Shown here: piece after piece, positions 1 through 38,437 of the stretch
Position numbering within the stretch: position 1 is the stretch's first letter
Layout: every line of letters begins with the position of its first letter
Origin: a bacterium
Lineage (GTDB): Bacteria; UBA4055
Length of the DNA: 38,437 nucleotides
Direction: 5' to 3'
Assembly (NCBI GenBank): GCA_029559475.1
Contig: JAKQBN010000066.1
Span: 1 to 38,437 of the forward strand
Translations under genes and position numbers: made by a program
Notes under the pieces: model-generated
The model's database searches: none
Told to the model about the DNA's origin: nothing
The model's input: the letters and a program-made list of their open reading frames with translations, nothing else

Positions 1-245
1 AATTAAAACTTGAACAGGAAGCAGCGCTTAAAGAAAAAGCTAAAGCCGACAGTATTGCAACGGCAAAGGCGGAACTTGAAAAAGCAGAAGCTATCCGTAT
101 CGCAAATCTGAAGGCTGCCGAAGAGAAAGCTGCTCAGGATAAGGCTGCCGCAGATAAACTGGCACTTGAAAAAGCGGAGCAGGAAAGACTTTCAAAATTA
201 AAACTTGAGCAGGAAGCAGCGTTTAAAGAAAAAGCTAAAGCCGAT
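1..245 (+). repeat. Direct repeat of about 50 bp inside the coiled-coil coding region
   Basis: Bases 1-50 and 196-245 are almost identical (both encode KLKLEQEAA followed by LKEKAKAD or FKEKAKAD). The offset is 195 bp, exactly 65 codons, so the reading frame is kept. The upstream copy is cut by the window edge. This points to a coiled coil built by duplication of 65-codon units, and more copies may lie outside the window. Confidence 0.8.
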
Positions 246-1724
246 CCATTGCTCGCCGGGATAGAGCTTGAAGAAGACGCGCCGCCTGTCATACAGGATG
301 TTACACCTGTAAAAGCTGAAGAACCGGTTCCGGCCTTAGAACCTTCTGCGCCGGTAACGCCACCGGTACCCGTACATGTCGAGACCGAAGCTGAAAGGAC
401 TGAAAGACTAACCGGCCTTATTCAGAATATTTTTGACGGTAAAAATTCAAAAATGGACGATATAATAGCAGGAGACGATCCGGAACTAAACGGATACATT
501 TCTAACATTCAGGCAGCTCCTTTTGACAATAATCTTTTAAGTTTCGAAGTAACCGTTCCGGATGATAAAGCTATAAAACTGGTTCTTTATAATATTGAGT
601 CGCAGTTCCTCATTCAGGTATCGGCTGTAGAAAATTATGAACAGGCTGTCAGAATGATGCCTTATCCAGTGATGGACAGAGGTGCGAACTGGCACCCCGA
701 TAAAAATTATATGGTATTCTACTCGAACGGATTCGAGAACAGGGATCAGTTGTATATTGCTCAGATCAACGATCCGCATCTTACGGATGCTGCGGCTGTC
801 AAGGTATCAAGGCTTGAACTTACCGAAGAAAAAGGAACGATCAATTTCTGTTCTTATCCCGATTTTAATTCATCGGGCGAGGACATATTTTTTACTTTAA
901 AGATCGAAAAAGAAAGCAAAAAGCAGAAGTACAGCGACGATATGAACATTGCTGTCGTCAGAAATGTATTTCAATACAAAGAAGCTGATTATAAAAACGC
1001 GAAATATTCGATGTGTATAAGTAAAAAACTTGATCAGCTGAAACCTGTCTGCTCGCCTGTAGTGCCCTATATATTCGCGTTCTGTTCCTACAAAAAAGAG
1101 ATGACCCCGGGAAGGGGTTACGCGCAGTATGAGCTTGTAGTTTATAATATGAAAGATAAAACAGCTACAACAGTAGATGATATGTCCGGGTTTACAGATT
1201 ATCCGTATCAGTGGGATCCCTCAGGCAGATTTTTATATTTCTGTAAAGCTCTGCCTCTGCCGAAAACACCGCAAGGCCTGAGAGATAAAAGGACTAACAT
1301 CATTAATCTGCAGGTCGCCGAGATCACGGCGGGAGAAACGGAAATCAACTCGCAAATTCTGAAAAATTCGAACTCTGAGGTTATTATGGGCGATGTCGCT
1401 ACGAAAGATAACGGAATAGGCTTTTTCGGCGATAATCTCGTTTTTATGGGCAAATACGATCCGTACGAATCGATCTTCATGGTAGATATGAAAAAATGGA
1501 TGGCGAACGACGGCTTTTATGCAAAACAGCTTCCCATAGACCTCGATAACGATTTCCCCGTTCTTACAAAGGATTCATTTCTTTTTTTAAGATACGAATG
1601 GTTTGAAAAGACTCAGACCACAGTTTCCACGATAGCCAGAATTTTCTATGAGCCTAAAGTGGATGAGGAAGCCGAGAGAGCCAAAAAAGAGAGAAGGGAA
1701 AAGAAGAAGAACAAAAAGAAATAG
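1..1724 (+). CDS. Coiled-coil plus TolB/WD40-like beta-propeller protein, 5' end missing
   Basis: The reading frame is open from base 3 to the stop at 1722-1724, so the gene begins outside the window; the TTG at 249 is only an internal codon. The first 80 codons encode Ala/Lys/Glu-rich helix of TolA-like composition, probably a long coiled coil. After a Pro-rich linker (about 285-390) comes a region with repeated propeller-like blades, for example WHPDKNYMVFYSNG, YPDFNSSGEDIFF and WDPSGRFLYFCK, which resemble TolB/PD40 blades. The C-terminus is very basic (KKERREKKKNKKK). A periplasmic or envelope-spanning scaffold is the likely role, but the missing N-terminus would decide its location. It converges on the Mo-cofactor operon with 17 bp between the stops. 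The fold is fairly sure, the function is unknown. Confidence 0.75.
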   Translation, partial: LKLEQEAALKEKAKADSIATAKAELEKAEAIRIANLKAAEEKAAQDKAAADKLALEKAEQERLSKLKLEQEAAFKEKAKADPLLAGIELEEDAPPVIQDVTPVKAEEPVPALEPSAPVTPPVPVHVETEAERTERLTGLIQNIFDGKNSKMDDIIAGDDPELNGYISNIQAAPFDNNLLSFEVTVPDDKAIKLVLYNIESQFLIQVSAVENYEQAVRMMPYPVMDRGANWHPDKNYMVFYSNGFENRDQLYIAQINDPHLTDAAAVKVSRLELTEEKGTINFCSYPDFNSSGEDIFFTLKIEKESKKQKYSDDMNIAVVRNVFQYKEADYKNAKYSMCISKKLDQLKPVCSPVVPYIFAFCSYKKEMTPGRGYAQYELVVYNMKDKTATTVDDMSGFTDYPYQWDPSGRFLYFCKALPLPKTPQGLRDKRTNIINLQVAEITAGETEINSQILKNSNSEVIMGDVATKDNGIGFFGDNLVFMGKYDPYESIFMVDMKKWMANDGFYAKQLPIDLDNDFPVLTKDSFLFLRYEWFEKTQTTVSTIARIFYEPKVDEEAERAKKERREKKKNKKK

Positions 1725-1741
1725 GCGGTAGAATATAAGCT

Positions 1742-2677
1742 CTAATGACCTCCTCCGTAGAGCATTTTAAAGAGATGGTCGATAGTTAAGAGTATTTCGT
1801 TCATATATTCATCGACGGCCCTGACGCTGCCCGGAAGCGAGTAGATCAGGGTCTTTTCTTTTACTCCGGCGACGCTTCTGGATAAAAGCGCATTAGGATT
1901 GACAGCACCGTACTTCAGCCTGATATGATCCATGATGCCGGGAAGAAGGTTATCCGCGAATTCCGTAACTACTTCGGGAGTTATATCCCTCGGTCCGACT
2001 CCCGTTCCGCCGGTTGTAAAAATGGCGTCGGCATATTCGGAAACCGATTTTTCTAATGCTTTTAACAGCGTATCTTTATCGTCCGGGATGACTTCAACAG
2101 TAATTTCGGTCTCTTTACCTGCGAAATGAGAAAGAAGGCTTTCCAAAATCTTTGGCCCGCTCTTATCTTCGTAAACTTTTCTAAACGCCCTGTCGCTTAA
2201 AGTTATTATGCGTATTTTTAAAGGTTTCTTTATGTGCTCCACTCTATCCCCGACAGATATGTTGCCAGGTTTGAGGATTCTAGCGAATATGCCTTCGTCG
2301 AACATTATGTTCCAGCCTGTTTCTTTGAGCACCGGGCTGTCGTAGTAATGGGGATCTTTTCCTATCTGCGTTACTTCAGCAACAGCGTTATTAAGTACGA
2401 ACCTGTCCCCCAGTTTTACATCTTTTATATCGGTCGCGCTGATAACAACATTTGCCGCGAATTCTCCCGGCCGCGTTTTTCTGCCGGTCTCTTTTTCAAA
2501 TTTTTTTACGCTTTCTTCGGAAAGGATAGTTAGCTGTCTGTGCCAGTCTCCGGCATGTGAATCGCCTTTAATGCCTTTATCTGTTATATCCGCTTTATCT
2601 ACGGAGTGTTTCGCTGTTTCTCTCTTTTCAGAAATATTAATATGCGTTATTGTAATTGTATTTATTTCTGCCGTCAT
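1742..2677 (-). CDS. MOSC domain fused to MogA/MoaB-type molybdopterin adenylyltransferase
   Basis: Residues about 1-148 form a MOSC domain (GIKGDSHAGDWHRQLTILSEE, then EVTQIGK and DEGIFARIL). Residues 153-311 form a MoCF/MogA domain with TTGGTGVGPRDITPE (221-235) and a SLPGS loop (280-284), which bind molybdopterin and activate it with ATP before metal insertion. MOSC domains are linked to Mo-cofactor sulfuration or pterin binding. The whole protein contains no cysteine. From memory the fused family usually has a KECH...C motif, but here the place reads KDPHYYD, so sulfur transfer by the MOSC half looks unlikely. The start ATG overlaps the moaC stop by one base (TGATG), so it is translationally coupled as the last gene of the moa operon. 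No terminator is visible before the convergent gene. Confidence 0.9.
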   Translation of the reverse strand: MTAEINTITITHINISEKRETAKHSVDKADITDKGIKGDSHAGDWHRQLTILSEESVKKFEKETGRKTRPGEFAANVVISATDIKDVKLGDRFVLNNAVAEVTQIGKDPHYYDSPVLKETGWNIMFDEGIFARILKPGNISVGDRVEHIKKPLKIRIITLSDRAFRKVYEDKSGPKILESLLSHFAGKETEITVEVIPDDKDTLLKALEKSVSEYADAIFTTGGTGVGPRDITPEVVTEFADNLLPGIMDHIRLKYGAVNPNALLSRSVAGVKEKTLIYSLPGSVRAVDEYMNEILLTIDHLFKMLYGGGH

Positions 2678-3126
2678 CAGATCTTTTCCTTTGTTTTTGA
2701 AATTAATTTTATATCTGTGATCGTCATTTTTTTATCAACAGCCTTGCACATATCGTAGATAGTTAACAGGGCGACATTAACGGCTGTAAGAGCTTCCATC
2801 TCTATACCTGTCTTCCCCACGCACTTCGCAAAACTCTTTACAAGCACGCCGTCCTTTACCAGTTCTGTCGTAACGTCAAGCTTTGTAATGTTAAGCGGGT
2901 GACATAGCGGAATAAGCTCGGAAGTTCTTTTCCCGCCCATTATGCCGGCGATCTGCGCAGCGGTGAGCACATCACCCTTTTTATTTTTATTTTCAATTAT
3001 AAGTTCCATAGCAAGCGTACTCAGCTTTATCTTTCCCGATGCTTCCGCTGTCCTTACCATATCGGGTTTGTCGCCCACATCGACCATATTGGCTTTCCCC
3101 TGATCGTCAACATGAGAAAATTTCAT
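2677..3126 (-). CDS. moaC: MoaC, cyclic pyranopterin monophosphate synthase
   Basis: A protein of 149 residues that converts the MoaA product (3',8-cyclo-GTP) into cyclic pyranopterin monophosphate in Mo-cofactor synthesis. Family signatures are all present: ANMVDVGDK, KGDVLTAAQIAGIMGGKRTSE, LIPLCHPLNI, GIEMEALTAV and IYDMCKAVDK; the last holds the Asp and Lys of the active site. I chose the ATG at 3126 rather than the one at 3141, because the sequence GGAGGATAAA lies directly before 3126 and is an excellent ribosome site, while the 3141 ATG has none. With this start there is one base between the moaA stop and moaC. Length is normal for the family. Confidence 0.96.
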   Translation of the reverse strand: MKFSHVDDQGKANMVDVGDKPDMVRTAEASGKIKLSTLAMELIIENKNKKGDVLTAAQIAGIMGGKRTSELIPLCHPLNITKLDVTTELVKDGVLVKSFAKCVGKTGIEMEALTAVNVALLTIYDMCKAVDKKMTITDIKLISKTKEKI

Positions 3127-3127
3127 T

Positions 3128-3928
3128 TTATCCTCCGACATTATAGAATTCGTGAGTTCTGCTCATAGTTCCTTTTGCGGGTTTGCTTTCTACGGCCATT
3201 TTTATTGCTTCACGCGCTCCGAATTTCCTTACCGAAAAACCTATGTCCGAGAACAGGCACGGCAGAACATCGCCTTTTGCGGAAAGCCTGATCCTGTTGC
3301 ATACGCTACAGTTACCGCCCTCACCGCCGTCCACCGGCCAGAATTCTCCCGTAACGAGGTTCATCGTACGTATGAATCTCACTTCCAGCCCTTTCAATTT
3401 GCCGTATTCTGCGACACTAACAGCATCTGGTTCATCTTTGTTTTTCCTGATCACACAGTTCAGTTTTATCTTTTCGTATCCGCACTTAACAGCCTCGTCT
3501 ATTCCTTCGAGAACTGCGGGAAGTTCATCTCTTCTTGTGATCTCTTTAAATCTTTCTCTGTCCATGCTGTCGAGGCTGATATTAATGCGCATCAGACCCG
3601 CTTGGCGCAGAGGTTCGGCGAACTGCTTCAGAAGAACCCCGTTGGTAGTCATCGCCAGGTCTTCTATTCCTTCAATATCTTTTATCATGCGCACAAGGTC
3701 AACAATGCCTTTACGAACGAGCGGTTCTCCGCCGGTCAGCCGGACTTTATTTATTCCCATTGAGACAGAGCATTTAACGAAATCAGCGATCTCCTCAAAA
3801 GTAAGAAGATCCGTGTGGCTGATCGGGTCAACGCCTTCTTCCGGCATGCAGTAAACGCATCTTAAATTGCATCTGTCGGTCACGGATATTCTCAAATATG
3901 TAATATTTCTGTTATGATTGTCTTTCAT
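3128..3928 (-). CDS. moaA: MoaA, GTP 3',8-cyclase (radical SAM), short form
   Basis: First enzyme of Mo-cofactor synthesis. The N-terminal [4Fe-4S] SAM cluster motif is C20-x3-C24-x2-C27 (RCNLRCVYC), followed by RLTGGEPLVR and INISLDSMD. The second cluster that binds GTP is C207-x2-C210-x13-C224 (CSVCNRIRLSAKGDVLPC), and the C-terminal double glycine needed for activity is present (FYNVGG). At 266 residues it is some 60 shorter than the usual form of about 330; the shortening lies between EVRFIRTMN and GGNCSVC, where longer MoaA proteins have an extra helix and strand region. All catalytic motifs remain, so it should be active. The gene starts 2 nt after the stop of the ferritin-like gene. 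Confidence 0.95.
   Translation of the reverse strand: MKDNHNRNITYLRISVTDRCNLRCVYCMPEEGVDPISHTDLLTFEEIADFVKCSVSMGINKVRLTGGEPLVRKGIVDLVRMIKDIEGIEDLAMTTNGVLLKQFAEPLRQAGLMRINISLDSMDRERFKEITRRDELPAVLEGIDEAVKCGYEKIKLNCVIRKNKDEPDAVSVAEYGKLKGLEVRFIRTMNLVTGEFWPVDGGEGGNCSVCNRIRLSAKGDVLPCLFSDIGFSVRKFGAREAIKMAVESKPAKGTMSRTHEFYNVGG
3131..3136 (-). promoter_or_regulatory. moaC ribosome-binding site formed by the last Gly-Gly codons of moaA
   Basis: On the minus strand the end of moaA reads GTC GGA GGA TAA A ATG. The GGAGGA that encodes the conserved C-terminal Gly-Gly of MoaA is also the Shine-Dalgarno sequence of moaC, five to seven bases before its ATG. This decides the moaC start and couples the two genes. 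Confidence 0.85.
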
Positions 3929-3930
3929 AA

Positions 3931-4407
3931 TTAAATAGGCTGACCGAGACCGGCTTTAAGTTTAGCGGCGATCAGAAGTTCCTTATGTCTTTTAGTATCT
4001 TCATATAATTTATCGAGAATGCGGCTGTAAACCGGCGCATCTGAATCGAGGAATTTAAAAAAATCCTTGTCGAGCATGTGCATTTCAAATTTTTCAGCTG
4101 TTTTTATTGCGCCGATAAGACTTATGCCTTTACTTTCAGCATTTTCGCAGGTGCTGATTATATCCTCGATTGTCTCTTCTATCGCTTTTATTGTAATATC
4201 GTTTACGAAGAGGATTATTGAACCCTCTGATATTTTAGGGATGATCTGCTTGAGCCAGCATTCGTGCTTGGCCTCTTCTTCAGTTAAAAAAGGCCAGAGC
4301 TCCGTGCCGGGGAATTTTTTGTTAAAGAAAGAATAAAGTCTCGCCAGCTGCCGTTCGAGTTCCGCCTGGCTTCCGACAAGTTGTATCTGCTCTTCAATAG
4401 TTTTCAA
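3931..4407 (-). CDS. Ferritin-like (rubrerythrin-type) four-helix protein
   Basis: A protein of 158 residues with the helical pattern of the ferritin-like fold: helix A QAELERQLARLY (E16, E18), helix B TEEEAKHECWL (E45-x2-H48), helix C with E105/E108, and helix D YEDTKRHKELL (E136 and H141). These acids and histidines could hold a di-iron or other metal site. A much longer open frame exists (to 4533), but it runs through a terminator hairpin and into the next gene. The start TTG at 4407 is chosen because GGAGG lies eight bases before it and because the product then aligns from residue 1 with its paralogue at 5382-5846. It is the first gene of the moa operon. No substrate can be named; storage, peroxide removal or metal handling are possible. 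Confidence 0.8.
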   Translation of the reverse strand: MKTIEEQIQLVGSQAELERQLARLYSFFNKKFPGTELWPFLTEEEAKHECWLKQIIPKISEGSIILFVNDITIKAIEETIEDIISTCENAESKGISLIGAIKTAEKFEMHMLDKDFFKFLDSDAPVYSRILDKLYEDTKRHKELLIAAKLKAGLGQPI

Positions 4408-4444
4408 TTCCTGCGCCTCCGTAATTACAGGACATAAATATACG

Positions 4445-4473
4445 AAAAAAAACCGCCCTGAGGCGGTTTTTTT
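4445..4473. terminator. Rho-independent terminator, usable on both strands
   Basis: Stem AACCGCC (4451-4457) and GGCGGTT (4462-4468) with loop CTGA, flanked by runs of A on the left and T on the right. It lies 15 bp after the stop of the Cys-rich gene (minus strand) and before the ferritin-moa operon, so it separates the two transcription units. Confidence 0.9.
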
Positions 4474-4487
4474 AATAAACTTTAAGA

Positions 4488-4847
4488 TTATTTTTTCATC
4501 ATCCCGCAGCCTGATTTCATCTGAGCACCGCATCCTTTAGCAGCGCCGCAGTCAGCTTTTTTCGCGTCTGTTTTCTGAGCATCTTTTTTCCCGTCGCATC
4601 CTTTAGTGTCTTTGCAGTTTGCGCAGCATTCGCATTTAGGATCGCATTTACCGGCGGTCTTGCATTCTTTGCAGATGCATTTGTCTTTGTCGCAGCATGA
4701 TTTGTTACTGTTTCCGCAGCATTCTGCAGTTTTTTCTACAGTTTTTACCTCCGGTTTCGCTGTTGAAGCGTTCTCTGCGTAAACTGATGCTATGCCTGTC
4801 GCTAAAAACATTATAGACGTCAAAAGTATAAGAATATTCTTTTTCAT
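4488..4847 (-). CDS. Small exported Cys-rich protein, metallothionein-like composition
   Basis: 119 residues. Residues 1-24 are a clear Sec signal peptide (MKKNILILLTSIMFLATG, cleavage near VYA-EN). The mature part of about 95 residues has 16 cysteines in clusters such as ECC, SCCDKDKCICKEC, PKCECCANC and a Gly/Met-rich tail (CGAQMKSGCGMMKK), with many Lys. This composition suggests metal binding (copper, zinc or similar) outside the cytoplasm, though no known family is recognised. An upstream GGAG precedes the ATG by eight bases. It follows another Cys-rich exported gene by 50 bp and is closed by the terminator at 4445-4473. The function is inferred from composition only. Confidence 0.75.
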   Translation of the reverse strand: MKKNILILLTSIMFLATGIASVYAENASTAKPEVKTVEKTAECCGNSNKSCCDKDKCICKECKTAGKCDPKCECCANCKDTKGCDGKKDAQKTDAKKADCGAAKGCGAQMKSGCGMMKK

Positions 4848-4897
4848 ATTAAAAACTCCGTTTTTTCAAGTTAGTATTATTTGAGGATTTCGTTTGT

Positions 4898-5248
4898 TTA
4901 TACGGCGGTCTCAGGAGGAGATCTGCCGGAAAAAATACGGGTCTGTGAAACGAAATATAACGGGGGATTTTCTTCCCCGAAAGCGTAACTTATTTCAGGA
5001 TCGATGCAGAAAACGCATTTAGAAGGAAGAGCGTGAAATACAGTTTCGTTATATGTAATTTTCTGCGCGGGAATGTTAACAGGTACTGCTTTATTATCCG
5101 GATATTCTATACTGCAGGCGCAATGTTCCGCCTCTTCAGAATGGCAGCATTTACCTTTCGTGACACTATTTTCCTGATCGTGTACAGCAGGTTTGCAGCA
5201 TGACAAACTGCAGTCTGAAAGTCCCTTTAAAAGGATAGTGTCAGACAT
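4898..5248 (-). CDS. Cys-rich, probably membrane-anchored or exported small protein; true start uncertain
   Basis: From the first ATG (5248) the product has 116 residues with nine cysteines (CSLSCC, KCC, HCAC, KCVFC). The same frame stays open upstream to 5308 and encodes IIKRILYILTAFIVFLMSD, a typical signal peptide or anchor, but contains no ATG, GTG or TTG. A GGAGG at 5298-5302 stands four bases before an ATT at 5293, so a rare AUU start (as in infC) or a sequence error is likely. The C-terminus (FSGRSPPETAV) recalls the Pro-rich ends of small proteins in metal-resistance clusters, but I do not recognise a family. It probably acts with the Cys-rich gene 50 bp downstream. Confidence 0.6.
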   Translation of the reverse strand: MSDTILLKGLSDCSLSCCKPAVHDQENSVTKGKCCHSEEAEHCACSIEYPDNKAVPVNIPAQKITYNETVFHALPSKCVFCIDPEISYAFGEENPPLYFVSQTRIFSGRSPPETAV

Positions 5249-5381
5249 CAGAAAGACAATGAAAGCTGTCAGTATGTAGAGGATGCGTTTAATAATGCCT
5301 CCGGAATTTCATATTTTGAATGATATATAAAAAAAACATTAATATCTATGTTAAATGTCAGAAAATAAGTTACTGTCCTGT

Positions 5382-5846
5382 TTACTTCTTCAGCTGCTCT
5401 CTTGTATTATAAAGAAGGTTTCTGTGTTTCTTCGTGTCTTCCGATAGCGAATCCAGAATTTCCTGGATCTTCGGCGAATCAGAATCTAGGTATGTAAAAA
5501 TATTTTTTTCAAGTGATGAATCTTCAATATACAGGGCTACCGAAACTGCCCGCATCAGATCGATCCCCTCTTTTTCCGCTTTATCGAATTCATCCTTCAG
5601 ATAATCTATCATTTGAGTTATAGCCTCAACAGTGAATTCATTCCTGTAAAAATAGATCTCTCCGCTCTGCACTTTAGGCATTATCTGCTTTAGCCATTCC
5701 TCATGCTTTCTTTCCTCCTCGACAAGGAAAGTCCATACCTGAGAATATGGAAAAAGATCCTCATACAGCTTATACAGTCTGGCGAGATGTCTTTCGTATT
5801 CGGCCTGATGTCCCAGAAAAAATATCTGCTCTTCTTTTGATTTCAT
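5382..5846 (-). CDS. Ferritin-like protein, paralogue of the one at 3931-4407
   Basis: 154 residues, collinear with the protein at 3931-4407: QAEYERHLARLY (E16, E18), VEEERKHEEWLKQIMPK (E45-x2-H48) and SEDTKKHRNLL near the C-terminus. The shared motifs EEQI, HxxWLKQI-PK and LDSD-P show a duplication within this locus. A ferritin-like or rubrerythrin-like metal-binding bundle is the best call. AAGGTG precedes the ATG by five bases. It has its own promoter (5879-5907) and ends 89 bp before the first ATG of the Cys-rich pair, so all three may be expressed together. The two paralogues enclose the Cys-rich genes, which suggests a local metal or oxidative-stress module. Confidence 0.8.
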   Translation of the reverse strand: MKSKEEQIFFLGHQAEYERHLARLYKLYEDLFPYSQVWTFLVEEERKHEEWLKQIMPKVQSGEIYFYRNEFTVEAITQMIDYLKDEFDKAEKEGIDLMRAVSVALYIEDSSLEKNIFTYLDSDSPKIQEILDSLSEDTKKHRNLLYNTREQLKK

Positions 5847-5878
5847 ACGAACACCTTAAGTGATTATTTATACTTTTA

Positions 5879-5907
5879 AAGATACGAAATAATTTACATT
5901 TAATCAA
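5879..5907 (-). promoter_or_regulatory. Sigma70-like promoter of the second ferritin-like gene
   Basis: On the minus strand TTGATT (5907-5902) and TATCTT (5884-5879) are 17 bp apart and lie 33 bp before the ATG at 5846. The surrounding 84-bp intergenic stretch is AT-rich and has no gene. Confidence 0.55.
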
Positions 5908-5930
5908 TTGCAAGTATAATTATAAAAGAT

Positions 5931-6560
5931 CTACCCGATAATATCCTGAATGATCGGCTTGAGACCGGCAAAGAAAAATTCTACCGCGATGACCATTACG
6001 ATCAGTCCCATCAGCCTCATCATCACATTATTTCCCGTCTCCCCGATCAGAGTCGTGATATTTGACGAAAATTTCAGACCGAGATAAGTAATAAGCACCA
6101 CAACAAATATAGCAGCAAGCAGAATAACCTTCTGATCAAAACCTGCAGCATCCTCCATAAGAACGATCGCGTTCGTAATAGCGCCCGGCCCGCAGATCAT
6201 CGGGATCGCAAGCGGAGTGATCGAAATATCGTTCACATAGGTCTTCACTTCGGACTTCTTCAGTTTAGTCCTCGTAAGCCTCGCCTGAAGCATATCCATA
6301 CCCATAAAAAAGAAAATAATCCCGCCCACCATCCTAAAGCTGTTCACCGAGATCCCGAAAAATTTAAAAAGAAGCTGCCCCGTCAAAGCGAAAATAACGA
6401 TCGTCAAAAGCGCAACGAAAGACGCCTTCCGGGCAGTCTTAGCCCTGTGTTTCTCATCCAGACCAGAAGTCATCGCCACGAAAATAGGGATCACTCCAAG
6501 CGGATTTATAAGCGTAAAGAACGATGTAAAAGCAAGAAGCGCAAAGCTGAACGAATCCAT
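5931..6560 (-). CDS. MarC family integral membrane protein
   Basis: 209 residues with about six hydrophobic segments. Family features are the N-terminal FTLINPLGVIPIFVAMT motif, the IFFFMGMDML helix, and ITPLAIPMICGPGAI after the central loop, plus a final membrane segment (MVIAVEFFFAGL). MarC/UPF0056 proteins are inner-membrane proteins without a settled function; the early link to multiple antibiotic resistance was not confirmed. The ATG is preceded by AAGGG and starts two bases after the stop of the antitoxin-like gene, so it is read from the same transcript as the toxin-antitoxin pair. That is unusual company for a MarC gene. Confidence 0.93.
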   Translation of the reverse strand: MDSFSFALLAFTSFFTLINPLGVIPIFVAMTSGLDEKHRAKTARKASFVALLTIVIFALTGQLLFKFFGISVNSFRMVGGIIFFFMGMDMLQARLTRTKLKKSEVKTYVNDISITPLAIPMICGPGAITNAIVLMEDAAGFDQKVILLAAIFVVVLITYLGLKFSSNITTLIGETGNNVMMRLMGLIVMVIAVEFFFAGLKPIIQDIIG

Positions 6561-6562
6561 TT

Positions 6563-6763
6563 TTACCCTTTGGTCTTATAATGATTCATCGCTTTAGCGG
6601 ACAAATCTTCGACTTTCATATTTTCCCAGAGGTCTTTTCTCCACTCGGTATAATCAAAATTCTCTCTTTTTATTAAAACAATGAATCTTTCAGCTTCAAC
6701 AATGTCCAGATTATTGGAAAGAGCCTGAAAACCTTCTTTTTTTATAACGGCATCGGTTCTCAT
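6563..6763 (-). CDS. Small antitoxin-like partner of a PIN toxin
   Basis: 66 residues, beginning MRTDAVIKKEGFQALSNNLD and continuing VEAERFIVLIKRENFDYTEWR. This small charged protein belongs to a set I associate with PIN-domain genes; it probably neutralises the toxin encoded one base upstream. No DNA-binding motif is obvious. The order toxin then antitoxin is the reverse of most pairs. The gene is followed after two bases by marC. Confidence 0.65.
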   Translation of the reverse strand: MRTDAVIKKEGFQALSNNLDIVEAERFIVLIKRENFDYTEWRKDLWENMKVEDLSAKAMNHYKTKG

Positions 6764-6764
6764 T

Positions 6765-7196
6765 TTACACCTCCATTTCTATAAATTCAGTCGGACTCAC
6801 GATCCTGACTTCTTTAATAAATTTTCTTTTATTCAAAATGCCTTTATCCACAGTAATAAAAAAGTCTGATTTCGCTTCAACTGCGCAGGCAATATGCAGA
6901 GAATCTTTAACTCCGATACCCATTTTTACTAAATCTCTAGCATATTTCAAAATAAATTCACTTTCGATAATTTTAATTTTTGCTATATTCTCCCACTTTC
7001 CAATAGAAGCCGAAACATCAGAATCCGGATTTGCAGTATTTTCATAATCGAGTATATAGCTCCAAGCTAGATCAATTTCTTTCTTTTTCAATCTTTGCTG
7101 AATAAACAATTTAGCTTCAGTCTCAAGGTAAACTTTGTTCTGAAACTGGTCATCAAAAGGTCTATTGAAGCAGCATATGTCTAAATATACCAGCAT
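6765..7196 (-). CDS. PIN-domain ribonuclease, VapC-like toxin
   Basis: 143 residues. PIN signatures: VYLDICCFNRPFDDQ with D6, E52 in the LDYE segment, D98 in VKDSLHIACAVEAKSDFF, and D117 in TVDKG. These acids form the usual Mg-binding site of PIN RNases that cut RNA and stop growth. The frame is open up to 7256, but the ATG at 7196 is chosen because GAGGA lies just before it and because the PIN fold begins at that Met. The antitoxin-like gene follows one base later. Confidence 0.85.
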   Translation of the reverse strand: MLVYLDICCFNRPFDDQFQNKVYLETEAKLFIQQRLKKKEIDLAWSYILDYENTANPDSDVSASIGKWENIAKIKIIESEFILKYARDLVKMGIGVKDSLHIACAVEAKSDFFITVDKGILNKRKFIKEVRIVSPTEFIEMEV

Positions 7197-7227
7197 TGTT
7201 TCCTCAGCATAATTTCTACTAATGCTA

Positions 7228-7256
7228 AAAATACAAAAAATAAACTTTAAAAACAA
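7228..7256 (-). promoter_or_regulatory. Predicted promoter of the toxin-antitoxin-marC operon
   Basis: On the minus strand TTGTTT (7256-7251) and TATTTT (7233-7228) are separated by 17 bp in a very AT-rich region, 32 bp before the toxin ATG. The assignment rests on spacing only. Confidence 0.4.
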
Positions 7257-7314
7257 TTAAATATATGACTTTAAAAATAATAGCTTAACCTGCCATAGGA
7301 AATTGTTGAGGTTT

Positions 7315-8409
7315 TCAATACCTTCGATACTCCGCAAAAGCCTGATCTATCCAGTAGGCTTTTATCTCGTCTAATCCGCCCTGATAAATCTTCTGACCTT
7401 TAGGATTGCCGTACTTTTCAGCCAGTTCCGAGATATCAATATCTGAAATATCTTTACTGAAACAGCTGTGAAGCGCGCTGAAAGGATTATCGGACAATGC
7501 TTTTTTCATAAGATTAGAGAAATTATCCTTTTTGATATTTCCATGATGAATTGTAAGAAAATTGCCTTTACCTGTATATAGATCAAAGTTCTGATCTGCA
7601 ACAAGCCAGATGTCATCCATAAAACGGGGTTTATAATTCTTCCGCTCTTCATTTGATAAAGATAAAGCCAGTTTTACCAGCTCAGCCTCTGTGTTCGCTC
7701 TTATTCCAGACAAAAAACTATCAGCATCGGGAATAGTCTCGCCGTCAACGCAGTATTCAGCCAAAGTTGAGCTTATTTTTTCAACATCGGAATATTCCGT
7801 TCTTATCTTTTCGTACCTTCTGCCCCTTGAAGTCGCATTATAACGCGCAAAAGAGATCATTATGTTTTCATGGTCGATGTCAGGAGCTATAACATTTTTG
7901 ATAAGCTCAGGTATTTCATTAATACTTTCTTTGGTTATAAAAACGTTGAACGAAAGATCTATACCGGCAGAGCGGATCCTTTCAAGTGCCAGCTTAAGAT
8001 CCTCAAAAGCACCTTTCCGGTTCACAGCCTTATCGTGAACTGCACCAATACCGTGAAAAGAAAGCACCATAAATTTATACTCAAGCTCCTTAATGCAATC
8101 CAATACATCTTTCCAGTCTGGCCTGACAGCCAACGCAATACCCGAAGTCGGCATATCATAAGGCATCATCCCGTATTTCATAAAAAGTTTCATCTGCGTG
8201 CCAGTCTCTGGATGCGCCAGCTCCTCGAACATAGGAAATGGATCCAAAGCATATTCGGGCTTATCTGAAAGATATTCTTTCATCTTAAACAAAATTTCTT
8301 CAAGATCAATAAGCGGCATATTTTTAAAAGGCTTACCCTGCGCCCAGCAGTGCTCACAGCTCGTCAAACAGCCTGATGAATTTATCTGAAGGAAAATATT
8401 TTTCGCCAT
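7315..8409 (-). CDS. Radical SAM protein of unknown function
   Basis: 364 residues. The cluster motif C14-x3-C18-x2-C21 (SSGCLTSCEHCWAQGK) is close to the N-terminus and is followed by a TIM-barrel-like region (FMVLSFHGIGAVHDKAVNRKG, then a long helical part). No C-terminal SPASM or twitch cluster motif is visible; the rest has only scattered Cys (YCVDG, HSCFS). MAKNIFLQIN as the N-terminal strand, directly before the cluster, is normal for the superfamily. GAGG precedes the ATG. It stands alone, with no peptide substrate or partner gene nearby, so the reaction cannot be guessed. It is divergent from the nuclease-helicase gene. Confidence 0.85.
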   Translation of the reverse strand: MAKNIFLQINSSGCLTSCEHCWAQGKPFKNMPLIDLEEILFKMKEYLSDKPEYALDPFPMFEELAHPETGTQMKLFMKYGMMPYDMPTSGIALAVRPDWKDVLDCIKELEYKFMVLSFHGIGAVHDKAVNRKGAFEDLKLALERIRSAGIDLSFNVFITKESINEIPELIKNVIAPDIDHENIMISFARYNATSRGRRYEKIRTEYSDVEKISSTLAEYCVDGETIPDADSFLSGIRANTEAELVKLALSLSNEERKNYKPRFMDDIWLVADQNFDLYTGKGNFLTIHHGNIKKDNFSNLMKKALSDNPFSALHSCFSKDISDIDISELAEKYGNPKGQKIYQGGLDEIKAYWIDQAFAEYRRY

Positions 8410-8485
8410 CGTTCAATCCTCATAATTAGGCGGACAATATATGAATAATGCGGGAATATTACAAAAAGAAATAAGGAATTTTATT

Positions 8486-8513
8486 TGGAATAACAACCGA
8501 GATAGAGTAAATT
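8486..8513 (+). promoter_or_regulatory. Possible divergent member of promoter module B
   Basis: TGGAAT (8486-8491) and TAAATT (8508-8513) stand 16 bp apart, with CCGAGATA between them, about 40 bp before the nuclease-helicase ATG. This resembles module B upstream of the Bro-N, DUF and kinase 1 genes, but the spacing is one base shorter and the inverted repeat is not kept. It may be chance in an AT-rich region. Confidence 0.25.
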
Positions 8514-8554
8514 AGAATTACTTTGAAATATCAGATAAAATAAATGGAAATTGC

Positions 8555-10531
8555 ATGTTAAACTATTATTTTAAAGACAGTATCCAATCATTTATAAATA
8601 AAAGCACTGAAGAAATTATAGGTCAAATAAGCCTTTCGAATCAGTTCGGTTCTATACTAACTCAAAATAAATCTTGGGAATCGCAGATTCCAATTCTGAA
8701 AAAGGCTTTGCAACCTTTCGAAGGAGTTATATTTTTTGAATTTTCTATTCCAAGAATGGGAAAACGAGTTGATGTAATTTTGATTATTGAAAATGTCGTT
8801 TTCGTTATTGAATTTAAAGTTGGTGAACATAAATATTTGAGTTTTGAAGTTGATCAAGTCTGGGATTATGCTTTAGATTTGAAAAATTTTCATGAACCGA
8901 GCCACAACATTGTTTTAGCTCCGATTTTAGTTTGTACAGAAGCTAGAGAATCTTTTATTGAAGTCATTACAACTTCGCATAATGATAATTTAATTCTGCC
9001 TGTGAAAGCAAATAAAGAAACCCTTCAACAAGCTATTATTAATATATTGAATTTCAACAAAGAAAACGGTCAAATCAATGCCGAATCTTTCGCAAAAGGA
9101 AGATATTCGCCAACACCAACAATCATTGAAGCTGCTATTTCACTTTACAATAGTCACACCGTTGATGCAATTACGAGAAATGATGCTGAAGCTAAAAATC
9201 TTACTGTAACTACAACAGCGATCTCGGATATAATCCATTCAGCAAAAAACAAACGTAAGAAAATTATTTGTTTTGTAACGGGAGTACCTGGCGCAGGAAA
9301 AACACTTGTTGGCCTAAAAGTGGCAACAACTCATCTTGAAGAGCAAAATGGGCACGCAAGCGTTTATTTGTCGGGGAATGCTCCACTTGTTGCTATTCTT
9401 CAAGAAGCTTTAACAAGGAACAAAGTAAAAAACGAAAAGATATTAGGGAAAAAAATTACAAAAGGCGTAGCCAAAGCAGGAGTAAAAGCGTTTATTCAAA
9501 TCATTCATCATTATAGAGATGCTTATTTAGTCGATCCTAGCGCTCCGTATGATCATGTCGCAATTTTTGATGAAGCTCAAAGAGCTTGGAACAAAGAGCA
9601 GACTGTTAGTTTCATGAAACGAAAAAAAGGAAAACACGACTTTGATTATTCTGAACCGGAATTTCTTATTTCATGTTTAGACAGGCATCAGGATTGGGCT
9701 GTCATTGTTTGTCTTGTAGGTGGTGGGCAAGAAATCAACACTGGCGAGGCTGGAATTTCTGAATGGCTTGAAGCGATAAGAACAACTTTTCAAAAATGGG
9801 AAGTATTTATTTCTCCAAACCTAACAGATTCTGAATATAACGCTGTTAATGCAATTGAAGAATTAAAACATATTACAAATGTGAATTTAAATACTGATTT
9901 ACATCTAGCTGTTTCAATGCGCTCATTTAGAGCTGAAAACCTTTCACTATTTGTAAAAAACCTGTTAGATATAAATATTCAACAGGCAACCGATACATTA
10001 AGAAATATCTCAGAAAAATACCCAATTGTTCTCACAAGAGATCTTTCAAAAGCTAAAAAATGGTTGAAAGAAAAAGCTAGAGGGAGTGAAAGATATGGTT
10101 TAATAGTATCTTCACAAGCTCAACGACTTAAACCTTTTGCGATCGATGTTAAAACACCGATGGATCCTGTTCATTGGTTCCTTAATGAAAAAGACGATGT
10201 TCGGTCTTCATATTATTTAGAGGATGTGGCTACAGAATTTCATGTTCAAGGACTTGAATTAGATTGGTCTTGCGTAATGTGGGATGGAGATTTGAGATTT
10301 TCAGATGAAGGATGGAAAACATTTTCTTTTGTCGGAAATAAATGGCAGAACATTCATAAAGAAGAAAGAAAAAAATATTTAATCAATGCCTATAGAGTTT
10401 TGTTAACAAGATCAAGGCAAGGAATGGTTATTGTTGTTCCAGAAGGTGATCCTGAAGATCATACACGAAAAGCCGAATATTACGACTCAACGTTTCAATA
10501 TTTAAAAAGTATTGGAATTGAAATTTTATAG
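8555..10531 (+). CDS. PD-(D/E)XK nuclease fused to DUF2075 (SF1-type) helicase
   Basis: 658 residues. The N-terminal part has a nuclease-like core: D73 in RMGKRVDVILII and E86-F-K88 in FVIEFKVGE, followed by the conserved DQVWDYALDLKNFH. The helicase part has Walker A GVPGAGKT (243-250), Walker B FDEAQ (339-342), SMRSFRAENLS, HVQGLELDWSCVMWDGD and the motif VI-like YRVLLTRSRQGM. DUF2075 helicases also form the C-terminal half of long Schlafen proteins. A restriction or defence-like role fits the architecture and the accessory setting but is not shown. The coding region looks more AT-rich in codon choice than its neighbours (GAA, AAT, TTT), which suggests transfer. No partner methylase is present. 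Confidence 0.85.
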   Translation: MLNYYFKDSIQSFINKSTEEIIGQISLSNQFGSILTQNKSWESQIPILKKALQPFEGVIFFEFSIPRMGKRVDVILIIENVVFVIEFKVGEHKYLSFEVDQVWDYALDLKNFHEPSHNIVLAPILVCTEARESFIEVITTSHNDNLILPVKANKETLQQAIINILNFNKENGQINAESFAKGRYSPTPTIIEAAISLYNSHTVDAITRNDAEAKNLTVTTTAISDIIHSAKNKRKKIICFVTGVPGAGKTLVGLKVATTHLEEQNGHASVYLSGNAPLVAILQEALTRNKVKNEKILGKKITKGVAKAGVKAFIQIIHHYRDAYLVDPSAPYDHVAIFDEAQRAWNKEQTVSFMKRKKGKHDFDYSEPEFLISCLDRHQDWAVIVCLVGGGQEINTGEAGISEWLEAIRTTFQKWEVFISPNLTDSEYNAVNAIEELKHITNVNLNTDLHLAVSMRSFRAENLSLFVKNLLDINIQQATDTLRNISEKYPIVLTRDLSKAKKWLKEKARGSERYGLIVSSQAQRLKPFAIDVKTPMDPVHWFLNEKDDVRSSYYLEDVATEFHVQGLELDWSCVMWDGDLRFSDEGWKTFSFVGNKWQNIHKEERKKYLINAYRVLLTRSRQGMVIVVPEGDPEDHTRKAEYYDSTFQYLKSIGIEIL

Positions 10532-10546
10532 AATTCTAGGAGAAAA

Positions 10547-10713
10547 ATGACACTCACTCCAGCCTATATATACAAAAAAGAAGTTGACTGGTCGGTTTTC
10601 CGGGACGGTTTTATATCCCCGTGTCGCTTCAAGTTCTGTTTTATGAAAAGATCGGTCAGTATTTGCAAAAGGTCGGGGGTAGGCAAAGTGTCCGGGGCAT
10701 AAGGAGCTTCTGA
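10547..10713 (+). pseudogene. 5' remnant of a gene with a frameshift
   Basis: A well-placed start (GGAG, four A, ATG at 10547) follows the helicase gene by 15 bp. The frame encodes MTLTPAYIYKKEVDWSVFRD and then ends at 10702 after 51 codons. At about 10608-10613 a change of frame restores sensible sequence, IPVSLQVLFYEKIGQYLQK, up to the TGA at 10711. EVDWS followed by DGF-IPVSLQ looks like one continuous protein start broken by a single-base indel. The remainder of the gene is missing and module A begins just downstream. GC content is higher than in the helicase gene. I cannot name the parent family. Confidence 0.55.
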
Positions 10714-10762
10714 GGTTGTAATAATCCCATAAAAAATATTGAAAATTAATAGATGAGTGTCA

Positions 10763-10790
10763 TTAGATGAACGTCATCCTTTTGTATATT
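10763..10790 (+). promoter_or_regulatory. Promoter/operator module A, copy 1 (before the Bro-N gene)
   Basis: TTAGAT (10763-10768), 16 bp, TATATT (10785-10790). The spacer carries the inverted repeat GATGA-ACG-TCATC (10766-10778). Upstream GATGAGTGTCA and an A/T tract (AAAAAATATTGAAAATTA) are shared with copies 2 and 3. Read as a promoter with an operator in the spacer; the identity of the sigma factor and the repressor is unknown. Confidence 0.65.
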
Positions 10791-10803
10791 GGGTAAAGTT
10801 AAG

Positions 10804-10832
10804 TGGAATATCTGAGGATATTTCGTTAAATT
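10804..10832 (+). promoter_or_regulatory. Promoter/operator module B, copy 1 (before the Bro-N gene)
   Basis: TGGAAT (10804-10809), 17 bp, TAAATT (10827-10832), with the near-perfect dyad AATATCT-GA-GGATATT in the spacer. The match to copy 2 continues through the leader up to the start codon, about 60 bp in all, so the whole leader was duplicated. It stands 14 bp after module A, giving the Bro-N gene two tandem control sites. Confidence 0.6.
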
Positions 10833-10858
10833 ATAGAGTAATGCGAAGGAGCAGAAAG

Positions 10859-11698
10859 ATGGAAGAAAAAAACAGCATGGCGATCTTTGATGATTTCAGG
10901 ATCAGAAGAGTATTCGATAAGGACAAGGACAAATGGTTTTTTTCCGTAGTCGATATTGTTGCAGCGCTGATCGAACAGCCGGATTTGCAGACAGCCCGGA
11001 AATATTGGAATAAGCTCAAGGAGCGTTTAAAAGCTGAAGGTAATGAAACGGTGACAAATTGTCACCAGTTGAAAATGCAGGCTCAAGATGGAAAGATGAG
11101 GCTGACCGATGTAGCAGATGTTGAAACTCTTTTGCGGTTAGTTCAATCTGTGCCTTCAAAGAAAGCTGAACCTATCAAACTATGGCTGGCAAAAGTGGGA
11201 TATGAAAGGATGCAGGAGATGGCCGATCCTGAACTTGCACTCAACAGGTCAAGGGAGTATTGGCAGAGCCACGGAAGAAGCGAAAAATGGATCCAGCAGA
11301 GAATGACAGGTCAGGAAACGAGGAATAAACTTACTGATTACTGGGATGGTCACGGAGTGAAAAAAGGCGATGAATTCGCTATGCTGACAAATATAATTCA
11401 TAAAGAGTGGTCGGGTCTCTCGGTTAAAGATCACAAAGATTTTAAAGGACTTGAAAGGCAGAATTTGAGAGATCACATGAGCGAGGCGGAGCTTATATTC
11501 ACTGCTTTGGCCGAACTTTCGACTAGACAGATCGCTGAAACAGAAAATTCTGAAGGTCTTGAGGAAAATAAAGATTCCGCGGTTAAGGGCGGTAGTATTG
11601 CAAAAGATGCAAGGAAAGCTTTAGAGGATAAAACCGGCAAATCGGTCATTACTGATCAGAATTTTCTGCCGGTCGGAAATAAGAAAAAGATAAAATAG
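10859..11698 (+). CDS. Bro-N domain protein (prophage antirepressor / DinD-like)
   Basis: 279 residues from the ATG at 10859, which has GGAG eight bases upstream; an open frame to 10757 would run through both promoter modules and is rejected. The N-terminus FRIRRVFDKDKDKWFFSVVDIVAALI matches the BRO/antirepressor domain that binds DNA in many phage and plasmid regulators. The centre has ADVETLLRLVQSVPSKKAEPIKLWLAKVGYERMQE, which is typical of the stand-alone chromosomal form. The C-terminal half (SREYWQSHGRSEKW, DYWDGHG, LTNIIHKEWSG) is the conserved helical part of that group, followed by a Lys-rich tail. There are no phage genes near. A regulator of the locus, possibly of its own modules A and B, is an attractive guess. 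Confidence 0.85.
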   Translation: MEEKNSMAIFDDFRIRRVFDKDKDKWFFSVVDIVAALIEQPDLQTARKYWNKLKERLKAEGNETVTNCHQLKMQAQDGKMRLTDVADVETLLRLVQSVPSKKAEPIKLWLAKVGYERMQEMADPELALNRSREYWQSHGRSEKWIQQRMTGQETRNKLTDYWDGHGVKKGDEFAMLTNIIHKEWSGLSVKDHKDFKGLERQNLRDHMSEAELIFTALAELSTRQIAETENSEGLEENKDSAVKGGSIAKDARKALEDKTGKSVITDQNFLPVGNKKKIK

Positions 11699-11736
11699 TA
11701 CCGCAAAAAATATCGAAAATTATTAGATGAGTGCCA

Positions 11737-11764
11737 TTAGATGACCATCATCCCTTTGTATATT
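11737..11764 (+). promoter_or_regulatory. Promoter/operator module A, copy 2 (before the ORF6N gene)
   Basis: TTAGAT (11737-11742), 16 bp, TATATT (11759-11764), with GATGA-CCA-TCATC (11740-11752) across the spacer. The upstream segment AAAAAATATCGAAAATTATT also parallels copy 1. The predicted transcript start lies about 20 bp before the ORF6N ATG. Confidence 0.65.
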
Positions 11765-11789
11765 GCAGGAAATTGACGGAGTAGTGCGT

Positions 11790-12683
11790 ATGTCGGATAA
11801 AGAAATAGAAAAATTAGATGAAGACCTGATCCGGGGTCGGATATATTCTATCAGAGGATTCCAGGTGATGCTGGATAGGGACTTGGCGGAATTGTATGGG
11901 GTTGAGACAAAGATACTTAATAAAGCAGTCAAACGAAACAGCGCAAGATTTCCTGAAAATTTTTGCTTTAAACTCACTCCGGATGAGTTAGAATCTTTAA
12001 GGTTCCATTTTGGAACCATAGAGAACGGTAGAGGGAGGCATAGCAAATATCTTCCTTATGTTTTTACGGAGCAGGGAGTAGCTATGTTGGCAGGGATATT
12101 AACGAGCGAGACAGCTGTAAGAGTCAGTATTTACATAATGAATGCGTTTGTGGCTATGCGCAAGTTTATACAGACGAACGGGCAGTTGTTTCAAAGAGTG
12201 GATAATCTGGAAATCAAGCTTATTGAAACAGATAAAAAAGTTGAGAAAATCCTCGGGGCAATGGAAAGCGGCGATCTGAAGCCGGTGCAGGGAATTTTCT
12301 TTGAAGGTCAGATATTCGACGCTTATAATTTTGTTTCAGAACTGTTCAGAGGCGCGGAAAAGTCCATCCTTATCATAGATAATTACATTGACGATTCGGT
12401 TCTGGTTCATCTGACAAAGGTAAAATCGGGTGTATCAGTCAGAATATTAACAAGATATGTGACGGATCAATTCAAACTGGATGTTAAGAAATTCGAGGCC
12501 CAGTACTTTCCGGTCGAGGTAAAAGTGTTCCCGCACTCGCACGACAGATTCATTATAATTGACGGGCGCGATGTTTATCATGTGGGCGCATCTTTAAAAG
12601 ATCTCGGCAAAAAGTGGGTCGGATTCTCCAAGTTCGGCAAAAGCGCCATAGACATTTTAGGCCGGCTGGAAGAGTTGGACTAA
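11790..12683 (+). CDS. ORF6N domain protein
   Basis: 297 residues from the ATG at 11790, chosen for the GGAG eight bases upstream. The N-terminal ORF6N domain (GRIYSIRGFQVMLDRDLAELYGV, RNSARFPENFCFKLT, YVFTEQGVAMLAGIL) is a DNA-binding domain of the KilA-N/antirepressor group. A short coiled coil (IETDKKVEKILGAM) joins it to a C-terminal domain with IFDAYNFVSELFRGAEKSIL, IDNYIDDSVL and HSHDRFIIIDGRDVYHVGAS, a layout related to phospholipase D-like or nuclease-like folds but with a single H-D block. Such proteins are common in the Bacteroidetes-type accessory genome. It is a second antirepressor-type protein in the same island, under module A. Confidence 0.85.
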   Translation: MSDKEIEKLDEDLIRGRIYSIRGFQVMLDRDLAELYGVETKILNKAVKRNSARFPENFCFKLTPDELESLRFHFGTIENGRGRHSKYLPYVFTEQGVAMLAGILTSETAVRVSIYIMNAFVAMRKFIQTNGQLFQRVDNLEIKLIETDKKVEKILGAMESGDLKPVQGIFFEGQIFDAYNFVSELFRGAEKSILIIDNYIDDSVLVHLTKVKSGVSVRILTRYVTDQFKLDVKKFEAQYFPVEVKVFPHSHDRFIIIDGRDVYHVGASLKDLGKKWVGFSKFGKSAIDILGRLEELD

Positions 12684-12685
12684 AG

Positions 12686-12714
12686 TGGAATATCCGAGGA
12701 TATTTCGTTAAATT
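12686..12714 (+). promoter_or_regulatory. Promoter/operator module B, copy 2
   Basis: TGGAAT (12686-12691), 17 bp, TAAATT (12709-12714). The spacer holds a perfect 7+2+7 dyad, AATATCC-GA-GGATATT (12689-12704). It begins right after the ORF6N stop and lies 27 bp before the next ATG. The leader to 12744 repeats that of copy 1. Confidence 0.65.
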
Positions 12715-12741
12715 ATAAAGTAATGAGAAAGAGCTTAAAGG

Positions 12742-13338
12742 ATGAAGATAAAACTTTTAATATTTGCGTGTCTGCTGGCTCTCGGATATTATTACTGGCA
12801 GAATGATCAGCCTTTAACGCATGAGGGGGAAGGTCAGATCGCGAAAGAACAGCCCGTTCAGAAAACTTCGAATGCGAAGCCTTTTTCGTTCGGGGACGGA
12901 TATCTGATAACTCCGCTCGCTGATTTCAGTATTACCGCGCGTGTGCTTTCCAAAGAAAGGTACCGGATGGATGAAGGCGTAAAGCTGGTCCCTGTCGATC
13001 TTGCTCTTGGCTGGGGGCCGATGTCGGATGATGCGGTTCTTTCAAAGCTGGAAATTTCGCAGAGGAACAGATGGTTCTACTGGAGATGCGATTCCTACCC
13101 TATTCCGAGAGATCAGATCGAGCATAATGCGGCGAATATGCACTTGATCCCGGGCGATGACGATATAGAAAAGAAGATCAAAGGCGTTAAGTCAGGCAGT
13201 CTGGTCAGGTTCTCGGGATATCTTGTCAGGGCAGACAGGCCGGACGGTTGGAAGTGGGAAAGTTCTCTTTCAAGAACAGACACAGGAGATCATTCCTGCG
13301 AGCTGGTTTTCGTTAAGATATTTGATGTAATAGAATAG
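12742..13338 (+). CDS. Membrane-anchored conserved protein of unknown function
   Basis: 198 residues. The N-terminus (MKIKLLIFACLLALGYYYWQ) is a signal anchor, and the rest would lie outside the inner membrane. Conserved-looking segments are LVPVDLALGWGPMSDDAVL, ISQRNRWFYWRC, NMHLIPGDDDI and WESSLSRTDTGDHSCEL. I recognise this as a recurring uncharacterised protein of many bacteria but know no function; two Cys (C115 and C184 region) might form a disulfide. The ribosome site AAAGG directly abuts the ATG and is weak. It lies under module B between the ORF6N and kinase genes, so it may belong to the same response. Confidence 0.75.
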   Translation: MKIKLLIFACLLALGYYYWQNDQPLTHEGEGQIAKEQPVQKTSNAKPFSFGDGYLITPLADFSITARVLSKERYRMDEGVKLVPVDLALGWGPMSDDAVLSKLEISQRNRWFYWRCDSYPIPRDQIEHNAANMHLIPGDDDIEKKIKGVKSGSLVRFSGYLVRADRPDGWKWESSLSRTDTGDHSCELVFVKIFDVIE

Positions 13339-13388
13339 AAAAATATTACTGATTATTTTTTCTGTTGAAGTATTTGACTTAAAACTGG

Positions 13389-13417
13389 TGGAATATCCGC
13401 ATATATTTAGTTAAATT
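13389..13417 (+). promoter_or_regulatory. Promoter/operator module B, copy 3 (before kinase 1)
   Basis: TGGAAT (13389-13394), 17 bp, TAAATT (13412-13417). The left half AATATCC is kept, the right half has changed to ATATATT. Some 40 bp of leader follow to the TTG start. This is the least conserved of the three but has the same spacing. Confidence 0.5.
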
Positions 13418-13458
13418 TAATATTCTGTGCGCGTAAGTTTAAATTAATCAGGTGCGGA

Positions 13459-16400
13459 TTGATCCAGAAAAACACGGTAATAGATTCAGTGTTCATAGTG
13501 CAGAAAAGGCTGGGTACGGGAGCTCAGAGCAGTGTTTATCATGTGAAAACATCTTCGGGCAATTTCGACAGAGCGCTTAAACTGATAGAAGTAACAGAAG
13601 GATCGAAGGAAAAATTCAGTTCCGTGATACAGTCGGTCAAGGATGAATTTTCAATAATAAAATCACTCCGCCACAAAAATATAATCAGGGTATATGACTT
13701 CGGGTACGACAAAAAGCTGGACAAATATTATTATACAATGGATTACCTTGAAGGATATGACCTGAGAAAACATGTCGAACATTATCCTGAAATATCGCGG
13801 TTTCCCGATCTTGTTTATCAGATACTGGACGGCCTGAATTATCTTCATGCCAGCAATATTATCCATTTTGATATAAAACCGGAAAATATTTTTGTTGTGG
13901 ATGATAACGGCAACCCTCTCGTAAAAATCCTCGATTTCGGACTTTCAGAGATAAAAATGCACAATAAACAGGATCAGATAATCAAAGGCACTCTTTCATA
14001 TATAGCACCCGAATTCTTCCTCGACACATCAAAAATTTCCGCTAAGATCGACCTGTATTCTCTTGGAATTACACTTATACATGTCAATAAGGGTATAAAA
14101 GGCAAGAATTCATCGGATGTTGCCGGCAGCGGGATCATAAAAGCGGTCAACGAAGAATATAAAAACAATATGGATCTGCTGAACGAGTTCAGGGATAAAA
14201 AAATTAAATCTTTCATATCCCAGCTCGTTGAAAAAGATCCGGGCACAAGAATATCTTCGGCTGTCGAAGCTGTAATATCTTTGAACAATATCTTCGGTCT
14301 GAATTATAAGATCCCTTCAGTGCACCAGGTTGCATCATTTCTGAACAATCCAAAATTTATCTTGAGAGATGAGATATACCGGGAGCTGAAGCATGAATAC
14401 GATTCAGCCGAATCGGAAAAAGAAGGAAGGACCGTTGTTATATCCGGAGCATCGGGATCAGGCAAGACAAAAATACTTAAACACCTGTTCTTTCAATGCA
14501 GCCTCGATCTGAAAAAAGTGCTTTATGTCTATCTGGAAGACAATACGAGCGTTGATTTTTTCATAGGAAGTCTTCTTTTAAGAAAAATTTACAATCTGTA
14601 CAGGGATGAGATCGATATTGAAAGCGAATACGGAAAGATAAATTCAGAACTGGATGATATTATAAAGAAGGATCAGGACATAACATATATTTTTGACGAT
14701 GTGATAAGTTTTATCGTCAGGTGCTCCCGTTCGGGAAATTTCAGGATTGCTCTTCTTATGGACAATTATGAAAATTACGACAGGGTGTCTTTTAAATTCG
14801 TAAACAGGCTGATCGATCAGAACAGACACAGCGGCGATATTTTCCTGACGGTATCCGTCGCAACGGATAAAATGGACAACAGGGTCGCTCAGAGCTATAA
14901 AATGATCGAGTATGATCCCGAGATAAAAAAGATATTATTACCTCCTCTTTCATTTTCTGAAACTGAAAAAGCTGTCGAACTGCTTCTGGGAAAGATCGGA
15001 AGCCTGCCCCCGGATTTTACAAGAAAAGTTTATGATTTCTCCGGCGGGAATTTTAGAAAGCTGATGGTGTATCTCGACGAATTTTTCAGCGAAGGGGTTC
15101 TCAATTATGTTTCCGGTATCCTCATGTTCAGAGACAATGAAAAATTCAATATGATCTTAAGTTCAAAAAGCGGAAGATCGGAGGAGAAACTGATCGGGAG
15201 TTTAGATAAGAACGGGCTTTTTGTTCTAAGACTGCTGTGTATTACATTCAATAAACTGACCTTTGATGAAATACTCGGGGCTGTTCATTTCGGCGCAGGC
15301 GATCTGAGACGCATTCTGAAAAAACTCGCGGAAATTGAGCTGATAAGCGGTTATGAAGATCTTTACAAAGCTATCAGAAGCGAAGTTAAGAGTTTTGTGT
15401 TCTCTAAAAGTTCTCCGGAGGAACTTTCATCATTATATGAATACGTCGCCGGGCTTAAGCACCATGACAGGTTCAGTCATTATGCATCCAGGCTGATCCG
15501 TTCAATTACTTCAAAGAAGACCTTATATGATCTGGATGCGGTAGGTGATTTTATCGAAAAAATGATCAGATACGACAGCAATGACAATCTTTATTACCTT
15601 CTTTCGAACAGCATAGTATTCGCAGAGAACCGTGAGTTAAGGTTCAGGCTGGAGATAAATTATGCTTATTATCTGAAAAACAAAAAGCCCGAAGAAGCTG
15701 CAAAAGCATTAATTAACCTTGACAGGAAATTCGAAAGCGAGGAAAGCGATATAAGGAACAGGATCAGCTTTATCAGACTTAAACTCAGGATGCTCGATCC
15801 GGATATCTGCGATTATGACGTAAAGGGATTTTTATTAAAAGCGTTCCCGGTGATGGAAAAAGGAATGGACCTTCCTGATATGTTCGGGGAGCTGTATGAG
15901 TTCATTAAAAAGCTTCTGATGACCGGAAGATATTTTGAACACGGTGTTTTTATTACAGAAATGCTTGAAAGGAAATTATCGGGTGAGGAGAACGTTCCAT
16001 TCGAATACCCGAACCTTATCCATACTTTAAAATTTACTTACGGAGTTATAGCCTGGAAGGAAGAATATGAAAAAAAGCTCTCGGAATATATAGGTCTGCA
16101 TGTTGAGAATAAACTTTTCAGCAGCAGTTATTTTCACCTTCTAAGATCAATAGCGGTACTGGCTGAGAAAAATCTTATAAAAGGGGATCTCGGCAAAATC
16201 CTTATCGACGGACTGAAAGAAGCTTACAGGAGCAGAAATATCGATATCATGTTCAGGATGTTTTCCACTTTAGCCACATACAATTATTATAAGGGTAAAT
16301 ACGAGGAGTCGCTCTACTGGGATCAGAAACGTGTCGATATGAAGCAGAAATTAAGGATAGAGCTTACGACGGATGATATAAGCGATATAGCCGTGGTTAA

Positions 16401-17250
16401 GGCGAATCTCTATTATCCTATAGGTGAAGTAATATCTCTTATCCAGGAAACTCGAAGGCAGGCAAAAGAAAGGAATGAGCTTTCGCTTTACATAGAGAAC
16501 ATTACGAACGAATTCGTTCTTCTGCACAGGAAAGGGGATTTCAGATCGGCGAAAACAGCTATAAGGAAAGTATATCTGTATTTCAGAACGCTTCCTGACG
16601 GCGAGACTTTGAGAAATTATGAAAGAGTGGCTAAATATTTCCCCGAAGTATTCTCAAAAGAGGAATCGATCGCAGATGCCCGTGATCTTTTGGAAAACAG
16701 GTCGGTCTCTCCTGATGTGTTCAATAATATGCTGGCTATGCTGGATAAATTTTATGAATACAATATCTGCTACAGATGGTCGCCCGGCAGAACTGATGAG
16801 ATATTGGACGGAACCGTGCATTTAGAAACGCCAATGATGCTTCTTCATTATATCAAAGTGCACAAAAGGCTGCCGAAAAAGGACAGGGTGTTTAAAAACA
16901 TTGAACCGAGATTTCTGAATTCCGAACTGACCGGTGATCATCTGGCTTTTCTGGTTACGAAATTCATGATGACGAAAAATGAAAAACTCATCGATCCTAT
17001 TTTTGAATTCTCCCGGAAACTGCATATTTCAGGATATGTTATGCTGAACGTTTATACGATCATACCGTTTATGGAATTCGCGCTCATGGTTGAAGTTCCC
17101 GGACATAAGATAAAGCAGTTCATCGAATTTTATGAAGAGATCAGGCAGTATATCTATAACAATCTGGATGAGACCCAGGTCGGATTATTTGAATCCACCT
17201 ATTTTTTCAGGCGCGGTAAAAAAATAATAGAATATTTCGACAGAAAATAG
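13459..17250 (+). CDS. Giant Ser/Thr kinase-ATPase-TPR signalling protein (kinase 1)
   Basis: 1263 residues, cytoplasmic. Residues 10-280 are a Hanks-type kinase: G-loop LGTGAQSSV, K41, helix C E63, HFDIKPEN (136-143, catalytic D138), DFG (159-161) and GTLSYIAPE (177-185). The usual HRD Arg is Phe, so this is a non-RD kinase that may not need activation-loop phosphorylation. A STAND/AAA-like ATPase follows with Walker A GASGSGKT (330-337) and Walker B-like ALLMDNYE near 430. The C-terminal 600 residues are helical and TPR-like (YNYYKGKYEESLYWDQK). The end LFESTYFFRRGKKIIEY is identical in kinase 2. It starts at TTG with AGGTG upstream. The general layout resembles PknK-like kinase-ATPase regulators, without their output domain. 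The signal and targets are unknown. Confidence 0.9.
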   Translation: MIQKNTVIDSVFIVQKRLGTGAQSSVYHVKTSSGNFDRALKLIEVTEGSKEKFSSVIQSVKDEFSIIKSLRHKNIIRVYDFGYDKKLDKYYYTMDYLEGYDLRKHVEHYPEISRFPDLVYQILDGLNYLHASNIIHFDIKPENIFVVDDNGNPLVKILDFGLSEIKMHNKQDQIIKGTLSYIAPEFFLDTSKISAKIDLYSLGITLIHVNKGIKGKNSSDVAGSGIIKAVNEEYKNNMDLLNEFRDKKIKSFISQLVEKDPGTRISSAVEAVISLNNIFGLNYKIPSVHQVASFLNNPKFILRDEIYRELKHEYDSAESEKEGRTVVISGASGSGKTKILKHLFFQCSLDLKKVLYVYLEDNTSVDFFIGSLLLRKIYNLYRDEIDIESEYGKINSELDDIIKKDQDITYIFDDVISFIVRCSRSGNFRIALLMDNYENYDRVSFKFVNRLIDQNRHSGDIFLTVSVATDKMDNRVAQSYKMIEYDPEIKKILLPPLSFSETEKAVELLLGKIGSLPPDFTRKVYDFSGGNFRKLMVYLDEFFSEGVLNYVSGILMFRDNEKFNMILSSKSGRSEEKLIGSLDKNGLFVLRLLCITFNKLTFDEILGAVHFGAGDLRRILKKLAEIELISGYEDLYKAIRSEVKSFVFSKSSPEELSSLYEYVAGLKHHDRFSHYASRLIRSITSKKTLYDLDAVGDFIEKMIRYDSNDNLYYLLSNSIVFAENRELRFRLEINYAYYLKNKKPEEAAKALINLDRKFESEESDIRNRISFIRLKLRMLDPDICDYDVKGFLLKAFPVMEKGMDLPDMFGELYEFIKKLLMTGRYFEHGVFITEMLERKLSGEENVPFEYPNLIHTLKFTYGVIAWKEEYEKKLSEYIGLHVENKLFSSSYFHLLRSIAVLAEKNLIKGDLGKILIDGLKEAYRSRNIDIMFRMFSTLATYNYYKGKYEESLYWDQKRVDMKQKLRIELTTDDISDIAVVKANLYYPIGEVISLIQETRRQAKERNELSLYIENITNEFVLLHRKGDFRSAKTAIRKVYLYFRTLPDGETLRNYERVAKYFPEVFSKEESIADARDLLENRSVSPDVFNNMLAMLDKFYEYNICYRWSPGRTDEILDGTVHLETPMMLLHYIKVHKRLPKKDRVFKNIEPRFLNSELTGDHLAFLVTKFMMTKNEKLIDPIFEFSRKLHISGYVMLNVYTIIPFMEFALMVEVPGHKIKQFIEFYEEIRQYIYNNLDETQVGLFESTYFFRRGKKIIEYFDRK

Positions 17251-17252
17251 GA

Positions 17253-17274
17253 AAGGGCGGAAAATTCCGCCCTT
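17253..17274. terminator. Bidirectional terminator hairpin between kinase 1 and the MerR gene
   Basis: Perfect stem AAGGGCGGAA (17253-17262) and TTCCGCCCTT (17265-17274) with a two-base loop, between two convergent genes. There is no long T run, but the stem is strong and lies 2 bp from either stop codon. Confidence 0.75.
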
Positions 17275-17276
17275 CT

Positions 17277-18086
17277 TCATTTGACAGGCACCTGGATCTC
17301 CGTCAGCCAGTCATTAGGATCCTCTTTATTCCAGCAGCCGTCAATGTACGACTCCCTCGGCTGACCGATGATCTCGAGTTTATTATCCTCTATCCACTTG
17401 AAAACAGCCGAATACGTCCTGCCGAAATTCTCGTACGGGCCTCTGTGATAAATGCAGGCCGCCCTTTTAAAGCCTTTCATTTCTTTATAGATAATACCGT
17501 CGGCGTCAGGCAGTTTTTTCACAACCGCCTCGACGATCTCGACATCAATGTCTTTATCCTTACATTCAGGATCGTGATAGATATTGAAGCAGTAGGCGGG
17601 TTCTCTGCATACAACCCCTTGTTTCCTCATTTTATCACCCATCTCAGGCGCCATCGTATAAAGGTAATTGAAGTCCGGTATGATCTTTCTGTAGGTCGCC
17701 GCGATGATATCCGGCAGTTGTTTGATCGTAACTTTTTCCATTTCCAGCTCCGTTTTTAATTCGCTTATCCATTTTTTTAATTGCGATACGCTGTTCTGTT
17801 CTCTGACAATACTGTTTTCTATACTTCTTTTTTTTATTTCGAGGATATCCATCAATTCTCCGGCATCCGGCCTGCCGGTCAGAACAGATGATATCTCCTC
17901 AAGCGAAAACCCCATTTCCTTCAAAGACCGTATCTCGCTGACGAGGGCGAGTTTTTCCGGTTTATAGTACCTGTATCCGTTCTCCCGGCTGATCAGGTCG
18001 GGCGTTACAAGTCCTATCTCGTCATAATACCGGAGCGTCTTTACCGTCGTTCTGCAGAGTTTTGAGAAATCGCCTATTTTCAGCAT
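17277..18086 (-). CDS. MerR family regulator with GyrI-like effector domain (BmrR type)
   Basis: 269 residues from the ATG at 18086, which has GGAG seven bases upstream; the longer open frame begins inside the promoter. Residues 1-70 are the winged helix-turn-helix (MLKIGDFSKLCRTTVKTLRYYDEIGLVTPDLI, NGYRYY). A coiled coil (residues 80-120) gives the dimer. The C-terminal domain (from about 125: DIIAATYRKIIPDFNY, AACIYHRGPYENFGRTY, ...WLTEIQVPVK) is the AraC-binding/GyrI-like fold that binds cationic small molecules. It would activate its own or a divergent promoter. The neighbour across the divergent region is an exported nuclease, not a transporter, so the target is unclear. Confidence 0.92.
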   Translation of the reverse strand: MLKIGDFSKLCRTTVKTLRYYDEIGLVTPDLISRENGYRYYKPEKLALVSEIRSLKEMGFSLEEISSVLTGRPDAGELMDILEIKKRSIENSIVREQNSVSQLKKWISELKTELEMEKVTIKQLPDIIAATYRKIIPDFNYLYTMAPEMGDKMRKQGVVCREPAYCFNIYHDPECKDKDIDVEIVEAVVKKLPDADGIIYKEMKGFKRAACIYHRGPYENFGRTYSAVFKWIEDNKLEIIGQPRESYIDGCWNKEDPNDWLTEIQVPVK

Positions 18087-18120
18087 ACCGCGTCTCCTTT
18101 TCCGTAAGCTTACACCGGTA

Positions 18121-18151
18121 AATATAAACATTCCTGCCGCGGGAGGGTCAA
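18121..18151 (-). promoter_or_regulatory. Predicted MerR-type promoter with 19-bp spacer
   Basis: On the minus strand TTGACC (18151-18146) and TATATT (18126-18121) are 19 bp apart, the long spacing that MerR proteins correct by DNA distortion. A palindrome GTAAGCTTAC stands just downstream at 18104-18113. The spacer itself shows only a weak dyad, so operator placement is uncertain. Confidence 0.5.
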
Positions 18152-18196
18152 GAAAAAATTTTCTTTTTATACAGATATTGCTTATATTTGCGTCTT

Positions 18197-18847
18197 ATGA
18201 AAAACTTTATTAGAATAGCTTTTGCCGCAGTCATACTTCTGGCGGGAGCGTGCTTCTGTTATGAGATCACAGGCAAGGTCATAGGTGTGAAAGACGGCGA
18301 CACTATAGAGATATTGAAGGACATAACGCCGGTTACTCTCAGGCTCGACGGAATAGACTGCCCTGAAAAAAGGCAGGATTTCGGCCAGAAAGCAAAGGAA
18401 TATACTTCGTCGTTGTGTTTCGGAAAGACGGTAAAGGCCGTTATATCGGATAAAGATAAGTATGACAGGCTGATCGCGAAGGTTATTCTGCCTGACGGTA
18501 AAATTTTAAATGATGAAATATTAAAAGCGGGATTTGCCTGGCATTTTAAGAAATATAATTCCGAGAAAAGAACTGCCGATATGGAAACCGCCGCGCGTTC
18601 GAAGCGCATCGGGCTCTGGGCAGGTAAAGATCCCGTTCCGCCCTGGGATTACAGGCACGGCGGAAGTAACGATTCCAAAGCCCCTCCGGTTACAGGTAAT
18701 TTTATAGGATCTGTCGGATCAGGTAAATTCCATAAACTTTCGTGCGAATGGGGAAAAAAGATACCCAACAGCAACAGGATATATTTTAAAACCAGGGAAG
18801 AAGCGCTTCGGCAGGATTATAAACCGTGTAAAGCCTGCAATCCGTAA
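18197..18847 (+). CDS. Exported thermonuclease (SNase-like) with C-terminal Cys-motif domain
   Basis: 216 residues. The ATG at 18197 gives a clean lipoprotein or signal-type N-terminus (MKNFIRIAFAAVILLAGACFC). SNase core: VKDGDTIEIL, LRLDGIDCPEKRQ (R49, D54, E57) and DKYDRLIAKV (R91), which match Arg35, Asp40, Glu43 and Arg87 of staphylococcal nuclease; it should cut DNA or RNA outside the cytoplasm with Ca. After a linker, residues 170-216 form a small domain (FHKLSCEWGKKIPNSNRIYF...YKPCKACNP), as in other secreted nucleases with an Ada-like zinc motif. No ribosome site is seen: TATATT at 18183-18188 places the transcript start within one or two bases of the ATG, so it may be leaderless. Glutamine synthetase follows after 17 bp. 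Confidence 0.92.
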   Translation: MKNFIRIAFAAVILLAGACFCYEITGKVIGVKDGDTIEILKDITPVTLRLDGIDCPEKRQDFGQKAKEYTSSLCFGKTVKAVISDKDKYDRLIAKVILPDGKILNDEILKAGFAWHFKKYNSEKRTADMETAARSKRIGLWAGKDPVPPWDYRHGGSNDSKAPPVTGNFIGSVGSGKFHKLSCEWGKKIPNSNRIYFKTREEALRQDYKPCKACNP

Positions 18848-18864
18848 AATATAAGGAGGATCGG

Positions 18865-20730
18865 ATGCTCGACAGTCTGTGTTATTACGTTAAAGATGAA
18901 AACAAGAACAGGGAAGGATTAAAACTATTAACAGAAGAGCATTCCAATATCAGGTTCGTTTCTCTCTTCGGAGTCGATTTTCTTGGCAACGACGTTGACG
19001 AAAGGATCCCCATCGGCTATTTTCTGGATAATATCGAGGATATTTTTTCAGGTGGAGTCCAGACAGACGGATCCTCTGTGAACCTTCCCGGTATCGCGAC
19101 AATTAATGACGCTAAGATAGATTTTATCGTGGATACGAAAGCGAAATGGTTCATAGACTACAATCTCGAAGGCAATATTTTCGGTACCGAACCGACCGGC
19201 ACTATAAGGATACCCGTTTTTTTCAGGCATCATGATAAGTTCTACTGCTCAAGATCGGTTCTAAAGAATACACTTGAATATGTAAAAAACGAAATGCTGA
19301 GTTTGTTGAGATCCGACAGGGATTTTCTGAAGAGGAATAAAATAGATCATTCAGATATTGCCGACATTTATTTTACGACCGGGACCGAGCTGGAATTCTG
19401 GGTCAGAACGACGATGGACAAGGTATCGAAAGAGGAGCTTTCTCTCAGCCAGGAACTGAAAGAATCCTACTGGAAAAGGACGAAGGGTCAGGTCAGAAAA
19501 TCTCTCGAAGAAACTCTTATAATGCTCGAAAAATACGGCATCGAGCCTGAAATGGGTCATAAGGAAGTCGGTGGTGTTAAAGGAAAGATCAGCCGCGAAG
19601 GAAGGCTTTACGATGTTATGGAGCAGCTGGAGATCGACTGGAGGTTCACCGATCCGCTGCAGGCTGCTGACAACGAAATATTCGTAAGGTATGTAGTAAA
19701 GGAGATATTCAGGAACAACGGGCTGGAGGCGATCTTCGTCGCTAAACCTGTTGACGGAGTCGCGGGTTCGGGCGAGCATATACACATAGGCATGGGGATT
19801 TTATTAAAGAACGGGCGCAGGATAAACATCTTCGCCCCGCAGGATAAAAAACTATATTTGTCGGGCTTCGGTTACGGGGCTTTGATGGGACTTTTAAAGA
19901 ACTGGCGGTCAGTAAATCCGTTCGTTACTAATTCGCATTCGGCTATAAAAAGGCTGCAGCCCGGTTTTGAGGCTCCGGTCAGCGTTGTGGCTTCTTTGGG
20001 ACTTACTCCTGCTTCTCCATCGAGGAACAGGACCGTTCTGACCGGCCTTGTCAGGTCGGACAATCCTTTATCGGTCAGATTCGAGGTCAGAGCGCCTAAT
20101 CCCCATACGAACGTTTATATTGCAGTATCGGCATTTTACCTCGCCATGATCGACGGCATCAGATATTCTGTGAAAAAGAGTGATACCGAACTAGATATTG
20201 AAATAAGGAAAAAGAGCGGGGAGAAAGCCGGGTATCTTTTAAAGGAAAGGCAGTATGTTTCGGAAAGGGACATTTTCGAGCATTATTCGCAGGATGAAAG
20301 GAATAAGCTGTTCGGGATCACTCCGAAGACCGTCTGGGAAATAATCGGCGCGCTGAAGGAGGATATGCCAGTTTTCGATAATACGCCTTTTACTCCCGAG
20401 ATCATATATTCTTATTTTTTAAGTTCCCTTAGAAAGTGGCTTATAGAGATCCGCGAAAAGGAATTTAATTATATGCGTCTTGAGATAGTCAATATGTTCA
20501 GGTATCCTGAAAAAGAGAACGGTCTCGACAGGCAGATATGGGCGGAAGTTCAGGATCTTATTAATGAGATAGCAAAGGACGATGTAAAAAAGCTTTCATT
20601 AATGACGCTTGTGCTAAAAGAGATCGAGAAAGAGGACTTCGCGAAGGTGAGTGAAAGATTCTTCAGTCTTAAGCAGAAGTATTCTTTTTTACTGGCCAGG
20701 TACAAAGAGTACAGGAAGAATATTATATAG
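18865..20730 (+). CDS. Glutamine synthetase, long divergent form
   Basis: 621 residues; makes glutamine from glutamate, ammonia and ATP. Visible GS motifs in order: TDGSSV (68-72), TTGTELEFWV (E175, E177), EPEMGHKEVGG (E229, E234), GSGEHIHIGM (H305, H307), KRLQPGFEAPV (362-372), SPSRNRTVLTG (R387, R389) and RFEVRAPNPHTNVY (E407, R409). It is some 150 residues longer than type I enzymes; the extra length is mainly a helical C-terminal tail (from about 450) like that of the long GS of Clostridia, Spirochaetes and relatives. No adenylylation loop was recognised. AAGGAGG stands six bases before the ATG. It is probably cotranscribed with the nuclease gene. Confidence 0.93.
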   Translation: MLDSLCYYVKDENKNREGLKLLTEEHSNIRFVSLFGVDFLGNDVDERIPIGYFLDNIEDIFSGGVQTDGSSVNLPGIATINDAKIDFIVDTKAKWFIDYNLEGNIFGTEPTGTIRIPVFFRHHDKFYCSRSVLKNTLEYVKNEMLSLLRSDRDFLKRNKIDHSDIADIYFTTGTELEFWVRTTMDKVSKEELSLSQELKESYWKRTKGQVRKSLEETLIMLEKYGIEPEMGHKEVGGVKGKISREGRLYDVMEQLEIDWRFTDPLQAADNEIFVRYVVKEIFRNNGLEAIFVAKPVDGVAGSGEHIHIGMGILLKNGRRINIFAPQDKKLYLSGFGYGALMGLLKNWRSVNPFVTNSHSAIKRLQPGFEAPVSVVASLGLTPASPSRNRTVLTGLVRSDNPLSVRFEVRAPNPHTNVYIAVSAFYLAMIDGIRYSVKKSDTELDIEIRKKSGEKAGYLLKERQYVSERDIFEHYSQDERNKLFGITPKTVWEIIGALKEDMPVFDNTPFTPEIIYSYFLSSLRKWLIEIREKEFNYMRLEIVNMFRYPEKENGLDRQIWAEVQDLINEIAKDDVKKLSLMTLVLKEIEKEDFAKVSERFFSLKQKYSFLLARYKEYRKNII

Positions 20731-20765
20731 GTATCACTTTCTATCGATAGTAATATACCTGAATG

Positions 20766-20782
20766 AAGTTATGTCGGGCATA
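20766..20782 (+). repeat. Dispersed 17-mer, solo copy
   Basis: AAGTTATGTCGGGCATA matches AAGTTATATCAGGCATG at 26053-26069 in 14 of 17 places, and its preceding bases (GAATG) also match. It is the exact reverse complement of 25754-25767 over 14 bp. Further copies are at 25942-25957 (minus, one base shorter) and 33848-33864. Confidence 0.6.
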
Positions 20783-20850
20783 ATAATTTAAACTCCTGAA
20801 AAAAAATCAAAAAAAAGTGAAAAAATTTTCAAAAAAATAGATGAGTGTCA

Positions 20851-20878
20851 TTAGATGACCGTCATCTTTTATTATATT
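20851..20878 (+). promoter_or_regulatory. Promoter/operator module A, copy 3 (before the PUR gene)
   Basis: TTAGAT (20851-20856), 16 bp, TATATT (20873-20878). The spacer holds the best inverted repeat of the three, GATGAC-C-GTCATC (20854-20866). GATGAGTGTCA lies directly upstream and a long A tract before that. The 5' leader to the ATG at 20928 is about 43 nt. The 120 bp between the glutamine synthetase gene and this site hold only the palindrome CTATCGATAG (20741-20750) and one copy of the dispersed 17-mer (20766-20782). Confidence 0.7.
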
Positions 20879-20927
20879 ACCGGTGTTCTAACTAAAACCG
20901 CTAATGTAAAAACTAAGGAGAATCAAA

Positions 20928-21437
20928 ATGGAACAGCAGAACTACAACACGGAAGTTTACTCGGCGAACTTCAAAACCGGGAACAGAACGTACTTCATCA
21001 ACCTGCTCGAAGCGAAGAACAGAGCAAAGTACGTAAGGATCACAGAAAGCAGAAAGGTCAGCGATACAGAATTCCAGAAAAACCGCATCATGCTTTTTCA
21101 GAATGACATGGTTAAACTGGCAAAAGTGCTCAATCTGGCCGTGTCGAAGATCAAAAGCAGCGAAGTAAAAGACGAGCAGCTCCCGCTCGATGAGACCGGC
21201 GAAGACACTCAGACCGCGACTGATAACGAAACCCAGGATAAATCCGTTCCGGAAGATCAGGATACTGAAAGTCAGAAATATCCTAATTCAGGGAAAAAAT
21301 GGACAAGGGAGGACGAGGAAAAACTCGAATTTTTGTTCAAAGCCGGAAAAACCGTCGATGATCTCACCGAAATATTCGGAAGAAAGCAGAAAGGCATCGA
21401 GAGCCGATTAGAAAAACTCGGTCTGATTGAAAAATAA
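20928..21437 (+). CDS. PUR-type (DUF3276-like) nucleic-acid-binding protein with C-terminal Myb/SANT-like helix domain
   Basis: 169 residues. The N-terminal 75 (EVYSANFKTGNRTYFINLLEAKNR, YVRITESRKVSDTEFQ, NRIMLFQNDMVKLAKVLNLAV) match the PUR-alpha-like fold that binds single-stranded nucleic acid, known in Bacteroidetes and spirochaetes. A strongly acidic linker (DETGEDTQTATDNE, residues 85-115) follows. The C-terminus (KKWTREDEEKLEFLFKAGKT, then IFGRKQKGIESRLEKLGLI) is a Myb/SANT-like three-helix domain as found in some bacterial DNA-binding proteins. AAGGAG precedes the ATG. The gene is under module A and ends at a terminator, directly before kinase 2. It may be a transcription factor of this network. 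Confidence 0.85.
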   Translation: MEQQNYNTEVYSANFKTGNRTYFINLLEAKNRAKYVRITESRKVSDTEFQKNRIMLFQNDMVKLAKVLNLAVSKIKSSEVKDEQLPLDETGEDTQTATDNETQDKSVPEDQDTESQKYPNSGKKWTREDEEKLEFLFKAGKTVDDLTEIFGRKQKGIESRLEKLGLIEK

Positions 21438-21467
21438 ATATCACTTTTTCTCTCCCCTCACAAAAAA

Positions 21468-21496
21468 AAAGGCTTCCGTTTCGGAAGTCTTTTTTT
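21468..21496 (+). terminator. Rho-independent terminator after the PUR gene
   Basis: Stem GGCTTCCG (21471-21478) and CGGAAGTC (21482-21489, one G-U pair), loop TTT, followed by TTTTTTT and preceded by nine A. It separates the PUR gene from kinase 2, which then needs its own promoter in the AT-rich 60 bp that follow. Confidence 0.9.
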
Positions 21497-21560
21497 ATAG
21501 CTTTTTTATTTATTTATTATTATTTTAACGCAATTATTAATTATAAGGCTTCTTCAGATA

Positions 21561-24500
21561 ATGACGGATAAGAAAAATATTTTTTCGGAATCAGCTCAGA
21601 AAAGAATATTCGACAGTTCGCACGATGCCTTTATAATTTCAGATATAAAAACAAAGATCGTTTATGCCAACCGATCAGCCCATAAGATCTTCGGATATGA
21701 AACGGGAGCCATGATCGGTATGAGCATACTTGAATCCATGCCTGAAGACAAGCGCGACAATTATTTTAAAGATATGGAGAAGTCGCTAAAAGGTGAAACA
21801 GTCTCAAATTCAGATTCAGGACAGGAGCTGTATGCGAGAAAAAAGAACGGCGATGTTTTTCCTATCGAGCTGACATATATTCATTACAGACAGAACGAAG
21901 AAGATTATTTTGTAACCCAGATCAAGGATATATCGGACAGAAGAAAATTTGAAAAAGAACAGACAGGAGATGGCCCTTCATCAGAAGGGCGGTTAATTGA
22001 TTCATTATTCAGGATAGAAAAACAGCTCGGAAGCGGTTCCCAGGGGCTAATATATCACGTAAAAACCGTTGCATCCGGTTTTGATTTAGCTCTCAAGCTG
22101 ATAAACATTCCGTCTGAAACTAAATTTCAGATGGAAGACATAATCGAGTCAGTCAAAGCGGAATTCTCAATAATAAAATCGCTACACCACAGAAATATTA
22201 TCGGAGTTTACGACTTTGGGTGCGACAAAAATCTCGACAAATATTATTACACAATGGATTATCTACAGGGTATGGACCTAAGAGATTATGTAGCCCAGAA
22301 TCCCCGCAGTTCGCATTTCCCGAGTATAGTTTATCAGATATTAGACGGCCTTAATTACCTGCATTCTAACAACATAATACATTTCGACATCAAACCCGAA
22401 AATATTTTCATAATCAATAAAGGTAACGACCCGCAGGTAAAAATACTCGATTTCGGGCTGTCTGAGATCAAAAAGCACAATAATCAGAACCTGAGCGCGA
22501 AAGGCACTCTTTCATATATAGCTCCCGAATTTTTTCTGGATCCGACTAAAATTTCTCCGAAGATCGATCTGTATTCGCTGGGAATATCGCTGATACATGT
22601 TAACAAAGGAATGAAAGGAACAGGGACCGAAAGCATAGGGAAAGGAAGCATACTTCAGGCTTTGAACGCTGAATACGAAAGGAATATGGAACTTCTTGAT
22701 ACTTTCAGGGATAAAAAGATAAAGTCGTTCATATCGCAGCTTACCGAAAAAAATCCGGGAACAAGAATATCGTCAGCTGTTGAGGCTATAATCTGGCTGA
22801 ACAGAATATTCGGCACGAATTTTAAAATTCCGTCGGTACATCATATAACTTCATTTTTGAACAATCCGAAATTTGTTCTGCGTGATGAAGCATGTAACAA
22901 ACTGAAGGAATACAGATCGGGCGGGTCGGTTCTGCTTACGGGACTGTCAGGAACAGGCAAGTCAAAACTTCTCAATCAGCTGGTTTTCGAATCATCGCTG
23001 GATCTTCAGAAAGTGTTAAAGATCTATCTGGATGACAACACCAGCGAAGATTTTTTTACGGGAAAGATCCTTCTGAAAAAATTATACAACCTTTACAGAT
23101 CTGATATAAATATCGAAGATGAATATGCAAAGATAACCGCCGATCTTGAATCGATAATCGAAAAAGAGCAGGATTATTCATATATTTTTGATGATATAAT
23201 CGCGCTTATCTTCAAATGCTCGTCAGCCGCTTCCCGGCTGACACTTCTGTTCGATAATTACGAGAGATATGATACTGAATCAGCGAGGTTCGTCAACAGG
23301 CTTTTTAACATAAACAAGAATACGGCTCAGGCTTTTATCGTTATTTCGGTCGCTACAGACAAGATGAATGAAACAGTATCGCAAAGCTATAAACTTATGG
23401 AGTTCGATCCCGAAGTTACAAAGATCGACCTTCCTCTTCTTTCCTACGATGAAACTCACGAGGCGATCGAGCTGTTTTTGGGTAAGATCGGCAGCCTCCC
23501 TGCAGATTTCGCGAAAAAGATCTACGATCATTCTGGAGGCAATTTCCGCAGACTTATGGTCTATTTTGACGAGTTTTTCCAGAACGGAATTCTAAATTAT
23601 GTTTCCGGACTGCTTTTATTCAGGGATCAGGAAAAGTTCAATACGATACTTAGATCGAAGAACGGCAAATCCTTAAAAAGTCTTACTGAAGGTCTCGATG
23701 ACGACGAGATGTACGTTCTTAAACTGTTATGCGTTACGATAAATAAGCTCACGATCGACGAGATAAAAGGGTTCATATCTTTAAACGAATACGATCTGAA
23801 AACCACATTGAACAAGCTTTTTGCAAGCGAACTGATCAGCGGATACAACGATCTTTATAAGGCTATCCGCAGCGAAGTCAAGAATTTCGTTTTTAAAAGA
23901 TGCACGACCGAAGAACTGATCCGGATATACACTTTTATAGCAGAACTTCAGCACGAGGATAAATTCAGCCAGTACGCGGTTCTTCTGATCAAAGCCTTCA
24001 TCTCGCCCGCTCCGTTAAAGAACCTGAGTACGATCGACAGATATATCGAAAGACTGGAAAAGGGCGACACGAACGATAATCTGTTCTATCTTTTGTTGAA
24101 CAGTCTAAAAATAGCGACAGATAAAGAGCTCCGGTTCAGACTTGAAGTTAACTACGCACGTTTTCTTATGAAGAAAGATACTGTAAAGGCGGTCAAGCTG
24201 ATCGAAAATCTTGATGTATTTTACAGAAAAAAAGACAGGGACATCAGTAATAAGATCAGTTTTATCAGGCTTAAATTAAAGGTACTTGACTTCGAAAAAT
24301 ACAATTATGACGCATTCAGCTTCGTTGAAAAGGCCATGCCGGTTATGGAAGCGGGAATGAAAGCAGAAGAGATATACATTCTTCTGACGGATTTCATTAA
24401 AAACCTGCTCGATTCAGGCGAGTATTTTTCACAGGGAGTAAAGATCATTACGCTTCTCGAGAGTAAATTCGCAAGGGACGTCTATGTTCCGTTCGAGTAT

Positions 24501-25742
24501 CCCAATGTATTGAACACAGTTAAATTCGTTAACGGTGTTGTAGAGTGGAAGGAAGAATATGAAAAGCTGGTTTCGGGATATATTGATGCTCATATCAAAG
24601 CGCAGCTTTTTAATAACAGCTATTTCTATCTGCTTAAATCTATCGGACTTCTGGTGGAAAAGGATCTTTTAAAGAACGATTATTCAGAAAGGCTAACTTA
24701 CGGGCTCGAAATGGCATACAAGCTGAAAGATCTGGAAAATATGTTCGTAATGTATACTACCCTCTCGACTTATCACTATTATAAAGGCAATTACGAAAAA
24801 TCGCTTTACTGGGACGAGAAAAAGATCCATCTGAAACAGAAGCTGAAAAAAGAGCTTAATACGAATGATATAGGTGATATCGCTACAACAAAAGCAAATC
24901 TCTATTATCCGCTCGGAGAGGTTATTTCTCTGATTCAGGAATCCAGAAGGCAGGCCAAGGAGAAAAATGAGCTTTCCAATTACATACTTAATATTACGAA
25001 CGAATTTATTCTTCTTCACAGGAAAGGTGATCTTAAGAACGCCAAGTCCGCTATCCGAAAAGCGTATCTGTATTTCAAAACTATTCCCGACCAGGAGATT
25101 TTAAGGAATTATGACAGGTGCGCCAAATATTTTCCGGAGGTGTTTTCTAAAAAAGAAGCTGTGGAAGACACTGAAAAGCTTTTGTCCGAGAATACTGTTT
25201 CGGCTGAAGTATTCAGGAAAATGAAGGAACTGCTCGATAAATATTATGAGTTCAATATCTGCTACCGATGGGCTCCGGCTATGATGGAAGAGATACTTTC
25301 GGGTAATCTCGAGATCGAAACGCCGATGATGCTTCTTCATTACCTCAAGCAGTACAGGCGGCTGCCCGTTCCCGAAAAAGTTTTCGGGAAGATAGAACCG
25401 CGGTATCTGAATCCGGAATGTACGGGCGATCATCTGGTTTTCCTTGTCACGAAATTTATGATGTCTAAGGATTTCGGTCTGACCGATTCTATATTCGAGT
25501 TTTCTAGAAAGCTTCATATTGCCGGATATGTTATGATCAATATTTACACGATCATCCCTTTCATGGAATTCGCGCTTATGGTAAATATCTCGAAAGACAG
25601 GCTTAAAAGATTTATCGAATTTTATGAGGAGATCAGTTCTTATCTTTACGAGAATATGGACGAAGATCAGATCGGCCTTTTTGAATCTACTTATTTTTTC
25701 AGGCGCGGCAAAAAAATAATAGAATATTATAATAATCTGTAA
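21561..25742 (+). CDS. PAS domain-Ser/Thr kinase-ATPase-TPR signalling protein (kinase 2)
   Basis: 1393 residues; a full-length paralogue of kinase 1 with about 138 extra residues in front. Residues 10-130 are a PAS domain (IFDSSHDAFIISDIKTKIVYANRSA, FGYETGAMIGMSIL, RKKNGDVFPIEL, FVTQIKDISDRR), a likely sensor of redox, ligand or light. The kinase follows: LGSGSQGLI, HFDIKPEN (274-281, D276), DFG (297-299) and GTLSYIAPE. Walker A is GLSGTGKS (461-468); a Walker B-like segment is LTLLFDNYERYD. The helical C-terminal half has the TPR-like unit YHYYKGNYEKSLYWDEK, and the end LFESTYFFRRGKKIIEYY. Again the HRD Arg is Phe. The ATG lacks a close ribosome site (AAGG is 11 bases away). Kinase 1 lacks the PAS part, so the two probably receive different signals. 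Confidence 0.9.
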   Translation: MTDKKNIFSESAQKRIFDSSHDAFIISDIKTKIVYANRSAHKIFGYETGAMIGMSILESMPEDKRDNYFKDMEKSLKGETVSNSDSGQELYARKKNGDVFPIELTYIHYRQNEEDYFVTQIKDISDRRKFEKEQTGDGPSSEGRLIDSLFRIEKQLGSGSQGLIYHVKTVASGFDLALKLINIPSETKFQMEDIIESVKAEFSIIKSLHHRNIIGVYDFGCDKNLDKYYYTMDYLQGMDLRDYVAQNPRSSHFPSIVYQILDGLNYLHSNNIIHFDIKPENIFIINKGNDPQVKILDFGLSEIKKHNNQNLSAKGTLSYIAPEFFLDPTKISPKIDLYSLGISLIHVNKGMKGTGTESIGKGSILQALNAEYERNMELLDTFRDKKIKSFISQLTEKNPGTRISSAVEAIIWLNRIFGTNFKIPSVHHITSFLNNPKFVLRDEACNKLKEYRSGGSVLLTGLSGTGKSKLLNQLVFESSLDLQKVLKIYLDDNTSEDFFTGKILLKKLYNLYRSDINIEDEYAKITADLESIIEKEQDYSYIFDDIIALIFKCSSAASRLTLLFDNYERYDTESARFVNRLFNINKNTAQAFIVISVATDKMNETVSQSYKLMEFDPEVTKIDLPLLSYDETHEAIELFLGKIGSLPADFAKKIYDHSGGNFRRLMVYFDEFFQNGILNYVSGLLLFRDQEKFNTILRSKNGKSLKSLTEGLDDDEMYVLKLLCVTINKLTIDEIKGFISLNEYDLKTTLNKLFASELISGYNDLYKAIRSEVKNFVFKRCTTEELIRIYTFIAELQHEDKFSQYAVLLIKAFISPAPLKNLSTIDRYIERLEKGDTNDNLFYLLLNSLKIATDKELRFRLEVNYARFLMKKDTVKAVKLIENLDVFYRKKDRDISNKISFIRLKLKVLDFEKYNYDAFSFVEKAMPVMEAGMKAEEIYILLTDFIKNLLDSGEYFSQGVKIITLLESKFARDVYVPFEYPNVLNTVKFVNGVVEWKEEYEKLVSGYIDAHIKAQLFNNSYFYLLKSIGLLVEKDLLKNDYSERLTYGLEMAYKLKDLENMFVMYTTLSTYHYYKGNYEKSLYWDEKKIHLKQKLKKELNTNDIGDIATTKANLYYPLGEVISLIQESRRQAKEKNELSNYILNITNEFILLHRKGDLKNAKSAIRKAYLYFKTIPDQEILRNYDRCAKYFPEVFSKKEAVEDTEKLLSENTVSAEVFRKMKELLDKYYEFNICYRWAPAMMEEILSGNLEIETPMMLLHYLKQYRRLPVPEKVFGKIEPRYLNPECTGDHLVFLVTKFMMSKDFGLTDSIFEFSRKLHIAGYVMINIYTIIPFMEFALMVNISKDRLKRFIEFYEEISSYLYENMDEDQIGLFESTYFFRRGKKIIEYYNNL

Positions 25743-26082
25743 TTAATATCACTCGACATAACTTCATCTAAAAAACGGACCCTGCCTCATCAGGCCATTT
25801 GCTATTTTATTGCTGATTTCGCACCGGCGGGCGAAGAGGTGTAACGGGATCCGTTTTTATACGAATTATGTCTCGCTCCATAGCCGGCATAGATTTAAAA
25901 GCGAGTCATATATTTTGAGGAACCTGTAGCGCATAGAACGCGCCTGATATAATTCATGAAGGATCGACATCCGTTACGTATTTGATCCCGCCGGTACGTG
26001 TTGATCTCAAACAAGCAATTGAACGGATGTCTGCAGGATGAGATCTTGAATGAAGTTATATCAGGCATGTTAATATCAATTT
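25741..26082. repeat. Intergenic element with terminal and nested inverted repeats (MITE-like or structured RNA)
   Basis: There is no gene between kinase 2 and the lipoprotein gene (25743-26137). The ends pair: GACATAACTTCAT (25755-25767) with ATGAAGTTATATC (26050-26062), 12 of 13, and the similarity continues outward (AATTAATATC against GATATTAAC, reversed). Inside are AAAAACGGA (25771-25779) with TCCGTTTTT (25850-25858), TATGTCTCGCT (25867-25877) with AGCGAGTCATA (25900-25910, one mismatch), and GACATCCGTT (25966-25975) with AACGGATGTC (26022-26031). The order gives one closing stem and at least three branches. A non-autonomous element with 30-bp terminal repeats, or a structured RNA of about 310 nt, would both fit. 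No transposase is near. Confidence 0.55.
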
Positions 26083-26137
26083 ATGTTGTCTGATTCTAAA
26101 AATGATATGGCGAGACAATGCCGAGCAGAAACCAACC

Positions 26138-26674
26138 CTATTTCCGGTCCCATTCGCCTTTCTTGTTCCGGTAGAAAGTTTTATCCGGAGATTCAGTTAT
26201 ATTCATATTAAAAAATGACTCGTAAACTTCGTCAGGAGCCGAATTGAATTTGGCATCCGTCTCAATAATTCTCTGCATTATAAGAGATCTGGCCTTATTT
26301 TCCTTTTCGATAACGGTGTATGCGTTTTCCCGGAAAATTTTATCCGACTCTTCGAGTCCGTCTTTATCAACTACTTCAACAAGACCTTTCTGGTTCTCCC
26401 CGATAAAACCCTTTATCTTAAGCTCGTTAATATCGTCCTTAAAAAATTCCCTGTCCCTGACAGCCTCGACAACATCTTTTCTGTCTGCAGTGATCTTAAT
26501 ATCTCCCGAACCCCTCTCTGAAGCGATCATCCATGCGTCCTCTTTGATCTTGGCGTATTCACCCATCACCTGATTCTCGAGCGCGGTCTTTTCGCCGGTG
26601 ATCTTAATATCCGGAATTTTAACCGTACATGACATCAAAAATAGAGTTAAAATAATTAAAAGGAAAGTTCTCAT
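26138..26674 (-). CDS. DUF1318 (YdbL-like) lipoprotein
   Basis: 178 residues. The N-terminus MRTFLLIILTLFLMSCTVKI has a lipobox (LMSC) with the lipidated Cys at residue 16, so it is a lipoprotein. The segment IKITGEKTALENQVMGEYAKIKEDAWMIAS and the C-terminal half (KGFIGENQKGLVEVV, ENKARSLIMQRII, YRNKKGEWDRK) fit the DUF1318 family, whose members in enterobacteria sit in the ydbL gene next to ynbE and ydbH. Its role is in the envelope but not settled. It starts two bases after the dapB stop, so it is read from the same operon. Confidence 0.8.
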   Translation of the reverse strand: MRTFLLIILTLFLMSCTVKIPDIKITGEKTALENQVMGEYAKIKEDAWMIASERGSGDIKITADRKDVVEAVRDREFFKDDINELKIKGFIGENQKGLVEVVDKDGLEESDKIFRENAYTVIEKENKARSLIMQRIIETDAKFNSAPDEVYESFFNMNITESPDKTFYRNKKGEWDRK

Positions 26675-26676
26675 TT

Positions 26677-27441
26677 TTACACCCTGAAAAGATCGTCCAT
26701 TCCGTAAAGCCTGTTCTCTTTCTGCCTGACCAGAAAGTCGACAGCCTTAAAAACACCGGATGCGAAAGTTCTTCTTGAAGTAGCTTTATGGGAGAGTTCC
26801 AGCCTCTCGCCGTTCCCGGCGAAAATAACCGTATGGTCGCCTACGACATCCCCTCCTCTTAGCGTATGAATAGCGATCTCAGACCGTTTTCGCGGCTCAT
26901 AGGTACCTTTTCTGCCGTATATCGTGCTGTAATCAGGATTACCCTTTAGAAGCATATCTCTCAATTTAAGAGCTGTCCCGCTTGGGGCATCCGCTTTCTG
27001 ATTATGATGCATCTCGAGGATCTCGATATCGTAATCATCCTTTGCCATCGATGATATCGTGTTAAGAAGTTTTCCCAGAATAAATATACCAAGAGAGAAA
27101 TTTGGCGAATAGAAAACGCGGCCTTTCTCAGATATTTTTCTTATCTCTTCCATTTCATCATCCGTAAAGCCTGTAGTTCCGGTCAGAAACGGCCTGTTGT
27201 TCTCAATAGATATCTTCAAATGTTCCATGCATGACTTTTTGGACGTAAAATCAACTACGACATCAACATCATCATGGTCGATTATATCGATAAGTTTTAT
27301 GCCGATGCCGAGATTAGTAAGAACGCATTTTTCAGGGGTCTCTATAATGTATGAAACGTTAAAATCTTTTGAATCGGAACAGAAATCGGTTAAAACTTTT
27401 CCCATTTTTCCGTATCCGCCGCATAAAGCTATATTTATCAT
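26677..27441 (-). CDS. dapB: 4-hydroxy-tetrahydrodipicolinate reductase
   Basis: 254 residues from the ATG at 27441; the longer frame to 27555 overlaps the preceding gene and lacks a start signal. It reduces hydroxytetrahydrodipicolinate with NAD(P)H for diaminopimelate and lysine synthesis. Motifs: nucleotide-binding GGYGKMGK near the N-terminus, VVVDFTSK, LTGTTGF, YSPNFSLGIFI, and the active-site block EMHHNQKADAPSGTALKL with its His-His and Lys, followed by GRKGTYEPRKRSEIAIHTLRGG. Complete and of normal length. No other lysine genes are in the window. Confidence 0.97.
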   Translation of the reverse strand: MINIALCGGYGKMGKVLTDFCSDSKDFNVSYIIETPEKCVLTNLGIGIKLIDIIDHDDVDVVVDFTSKKSCMEHLKISIENNRPFLTGTTGFTDDEMEEIRKISEKGRVFYSPNFSLGIFILGKLLNTISSMAKDDYDIEILEMHHNQKADAPSGTALKLRDMLLKGNPDYSTIYGRKGTYEPRKRSEIAIHTLRGGDVVGDHTVIFAGNGERLELSHKATSRRTFASGVFKAVDFLVRQKENRLYGMDDLFRV

Positions 27442-27521
27442 TTCCCGGCCCCCGTATTTTTCAATCTTCAGAAAATATATAAAAATGTTTGAAATTATAC
27501 AAGCGGAATAAAAAGTCTGAT

Positions 27522-28238
27522 CTAAATACTGTATCCGTCTATACGCTTGAGCCATCCGTTAAGAAAGGTGAGGTCGTTCCAGTCCTCGGTATAGTTATTG
27601 ACTCTGCGGGTAAGCGTTTCTTCGGCTGATCTGATAAAGTTTTCTAGATCGGGAAGTTTCATGTTCTCAAGTACCTGCAGAAGGCCCCATCCTTCGCCGC
27701 GGATCCTTTCTTTCGGATCAAGACCGGTTCCTTTAAAGTTCAGATAATCCACGACAGCGAACCTGCCCTGCCTGGAAGCTGACAGAGCCTTAAGTTTATC
27801 GGCAACATGCGGATTCTTATTAAGTATCTCTTTAATTGAATCCATTGCTTTGAATAGAATAAAACCCGCCTGAATGTACGTGGTCGAAGCGAGCCATTCT
27901 ATGATCTCGTCCTTAACCGGATCGTAGTCAAGATCGGTCTTGCTTTTCCATGGGCATCCGGTCATTTTATGTCTGTCAATGAATTCTGGTACAGGCTCGT
28001 TTTTTTCGAGATAAAATGCAATAAGCTCAGGGAACTGCTCGACAAAAGGCAGCCTGCTTCCTGCTGGAAGCCAGATGAAATGGCCCACGCCGAAATTAGC
28101 GAAATCTTCTTTCGGGCTCCACCATACAAGGTATTTTTTCTGCGAACCACATTCGTTGGCAAAGAATTTTATTCCCATCTGCCGGAATTCATCGGCCGAA
28201 ACAGATCTGAGATTATCCATGATTACTTTTTCAGGCAT
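27522..28238 (-). CDS. Conserved protein of unknown function
   Basis: 238 residues. Conserved-looking parts: FFANECGSQKKYLVWWSPKEDF, FGVGHFIWLPAGS, KMTGCPWKS, RQGRFAVVDYLNFKGTGL and IRGEGWGLLQVLENM. I recognise this pattern from an uncharacterised family in many Gram-negative bacteria, where it is usually annotated as hypothetical. There is no signal peptide or membrane segment. Many Trp and Phe, together with the NEC and GCPW cysteines, suggest an enzyme-like fold. It overlaps the end of the cyclo-ligase gene by 8 bp with a GGAG inside that gene, so it is translationally coupled. Confidence 0.75.
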   Translation of the reverse strand: MPEKVIMDNLRSVSADEFRQMGIKFFANECGSQKKYLVWWSPKEDFANFGVGHFIWLPAGSRLPFVEQFPELIAFYLEKNEPVPEFIDRHKMTGCPWKSKTDLDYDPVKDEIIEWLASTTYIQAGFILFKAMDSIKEILNKNPHVADKLKALSASRQGRFAVVDYLNFKGTGLDPKERIRGEGWGLLQVLENMKLPDLENFIRSAEETLTRRVNNYTEDWNDLTFLNGWLKRIDGYSI

Positions 28239-28785
28239 ATATTACTCCATCCATTTTTATATCGTGAGGTTCGACCGGCACTTCTTCCACCATCTGAAAA
28301 TCATAACACACGCCGAGAAGATGCGTTCTCCCTTTGAATTTATGCAGTATTTTATCATAATACGCCTTTCCCCTTCCCATCCGGTTGTTGTGACCGTCGA
28401 AGGCTATTCCCGGAACCAGTACCAGCTCTATTGAATCAAAATCCGAAAACGGTTGTCCATCTGGTTCCGGTATTGAATATAGATCACCTGCGACAAGGCT
28501 CTCCGCTCCGTTAAATTCCTTTAAATGAAGTTCATCGCCGTTTATAGCGGGCAGTATGAATTTTTTTACTCCTGACCATTTTTTAATAAGGTGCCGGGTA
28601 TCTATCTCGTCATCCATCGCCCAGTATATAAAGATCGTTTGCGCTTTTAAAAACATTTCATTTTTCTCTATCCTGTGCATTAAAAGGACAGATCTTTTAT
28701 CCCTTTCGGCCGGACTGAGATGTGCTTTAAGCTGCCTGATTAGCTTTCTCAGCTCTTTTTTTCTTAAATGGATCTCATCAGTCAA
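28231..28785 (-). CDS. 5-formyltetrahydrofolate cyclo-ligase
   Basis: 184 residues; the ATP-dependent enzyme that turns 5-formyl-THF into 5,10-methenyl-THF in one-carbon metabolism. N-terminal RKKELRKLIRQLKAHLSPAERDKRS, IFIYWAMDDEIDTRHLI, and the ATP-binding motif LVLVPGIAFDGHNNRMGRGKAYYDK, then GVCYDFQMVEEVPVEPHDIKMDGVI are all typical. Length is normal. The genes for this enzyme, the unknown protein, dapB and the lipoprotein run in one direction with short gaps and are probably one operon. Confidence 0.95.
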   Translation of the reverse strand: MTDEIHLRKKELRKLIRQLKAHLSPAERDKRSVLLMHRIEKNEMFLKAQTIFIYWAMDDEIDTRHLIKKWSGVKKFILPAINGDELHLKEFNGAESLVAGDLYSIPEPDGQPFSDFDSIELVLVPGIAFDGHNNRMGRGKAYYDKILHKFKGRTHLLGVCYDFQMVEEVPVEPHDIKMDGVIYA

Positions 28786-28880
28786 TTTAGCGCCTTCCTT
28801 TTTTGATGTAATATAAAGAATTAATTTTTAATGGGAGATAAAATTGTTTATTTTCCACATATTATTAAAAGGCTGATTTG

Positions 28881-29654
28881 ATGAAAGTAGAGCAGGCGAA
28901 GAAGTATATTGAAATAAAACTTGATACTAAAGATGTCAGTATCGCTGTTGTACTTGGCAGCGGGCTGTCGTTCCTCGAAGATTCGCTTGAGGGTCTGAAA
29001 AAGATCAGTACGGCTGATATTCCCGGTTATCCTGTTTCGACGGTCATCGGGCATAAAGGCACGATGAGCACGGGAACATATCTCGGTAAGAGGCTTCTTA
29101 TCATGGCGGGAAGAGTGCATTATTATGAAGGTTATTCGTACGAAGAAGTCGTGTTCCCAACATATATCATTCATTCACTCGGGATAAAAAAGCTTCTTCT
29201 GACGAACGCGGCAGGAGGTGTGAATAGGAATTATGCGCCCGGATCGCTAATTATTCTCGACAGCTACATCGCACCGTTTTCGAAAATATATAAAAATCCT
29301 GTAACCTCGCCGTATTCTGATAAACTGAATGCGCTTCTCGAAAAAGCTGCAGGAATTTCGAACGTCAGAGTTAGCAGAGGATGCTATGCGTACATGACCG
29401 GCCCGAGCTTTGAAACGAAAGCTGAAATTGACTTTTTAAGACTTTCAGGAGCTGACGCGGTCGGGATGTCTACCGTGCCCGAAACAGTTTGGGCAAAAGA
29501 ACTCGGGATAGAAACCGCCTGCGTTTCACGTATATCGAATTTTGCCGCCGGAATAACCGGAAGTTCACTTTCACACAAAGAAGTGCTGGAAACTTCGGCA
29601 GGATCGCAGGAAAGCTTTATTACTCTGTTAAAAGAGTTCATCAAACTTATCTGA
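28881..29654 (+). CDS. Purine nucleoside phosphorylase (trimeric, class II)
   Basis: 257 residues; splits inosine or guanosine with phosphate into base and ribose 1-phosphate. Motifs: VVLGSGLSFLE (phosphate loop), IMAGRVHYYEGYSYEEVVFP, KLLLTNAAGGVNRNYAPG, GPSFETKAEI, GADAVGMSTVPE and SRISNFAAGI (purine-site Glu and Asn). The ATG at 28881 is preferred over the adjacent TTG, with AAGG eight bases upstream. The glycine-rich start and full motif set indicate an active enzyme. It is divergent from the cyclo-ligase gene; the 95-bp gap is AT-rich and must hold promoters for both. Confidence 0.94.
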   Translation: MKVEQAKKYIEIKLDTKDVSIAVVLGSGLSFLEDSLEGLKKISTADIPGYPVSTVIGHKGTMSTGTYLGKRLLIMAGRVHYYEGYSYEEVVFPTYIIHSLGIKKLLLTNAAGGVNRNYAPGSLIILDSYIAPFSKIYKNPVTSPYSDKLNALLEKAAGISNVRVSRGCYAYMTGPSFETKAEIDFLRLSGADAVGMSTVPETVWAKELGIETACVSRISNFAAGITGSSLSHKEVLETSAGSQESFITLLKEFIKLI

Positions 29655-29665
29655 ATCATCAAATC

Positions 29666-29694
29666 TTTACATTCAGCCGTAAGTTGATTATATT
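29666..29694 (+). promoter_or_regulatory. Sigma70-like promoter for a leaderless mRNA
   Basis: TTTACA (29666-29671), 17 bp, TATATT (29689-29694). The A of the ATG at 29701 is seven bases after the -10 box, exactly where transcription should begin, and there is no ribosome site. Confidence 0.6.
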
Positions 29695-29700
29695 TATGCC

Positions 29701-30315
29701 ATGGAAAAAATGCAGTTCGTCACAATAGCCGAAAATGTTGAATATGAGATCGAAAAGATCAAAGGATCGAGGTTCATCGGCAGGCTTTATGGAATAAAAG
29801 ACAGATTCGAAGCGGAAAGAGACCTGGAAAAAATAAGAAAGATGTACTACGACGCTACCCATAACTGCTTTGCCTATACCGAAGGTCTTGGCGCGGAGAT
29901 ATATACACGCTCAAGTGATGACGGAGAACCTTCAGGCACAGCAGGCAGGCCGATAATGACAGTATTGGAATCGAGCGGGCTGTCTAATGCTCTCCTTGTC
30001 GTAACCAGATATTACGGAGGGACCAATCTGGGCACAGGGGGTCTGATCAAAGCATATACCGAAGCAGCCAAGGCCGTCATATCCTGTTCGAAAAGAAAAA
30101 CCGTAGAGATAAGGGAAGAACTCAAGTTCGCTCATAATTACGATCAAACGAGCATGGTAATGAATTTAATAGGAAAATATGAAGCTTCGGTTCTATCAGT
30201 TTCATACTCGGATAAAACGCAGGTGAAGGTGTCGGTGAACAGAGGTTTTTTGCAATATTTTATAGCTGAACTATTCGACAGAAGCTCAGGAACCGTCAGG
30301 GCGGAAAAATGCTGA
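29701..30315 (+). CDS. IMPACT/YigZ family protein
   Basis: 204 residues. Signatures: EIEKIKGSRFIGRLYGI, YDATHNCFAYTEG, SDDGEPSGTAGRPIM and ALLVVTRYYGGTNLGTGGLIKAY, followed by a ferredoxin-like C-terminal DUF1949-type domain. The bacterial family (UPF0029) is linked to translation control or proline peptidase-like binding but its reaction is unknown. It is the first gene of a run of three overlapping genes (7-bp overlap with the next). The start at 29701 has no Shine-Dalgarno and is probably leaderless. Confidence 0.93.
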   Translation: MEKMQFVTIAENVEYEIEKIKGSRFIGRLYGIKDRFEAERDLEKIRKMYYDATHNCFAYTEGLGAEIYTRSSDDGEPSGTAGRPIMTVLESSGLSNALLVVTRYYGGTNLGTGGLIKAYTEAAKAVISCSKRKTVEIREELKFAHNYDQTSMVMNLIGKYEASVLSVSYSDKTQVKVSVNRGFLQYFIAELFDRSSGTVRAEKC

Positions 30316-31571
30316 TAATTCTGGTTATAATAACCCTGATCCTTTCAGCATTTTTCTCTATGTCTGAAATTATATTCACGGTCGCGGACAGGATCAAGAT
30401 AAGAGTATTGAGCAAGGCTGGAGTGAAATCAGCTCTGTACGTCAAAAAGCTTATAAAGAATCCCGATAATTTCCTCGTTCCCGTTCTCGTCGGCAACAAT
30501 ATCGCAAATACGGCTTATGCTACTTTTTTCGCTTATCTTGTAGCAGACCTTAAATGGAACATATCCCAGTATCAGAGCACATTCGTAATTACCATCATAC
30601 TAGTTATATTTTCAGAGATGATCCCCAAGATACTGGGAAAAAAATACAGCAATCAGCTGGCTTCAAAGGTAGTATATCCGTTCCTGTTTTTAAAAGCGGT
30701 TTTTTATCCGATAACACACCTTGTAGACATAATAAGTAAAAGACTTTTGAAACTGATGGGTATCCACAGGGGAAAAGACAACTGGGTCGTAATTTCAAGA
30801 GACGATATCGGGGTGATTCTTGAGCAGGCTGAAAAAACCAGAGCCGTAAAAAAAGCCGATGCGGCGATCATTAAGAGCATCATGAACCTTGACGAACGTA
30901 AAGTTAAAGAGATAATGCTGCATCGAAAAAACATAATTGCTGTGGATATAAAAAGTCCTGTTTACCGCCTGAAAAAAATGATCATGCTGACATCTTTCTC
31001 AAAGATCATAGTTTACGACAACGATCTGGACGATATTAAGGGCGCGGCATTCGTGAACGATCTGCTCAAAGATCCCCAGGAGATAAAGGATATAATAAGA
31101 CCAGTGATGTTCATTCCCGAGAATGCAAGCGTTCTTACACTTTTCAAATCTTTGCAAAAAGAAAAATCGACGATCGCTATTGCTATCGATGAATTCGGAG
31201 GATGCGTCGGGCTCGTTACCATGCACGATATTCTTGAGCTTATAATAGGGAAAGTAGATGATCCGCACGATAGCCGGAAATCCGACAGAGGCATAATTTA
31301 CCGGTCTGAGAACAGGACGTTCATCGTCGCAGGAAATGCCGATCTTGAGGAACTTGACGGCATGATACGAAGTATTACAGGAGGAGACAAGGAGTTGTTC
31401 GGCGACAAAAATGAAACGGTGAACGGATTTATAATAAATCACCTCCAGAGGATACCGGAACTGGGCGAAACATTCGAAATTCGTGAGCTGAAGTTCAAGA
31501 TAGTAAAAGCGAGAAGAAATTTCGTGGAAACAATAATCATACAGCTTAAAGAAATGCGGGAGTCAGAATGA
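30309..31571 (+). CDS. CNNM/HlyC-CorC family membrane protein with CBS domains
   Basis: 420 residues. The N-terminal 180 are a DUF21/CNNM transmembrane domain (MLIILVIITLILSAFFSMSEI, NPDNFLVPVLVGNNIANTAY, ITIILVIFSEMIPKILGKKY). Two CBS domains follow (residues 205-325, VKEIMLHRKNIIAVDI and IRPVMFIPENASVLTLFKSL, ending with AIAIDEFGGCVGLVTMHDIL). The C-terminus is the CorC/HlyC FAD-binding-like domain (RTFIVAGNADLEELDGMI...). Such proteins handle Mg or Na efflux; the hemolysin name is historic. The start overlaps the IMPACT gene and the end overlaps the next gene by 4 bp (ATGA), so all three are one operon. Confidence 0.94.
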   Translation: MLIILVIITLILSAFFSMSEIIFTVADRIKIRVLSKAGVKSALYVKKLIKNPDNFLVPVLVGNNIANTAYATFFAYLVADLKWNISQYQSTFVITIILVIFSEMIPKILGKKYSNQLASKVVYPFLFLKAVFYPITHLVDIISKRLLKLMGIHRGKDNWVVISRDDIGVILEQAEKTRAVKKADAAIIKSIMNLDERKVKEIMLHRKNIIAVDIKSPVYRLKKMIMLTSFSKIIVYDNDLDDIKGAAFVNDLLKDPQEIKDIIRPVMFIPENASVLTLFKSLQKEKSTIAIAIDEFGGCVGLVTMHDILELIIGKVDDPHDSRKSDRGIIYRSENRTFIVAGNADLEELDGMIRSITGGDKELFGDKNETVNGFIINHLQRIPELGETFEIRELKFKIVKARRNFVETIIIQLKEMRESE

Positions 31572-33829
31572 AAATTAAAGTAATATTTACGATCCTTATT
31601 ACAGCGTCATTATTAAATTCGGCGGACACGGTCTGCAGAACCTTCTGTTCTATAACAAGAGGTTACGACATAAAAAATTATTCAGGCACGATATATGCGG
31701 GAACGGACGGCGGGCTTATAATAAATTCCGGCGGGGATAATACAGTTTACGATGCAGATGACGGACTTTATAAAGTCAATGTGTCGGTAATTGAAAAAGA
31801 TTTCCGAAATTTGCTGTGGCTGGGTCATGGAGACTGCTCGGTAACAGTCTATGATACAGCAAAAAAGAAAGGCATATATCTTAATGATATCGAGCAGGCA
31901 GGTGTTTATACGCTCAACGGCATATATTCATCCGGGAAATATGTTTATCTGGCAACAAGCGGCCTTCTAGCAAGATACAGATATAACGATACATATAAAA
32001 AATACGAAATATCAGAGTTAAATTCGATGACGGGTTCAGTATCTGCCGTAACAGTTTCGGGCGGAATGATCTATGCGTCTTTCGGGAATAAACTTTACAG
32101 AATATTGGAGACAGCTCAGAATATAAATTACCTTAACAACTGGACTCAAATAAGCGCAGGATTCAGTACGGGAACCGCAATAACCGGTTTCGCGGCTGAC
32201 GGTGTAAAACTCTATGTACTAGCCAACAACGGAATGTATCTTGTAAGCGGAGACGCGGTCGTAAAACAGGTAGTTTTAAATAATGAGTACATTTACGAAG
32301 GTTATTTTGACGCTGAATATTTTAATGCGTCAGTATCCCAGACAGGCGCTACTGTAGTAAAAAGAGCTGCGAAAAGCCTAACCGGCGATCCCGAGATAAT
32401 CTTCGGGACCGAAGAAGCCAATACTGATGATTTTACAGTAATGAACAACCGCGTTTATTTTACTTCACAGACGGGATATTCATATTATGATATCGCAGGC
32501 GACACGGAACATCAGATGAGCTTCAATACGCCTAAATTCAAAGGAATAAAAAAATCGGCTATAGATAATACTAACGGCAACCTTGTATATTTATCCGGCG
32601 CAAAATTCTCATATATGGACATGACGGGCGATGCATTTTACACAAAATCATTCAGTACAAGGGGAGCGACAACCAACCTCCATTCAAAAGGCAATGGGCT
32701 CTACATCTGCACATGGGGTAACGGAGTTAATTATTTCGAGCTTCAGAACGAAGATTACGTGTATAAAAAGAATTACTCGTTCGGCGGAGCGGCGGGAGTA
32801 ACTGCGCGTTATCCTGTTCATCCGGGGATAAGCGAAGACGGTCAGGGAAAAATATGGATAACCAACTGGGACGATGCGAACGATGATTCAACACTAACGG
32901 TTCTGAGTGCTTCAGGAAATGTCGAAAAATCTTTCAAGCTGACTAATTTTACGAGCGGCTATGATGTTTACACGGATACTTTCGGCGGAAAGAGCTGGAT
33001 CTGGCTGGGTAGTTCAAAGCAGTCTTTCGGAGCTTTGGACGGGATCGGGATCGGAATCTATGACGGCACAAATTTGAGCATTAAAGTGATATCTATGAAC
33101 GAAGGCATTATAGACATTGTCAGAGACGAAGACAATAAAGTTTGGATAGCTACGAATAACGGAATAAAATATATAGATCTCGATATCGCTCCTTCATCGC
33201 CTTCGGCATTTTCATCAGCAAATGTAAACAGCGTATCTTCGGGTCCTATCAGCAATATGATATTCGATGCTGAAGTGAACGGGATAAACGAAAAATGGTT
33301 CGCGACGGATAAAGGCATCAGCGTTCTGTCTTCTGACGGGAATTCATGGAGGCATTATGTTCCAAAATACTATTCAGGTACAACAACAGCACCCGGTCAG
33401 ATCATCAAGACCAATCTGCCGGATTATGTCATCAACGACATTGAATTCGATGAAAAGAACGGGATAGCGATAATTTCATCCGAAAACGGGCTGTCATTCC
33501 TCGAATACGGTAAAATTTTCAAGTCAAAAAAAGTGAAGAGCGGCGAAATTCAGACAAAACCGTCGCCTTTTATAAACGACGGAAGCGCGATAATGGGTTT
33601 TTATTTTCCCGAGGACGAAACAACATATGATACCGCGAAGATCTTCGATATAAAGGGTTTTCTGATCAGAGGCGGCGACGGTGGAAAAGAACTTGATATT
33701 CAGCAGGGCTGGGACGGCCGTGATAATAACGGAAAAATAGTTTCAACCGGAGTTTATCAGGTCATAGCCTACAGCAGGAACGACAGGACAAAAAGTATAA
33801 CAGGCAAAATCGCAGTCGTCAGGAAGTGA
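31568..33829 (+). CDS. Secreted beta-propeller protein with FlgD-like Ig sorting domain
   Basis: 753 residues. A short signal peptide (MKIKVIFTILITASLLNSAD) is followed by repeated propeller blades with the pattern IYAGTDGGLIIN, LWLGHGDCSVTV, IWITNWDD, VWIATNNGIKYIDLD and WFATDKGISVLSSDG, as in two-component-type propellers (Reg_prop). The C-terminal 90 residues (AKIFDIKGFLIR, QQGWDGRDNNGKIVSTGVYQV, GKIAVVRK) are a FlgD-like Ig domain of the kind used as a C-terminal signal or cap in Cloacimonetes, Fibrobacteres and similar phyla. It is likely exported to the surface, perhaps by a type IX-like route, which is inference. The coupled CorC-like gene has no clear functional link. Confidence 0.88.
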   Translation: MKIKVIFTILITASLLNSADTVCRTFCSITRGYDIKNYSGTIYAGTDGGLIINSGGDNTVYDADDGLYKVNVSVIEKDFRNLLWLGHGDCSVTVYDTAKKKGIYLNDIEQAGVYTLNGIYSSGKYVYLATSGLLARYRYNDTYKKYEISELNSMTGSVSAVTVSGGMIYASFGNKLYRILETAQNINYLNNWTQISAGFSTGTAITGFAADGVKLYVLANNGMYLVSGDAVVKQVVLNNEYIYEGYFDAEYFNASVSQTGATVVKRAAKSLTGDPEIIFGTEEANTDDFTVMNNRVYFTSQTGYSYYDIAGDTEHQMSFNTPKFKGIKKSAIDNTNGNLVYLSGAKFSYMDMTGDAFYTKSFSTRGATTNLHSKGNGLYICTWGNGVNYFELQNEDYVYKKNYSFGGAAGVTARYPVHPGISEDGQGKIWITNWDDANDDSTLTVLSASGNVEKSFKLTNFTSGYDVYTDTFGGKSWIWLGSSKQSFGALDGIGIGIYDGTNLSIKVISMNEGIIDIVRDEDNKVWIATNNGIKYIDLDIAPSSPSAFSSANVNSVSSGPISNMIFDAEVNGINEKWFATDKGISVLSSDGNSWRHYVPKYYSGTTTAPGQIIKTNLPDYVINDIEFDEKNGIAIISSENGLSFLEYGKIFKSKKVKSGEIQTKPSPFINDGSAIMGFYFPEDETTYDTAKIFDIKGFLIRGGDGGKELDIQQGWDGRDNNGKIVSTGVYQVIAYSRNDRTKSITGKIAVVRK

Positions 33830-33847
33830 AGGACAGACACATCAGTC

Positions 33848-33864
33848 AAGTTAAATCAGGCATG
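33848..33864 (+). repeat. Dispersed 17-mer, copy after the propeller gene
   Basis: AAGTTAAATCAGGCATG differs from the 26053-26069 copy at one base. It lies 19 bp after the propeller stop. The rest of 33830-33921 holds nothing else that I can recognise. Confidence 0.5.
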
Positions 33865-33921
33865 AACTCCAAGAGCATAGACTCGGACCCATATAAGCCG
33901 AAAATAAAATTCCTTGTAAAA

Positions 33922-34054
33922 GAGTAACGCCCACATGTATGAAATTGTTGGGGGATTGCGGGCGTCGTTACTGTCTGTCGTTACAAAATTAGATGCGGGT
34001 CAGAAAGATTCACGTATCTACTATACCCCCAATATTTTATACATGATGTTGTGC
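33922..34054 (-). other. attC-like recombination site after grpB
   Basis: Read on the minus strand it starts with R''-like GCACAAC (34054-34048), ten bases after the grpB stop, and ends with R'-like GTTACTC (33928-33922). Long arms pair: CCCCCAATATTTTATACATG (34026-34045, plus) with CATGTATGAAATTGTTGGGG (33934-33953), nearly all matched with one bulge. About 130 bp with unpaired bases is typical for an integron cassette site. A competing pairing exists inside (33923-33935 with 33957-33972). Confidence 0.5.
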
Positions 34055-34063
34055 GGTCGTGCA

Positions 34064-34627
34064 TTATTTTCGTGTCAATTTATTTATTTTTTCAATCCAT
34101 TCGGTTTTTGAATCAGTATATGCTTCTCTATCGTTTCGATATTTCTCAGCAAGTTCTAATTTTAAAGATTCGTATTCTTTTGCAATCGCTTTATTTTTAA
34201 TCAGGTAATCCCTGAACCTAATTTCATCCCAGTCGCCACTGTATCTGATATGAACATGGTATGCTTGTCCTTTAAATCCATACTTCGTATAGCCTTTCAC
34301 AAATGTTAAATGAGGAGGGGGGTTTTCTGGACGGGCATTGATTTGGTATTCGAGTAATTTAAATGTGTCCTTTAATTTATTAATACTAATCTGTTCTGTA
34401 ACTTGCAATAAGATATCAATCGTTGGTTTTGCTTTTATTCTTGGAATTGCAGTACTACCAATATGGTCTATTTTCACTATCTCAGTTTGCGAGAATGAAT
34501 CAGTAATCAATTTGGCCTCCTCCTTATACAAATCCGACCACTTATCCGAATAATCTTTTATTATAATCGGAAATAATTGACCTAATTCACTGATTGTCAT
34601 TTCATGTAAATCATTTCGTGCCGTCAT
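34064..34627 (-). CDS. GrpB/UPF0157 nucleotidyltransferase-fold protein in a cassette-like setting
   Basis: 187 residues. The family motif DHIGSTAIPRIKAKPTIDILLQV (a nucleotidyltransferase G-S with the Asp pair) and HVHIRYSGDWDEIRFRDYLIKN are clear. GrpB-like proteins are often carried on mobile DNA and integrons; their substrate is unknown. Codon use is more AT-rich than the neighbours. The gene is alone on the minus strand between two plus/minus units and is flanked on both sides by attC-like structures whose core boxes are complementary, which suggests that it arrived as one gene cassette. The ribosome site before the ATG is not clear. Confidence 0.92.
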   Translation of the reverse strand: MTARNDLHEMTISELGQLFPIIIKDYSDKWSDLYKEEAKLITDSFSQTEIVKIDHIGSTAIPRIKAKPTIDILLQVTEQISINKLKDTFKLLEYQINARPENPPPHLTFVKGYTKYGFKGQAYHVHIRYSGDWDEIRFRDYLIKNKAIAKEYESLKLELAEKYRNDREAYTDSKTEWIEKINKLTRK

Positions 34628-34685
34628 ATTAAATCAAATCCATTTTTACTCAGTATGAGGTTTGAAGTTAGTTTCCTTGCATGAC

Positions 34686-34734
34686 GCACAACGTGCGGCT
34701 AAACGCCACATGGCGTATAGCCGCTACGTTGGAG
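34686..34734 (-). other. attC-like site before grpB
   Basis: On the minus strand the site reads CTCCAAC (34734-34728), then a stem CGTAGCGGCTATACGCC, loop ATGT, GGCGTTTAGCCGCACG, and GTTGTGC (34692-34686). The stem has one bulged base and one mismatch. The R' box GTTGTGC is the exact complement of the R'' box GCACAAC after grpB, as expected for the two ends of one cassette. The 60 bp to the grpB ATG hold no gene. Confidence 0.5.
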
Positions 34735-34772
34735 CTTGTTTTCAGAAGCTAAACGTCATATGGCGTTTAGCC
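34698..34772. repeat. Two tandem palindromic 25-mers with a period of 50 bp
   Basis: GCTAAACGCCACATGGCGTA... (34698-34722) and GCTAAACGTCATATGGCGTT... (34748-34772), both ending TAGCC, agree at 22 of 25 places and each folds back on itself around CATG or CATATG. The first is the stem of the attC-like site. A partial third copy (GAAGCTATACG) follows at about 34794. The gap up to the stop of the outer-membrane gene at 34844 shows nothing else. Confidence 0.65.
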
Positions 34773-34843
34773 GGAAAATTTAAGCCTATTTCAAGAAGCT
34801 ATACGAATCGTTTCGTTTATTTCTTCCTTATATCCGGGTCATA

Positions 34844-36421
34844 TTACCTGTAAAAAGTCCATCTGACGCCCCAGATCTCGTCCATTGTGCGCATATCGAA
34901 TCCGTCGACGGTCTGATATCGGTAATGCTTGTTCGCTTCGTAGATATTACCGTTGAATTCGTATTTATCCTTCAGGAAATTGTCTGATCCGTAATAGAAT
35001 TCGAAGTTGACTATTCTTGCCGTAAAATTGAAGCTTAGATTATTCATGTATTCAAGGCGGCTGCCGACGTAATATTCCGAATAGCAATGATCGAGCGCGA
35101 TACTAACCGTCAGCTTGTTGTTGAAGTATTTATCAGTAAAGCTGATCTGCGACAGGTTGTTCATCAAGACCGAATCGTTGATCCTGCCCGATGCTGATCT
35201 TAGATACTGTTCGGTAAAGCAAAGTTTGTTTTTGTAATCCGCGCTGAATCCGAACCTGAAGAAATCCCTGCTGTGTATTTTAGAATAATCGAACATGTCG
35301 TAACCGGCCTCAATTCCGTAATCTATGCTGCCGAAAATGAAGTCTTTATTGAGCGTGATAAAATTTTCTATAAGTTCGATATCCCGATCATCAGTTTCAT
35401 CGGTGAAATATCCGTGCGATGTTTCAAACCCGATGTATTGATATTCTTTCGAAAATCCGATATGCGCGGACATTATGTTATCCGAATTATCGTCTGCGGC
35501 TGCATATCCCGCGATCGATAAATCTACAATGGCGGATCTTTTATATTCAGGCTTTAAATAGAAAAGGTTTGAATCGTCAATTTTCGTATCGAAGCCTGCC
35601 GTGGCTGATAAGACGTTTAAAGTATCAGTATAGATAAGAGTGTTGTAAAAGCTGAAAAAGTTGTCGGTAGAGCCTGAAATTTCATGCAAATGGACGGTTG
35701 TGAATCGGTTATTCAGCTGATTATTGATCTTGTTCTCCAAAGAAAGCGCTGATCTTATCTGTTCCGGTTTTACGTGAGAGGAATCAGAAGCGAGAAGGTA
35801 CTTATCCTCCTTTACGTAAGAAACATCGAGAACGGGTTTTATGCCTCTGACCTGAGGAAGATCTAGTTTCAGCCTGTAGTTCTGACGCGTATAGGGGAAC
35901 TTGAAATCATCATATTTATCCCTGTTGTCTTTCCAGTCGAAGATGCCGCCGGATACGAGAAAAGAAAAATCAGGTGCGATGAACTGGAAAATGTCTGCTG
36001 AAAGATCCCTGTAGTTAAAAAATGCGTCTTTGTATCTCACTTCAGATACCGGCACAGCGCTTTTATACGATCTTGTGAATATCTCCAGCTTTAAACCGTC
36101 ATTAACGACCGAGTTTCCTTCAATTGCTAAACTGTCAATATTATCGATCTGAAGAAAGGAGATATCGGAAATTTCTTTTCCGTAATATATATTATCGATA
36201 TAAAGAGAAATTTCTCCGGATGTTTTCCCAGTGCGCTTAAAATATACCGGCTGTGCTGTAATGCCGTAGGTTATTCCCTGAACGGTAATGATCTTTGAAA
36301 GCAGATCATAAATGTCCCTTGCAGCGATATCACGTATCTGATCTCTGCCTAAACCGACAGAGCACTCGATCAGTCCGGTTAAGCCTGCAATTAACAAAAA
36401 TATTGCTTTAATTGTTCTCAT
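34844..36421 (-). CDS. Putative outer-membrane beta-barrel protein with a plug-like N-terminus
   Basis: 525 residues. Signal peptide (MRTIKAIFLLIAGLTGLIEC), then a plug-like stretch (AARDIYDLLSKIITVQGI, YIDNIYYGKEISDISFLQI, IDSLAIEGNSVV) recalling the TonB-dependent receptor plug, then alternating strands with aromatic ends (FNYRDLSADIFQFI, YRLKLDLPQVRGIKPVLDVS, LSFNFTARIVNFEFYYGSDNF) and a final ...IWGVRWTFYR. The barrel is short for a TonB receptor (about 350 residues) and no TonB box was found, so the substrate and energy source are unclear. It is the last gene of a three-gene operon, 18 bp after the PASTA gene. Confidence 0.7.
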   Translation of the reverse strand: MRTIKAIFLLIAGLTGLIECSVGLGRDQIRDIAARDIYDLLSKIITVQGITYGITAQPVYFKRTGKTSGEISLYIDNIYYGKEISDISFLQIDNIDSLAIEGNSVVNDGLKLEIFTRSYKSAVPVSEVRYKDAFFNYRDLSADIFQFIAPDFSFLVSGGIFDWKDNRDKYDDFKFPYTRQNYRLKLDLPQVRGIKPVLDVSYVKEDKYLLASDSSHVKPEQIRSALSLENKINNQLNNRFTTVHLHEISGSTDNFFSFYNTLIYTDTLNVLSATAGFDTKIDDSNLFYLKPEYKRSAIVDLSIAGYAAADDNSDNIMSAHIGFSKEYQYIGFETSHGYFTDETDDRDIELIENFITLNKDFIFGSIDYGIEAGYDMFDYSKIHSRDFFRFGFSADYKNKLCFTEQYLRSASGRINDSVLMNNLSQISFTDKYFNNKLTVSIALDHCYSEYYVGSRLEYMNNLSFNFTARIVNFEFYYGSDNFLKDKYEFNGNIYEANKHYRYQTVDGFDMRTMDEIWGVRWTFYR

Positions 36422-36439
36422 AAACCGCTGAGCAGCCTG

Positions 36440-37261
36440 CTACCAGCCTAGCTTTTCTTCCGCTTCAGCATTAAGTTTTAAATCGATAACTGTACCTTCT
36501 TTAACTCTGGCGCCCCACTGAACCGACTGCCCTATTATAATATTAAAAGCCTTATCCTCATCGGTGACCTTTGTTACTGTACCGAGTTTCAACTTGCTTT
36601 TTTCAAGGTCCGCTTTTGCTTTTTCAAGAGATTTGTTATAGAGATTGGGAACGATCACCTGCTTGATTATCACTCCTCTGCTTATAACAATATCCACGAC
36701 CGTATCGGCGTTTATTTCGCTTCCTGCCGGCGGATTATAGCTTATTATCTTATTTTTTTCAATATTGTTGTTTTCTTCGTAATTTTCAGAAATACTCGTG
36801 ATCCCTGATTTATTGAGAAGATCTTTTGCCGTTGCCAGATCAAGACCTGTTAATTCCGGCATTATCACTTTTTCCGACAGTTCGATCTCTTTAAGTTCTT
36901 CTTCAGAGATCGTTTCAAAAGTAACTTCTTCTGCTTTTGATATGATGAGTTTTACAGAATCGCCTGTTTTCGCCTTAAATCCGGGAAGAGGGAACTGTTC
37001 GAGCACGATCTCAGGATCTGTTTTCTCTACGTATTTTTCTTCAGTAATGATCTTCAGTCCGAATTCTGAAGCGGCTTTTTGGGCTTCGGTAATTTTAAGA
37101 TTAACGAAATTCGGAACGACGGCGGAAGTTTCAGGACCGTCCGCAGAAAGAAAGTCTTCCGGCAGTATTTTCTTAAGATCGATAACCCCCGTAAAAATAA
37201 GTATTCCTGTAATAATCGATACTAAGAACGAAGTTATAAGTGCTGTAGCGAAAGGTTTCAT
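36440..37261 (-). CDS. Membrane-anchored triple PASTA-domain protein
   Basis: 273 residues. One N-terminal membrane segment (ITSFLVSIITGILIFTGVI), then three PASTA domains at about 48-109 (VVPNFVNLKITEAQ...QFPLPG), 132-196 (VIMPELTGLDLATAK...YNPPAG) and 202-264 (VIVPNLYNKSLEKAK...VQWGARV). PASTA domains bind muropeptides and beta-lactams. No kinase or penicillin-binding domain is attached, so this is a stand-alone PASTA protein facing the periplasm. It is 18 bp after the TPR gene and 18 bp before the barrel gene. A link to cell-wall sensing or envelope assembly is likely. Confidence 0.9.
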   Translation of the reverse strand: MKPFATALITSFLVSIITGILIFTGVIDLKKILPEDFLSADGPETSAVVPNFVNLKITEAQKAASEFGLKIITEEKYVEKTDPEIVLEQFPLPGFKAKTGDSVKLIISKAEEVTFETISEEELKEIELSEKVIMPELTGLDLATAKDLLNKSGITSISENYEENNNIEKNKIISYNPPAGSEINADTVVDIVISRGVIIKQVIVPNLYNKSLEKAKADLEKSKLKLGTVTKVTDEDKAFNIIIGQSVQWGARVKEGTVIDLKLNAEAEEKLGW

Positions 37262-37279
37262 TTTTTTTGTCCTTTTTTC

Positions 37280-38437
37280 TTAATGAATACTCTCAATAAA
37301 TCTTTTTGCGTAATCGAGTTTTGCGTAATCGAAATCCTCTTTATCATTAAAACCCGTAAGTTTTTCGAAATAGAATTTTGCCGATCTGTTGTCGCCTATC
37401 GCGGATTTTATCATTCCGATATTGTAGAAGAGGTCAGGGTAGTCGGCGTACTGTTCGGGAGTAAGGTTTCCCAGCGCTTTCGTTATGAGCCTGTCCGCGC
37501 CGGGGTAATCTCCCAGGTTGTAATAGACCCACGAGGCAGTCGAAAGGTAGTCGGGATTATCGGGTTCCTTCTCAAGAAGAAGATTGGAGATATCGTAGGC
37601 TTCGTTCATATCGCCTCTGCTGTCGGTGATAAATCTGCACAGTTCAAGCATGAACTGTGTTTCATTCGGGAAAAAGCTCAGCTTGATCCTGTATGCTCTG
37701 TCCCTCAGTTCTGAAATTCCGGGATGCTTAAAAGTTCTGCTTTTGTTAAAATATCTCAAGCCGAAGAAATCGTCTTTTCCGGAGTAGAAAGCTCTTTTTG
37801 CGACGGTCGCGTAATCGGTCACTCCGGTTAATTTGTAAAGATATGAATTGGCAGTTAGATTCTCAGGATCAAGAACAAGAGCCGATTTAAAATAACTCTC
37901 CGAGGCAGGCTTATCTATCGTAAAGTTCAGCAGGCCGAGCAGGATAAGATTATCGGTTCTTTTCGGGTCAAGATCCAGCGCTTTTTTTGCAAAATCAATA
38001 GCTTCTAAAGTGTTGGATTGAGCGAGATTCGCTTCAGCCGCTGCGGCAAATATTGACGCAAGCGCTAAAGGATCTTTAGAGAATTTATTCGAAAGCGAAT
38101 TAAGAACATCGCTTAGCCGATTGAAGTCATCATACAGCATGAAGCTCGAAACGAGAGTCTCGAGAAATTTGTCCGATATGATAAATGTTTTATCTTCGAT
38201 CATGCCTATGTAATGTTCGGCCGAGAGTATGTTGTTGCGCGCAAGAAGAAGAGATGCATAACCAGTGATATTATACGTATATCCCGGATTTGCAATAATC
38301 GATGTGATAAGGCCGGTCCCAGCGGATTCGTACAGTCTGTTTTTAAGCATCATAAAATTTTCATCCGCTTTCATAAGAAATCTTTTAAAACTGCGGCTGC
38401 CGATGCTTAAAAGAATATCGGAATTCGTTTTGAAATC
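37280..38437 (-). CDS. TPR-repeat protein, 5' end outside the window
   Basis: At least 385 residues. The ATG at 38374 is not required: the frame stays open to the window edge (DILLSIGSRSFKRFL before it), so the true start probably lies beyond. TPR-like pairs: ALASIFAAAAEANLAQSNTL followed by EAIDFAKKALDLDPKRTDN, ESYFKSALVLDPENLTANSY, AYDISNLLLEKEPDNPDYL and NLGDYPGADRLITKAL, ending with a final YAKRFIESIH helix. It is a helical scaffold for protein contacts, first gene of the TPR-PASTA-barrel operon seen here. The partner proteins are unknown. Confidence 0.85.
   Translation of the reverse strand, partial: DFKTNSDILLSIGSRSFKRFLMKADENFMMLKNRLYESAGTGLITSIIANPGYTYNITGYASLLLARNNILSAEHYIGMIEDKTFIISDKFLETLVSSFMLYDDFNRLSDVLNSLSNKFSKDPLALASIFAAAAEANLAQSNTLEAIDFAKKALDLDPKRTDNLILLGLLNFTIDKPASESYFKSALVLDPENLTANSYLYKLTGVTDYATVAKRAFYSGKDDFFGLRYFNKSRTFKHPGISELRDRAYRIKLSFFPNETQFMLELCRFITDSRGDMNEAYDISNLLLEKEPDNPDYLSTASWVYYNLGDYPGADRLITKALGNLTPEQYADYPDLFYNIGMIKSAIGDNRSAKFYFEKLTGFNDKEDFDYAKLDYAKRFIESIH

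What the first reader, a model, noticed from the sequence alone, without database searches (positions are those of the whole stretch)
10732..20880. Three copies of promoter/operator module A define a possible regulon
Seen: TTAGAT, 16 bp, TATATT at 10763, 11737 and 20851, each with a GATGA-N3-TCATC inverted repeat in the spacer, GATGAGTG(T/C)CA just upstream and an A-rich tract before that. The copies precede a Bro-N gene, an ORF6N gene and a PUR/Myb gene, all encoding likely nucleic-acid-binding proteins. Inference: a repressor binds the dyad and controls all three; two of the products are antirepressor-type proteins that could act on it.
Basis: partly seen in the sequence, partly recalled or inferred. 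Interest (0 to 1): 0.75.

Follow-up and report, generated by a model that had tools for sequence, protein, structure and literature searches.

The report
Phylum-wide DNA-handling regulon operator, Delongbacteria
The three repeated promoters are members of a regulatory network shared across an uncultured bacterial phylum (Delongbacteria): one palindromic switch drives genes that process incoming DNA (dprA, radC, comM) together with many mobile phage-type genes, and the switch's sequence has changed in step across all of those genes in each genus.

Summary
The anatomy was misread. The real unit is a 27-31 bp palindrome (13-bp arms, 5-bp centre). 'TTAGAT' is its centre, not a -35, and GATGA-N3-TCATC is its right half. 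An UP-like A/T tract precedes it, and TATATT starts 20 bp from the centre in 80 of about 95 sites. The genome holds 12 clear copies, and 11 of the 13 held genomes of the phylum carry it, about 130 sites. Its arms differ by genus while the dyad is kept, and the version follows the genome, not the gene (118/125 leave-one-out). Orthologous promoters keep it: dprA in 9 genomes, radC 7, DUF3276 7, PFK 4, plus comM, yraN and recQ once each. Most other targets are KilA-N-superfamily genes, DUF1016 and REP-type transposases. Closely related genes sit behind each genome's own operator. Best reading: a dedicated regulator of DNA-processing (competence-like) plus captured accessory genes; regulator unidentified, activator versus repressor undecided.

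The parts
10731..10751 (+). A/T-rich UP-like tract of module copy 1
   Evidence: conserved AAAWWWWTTnAAAAWWWA profile 16-33 bp upstream of the centre in 93 non-redundant sites
10752..10778 (+). palindromic operator, copy 1: GATGAGTGTCA-TTAGA-TGAACGTCATC (centre 10765)
   Evidence: genome-wide copies; dyad covariation
10785..10790 (+). TATATT, presumed -10 box, first T 20 bp from the palindrome centre
   Evidence: spacing statistics
10859..11698 (+). Bro-N domain gene (279 aa) under copy 1
   Evidence: Pfam PF02498 E=1.2e-6; homologue with the local operator version in G010 (77% aa identity)
11705..11725 (+). A/T-rich UP-like tract of module copy 2
11726..11752 (+). palindromic operator, copy 2: GATGAGTGCCA-TTAGA-TGACCATCATC (centre 11739)
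11759..11764 (+). TATATT, presumed -10 box of copy 2
11790..12683 (+). ORF6N gene (297 aa)
   Evidence: Pfam PF10543 E=6.8e-33; all 5 intact ORF6N genes of this genome carry the module, the 2 broken ones do not
20820..20839 (+). A/T-rich UP-like tract of module copy 3
20840..20866 (+). palindromic operator, copy 3: GATGAGTGTCA-TTAGA-TGACCGTCATC (centre 20853)
20873..20878 (+). TATATT, presumed -10 box of copy 3
20928..21437 (+). DUF3276 / PUR-type nucleic-acid-binding protein (169 aa)
   Evidence: Pfam PF11680 E=5e-12; module at orthologous promoters in 7 genomes

Best explanation
The three copies are operator-promoters of one regulon of the phylum Delongbacteria. A single DNA-binding regulator, acting as a symmetric dimer, recognises a 27-31 bp palindrome centred about 32 bp upstream of the presumed transcription start, where a -35 box would be, between an UP-like tract and a TATATT -10 box. 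Its targets fall into two layers. One is a conserved layer that handles DNA entering or recombining in the cell (dprA, radC, DUF3276/PUR, in single genomes comM/yifB, yraN and recQ) plus PFK. The other is a mobile layer of ORF6N, RhuM, KilA-N, Bro-N/DinD, DUF1016 and REP-transposase genes that have been acquired or duplicated behind the local operator. The likeliest physiology is a competence-like or incoming-DNA response; the likeliest mode is activation. Shown here: the motif, its distribution, dyad covariation, fixed spacing, target genes and genome-specific versions. Inferred: the regulator, the sign of regulation and the inducing condition.
For: 12 clear copies in G000, control pattern 0. 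32 and 27 copies in G010/G012 found with a pattern that ignores the -10, controls 0. CM hits in 11 of 13 genomes of the phylum. Dyad covariation: 71 double-change cells against 39 shuffled, 0/500. TATATT exactly 20 bp from the centre in 80 of about 95 sites, including 46 of 51 sites of the g6 set. Operator version follows the genome: 118/125 leave-one-out, 6 of 7 errors within one genus. Orthologous dprA, radC, DUF3276 and PFK promoters carry each lineage's version. Every standalone dprA with a readable promoter has it; G011 keeps half a site; the G004 and G006 genes are inside operons. Target identities. dprA, radC and comM are competence-controlled genes in Pasteurellaceae (PMC5809987); dprA and radC in pneumococcus (PMC6560143). 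-35 depletion: 1.89 against 2.58 matches of 6 in shuffles.
Against: comEC, the DNA-uptake channel gene, has no such palindrome in five genomes tested, and G000 itself shows no ComEC match. PFK is not a DNA-processing gene. comM, yraN and recQ were seen with the module in only one genome each. No regulator gene was identified, and nothing was expressed or bound. All genomes are draft assemblies and the -10 and start sites are inferred. Weakest CM hits (G006 C46, G008 C35, G000 C60) lack the core and are probably chance hairpins.
Confidence: 0.66

Rival explanations
1. Repressor regulon: a dimeric repressor occludes RNA polymerase at the palindrome and is released by a DNA-related signal. A BrxR-like winged-helix/WYL protein is the best structural candidate.
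For: The palindrome covers the -35 region. Geometry matches BrxR operators: 11-bp (or 10-bp) inverted repeats with a 5-bp spacer (PMC9122601). Every genome has a WYL protein, and G001, G002, G005 and G011 have only one, about 360 aa. Many targets are defence- or phage-like genes.
Against: None of the WYL genes inspected has the palindrome in its own promoter, and WYL proteins also occur in G004 and G011, which lack the regulon. Classical repressor operators tolerate varied positions, whereas here the position is fixed to about 1 bp in nearly all sites. No consensus -35 is present for a repressor to block.
Confidence: 0.3
2. SOS-type DNA-damage regulon with a lineage-specific LexA box.
For: Palindromic operator, DNA-repair-like targets (radC, recQ, DinD/Bro-N).
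Against: LexA DNA-binding family gives only a sub-threshold match in G000. No recA, lexA, uvrA, ruvA or DNA polymerase gene was recognised behind about 130 sites in 11 genomes, although recA was not searched for directly.
Confidence: 0.08
3. A mobile repeat (REP, MITE or transposon end) that happens to sit upstream of genes, for instance spread by the REP-type transposases that are among the targets.
For: Y1/REP transposase genes carry the module in G010, G012 and G006. Hairpin-forming sequence. Arrays with repeated operator+leader.
Against: Almost always one orientation and one position relative to TATATT. Present at orthologous dprA, radC and DUF3276 promoters across genera with arms changed in step. 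No transposase-bearing target was found in G000-G003, G005 or G009. No viral contig carries it.
Confidence: 0.05
4. The hairpin acts as RNA (terminator or leader element) rather than as a DNA operator.
For: Long near-perfect hairpin flanked by A and T runs; covariation as in an RNA stem.
Against: Core and centre letters are conserved, not just pairing. Few G-U pairs. It lies upstream of the -10 box and so would not be in the downstream gene's transcript.
Confidence: 0.06

Closest known systems
Late-competence regulons (pneumococcal ComX regulon; Pasteurellaceae CRP-S/Sxy regulon)
   Same: dprA and radC (and comM in Pasteurellaceae) under one shared promoter element; the Pasteurellaceae element is also a palindrome (PMC6560143, PMC5809987).
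   Different: Different, longer palindrome with a 5-bp centre; comEC not included; most targets are mobile KilA-N-superfamily genes; regulator unknown.
BrxR/CapW-family WYL operators of phage-defence islands
   Same: 10-11 bp inverted repeats with a 5-bp spacer (PMC9122601); defence- and phage-like targets.
   Different: Those are local autoregulated repressors next to their genes; this is genome-wide, includes conserved dprA/radC, and the WYL genes here lack the site.
LexA/SOS regulons with lineage-specific boxes (general knowledge)
   Same: Operator sequence shifts between lineages while part of the target set persists.
   Different: No LexA above cut-off in G000; no classical SOS genes recognised among targets.
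Integron-like cassette arrays (general knowledge)
   Same: Arrays of single genes separated by a repeated element (G008 C31, G010 C167).
   Different: No recombinase shown; the repeat is a promoter; conserved chromosomal genes carry it too.

Membership tests
Competence (late-gene) regulon | dprA under the shared element | tested here: met
   9 genomes with the site at dprA; G011 half-site; G004/G006 dprA inside operons; no dprA found in G010
Competence (late-gene) regulon | radC and comM under the shared element | tested here: inconclusive
   radC in 7 genomes; comM/yifB (TIGR00368) seen in only one, G012
Competence (late-gene) regulon | DNA-uptake genes (comEC) under the shared element | tested here: not met
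   no core palindrome upstream of comEC in G002, G003, G005, G010, G012; no match in G000
Competence (late-gene) regulon | induction together with DNA uptake | not testable with these tools
   uncultured organisms, sequence only
BrxR-type WYL operator | about 10-11 bp inverted repeats with 5-bp spacer | tested here: met
   searches compared with PMC9122601
BrxR-type WYL operator | site upstream of the WYL gene itself | tested here: not met
   no core palindrome at the WYL gene starts inspected
LexA/SOS regulon | a LexA repressor in the genome | tested here: not met
   only a sub-cut-off PF01726 match in G000
LexA/SOS regulon | recA, uvr and lexA among targets | tested here: inconclusive
   none recognised among the roughly 130 downstream genes; recA promoters not examined directly
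REP/MITE repeat | either orientation, position not tied to promoters | tested here: not met
   fixed 20-bp distance to TATATT
Sigma-70 promoter with TTAGAT as -35 | -35 hexamer near TTGACA at 16-18 bp | tested here: not met
   mean best match 1.89/6, below shuffles 2.58/6, 126 sites

The most novel reading that the evidence does not exclude
The operator-leader repeat is a gene-capture platform. Transferable units (leader plus open reading frame) move between genera, probably with DNA taken up by transformation, and are recombined in through the shared leader so that the newcomer falls under the recipient's own regulator. This would build integron-like arrays of mobile genes inside a competence-type regulon without an integrase.
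Probability: 0.2. Interest if true: 0.85.

Novelty: new variant of a known kind. Interest (0 to 1): 0.62.

Why it matters
It gives a cis-regulatory handle on a phylum with no cultured model known to me, and it ties two things rarely connected: the DNA-processing genes of natural transformation and the very common but unexplained solitary KilA-N/ORF6N/Bro-N/RhuM/DUF1016 genes. The operator changes in step within each genome, and related genes in different genera sit behind each genome's own version, so regulator-operator coevolution and the control of newly acquired genes become directly testable. I found no paper on this: the library holds 14 papers naming Delongbacteria, none in title or abstract, and none joining these gene families with competence.

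Tried and rejected
LexA search: only a sub-cut-off match, so no SOS repressor. Rfam scan: nothing. tRNA scan: none, so no tRNA-based integration reading. Viral contigs searched for the operator, for the second repeat and for the leader: no match; one distant ORF6N/RhuM-like hit only. ORF6N homologues on plasmids of other phyla: three upstream regions read, no such palindrome, so there is no sign that the operator travels with ORF6N outside the phylum. WYL regulator idea: geometry fits, but no autoregulatory site and no matching presence/absence; kept as a lead. comEC promoters: negative. One exact scan of 84,980 species genomes for the g1 form found only UBA12480 (Delongbacteria) and one hit in Metasolibacillus that lacks the -10 layout. 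A site inside the gmhB-like coding sequence of G010/G012 is unexplained.
Full report
WHAT IS IN THE WINDOW. The three copies are real and exact. Each has the layout A/T tract, 27-bp near-palindrome, 6 bp, TATATT, then a start codon 25-68 bp later, before Bro-N, ORF6N and DUF3276/PUR genes. The chance of even one such composite in 38 kb is negligible (about 6e-13 by composition).

RE-READING THE ANATOMY. Comparison with other copies shows that the true dyad is GATGAGTGTCA-TTAGA-TGA(C/A)NNTCATC: arms of 11-13 bp around a 5-bp centre. In other genera the centre is CTATA, CTATT or CGATT and the half-sites are not internally symmetric, so those two elements are not the conserved ones. A 93-site profile shows an UP-like AAAWWWWTT...AAAAWWWA tract, an invariant GTCA...TGA core, TATATT starting at +20 from the centre, and a G/C-biased pair directly after it. 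No -35 hexamer is present; matches to TTGACA at 16-18 bp are fewer than in shuffles.

DISTRIBUTION. The window lies in a 2.28-Mb draft genome, G000. In G000 there are 12 clear copies, with 0 in the reversed-pattern control of the stricter search. No match within 2 mismatches was found in the 48 held genomes from other families. A model with the hairpin finds sites in 11 of the 13 genomes held for the phylum, about 130 in all, 125 with the core. A search that ignored the -10 found 32 and 27 copies in G010 and G012, with 0 in controls; in the g6 set 46 of 51 sites have TATATT at exactly 20 bp and 3 more at 19.

COEVOLUTION. The arms differ by lineage: GATGAGTGTCAT (G000), TTGAGGGTCAC (G001/G002), ATGAGTGTCAC (G003), GGCGTGTCACG (G005/G009), GCAAAAGGTCAC (G007/G010/G012), CAAAAGCTCAC (G008), each with a matching partner arm. 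Double changes that keep the dyad exceed all 500 shuffles, with few G-U pairs. The shuffle control does not correct for relatedness, but sliding the partners by 1-3 columns drops pairing from 82% to 33-49%. Leave-one-out assignment gives the right lineage for 118 of 125 sites; 6 of the 7 errors are between sister lineages of one genus. This is what a shared trans-acting factor with drifting specificity predicts.

TARGETS. Conserved layer: dprA in nine genomes, radC in seven, DUF3276 in seven, 6-phosphofructokinase in four; in single genomes comM/yifB, yraN (UPF0102) and recQ. All dprA genes with their own readable promoter have the site; in G004 and G006 dprA is inside an operon, and G011 keeps only a half-site and has no other site, as if the regulon had decayed there. 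Mobile layer: 42 ORF6N/RhuM-like genes, 8 Bro-N, 5 KilA-N, 3 further Bro-N/DinD-like, 6 DUF1016, 8 REP-type Y1 transposases, and singletons such as an AlbA/Schlafen-like protein (representatives were checked against Pfam/NCBIfam, some singleton names rest on reading the sequence). All five intact ORF6N genes of G000 carry the module and the two broken ones do not. At PFK the module stands upstream of a normal TTGACT-N17-TATATT promoter in G000-G002, which shows what an ordinary promoter looks like here.

GENES MOVE, OPERATORS STAY. A DinD-type gene is 95% identical in DNA over 322 bp between G008 and G005 (97% over 90 aa, against 61% for DprA of the same pair). The identity starts at the -10 box; the operator upstream is each genome's own. 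One roughly 45-nt leader (TATATTGCTCTT...AAAAGAGTAATTTAAC) precedes unrelated genes in seven genomes of four genera, each behind its own operator. G008 and G010 contain arrays of three or four single genes, each with its own copy. Either newcomers are recombined in behind a resident operator through the shared leader, or the operator is remodelled quickly after transfer; the data do not separate these.

MECHANISM. Shown: a positionally fixed dyad-promoter shared by a defined gene set and coevolving by lineage. Inferred: a dimeric regulator. The fixed 20-bp spacing, the absence of a -35 and an UP-like tract just outside the palindrome favour an activator that substitutes for the -35 contact (about 0.6); occlusion by a repressor remains possible (about 0.3-0.4). 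The condition is most likely the presence of incoming or single-stranded DNA, because dprA, radC and comM are competence-controlled genes in Pasteurellaceae (PMC5809987), and dprA and radC late-competence genes in pneumococcus (PMC6560143). Against a full competence regulon, comEC lacks the site. SOS is unlikely. The regulator is not identified: the WYL family fits by operator geometry (PMC9122601) but shows no autoregulation and no matching presence/absence.

VERDICT. It is a new regulon of a known general kind, with an unusual coupling of DNA-processing genes to mobile genes.

Noticed in passing
10803-10832, 12685-12714, 13388-13417: A second dispersed repeat, GTGGAATATCCGAGGATATTTCGTTAAATT (hairpin plus TTAA), in the Bro-N leader, after ORF6N and before the kinase/STAND gene; only these three in G000, with a similar stretch in the leader of a RhuM-like gene of G003; no viral match.
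   Followed up: partly
13459-17250 and 21561-25742: Two long paralogous genes repeating each other at 71-80% DNA identity in blocks; the first, 1263 aa, is a protein kinase with an AAA/STAND-like ATPase. They bracket the PUR gene region.
   Followed up: no
G000 C35:17665-17958 (L057): An apparent RhuM-like/ORF6N chimera joined through the shared C-terminal region, without the module.
   Followed up: no
G010 C9:3578-3600 and G012 C47:13448-13470: An exact left-half-plus-core match inside the coding sequence of an apparent heptose-bisphosphate phosphatase (gmhB-like), conserved in both genomes, without TATATT; unexplained.
   Followed up: partly
G000 C2:13245-13271 (L009): A perfect version of the palindrome (GAAGAGTGTCATTAGATGACACTCTTC) about 50 nt after the stop of a HerA-like ATPase gene, with no -10 at the usual spacing; possibly a terminator derived from the operator.
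   Followed up: no
leaders in G010, G012 and G007: Some leaders contain a GTAGGGGAAGGCTCCCACGCCTTCCC REP-like hairpin in genomes where REP-type transposases are regulon members.
   Followed up: no
34696-34773: A strong inverted repeat (26-bp arms, 88% complementary, 26 nt apart) between genes.
   Followed up: no

What the first reader, a model, noticed from the sequence alone, without database searches (positions are those of the whole stretch)
10800..13417. Three copies of a second module B, two with a duplicated 60-bp leader
Seen: TGGAAT, 17 bp, TAAATT at 10804, 12686 and 13389; the spacer holds AATATCC-GA-GGATATT (perfect at 12689-12704). Copies 1 and 2 also share the leader up to the start codon. 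They precede Bro-N, the membrane-anchored unknown and kinase 1. The Bro-N gene carries both modules in tandem, so it links the two gene sets. A weak fourth copy may precede the nuclease-helicase (8486).
Basis: seen in the sequence. Interest (0 to 1): 0.7.

Follow-up and report, generated by a model that had tools for sequence, protein, structure and literature searches.

The report
Ordinary promoter copied beside ORF6N genes
The three repeats are copies of this bacterium's everyday gene promoter with a small palindrome in the middle; they sit next to restless phage-type ORF6N genes, are not kept with the genes they precede in related bacteria, and so are a modest finding rather than a new control network.

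Summary
TGGAAT-17-TAAATT lies at 10804, 12686 and 13389; copies 1 and 2 match over 71 bp (86%). The "fourth copy" at 8486 has a 16-bp spacer and no dyad. The regulon reading fails. The hexamers are the genome's ordinary sigma-70-type promoter: de novo analysis of 120 upstream regions gives TTGAAT-17-TATATT. No other copy exists in the 2.28-Mb genome at up to 2 mismatches, and the dyad alone is near chance frequency. B is absent upstream of 4/4 membrane-gene orthologues, 6/6 kinase homologues and 6/7 Bro-N homologues, including the closest (80% identical). Instead B is tied to ORF6N (phage anti-repressor-like) genes: the three best foreign copies, one in a further assembly, and weaker ones in two more genomes lie just after an ORF6N stop or remnant, before different genes. 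Best explanation: an ordinary promoter with a possible operator in its spacer, sitting at ORF6N 3' ends and spread by ORF6N gene duplication and loss; A1-B1 before Bro-N fits the scar of a lost ORF6N gene. Arms are conserved between genera (9/9 against 3/8 other spacer positions, p=0.009), so operator function is possible but unproven. Module A, by contrast, is a convincing conserved operator.

The parts
10804..10832 (+). Module B copy 1: promoter TGGAAT-17-TAAATT with dyad AATATC-TGAG-GATATT, before the Bro-N gene
12686..12714 (+). Module B copy 2: perfect dyad AATATCC-GA-GGATATT, 2 nt after the ORF6N stop codon, before the membrane-anchored gene
13389..13417 (+). Module B copy 3: promoter with partial dyad, before kinase 1
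10801..10871 (+). Duplicated 71-bp promoter-leader segment, copy 1 (86% to copy 2)
12683..12753 (+). Duplicated 71-bp promoter-leader segment, copy 2
10720..10791 (+). Module A copy 1, joined to B1 with no gene between (9 nt)
11694..11765 (+). Module A copy 2 (86% to copy 1), between the Bro-N stop and the ORF6N start
10860..11698 (+). Bro-N domain gene; ATG 10860 is the likely start (AGGAG before it), downstream of B1
11763..12683 (+). ORF6N gene (phage anti-repressor-like), likely ATG start near 11791-11793; lies between A2 and B2
12742..13338 (+). Membrane-anchored protein of unknown function, downstream of B2
13459..17250 (+). Ser/Thr protein kinase with AAA/STAND-like ATPase region (kinase 1), downstream of B3
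8486..8513 (+). Claimed weak fourth copy: TGGAAT-16-TAAATT without a dyad, before the Schlafen-group-3 helicase gene; an ordinary promoter-like site, not module B

Best explanation
Module B is a copy of the clade's ordinary sigma-70-type promoter (local consensus TTGAAT-17-TATATT) with an imperfect palindrome in its spacer. It typically sits immediately downstream of ORF6N genes and points outward into whatever gene follows. Copies 1 and 2 most likely arose by duplication of an A-[ORF6N]-B segment; the ORF6N gene between A1 and B1 was then lost, leaving both promoters in tandem before Bro-N. Shown: match to the genome's own promoter consensus, the duplication, the link to ORF6N 3' ends in several genera, and the lack of conservation with orthologues of the downstream genes. 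Inferred: that it is transcribed, the order duplication-then-loss, and that the palindrome may bind a dimeric regulator competing with RNA polymerase.
For: EM on 120 upstream regions converges on TTGAAT/TATATT with 17-bp spacing in 74% of sites. B1-B3 score 12.3 against a shuffled 95th percentile of 10.1. B is found only here in the genome; near-identical copies in G005:C47, G009:C55, G009:C296 and one more assembly each follow an ORF6N gene, truncated gene or remnant, before Bro-N, a second Bro-N-domain gene or a sigma-factor gene. Weaker relatives lie right after ORF6N stops in G002:C202 and G008:C151. ORF6N genes are multi-copy, tandem and often internally deleted. A1/A2 and B1/B2 are equally diverged (62/72 and 61/71). 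Dyad arms are conserved 9/9 against 3/8 other spacer positions between genera.
Against: No transcription data. The statistics for the dyad are modest, and G005 and G009 share a genus. B3 has no detectable ORF6N remnant next to it and a poor dyad. The -35 element departs from consensus at position 2 (TGG for TTG). Most ORF6N genes have no B behind them. Whether ORF6N was lost from A1-B1 or inserted into A2-B2 is not resolved.
Confidence: 0.66

Rival explanations
1. B is the operator of a small dedicated regulon: a dimeric DNA-binding protein (for example the ORF6N or Bro-N product) binds AATATC-N4-GATATT in the spacer and represses all three promoters together.
For: Near-perfect dyad centred in the spacer; arms conserved between genera while the loop changes; genes behind B sites include several DNA-binding, antirepressor-type proteins: Bro-N, a second Bro-N-domain gene, RhuM.
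Against: No further sites in the genome; dyad count near background in 41 genomes; not conserved upstream of orthologues; copy 3 and the G002, G003 and G008 relatives have poor dyads; no regulator identified.
Confidence: 0.2
2. B is an end or recombination site of a mobile gene cassette (A-ORF6N-B), and the promoter resemblance is secondary.
For: A-ORF6N-B order, tandem ORF6N arrays, internal deletions that keep both ends; a short repeat AAAGTAATGTCGGAG occurs both before and after ORF6N genes in G002.
Against: A precedes many genes with no ORF6N (dprA, radC, DUF3276); most ORF6N genes lack B; no integrase or transposase was recognised among the window proteins examined; no exact match in 2.9 million viral contigs.
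Confidence: 0.08
3. B is a transcribed RNA leader element conserved at the RNA level.
For: Copies 1 and 2 share the leader to the start codon; the palindrome could fold if transcribed from an upstream promoter.
Against: The dyad lies upstream of the expected start of B transcripts; folding z-scores are weak (-2.0 and -1.2); no Rfam match.
Confidence: 0.04

Closest known systems
Bacterial sigma-70-type housekeeping promoter (-35/-10, 17-bp spacer)
   Same: Two hexamers 17 bp apart, matching the consensus derived here from the same genome; 27-41 nt from the -10 element to the start codon
   Different: -35 has G at position 2; a palindrome occupies the spacer
MerR-type promoters with a dyad between -35 and -10 (from general knowledge)
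   Same: Inverted repeat in the spacer
   Different: MerR promoters have 19-20 bp spacers; here 17 bp
Module A of the same window (GAGTGTCAYTAKWTGANNNTC dyad)
   Same: Dyad overlapping a promoter; also found beside ORF6N genes
   Different: Different sequence; A is dispersed and conserved with orthologues in four genomes, B is not

Membership tests
Sigma-70-type promoter of this clade | -35 and -10 hexamers matching the genome's own consensus at 17-bp spacing | tested here: met
   consensus TTGAAT-17-TATATT; B scores 12.3 against 10.1 for the shuffled 95th percentile
Sigma-70-type promoter of this clade | Transcription starts downstream of the -10 hexamer | not testable with these tools
   no expression data
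Operator of a conserved regulon | Site conserved upstream of orthologues in relatives | tested here: not met
   0/4 membrane gene, 0/6 kinase homologues, 1/7 Bro-N homologues and not the closest
Operator of a conserved regulon | Dyad enriched in the genome above background | tested here: not met
   3 sites in own genome, two of them B1 and B2; 0-4 per relative
Operator of a conserved regulon | Arms more conserved than the rest of the spacer | tested here: met
   9/9 against 3/8 (p 0.009) for copy 2; only two lineages compared
MerR-type regulated promoter | 19-20 bp spacer | tested here: not met
   spacer is 17 bp
Mobile cassette end | Same site at the boundary of every ORF6N unit | tested here: not met
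   most ORF6N 3' ends lack B

The most novel reading that the evidence does not exclude
ORF6N anti-repressor-like genes act as small promoter-carrying units: an inlet promoter with operator A drives the gene, an outlet promoter B behind it drives whichever host gene follows, so that gain and loss of ORF6N copies rewires neighbouring genes and leaves A-B scars such as the one before Bro-N.
Probability: 0.25. Interest if true: 0.5.

Novelty: new member of a known kind. Interest (0 to 1): 0.3.

Why it matters
It shows how promoters can be copied and left behind by turnover of phage-type regulator genes in an uncultivated clade (the nearest named relatives are Candidatus Delongbacteria / UBP11). 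It also corrects a tempting reading of a repeated promoter as a new regulon, and gives a computed promoter consensus for this genome against which such motifs can be judged.

Tried and rejected
RNA leader element: weak folding, no Rfam match. Viral origin of B: no exact match in viral contigs. Genome-wide B regulon: rejected. An ORF6N C-terminal scar (LGKVK) in the bases between A1 and B1: the same bases also align with ordinary A leaders, so undecided. B derived from the 5' end of a deleted ORF6N gene (shared GGAATAT and leader AAAGTAATG): alignment against 436 control leaders gave only borderline support, so not claimed. A simple E. coli-consensus promoter scan was uninformative. Papers: none found on this clade's promoters or on this ORF6N arrangement.

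Full report
Observation. The dyad AATATCC-GA-GGATATT is perfect in copy 2, has 6-bp arms in copy 1 and is partial in copy 3. Copies 1 and 2 match over 71 bases (61/71) from the end of the ORF6N stop codon to about ten bases inside the next gene, and module A is duplicated with the same divergence (62/72). The claimed fourth copy at 8486 has a 16-bp spacer and no dyad.

Is it more than chance? In the 2.28-Mb genome no other site is found with up to two mismatches, and one with three (before a RhuM-family gene, C37:43752); the reversed-pattern control gave none. The repetition is therefore real. The dyad alone is not remarkable: a random spacer of this composition holds a perfect 6-bp dyad in 3.7% and a 7-bp dyad in 0.9% of cases, and AATATC-N4-GATATT occurs 0-4 times in each of 41 genomes, with only three sites here, two of them B1 and B2.

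What the hexamers are. A two-block EM on 120 upstream regions of this genome, started from either the E. coli consensus or the B hexamers, converges on TTGAAT-17-TATATT, with 17-bp spacing in 74% and about 70% of regions holding a site; runs from random starts settled on lower-scoring motifs. Position by position, the -35 is close to TTG(A/C)(A/T)(T/A) and the -10 to TA(A/T)ATT (that table was made from sites chosen with the EM model, so it is descriptive). B is thus a good example of the ordinary promoter, with G in place of T at the second position.

Relatives. Near-identical copies occur in the same family: G005:C47, G009:C55 and G009:C296, all TGGAATATCTTCGGATATTTTATTAAATT, and in a further assembly labelled Paceibacterota from the same site as G009. 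In 84,980 species genomes the strict pattern matches only four contigs (records of the window's own genome may be left out there); 28 genomes outside the family have none at up to three mismatches. Each of these copies follows an ORF6N gene, an internally deleted ORF6N gene or a remnant, and stands before Bro-N, another Bro-N-domain gene, or (G009:C296) a sigma-factor gene. Two weaker relatives lie directly at ORF6N stops in G002:C202 and G008:C151, before other genes. The ORF6N proteins before these sites are only about 55-64% identical to the window's, where long enough to compare. A blind pattern search landing within 30 nt of ORF6N 3' ends three times out of three is far beyond chance, although the two genomes concerned share a genus.

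The membrane-gene orthologues in G005, G007, G010 and G012 have no B upstream. Five kinase homologues in relatives and the window's own kinase 2 have none. Of seven Bro-N homologues outside the window only the 45%-identical one in G005:C47 has B; the 80%-identical one in G007 does not. So B is tied to the ORF6N neighbourhood, not to the genes it precedes.

Most likely mechanism. B is an outward-facing promoter behind an ORF6N gene. In the window, A2-ORF6N-B2 lies exactly between the Bro-N stop and the membrane gene; A1-B1 before Bro-N looks like the same unit without the gene, consistent with loss of an ORF6N gene from a duplicated copy; insertion of ORF6N between an older A-B pair is the alternative. 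ORF6N genes in these genomes are multi-copy, tandem and frequently truncated, so such losses are expected. Whether the palindrome is an operator remains open: between this genome and G005 the nine arm positions inside the spacer are all conserved while three of eight others are (p 0.009 for copy 2, 0.03 for copy 1), but relatives in G002, G003 and G008 and copy 3 lack a good dyad.

Contrast with module A. The A dyad GAGTGTCAYTAKWTGANNNTC has 11 sites here, 3, 5 and 8 in three relatives, none in 37 others and none in controls at one mismatch. It precedes ORF6N genes, dprA-like genes in four genomes, DUF3276, radC and a PLD-nuclease gene.

Verdict. Confirmed observation, ordinary core (housekeeping promoter), interesting but modest context (promoter spread with ORF6N genes), weak case for a dedicated operator.

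Noticed in passing
10755-10775, 11729-11749, 20843-20863 (+) and 8 further sites in the genome: Module A is a strong, clade-specific dyad GAGTGTCAYTAKWTGANNNTC overlapping promoters: 11 sites in this genome, 16 in three relatives, none in 37 others. Downstream genes include dprA-like genes (four genomes), radC, DUF3276, a PLD-nuclease gene and ORF6N genes, which looks like a DNA-uptake or DNA-repair regulon.
   Followed up: partly
genome-wide, e.g. L115 (G002:C202), L119 (G008:C151): ORF6N genes and fragments occur up to 14 times per genome in family members, in tandem arrays with internally deleted copies; in G002 a 15-base repeat AAAGTAATGTCGGAG occurs both before and after the genes and could promote their duplication and loss.
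   Followed up: partly
7315-18131: Partial synteny with G005:C5 (moa genes, radical SAM gene, MerR/GyrI gene, kinase 2, DUF3276) suggests that the stretch between the radical SAM and MerR genes is a variable island: helicase, Bro-N, ORF6N here; other genes, a HigBA-like pair and ORF6N in G005.
   Followed up: partly
L174: A contig labelled Candidatus Paceibacterota (STD2_257) carries an ORF6N-B locus nearly identical to that of G009, a Delongbacteria genome from the same site; probably a misbinned contig, otherwise a transfer.
   Followed up: no
L010, L012: In two related genomes a B-like promoter without a good dyad precedes a uvrA-like gene.
   Followed up: no
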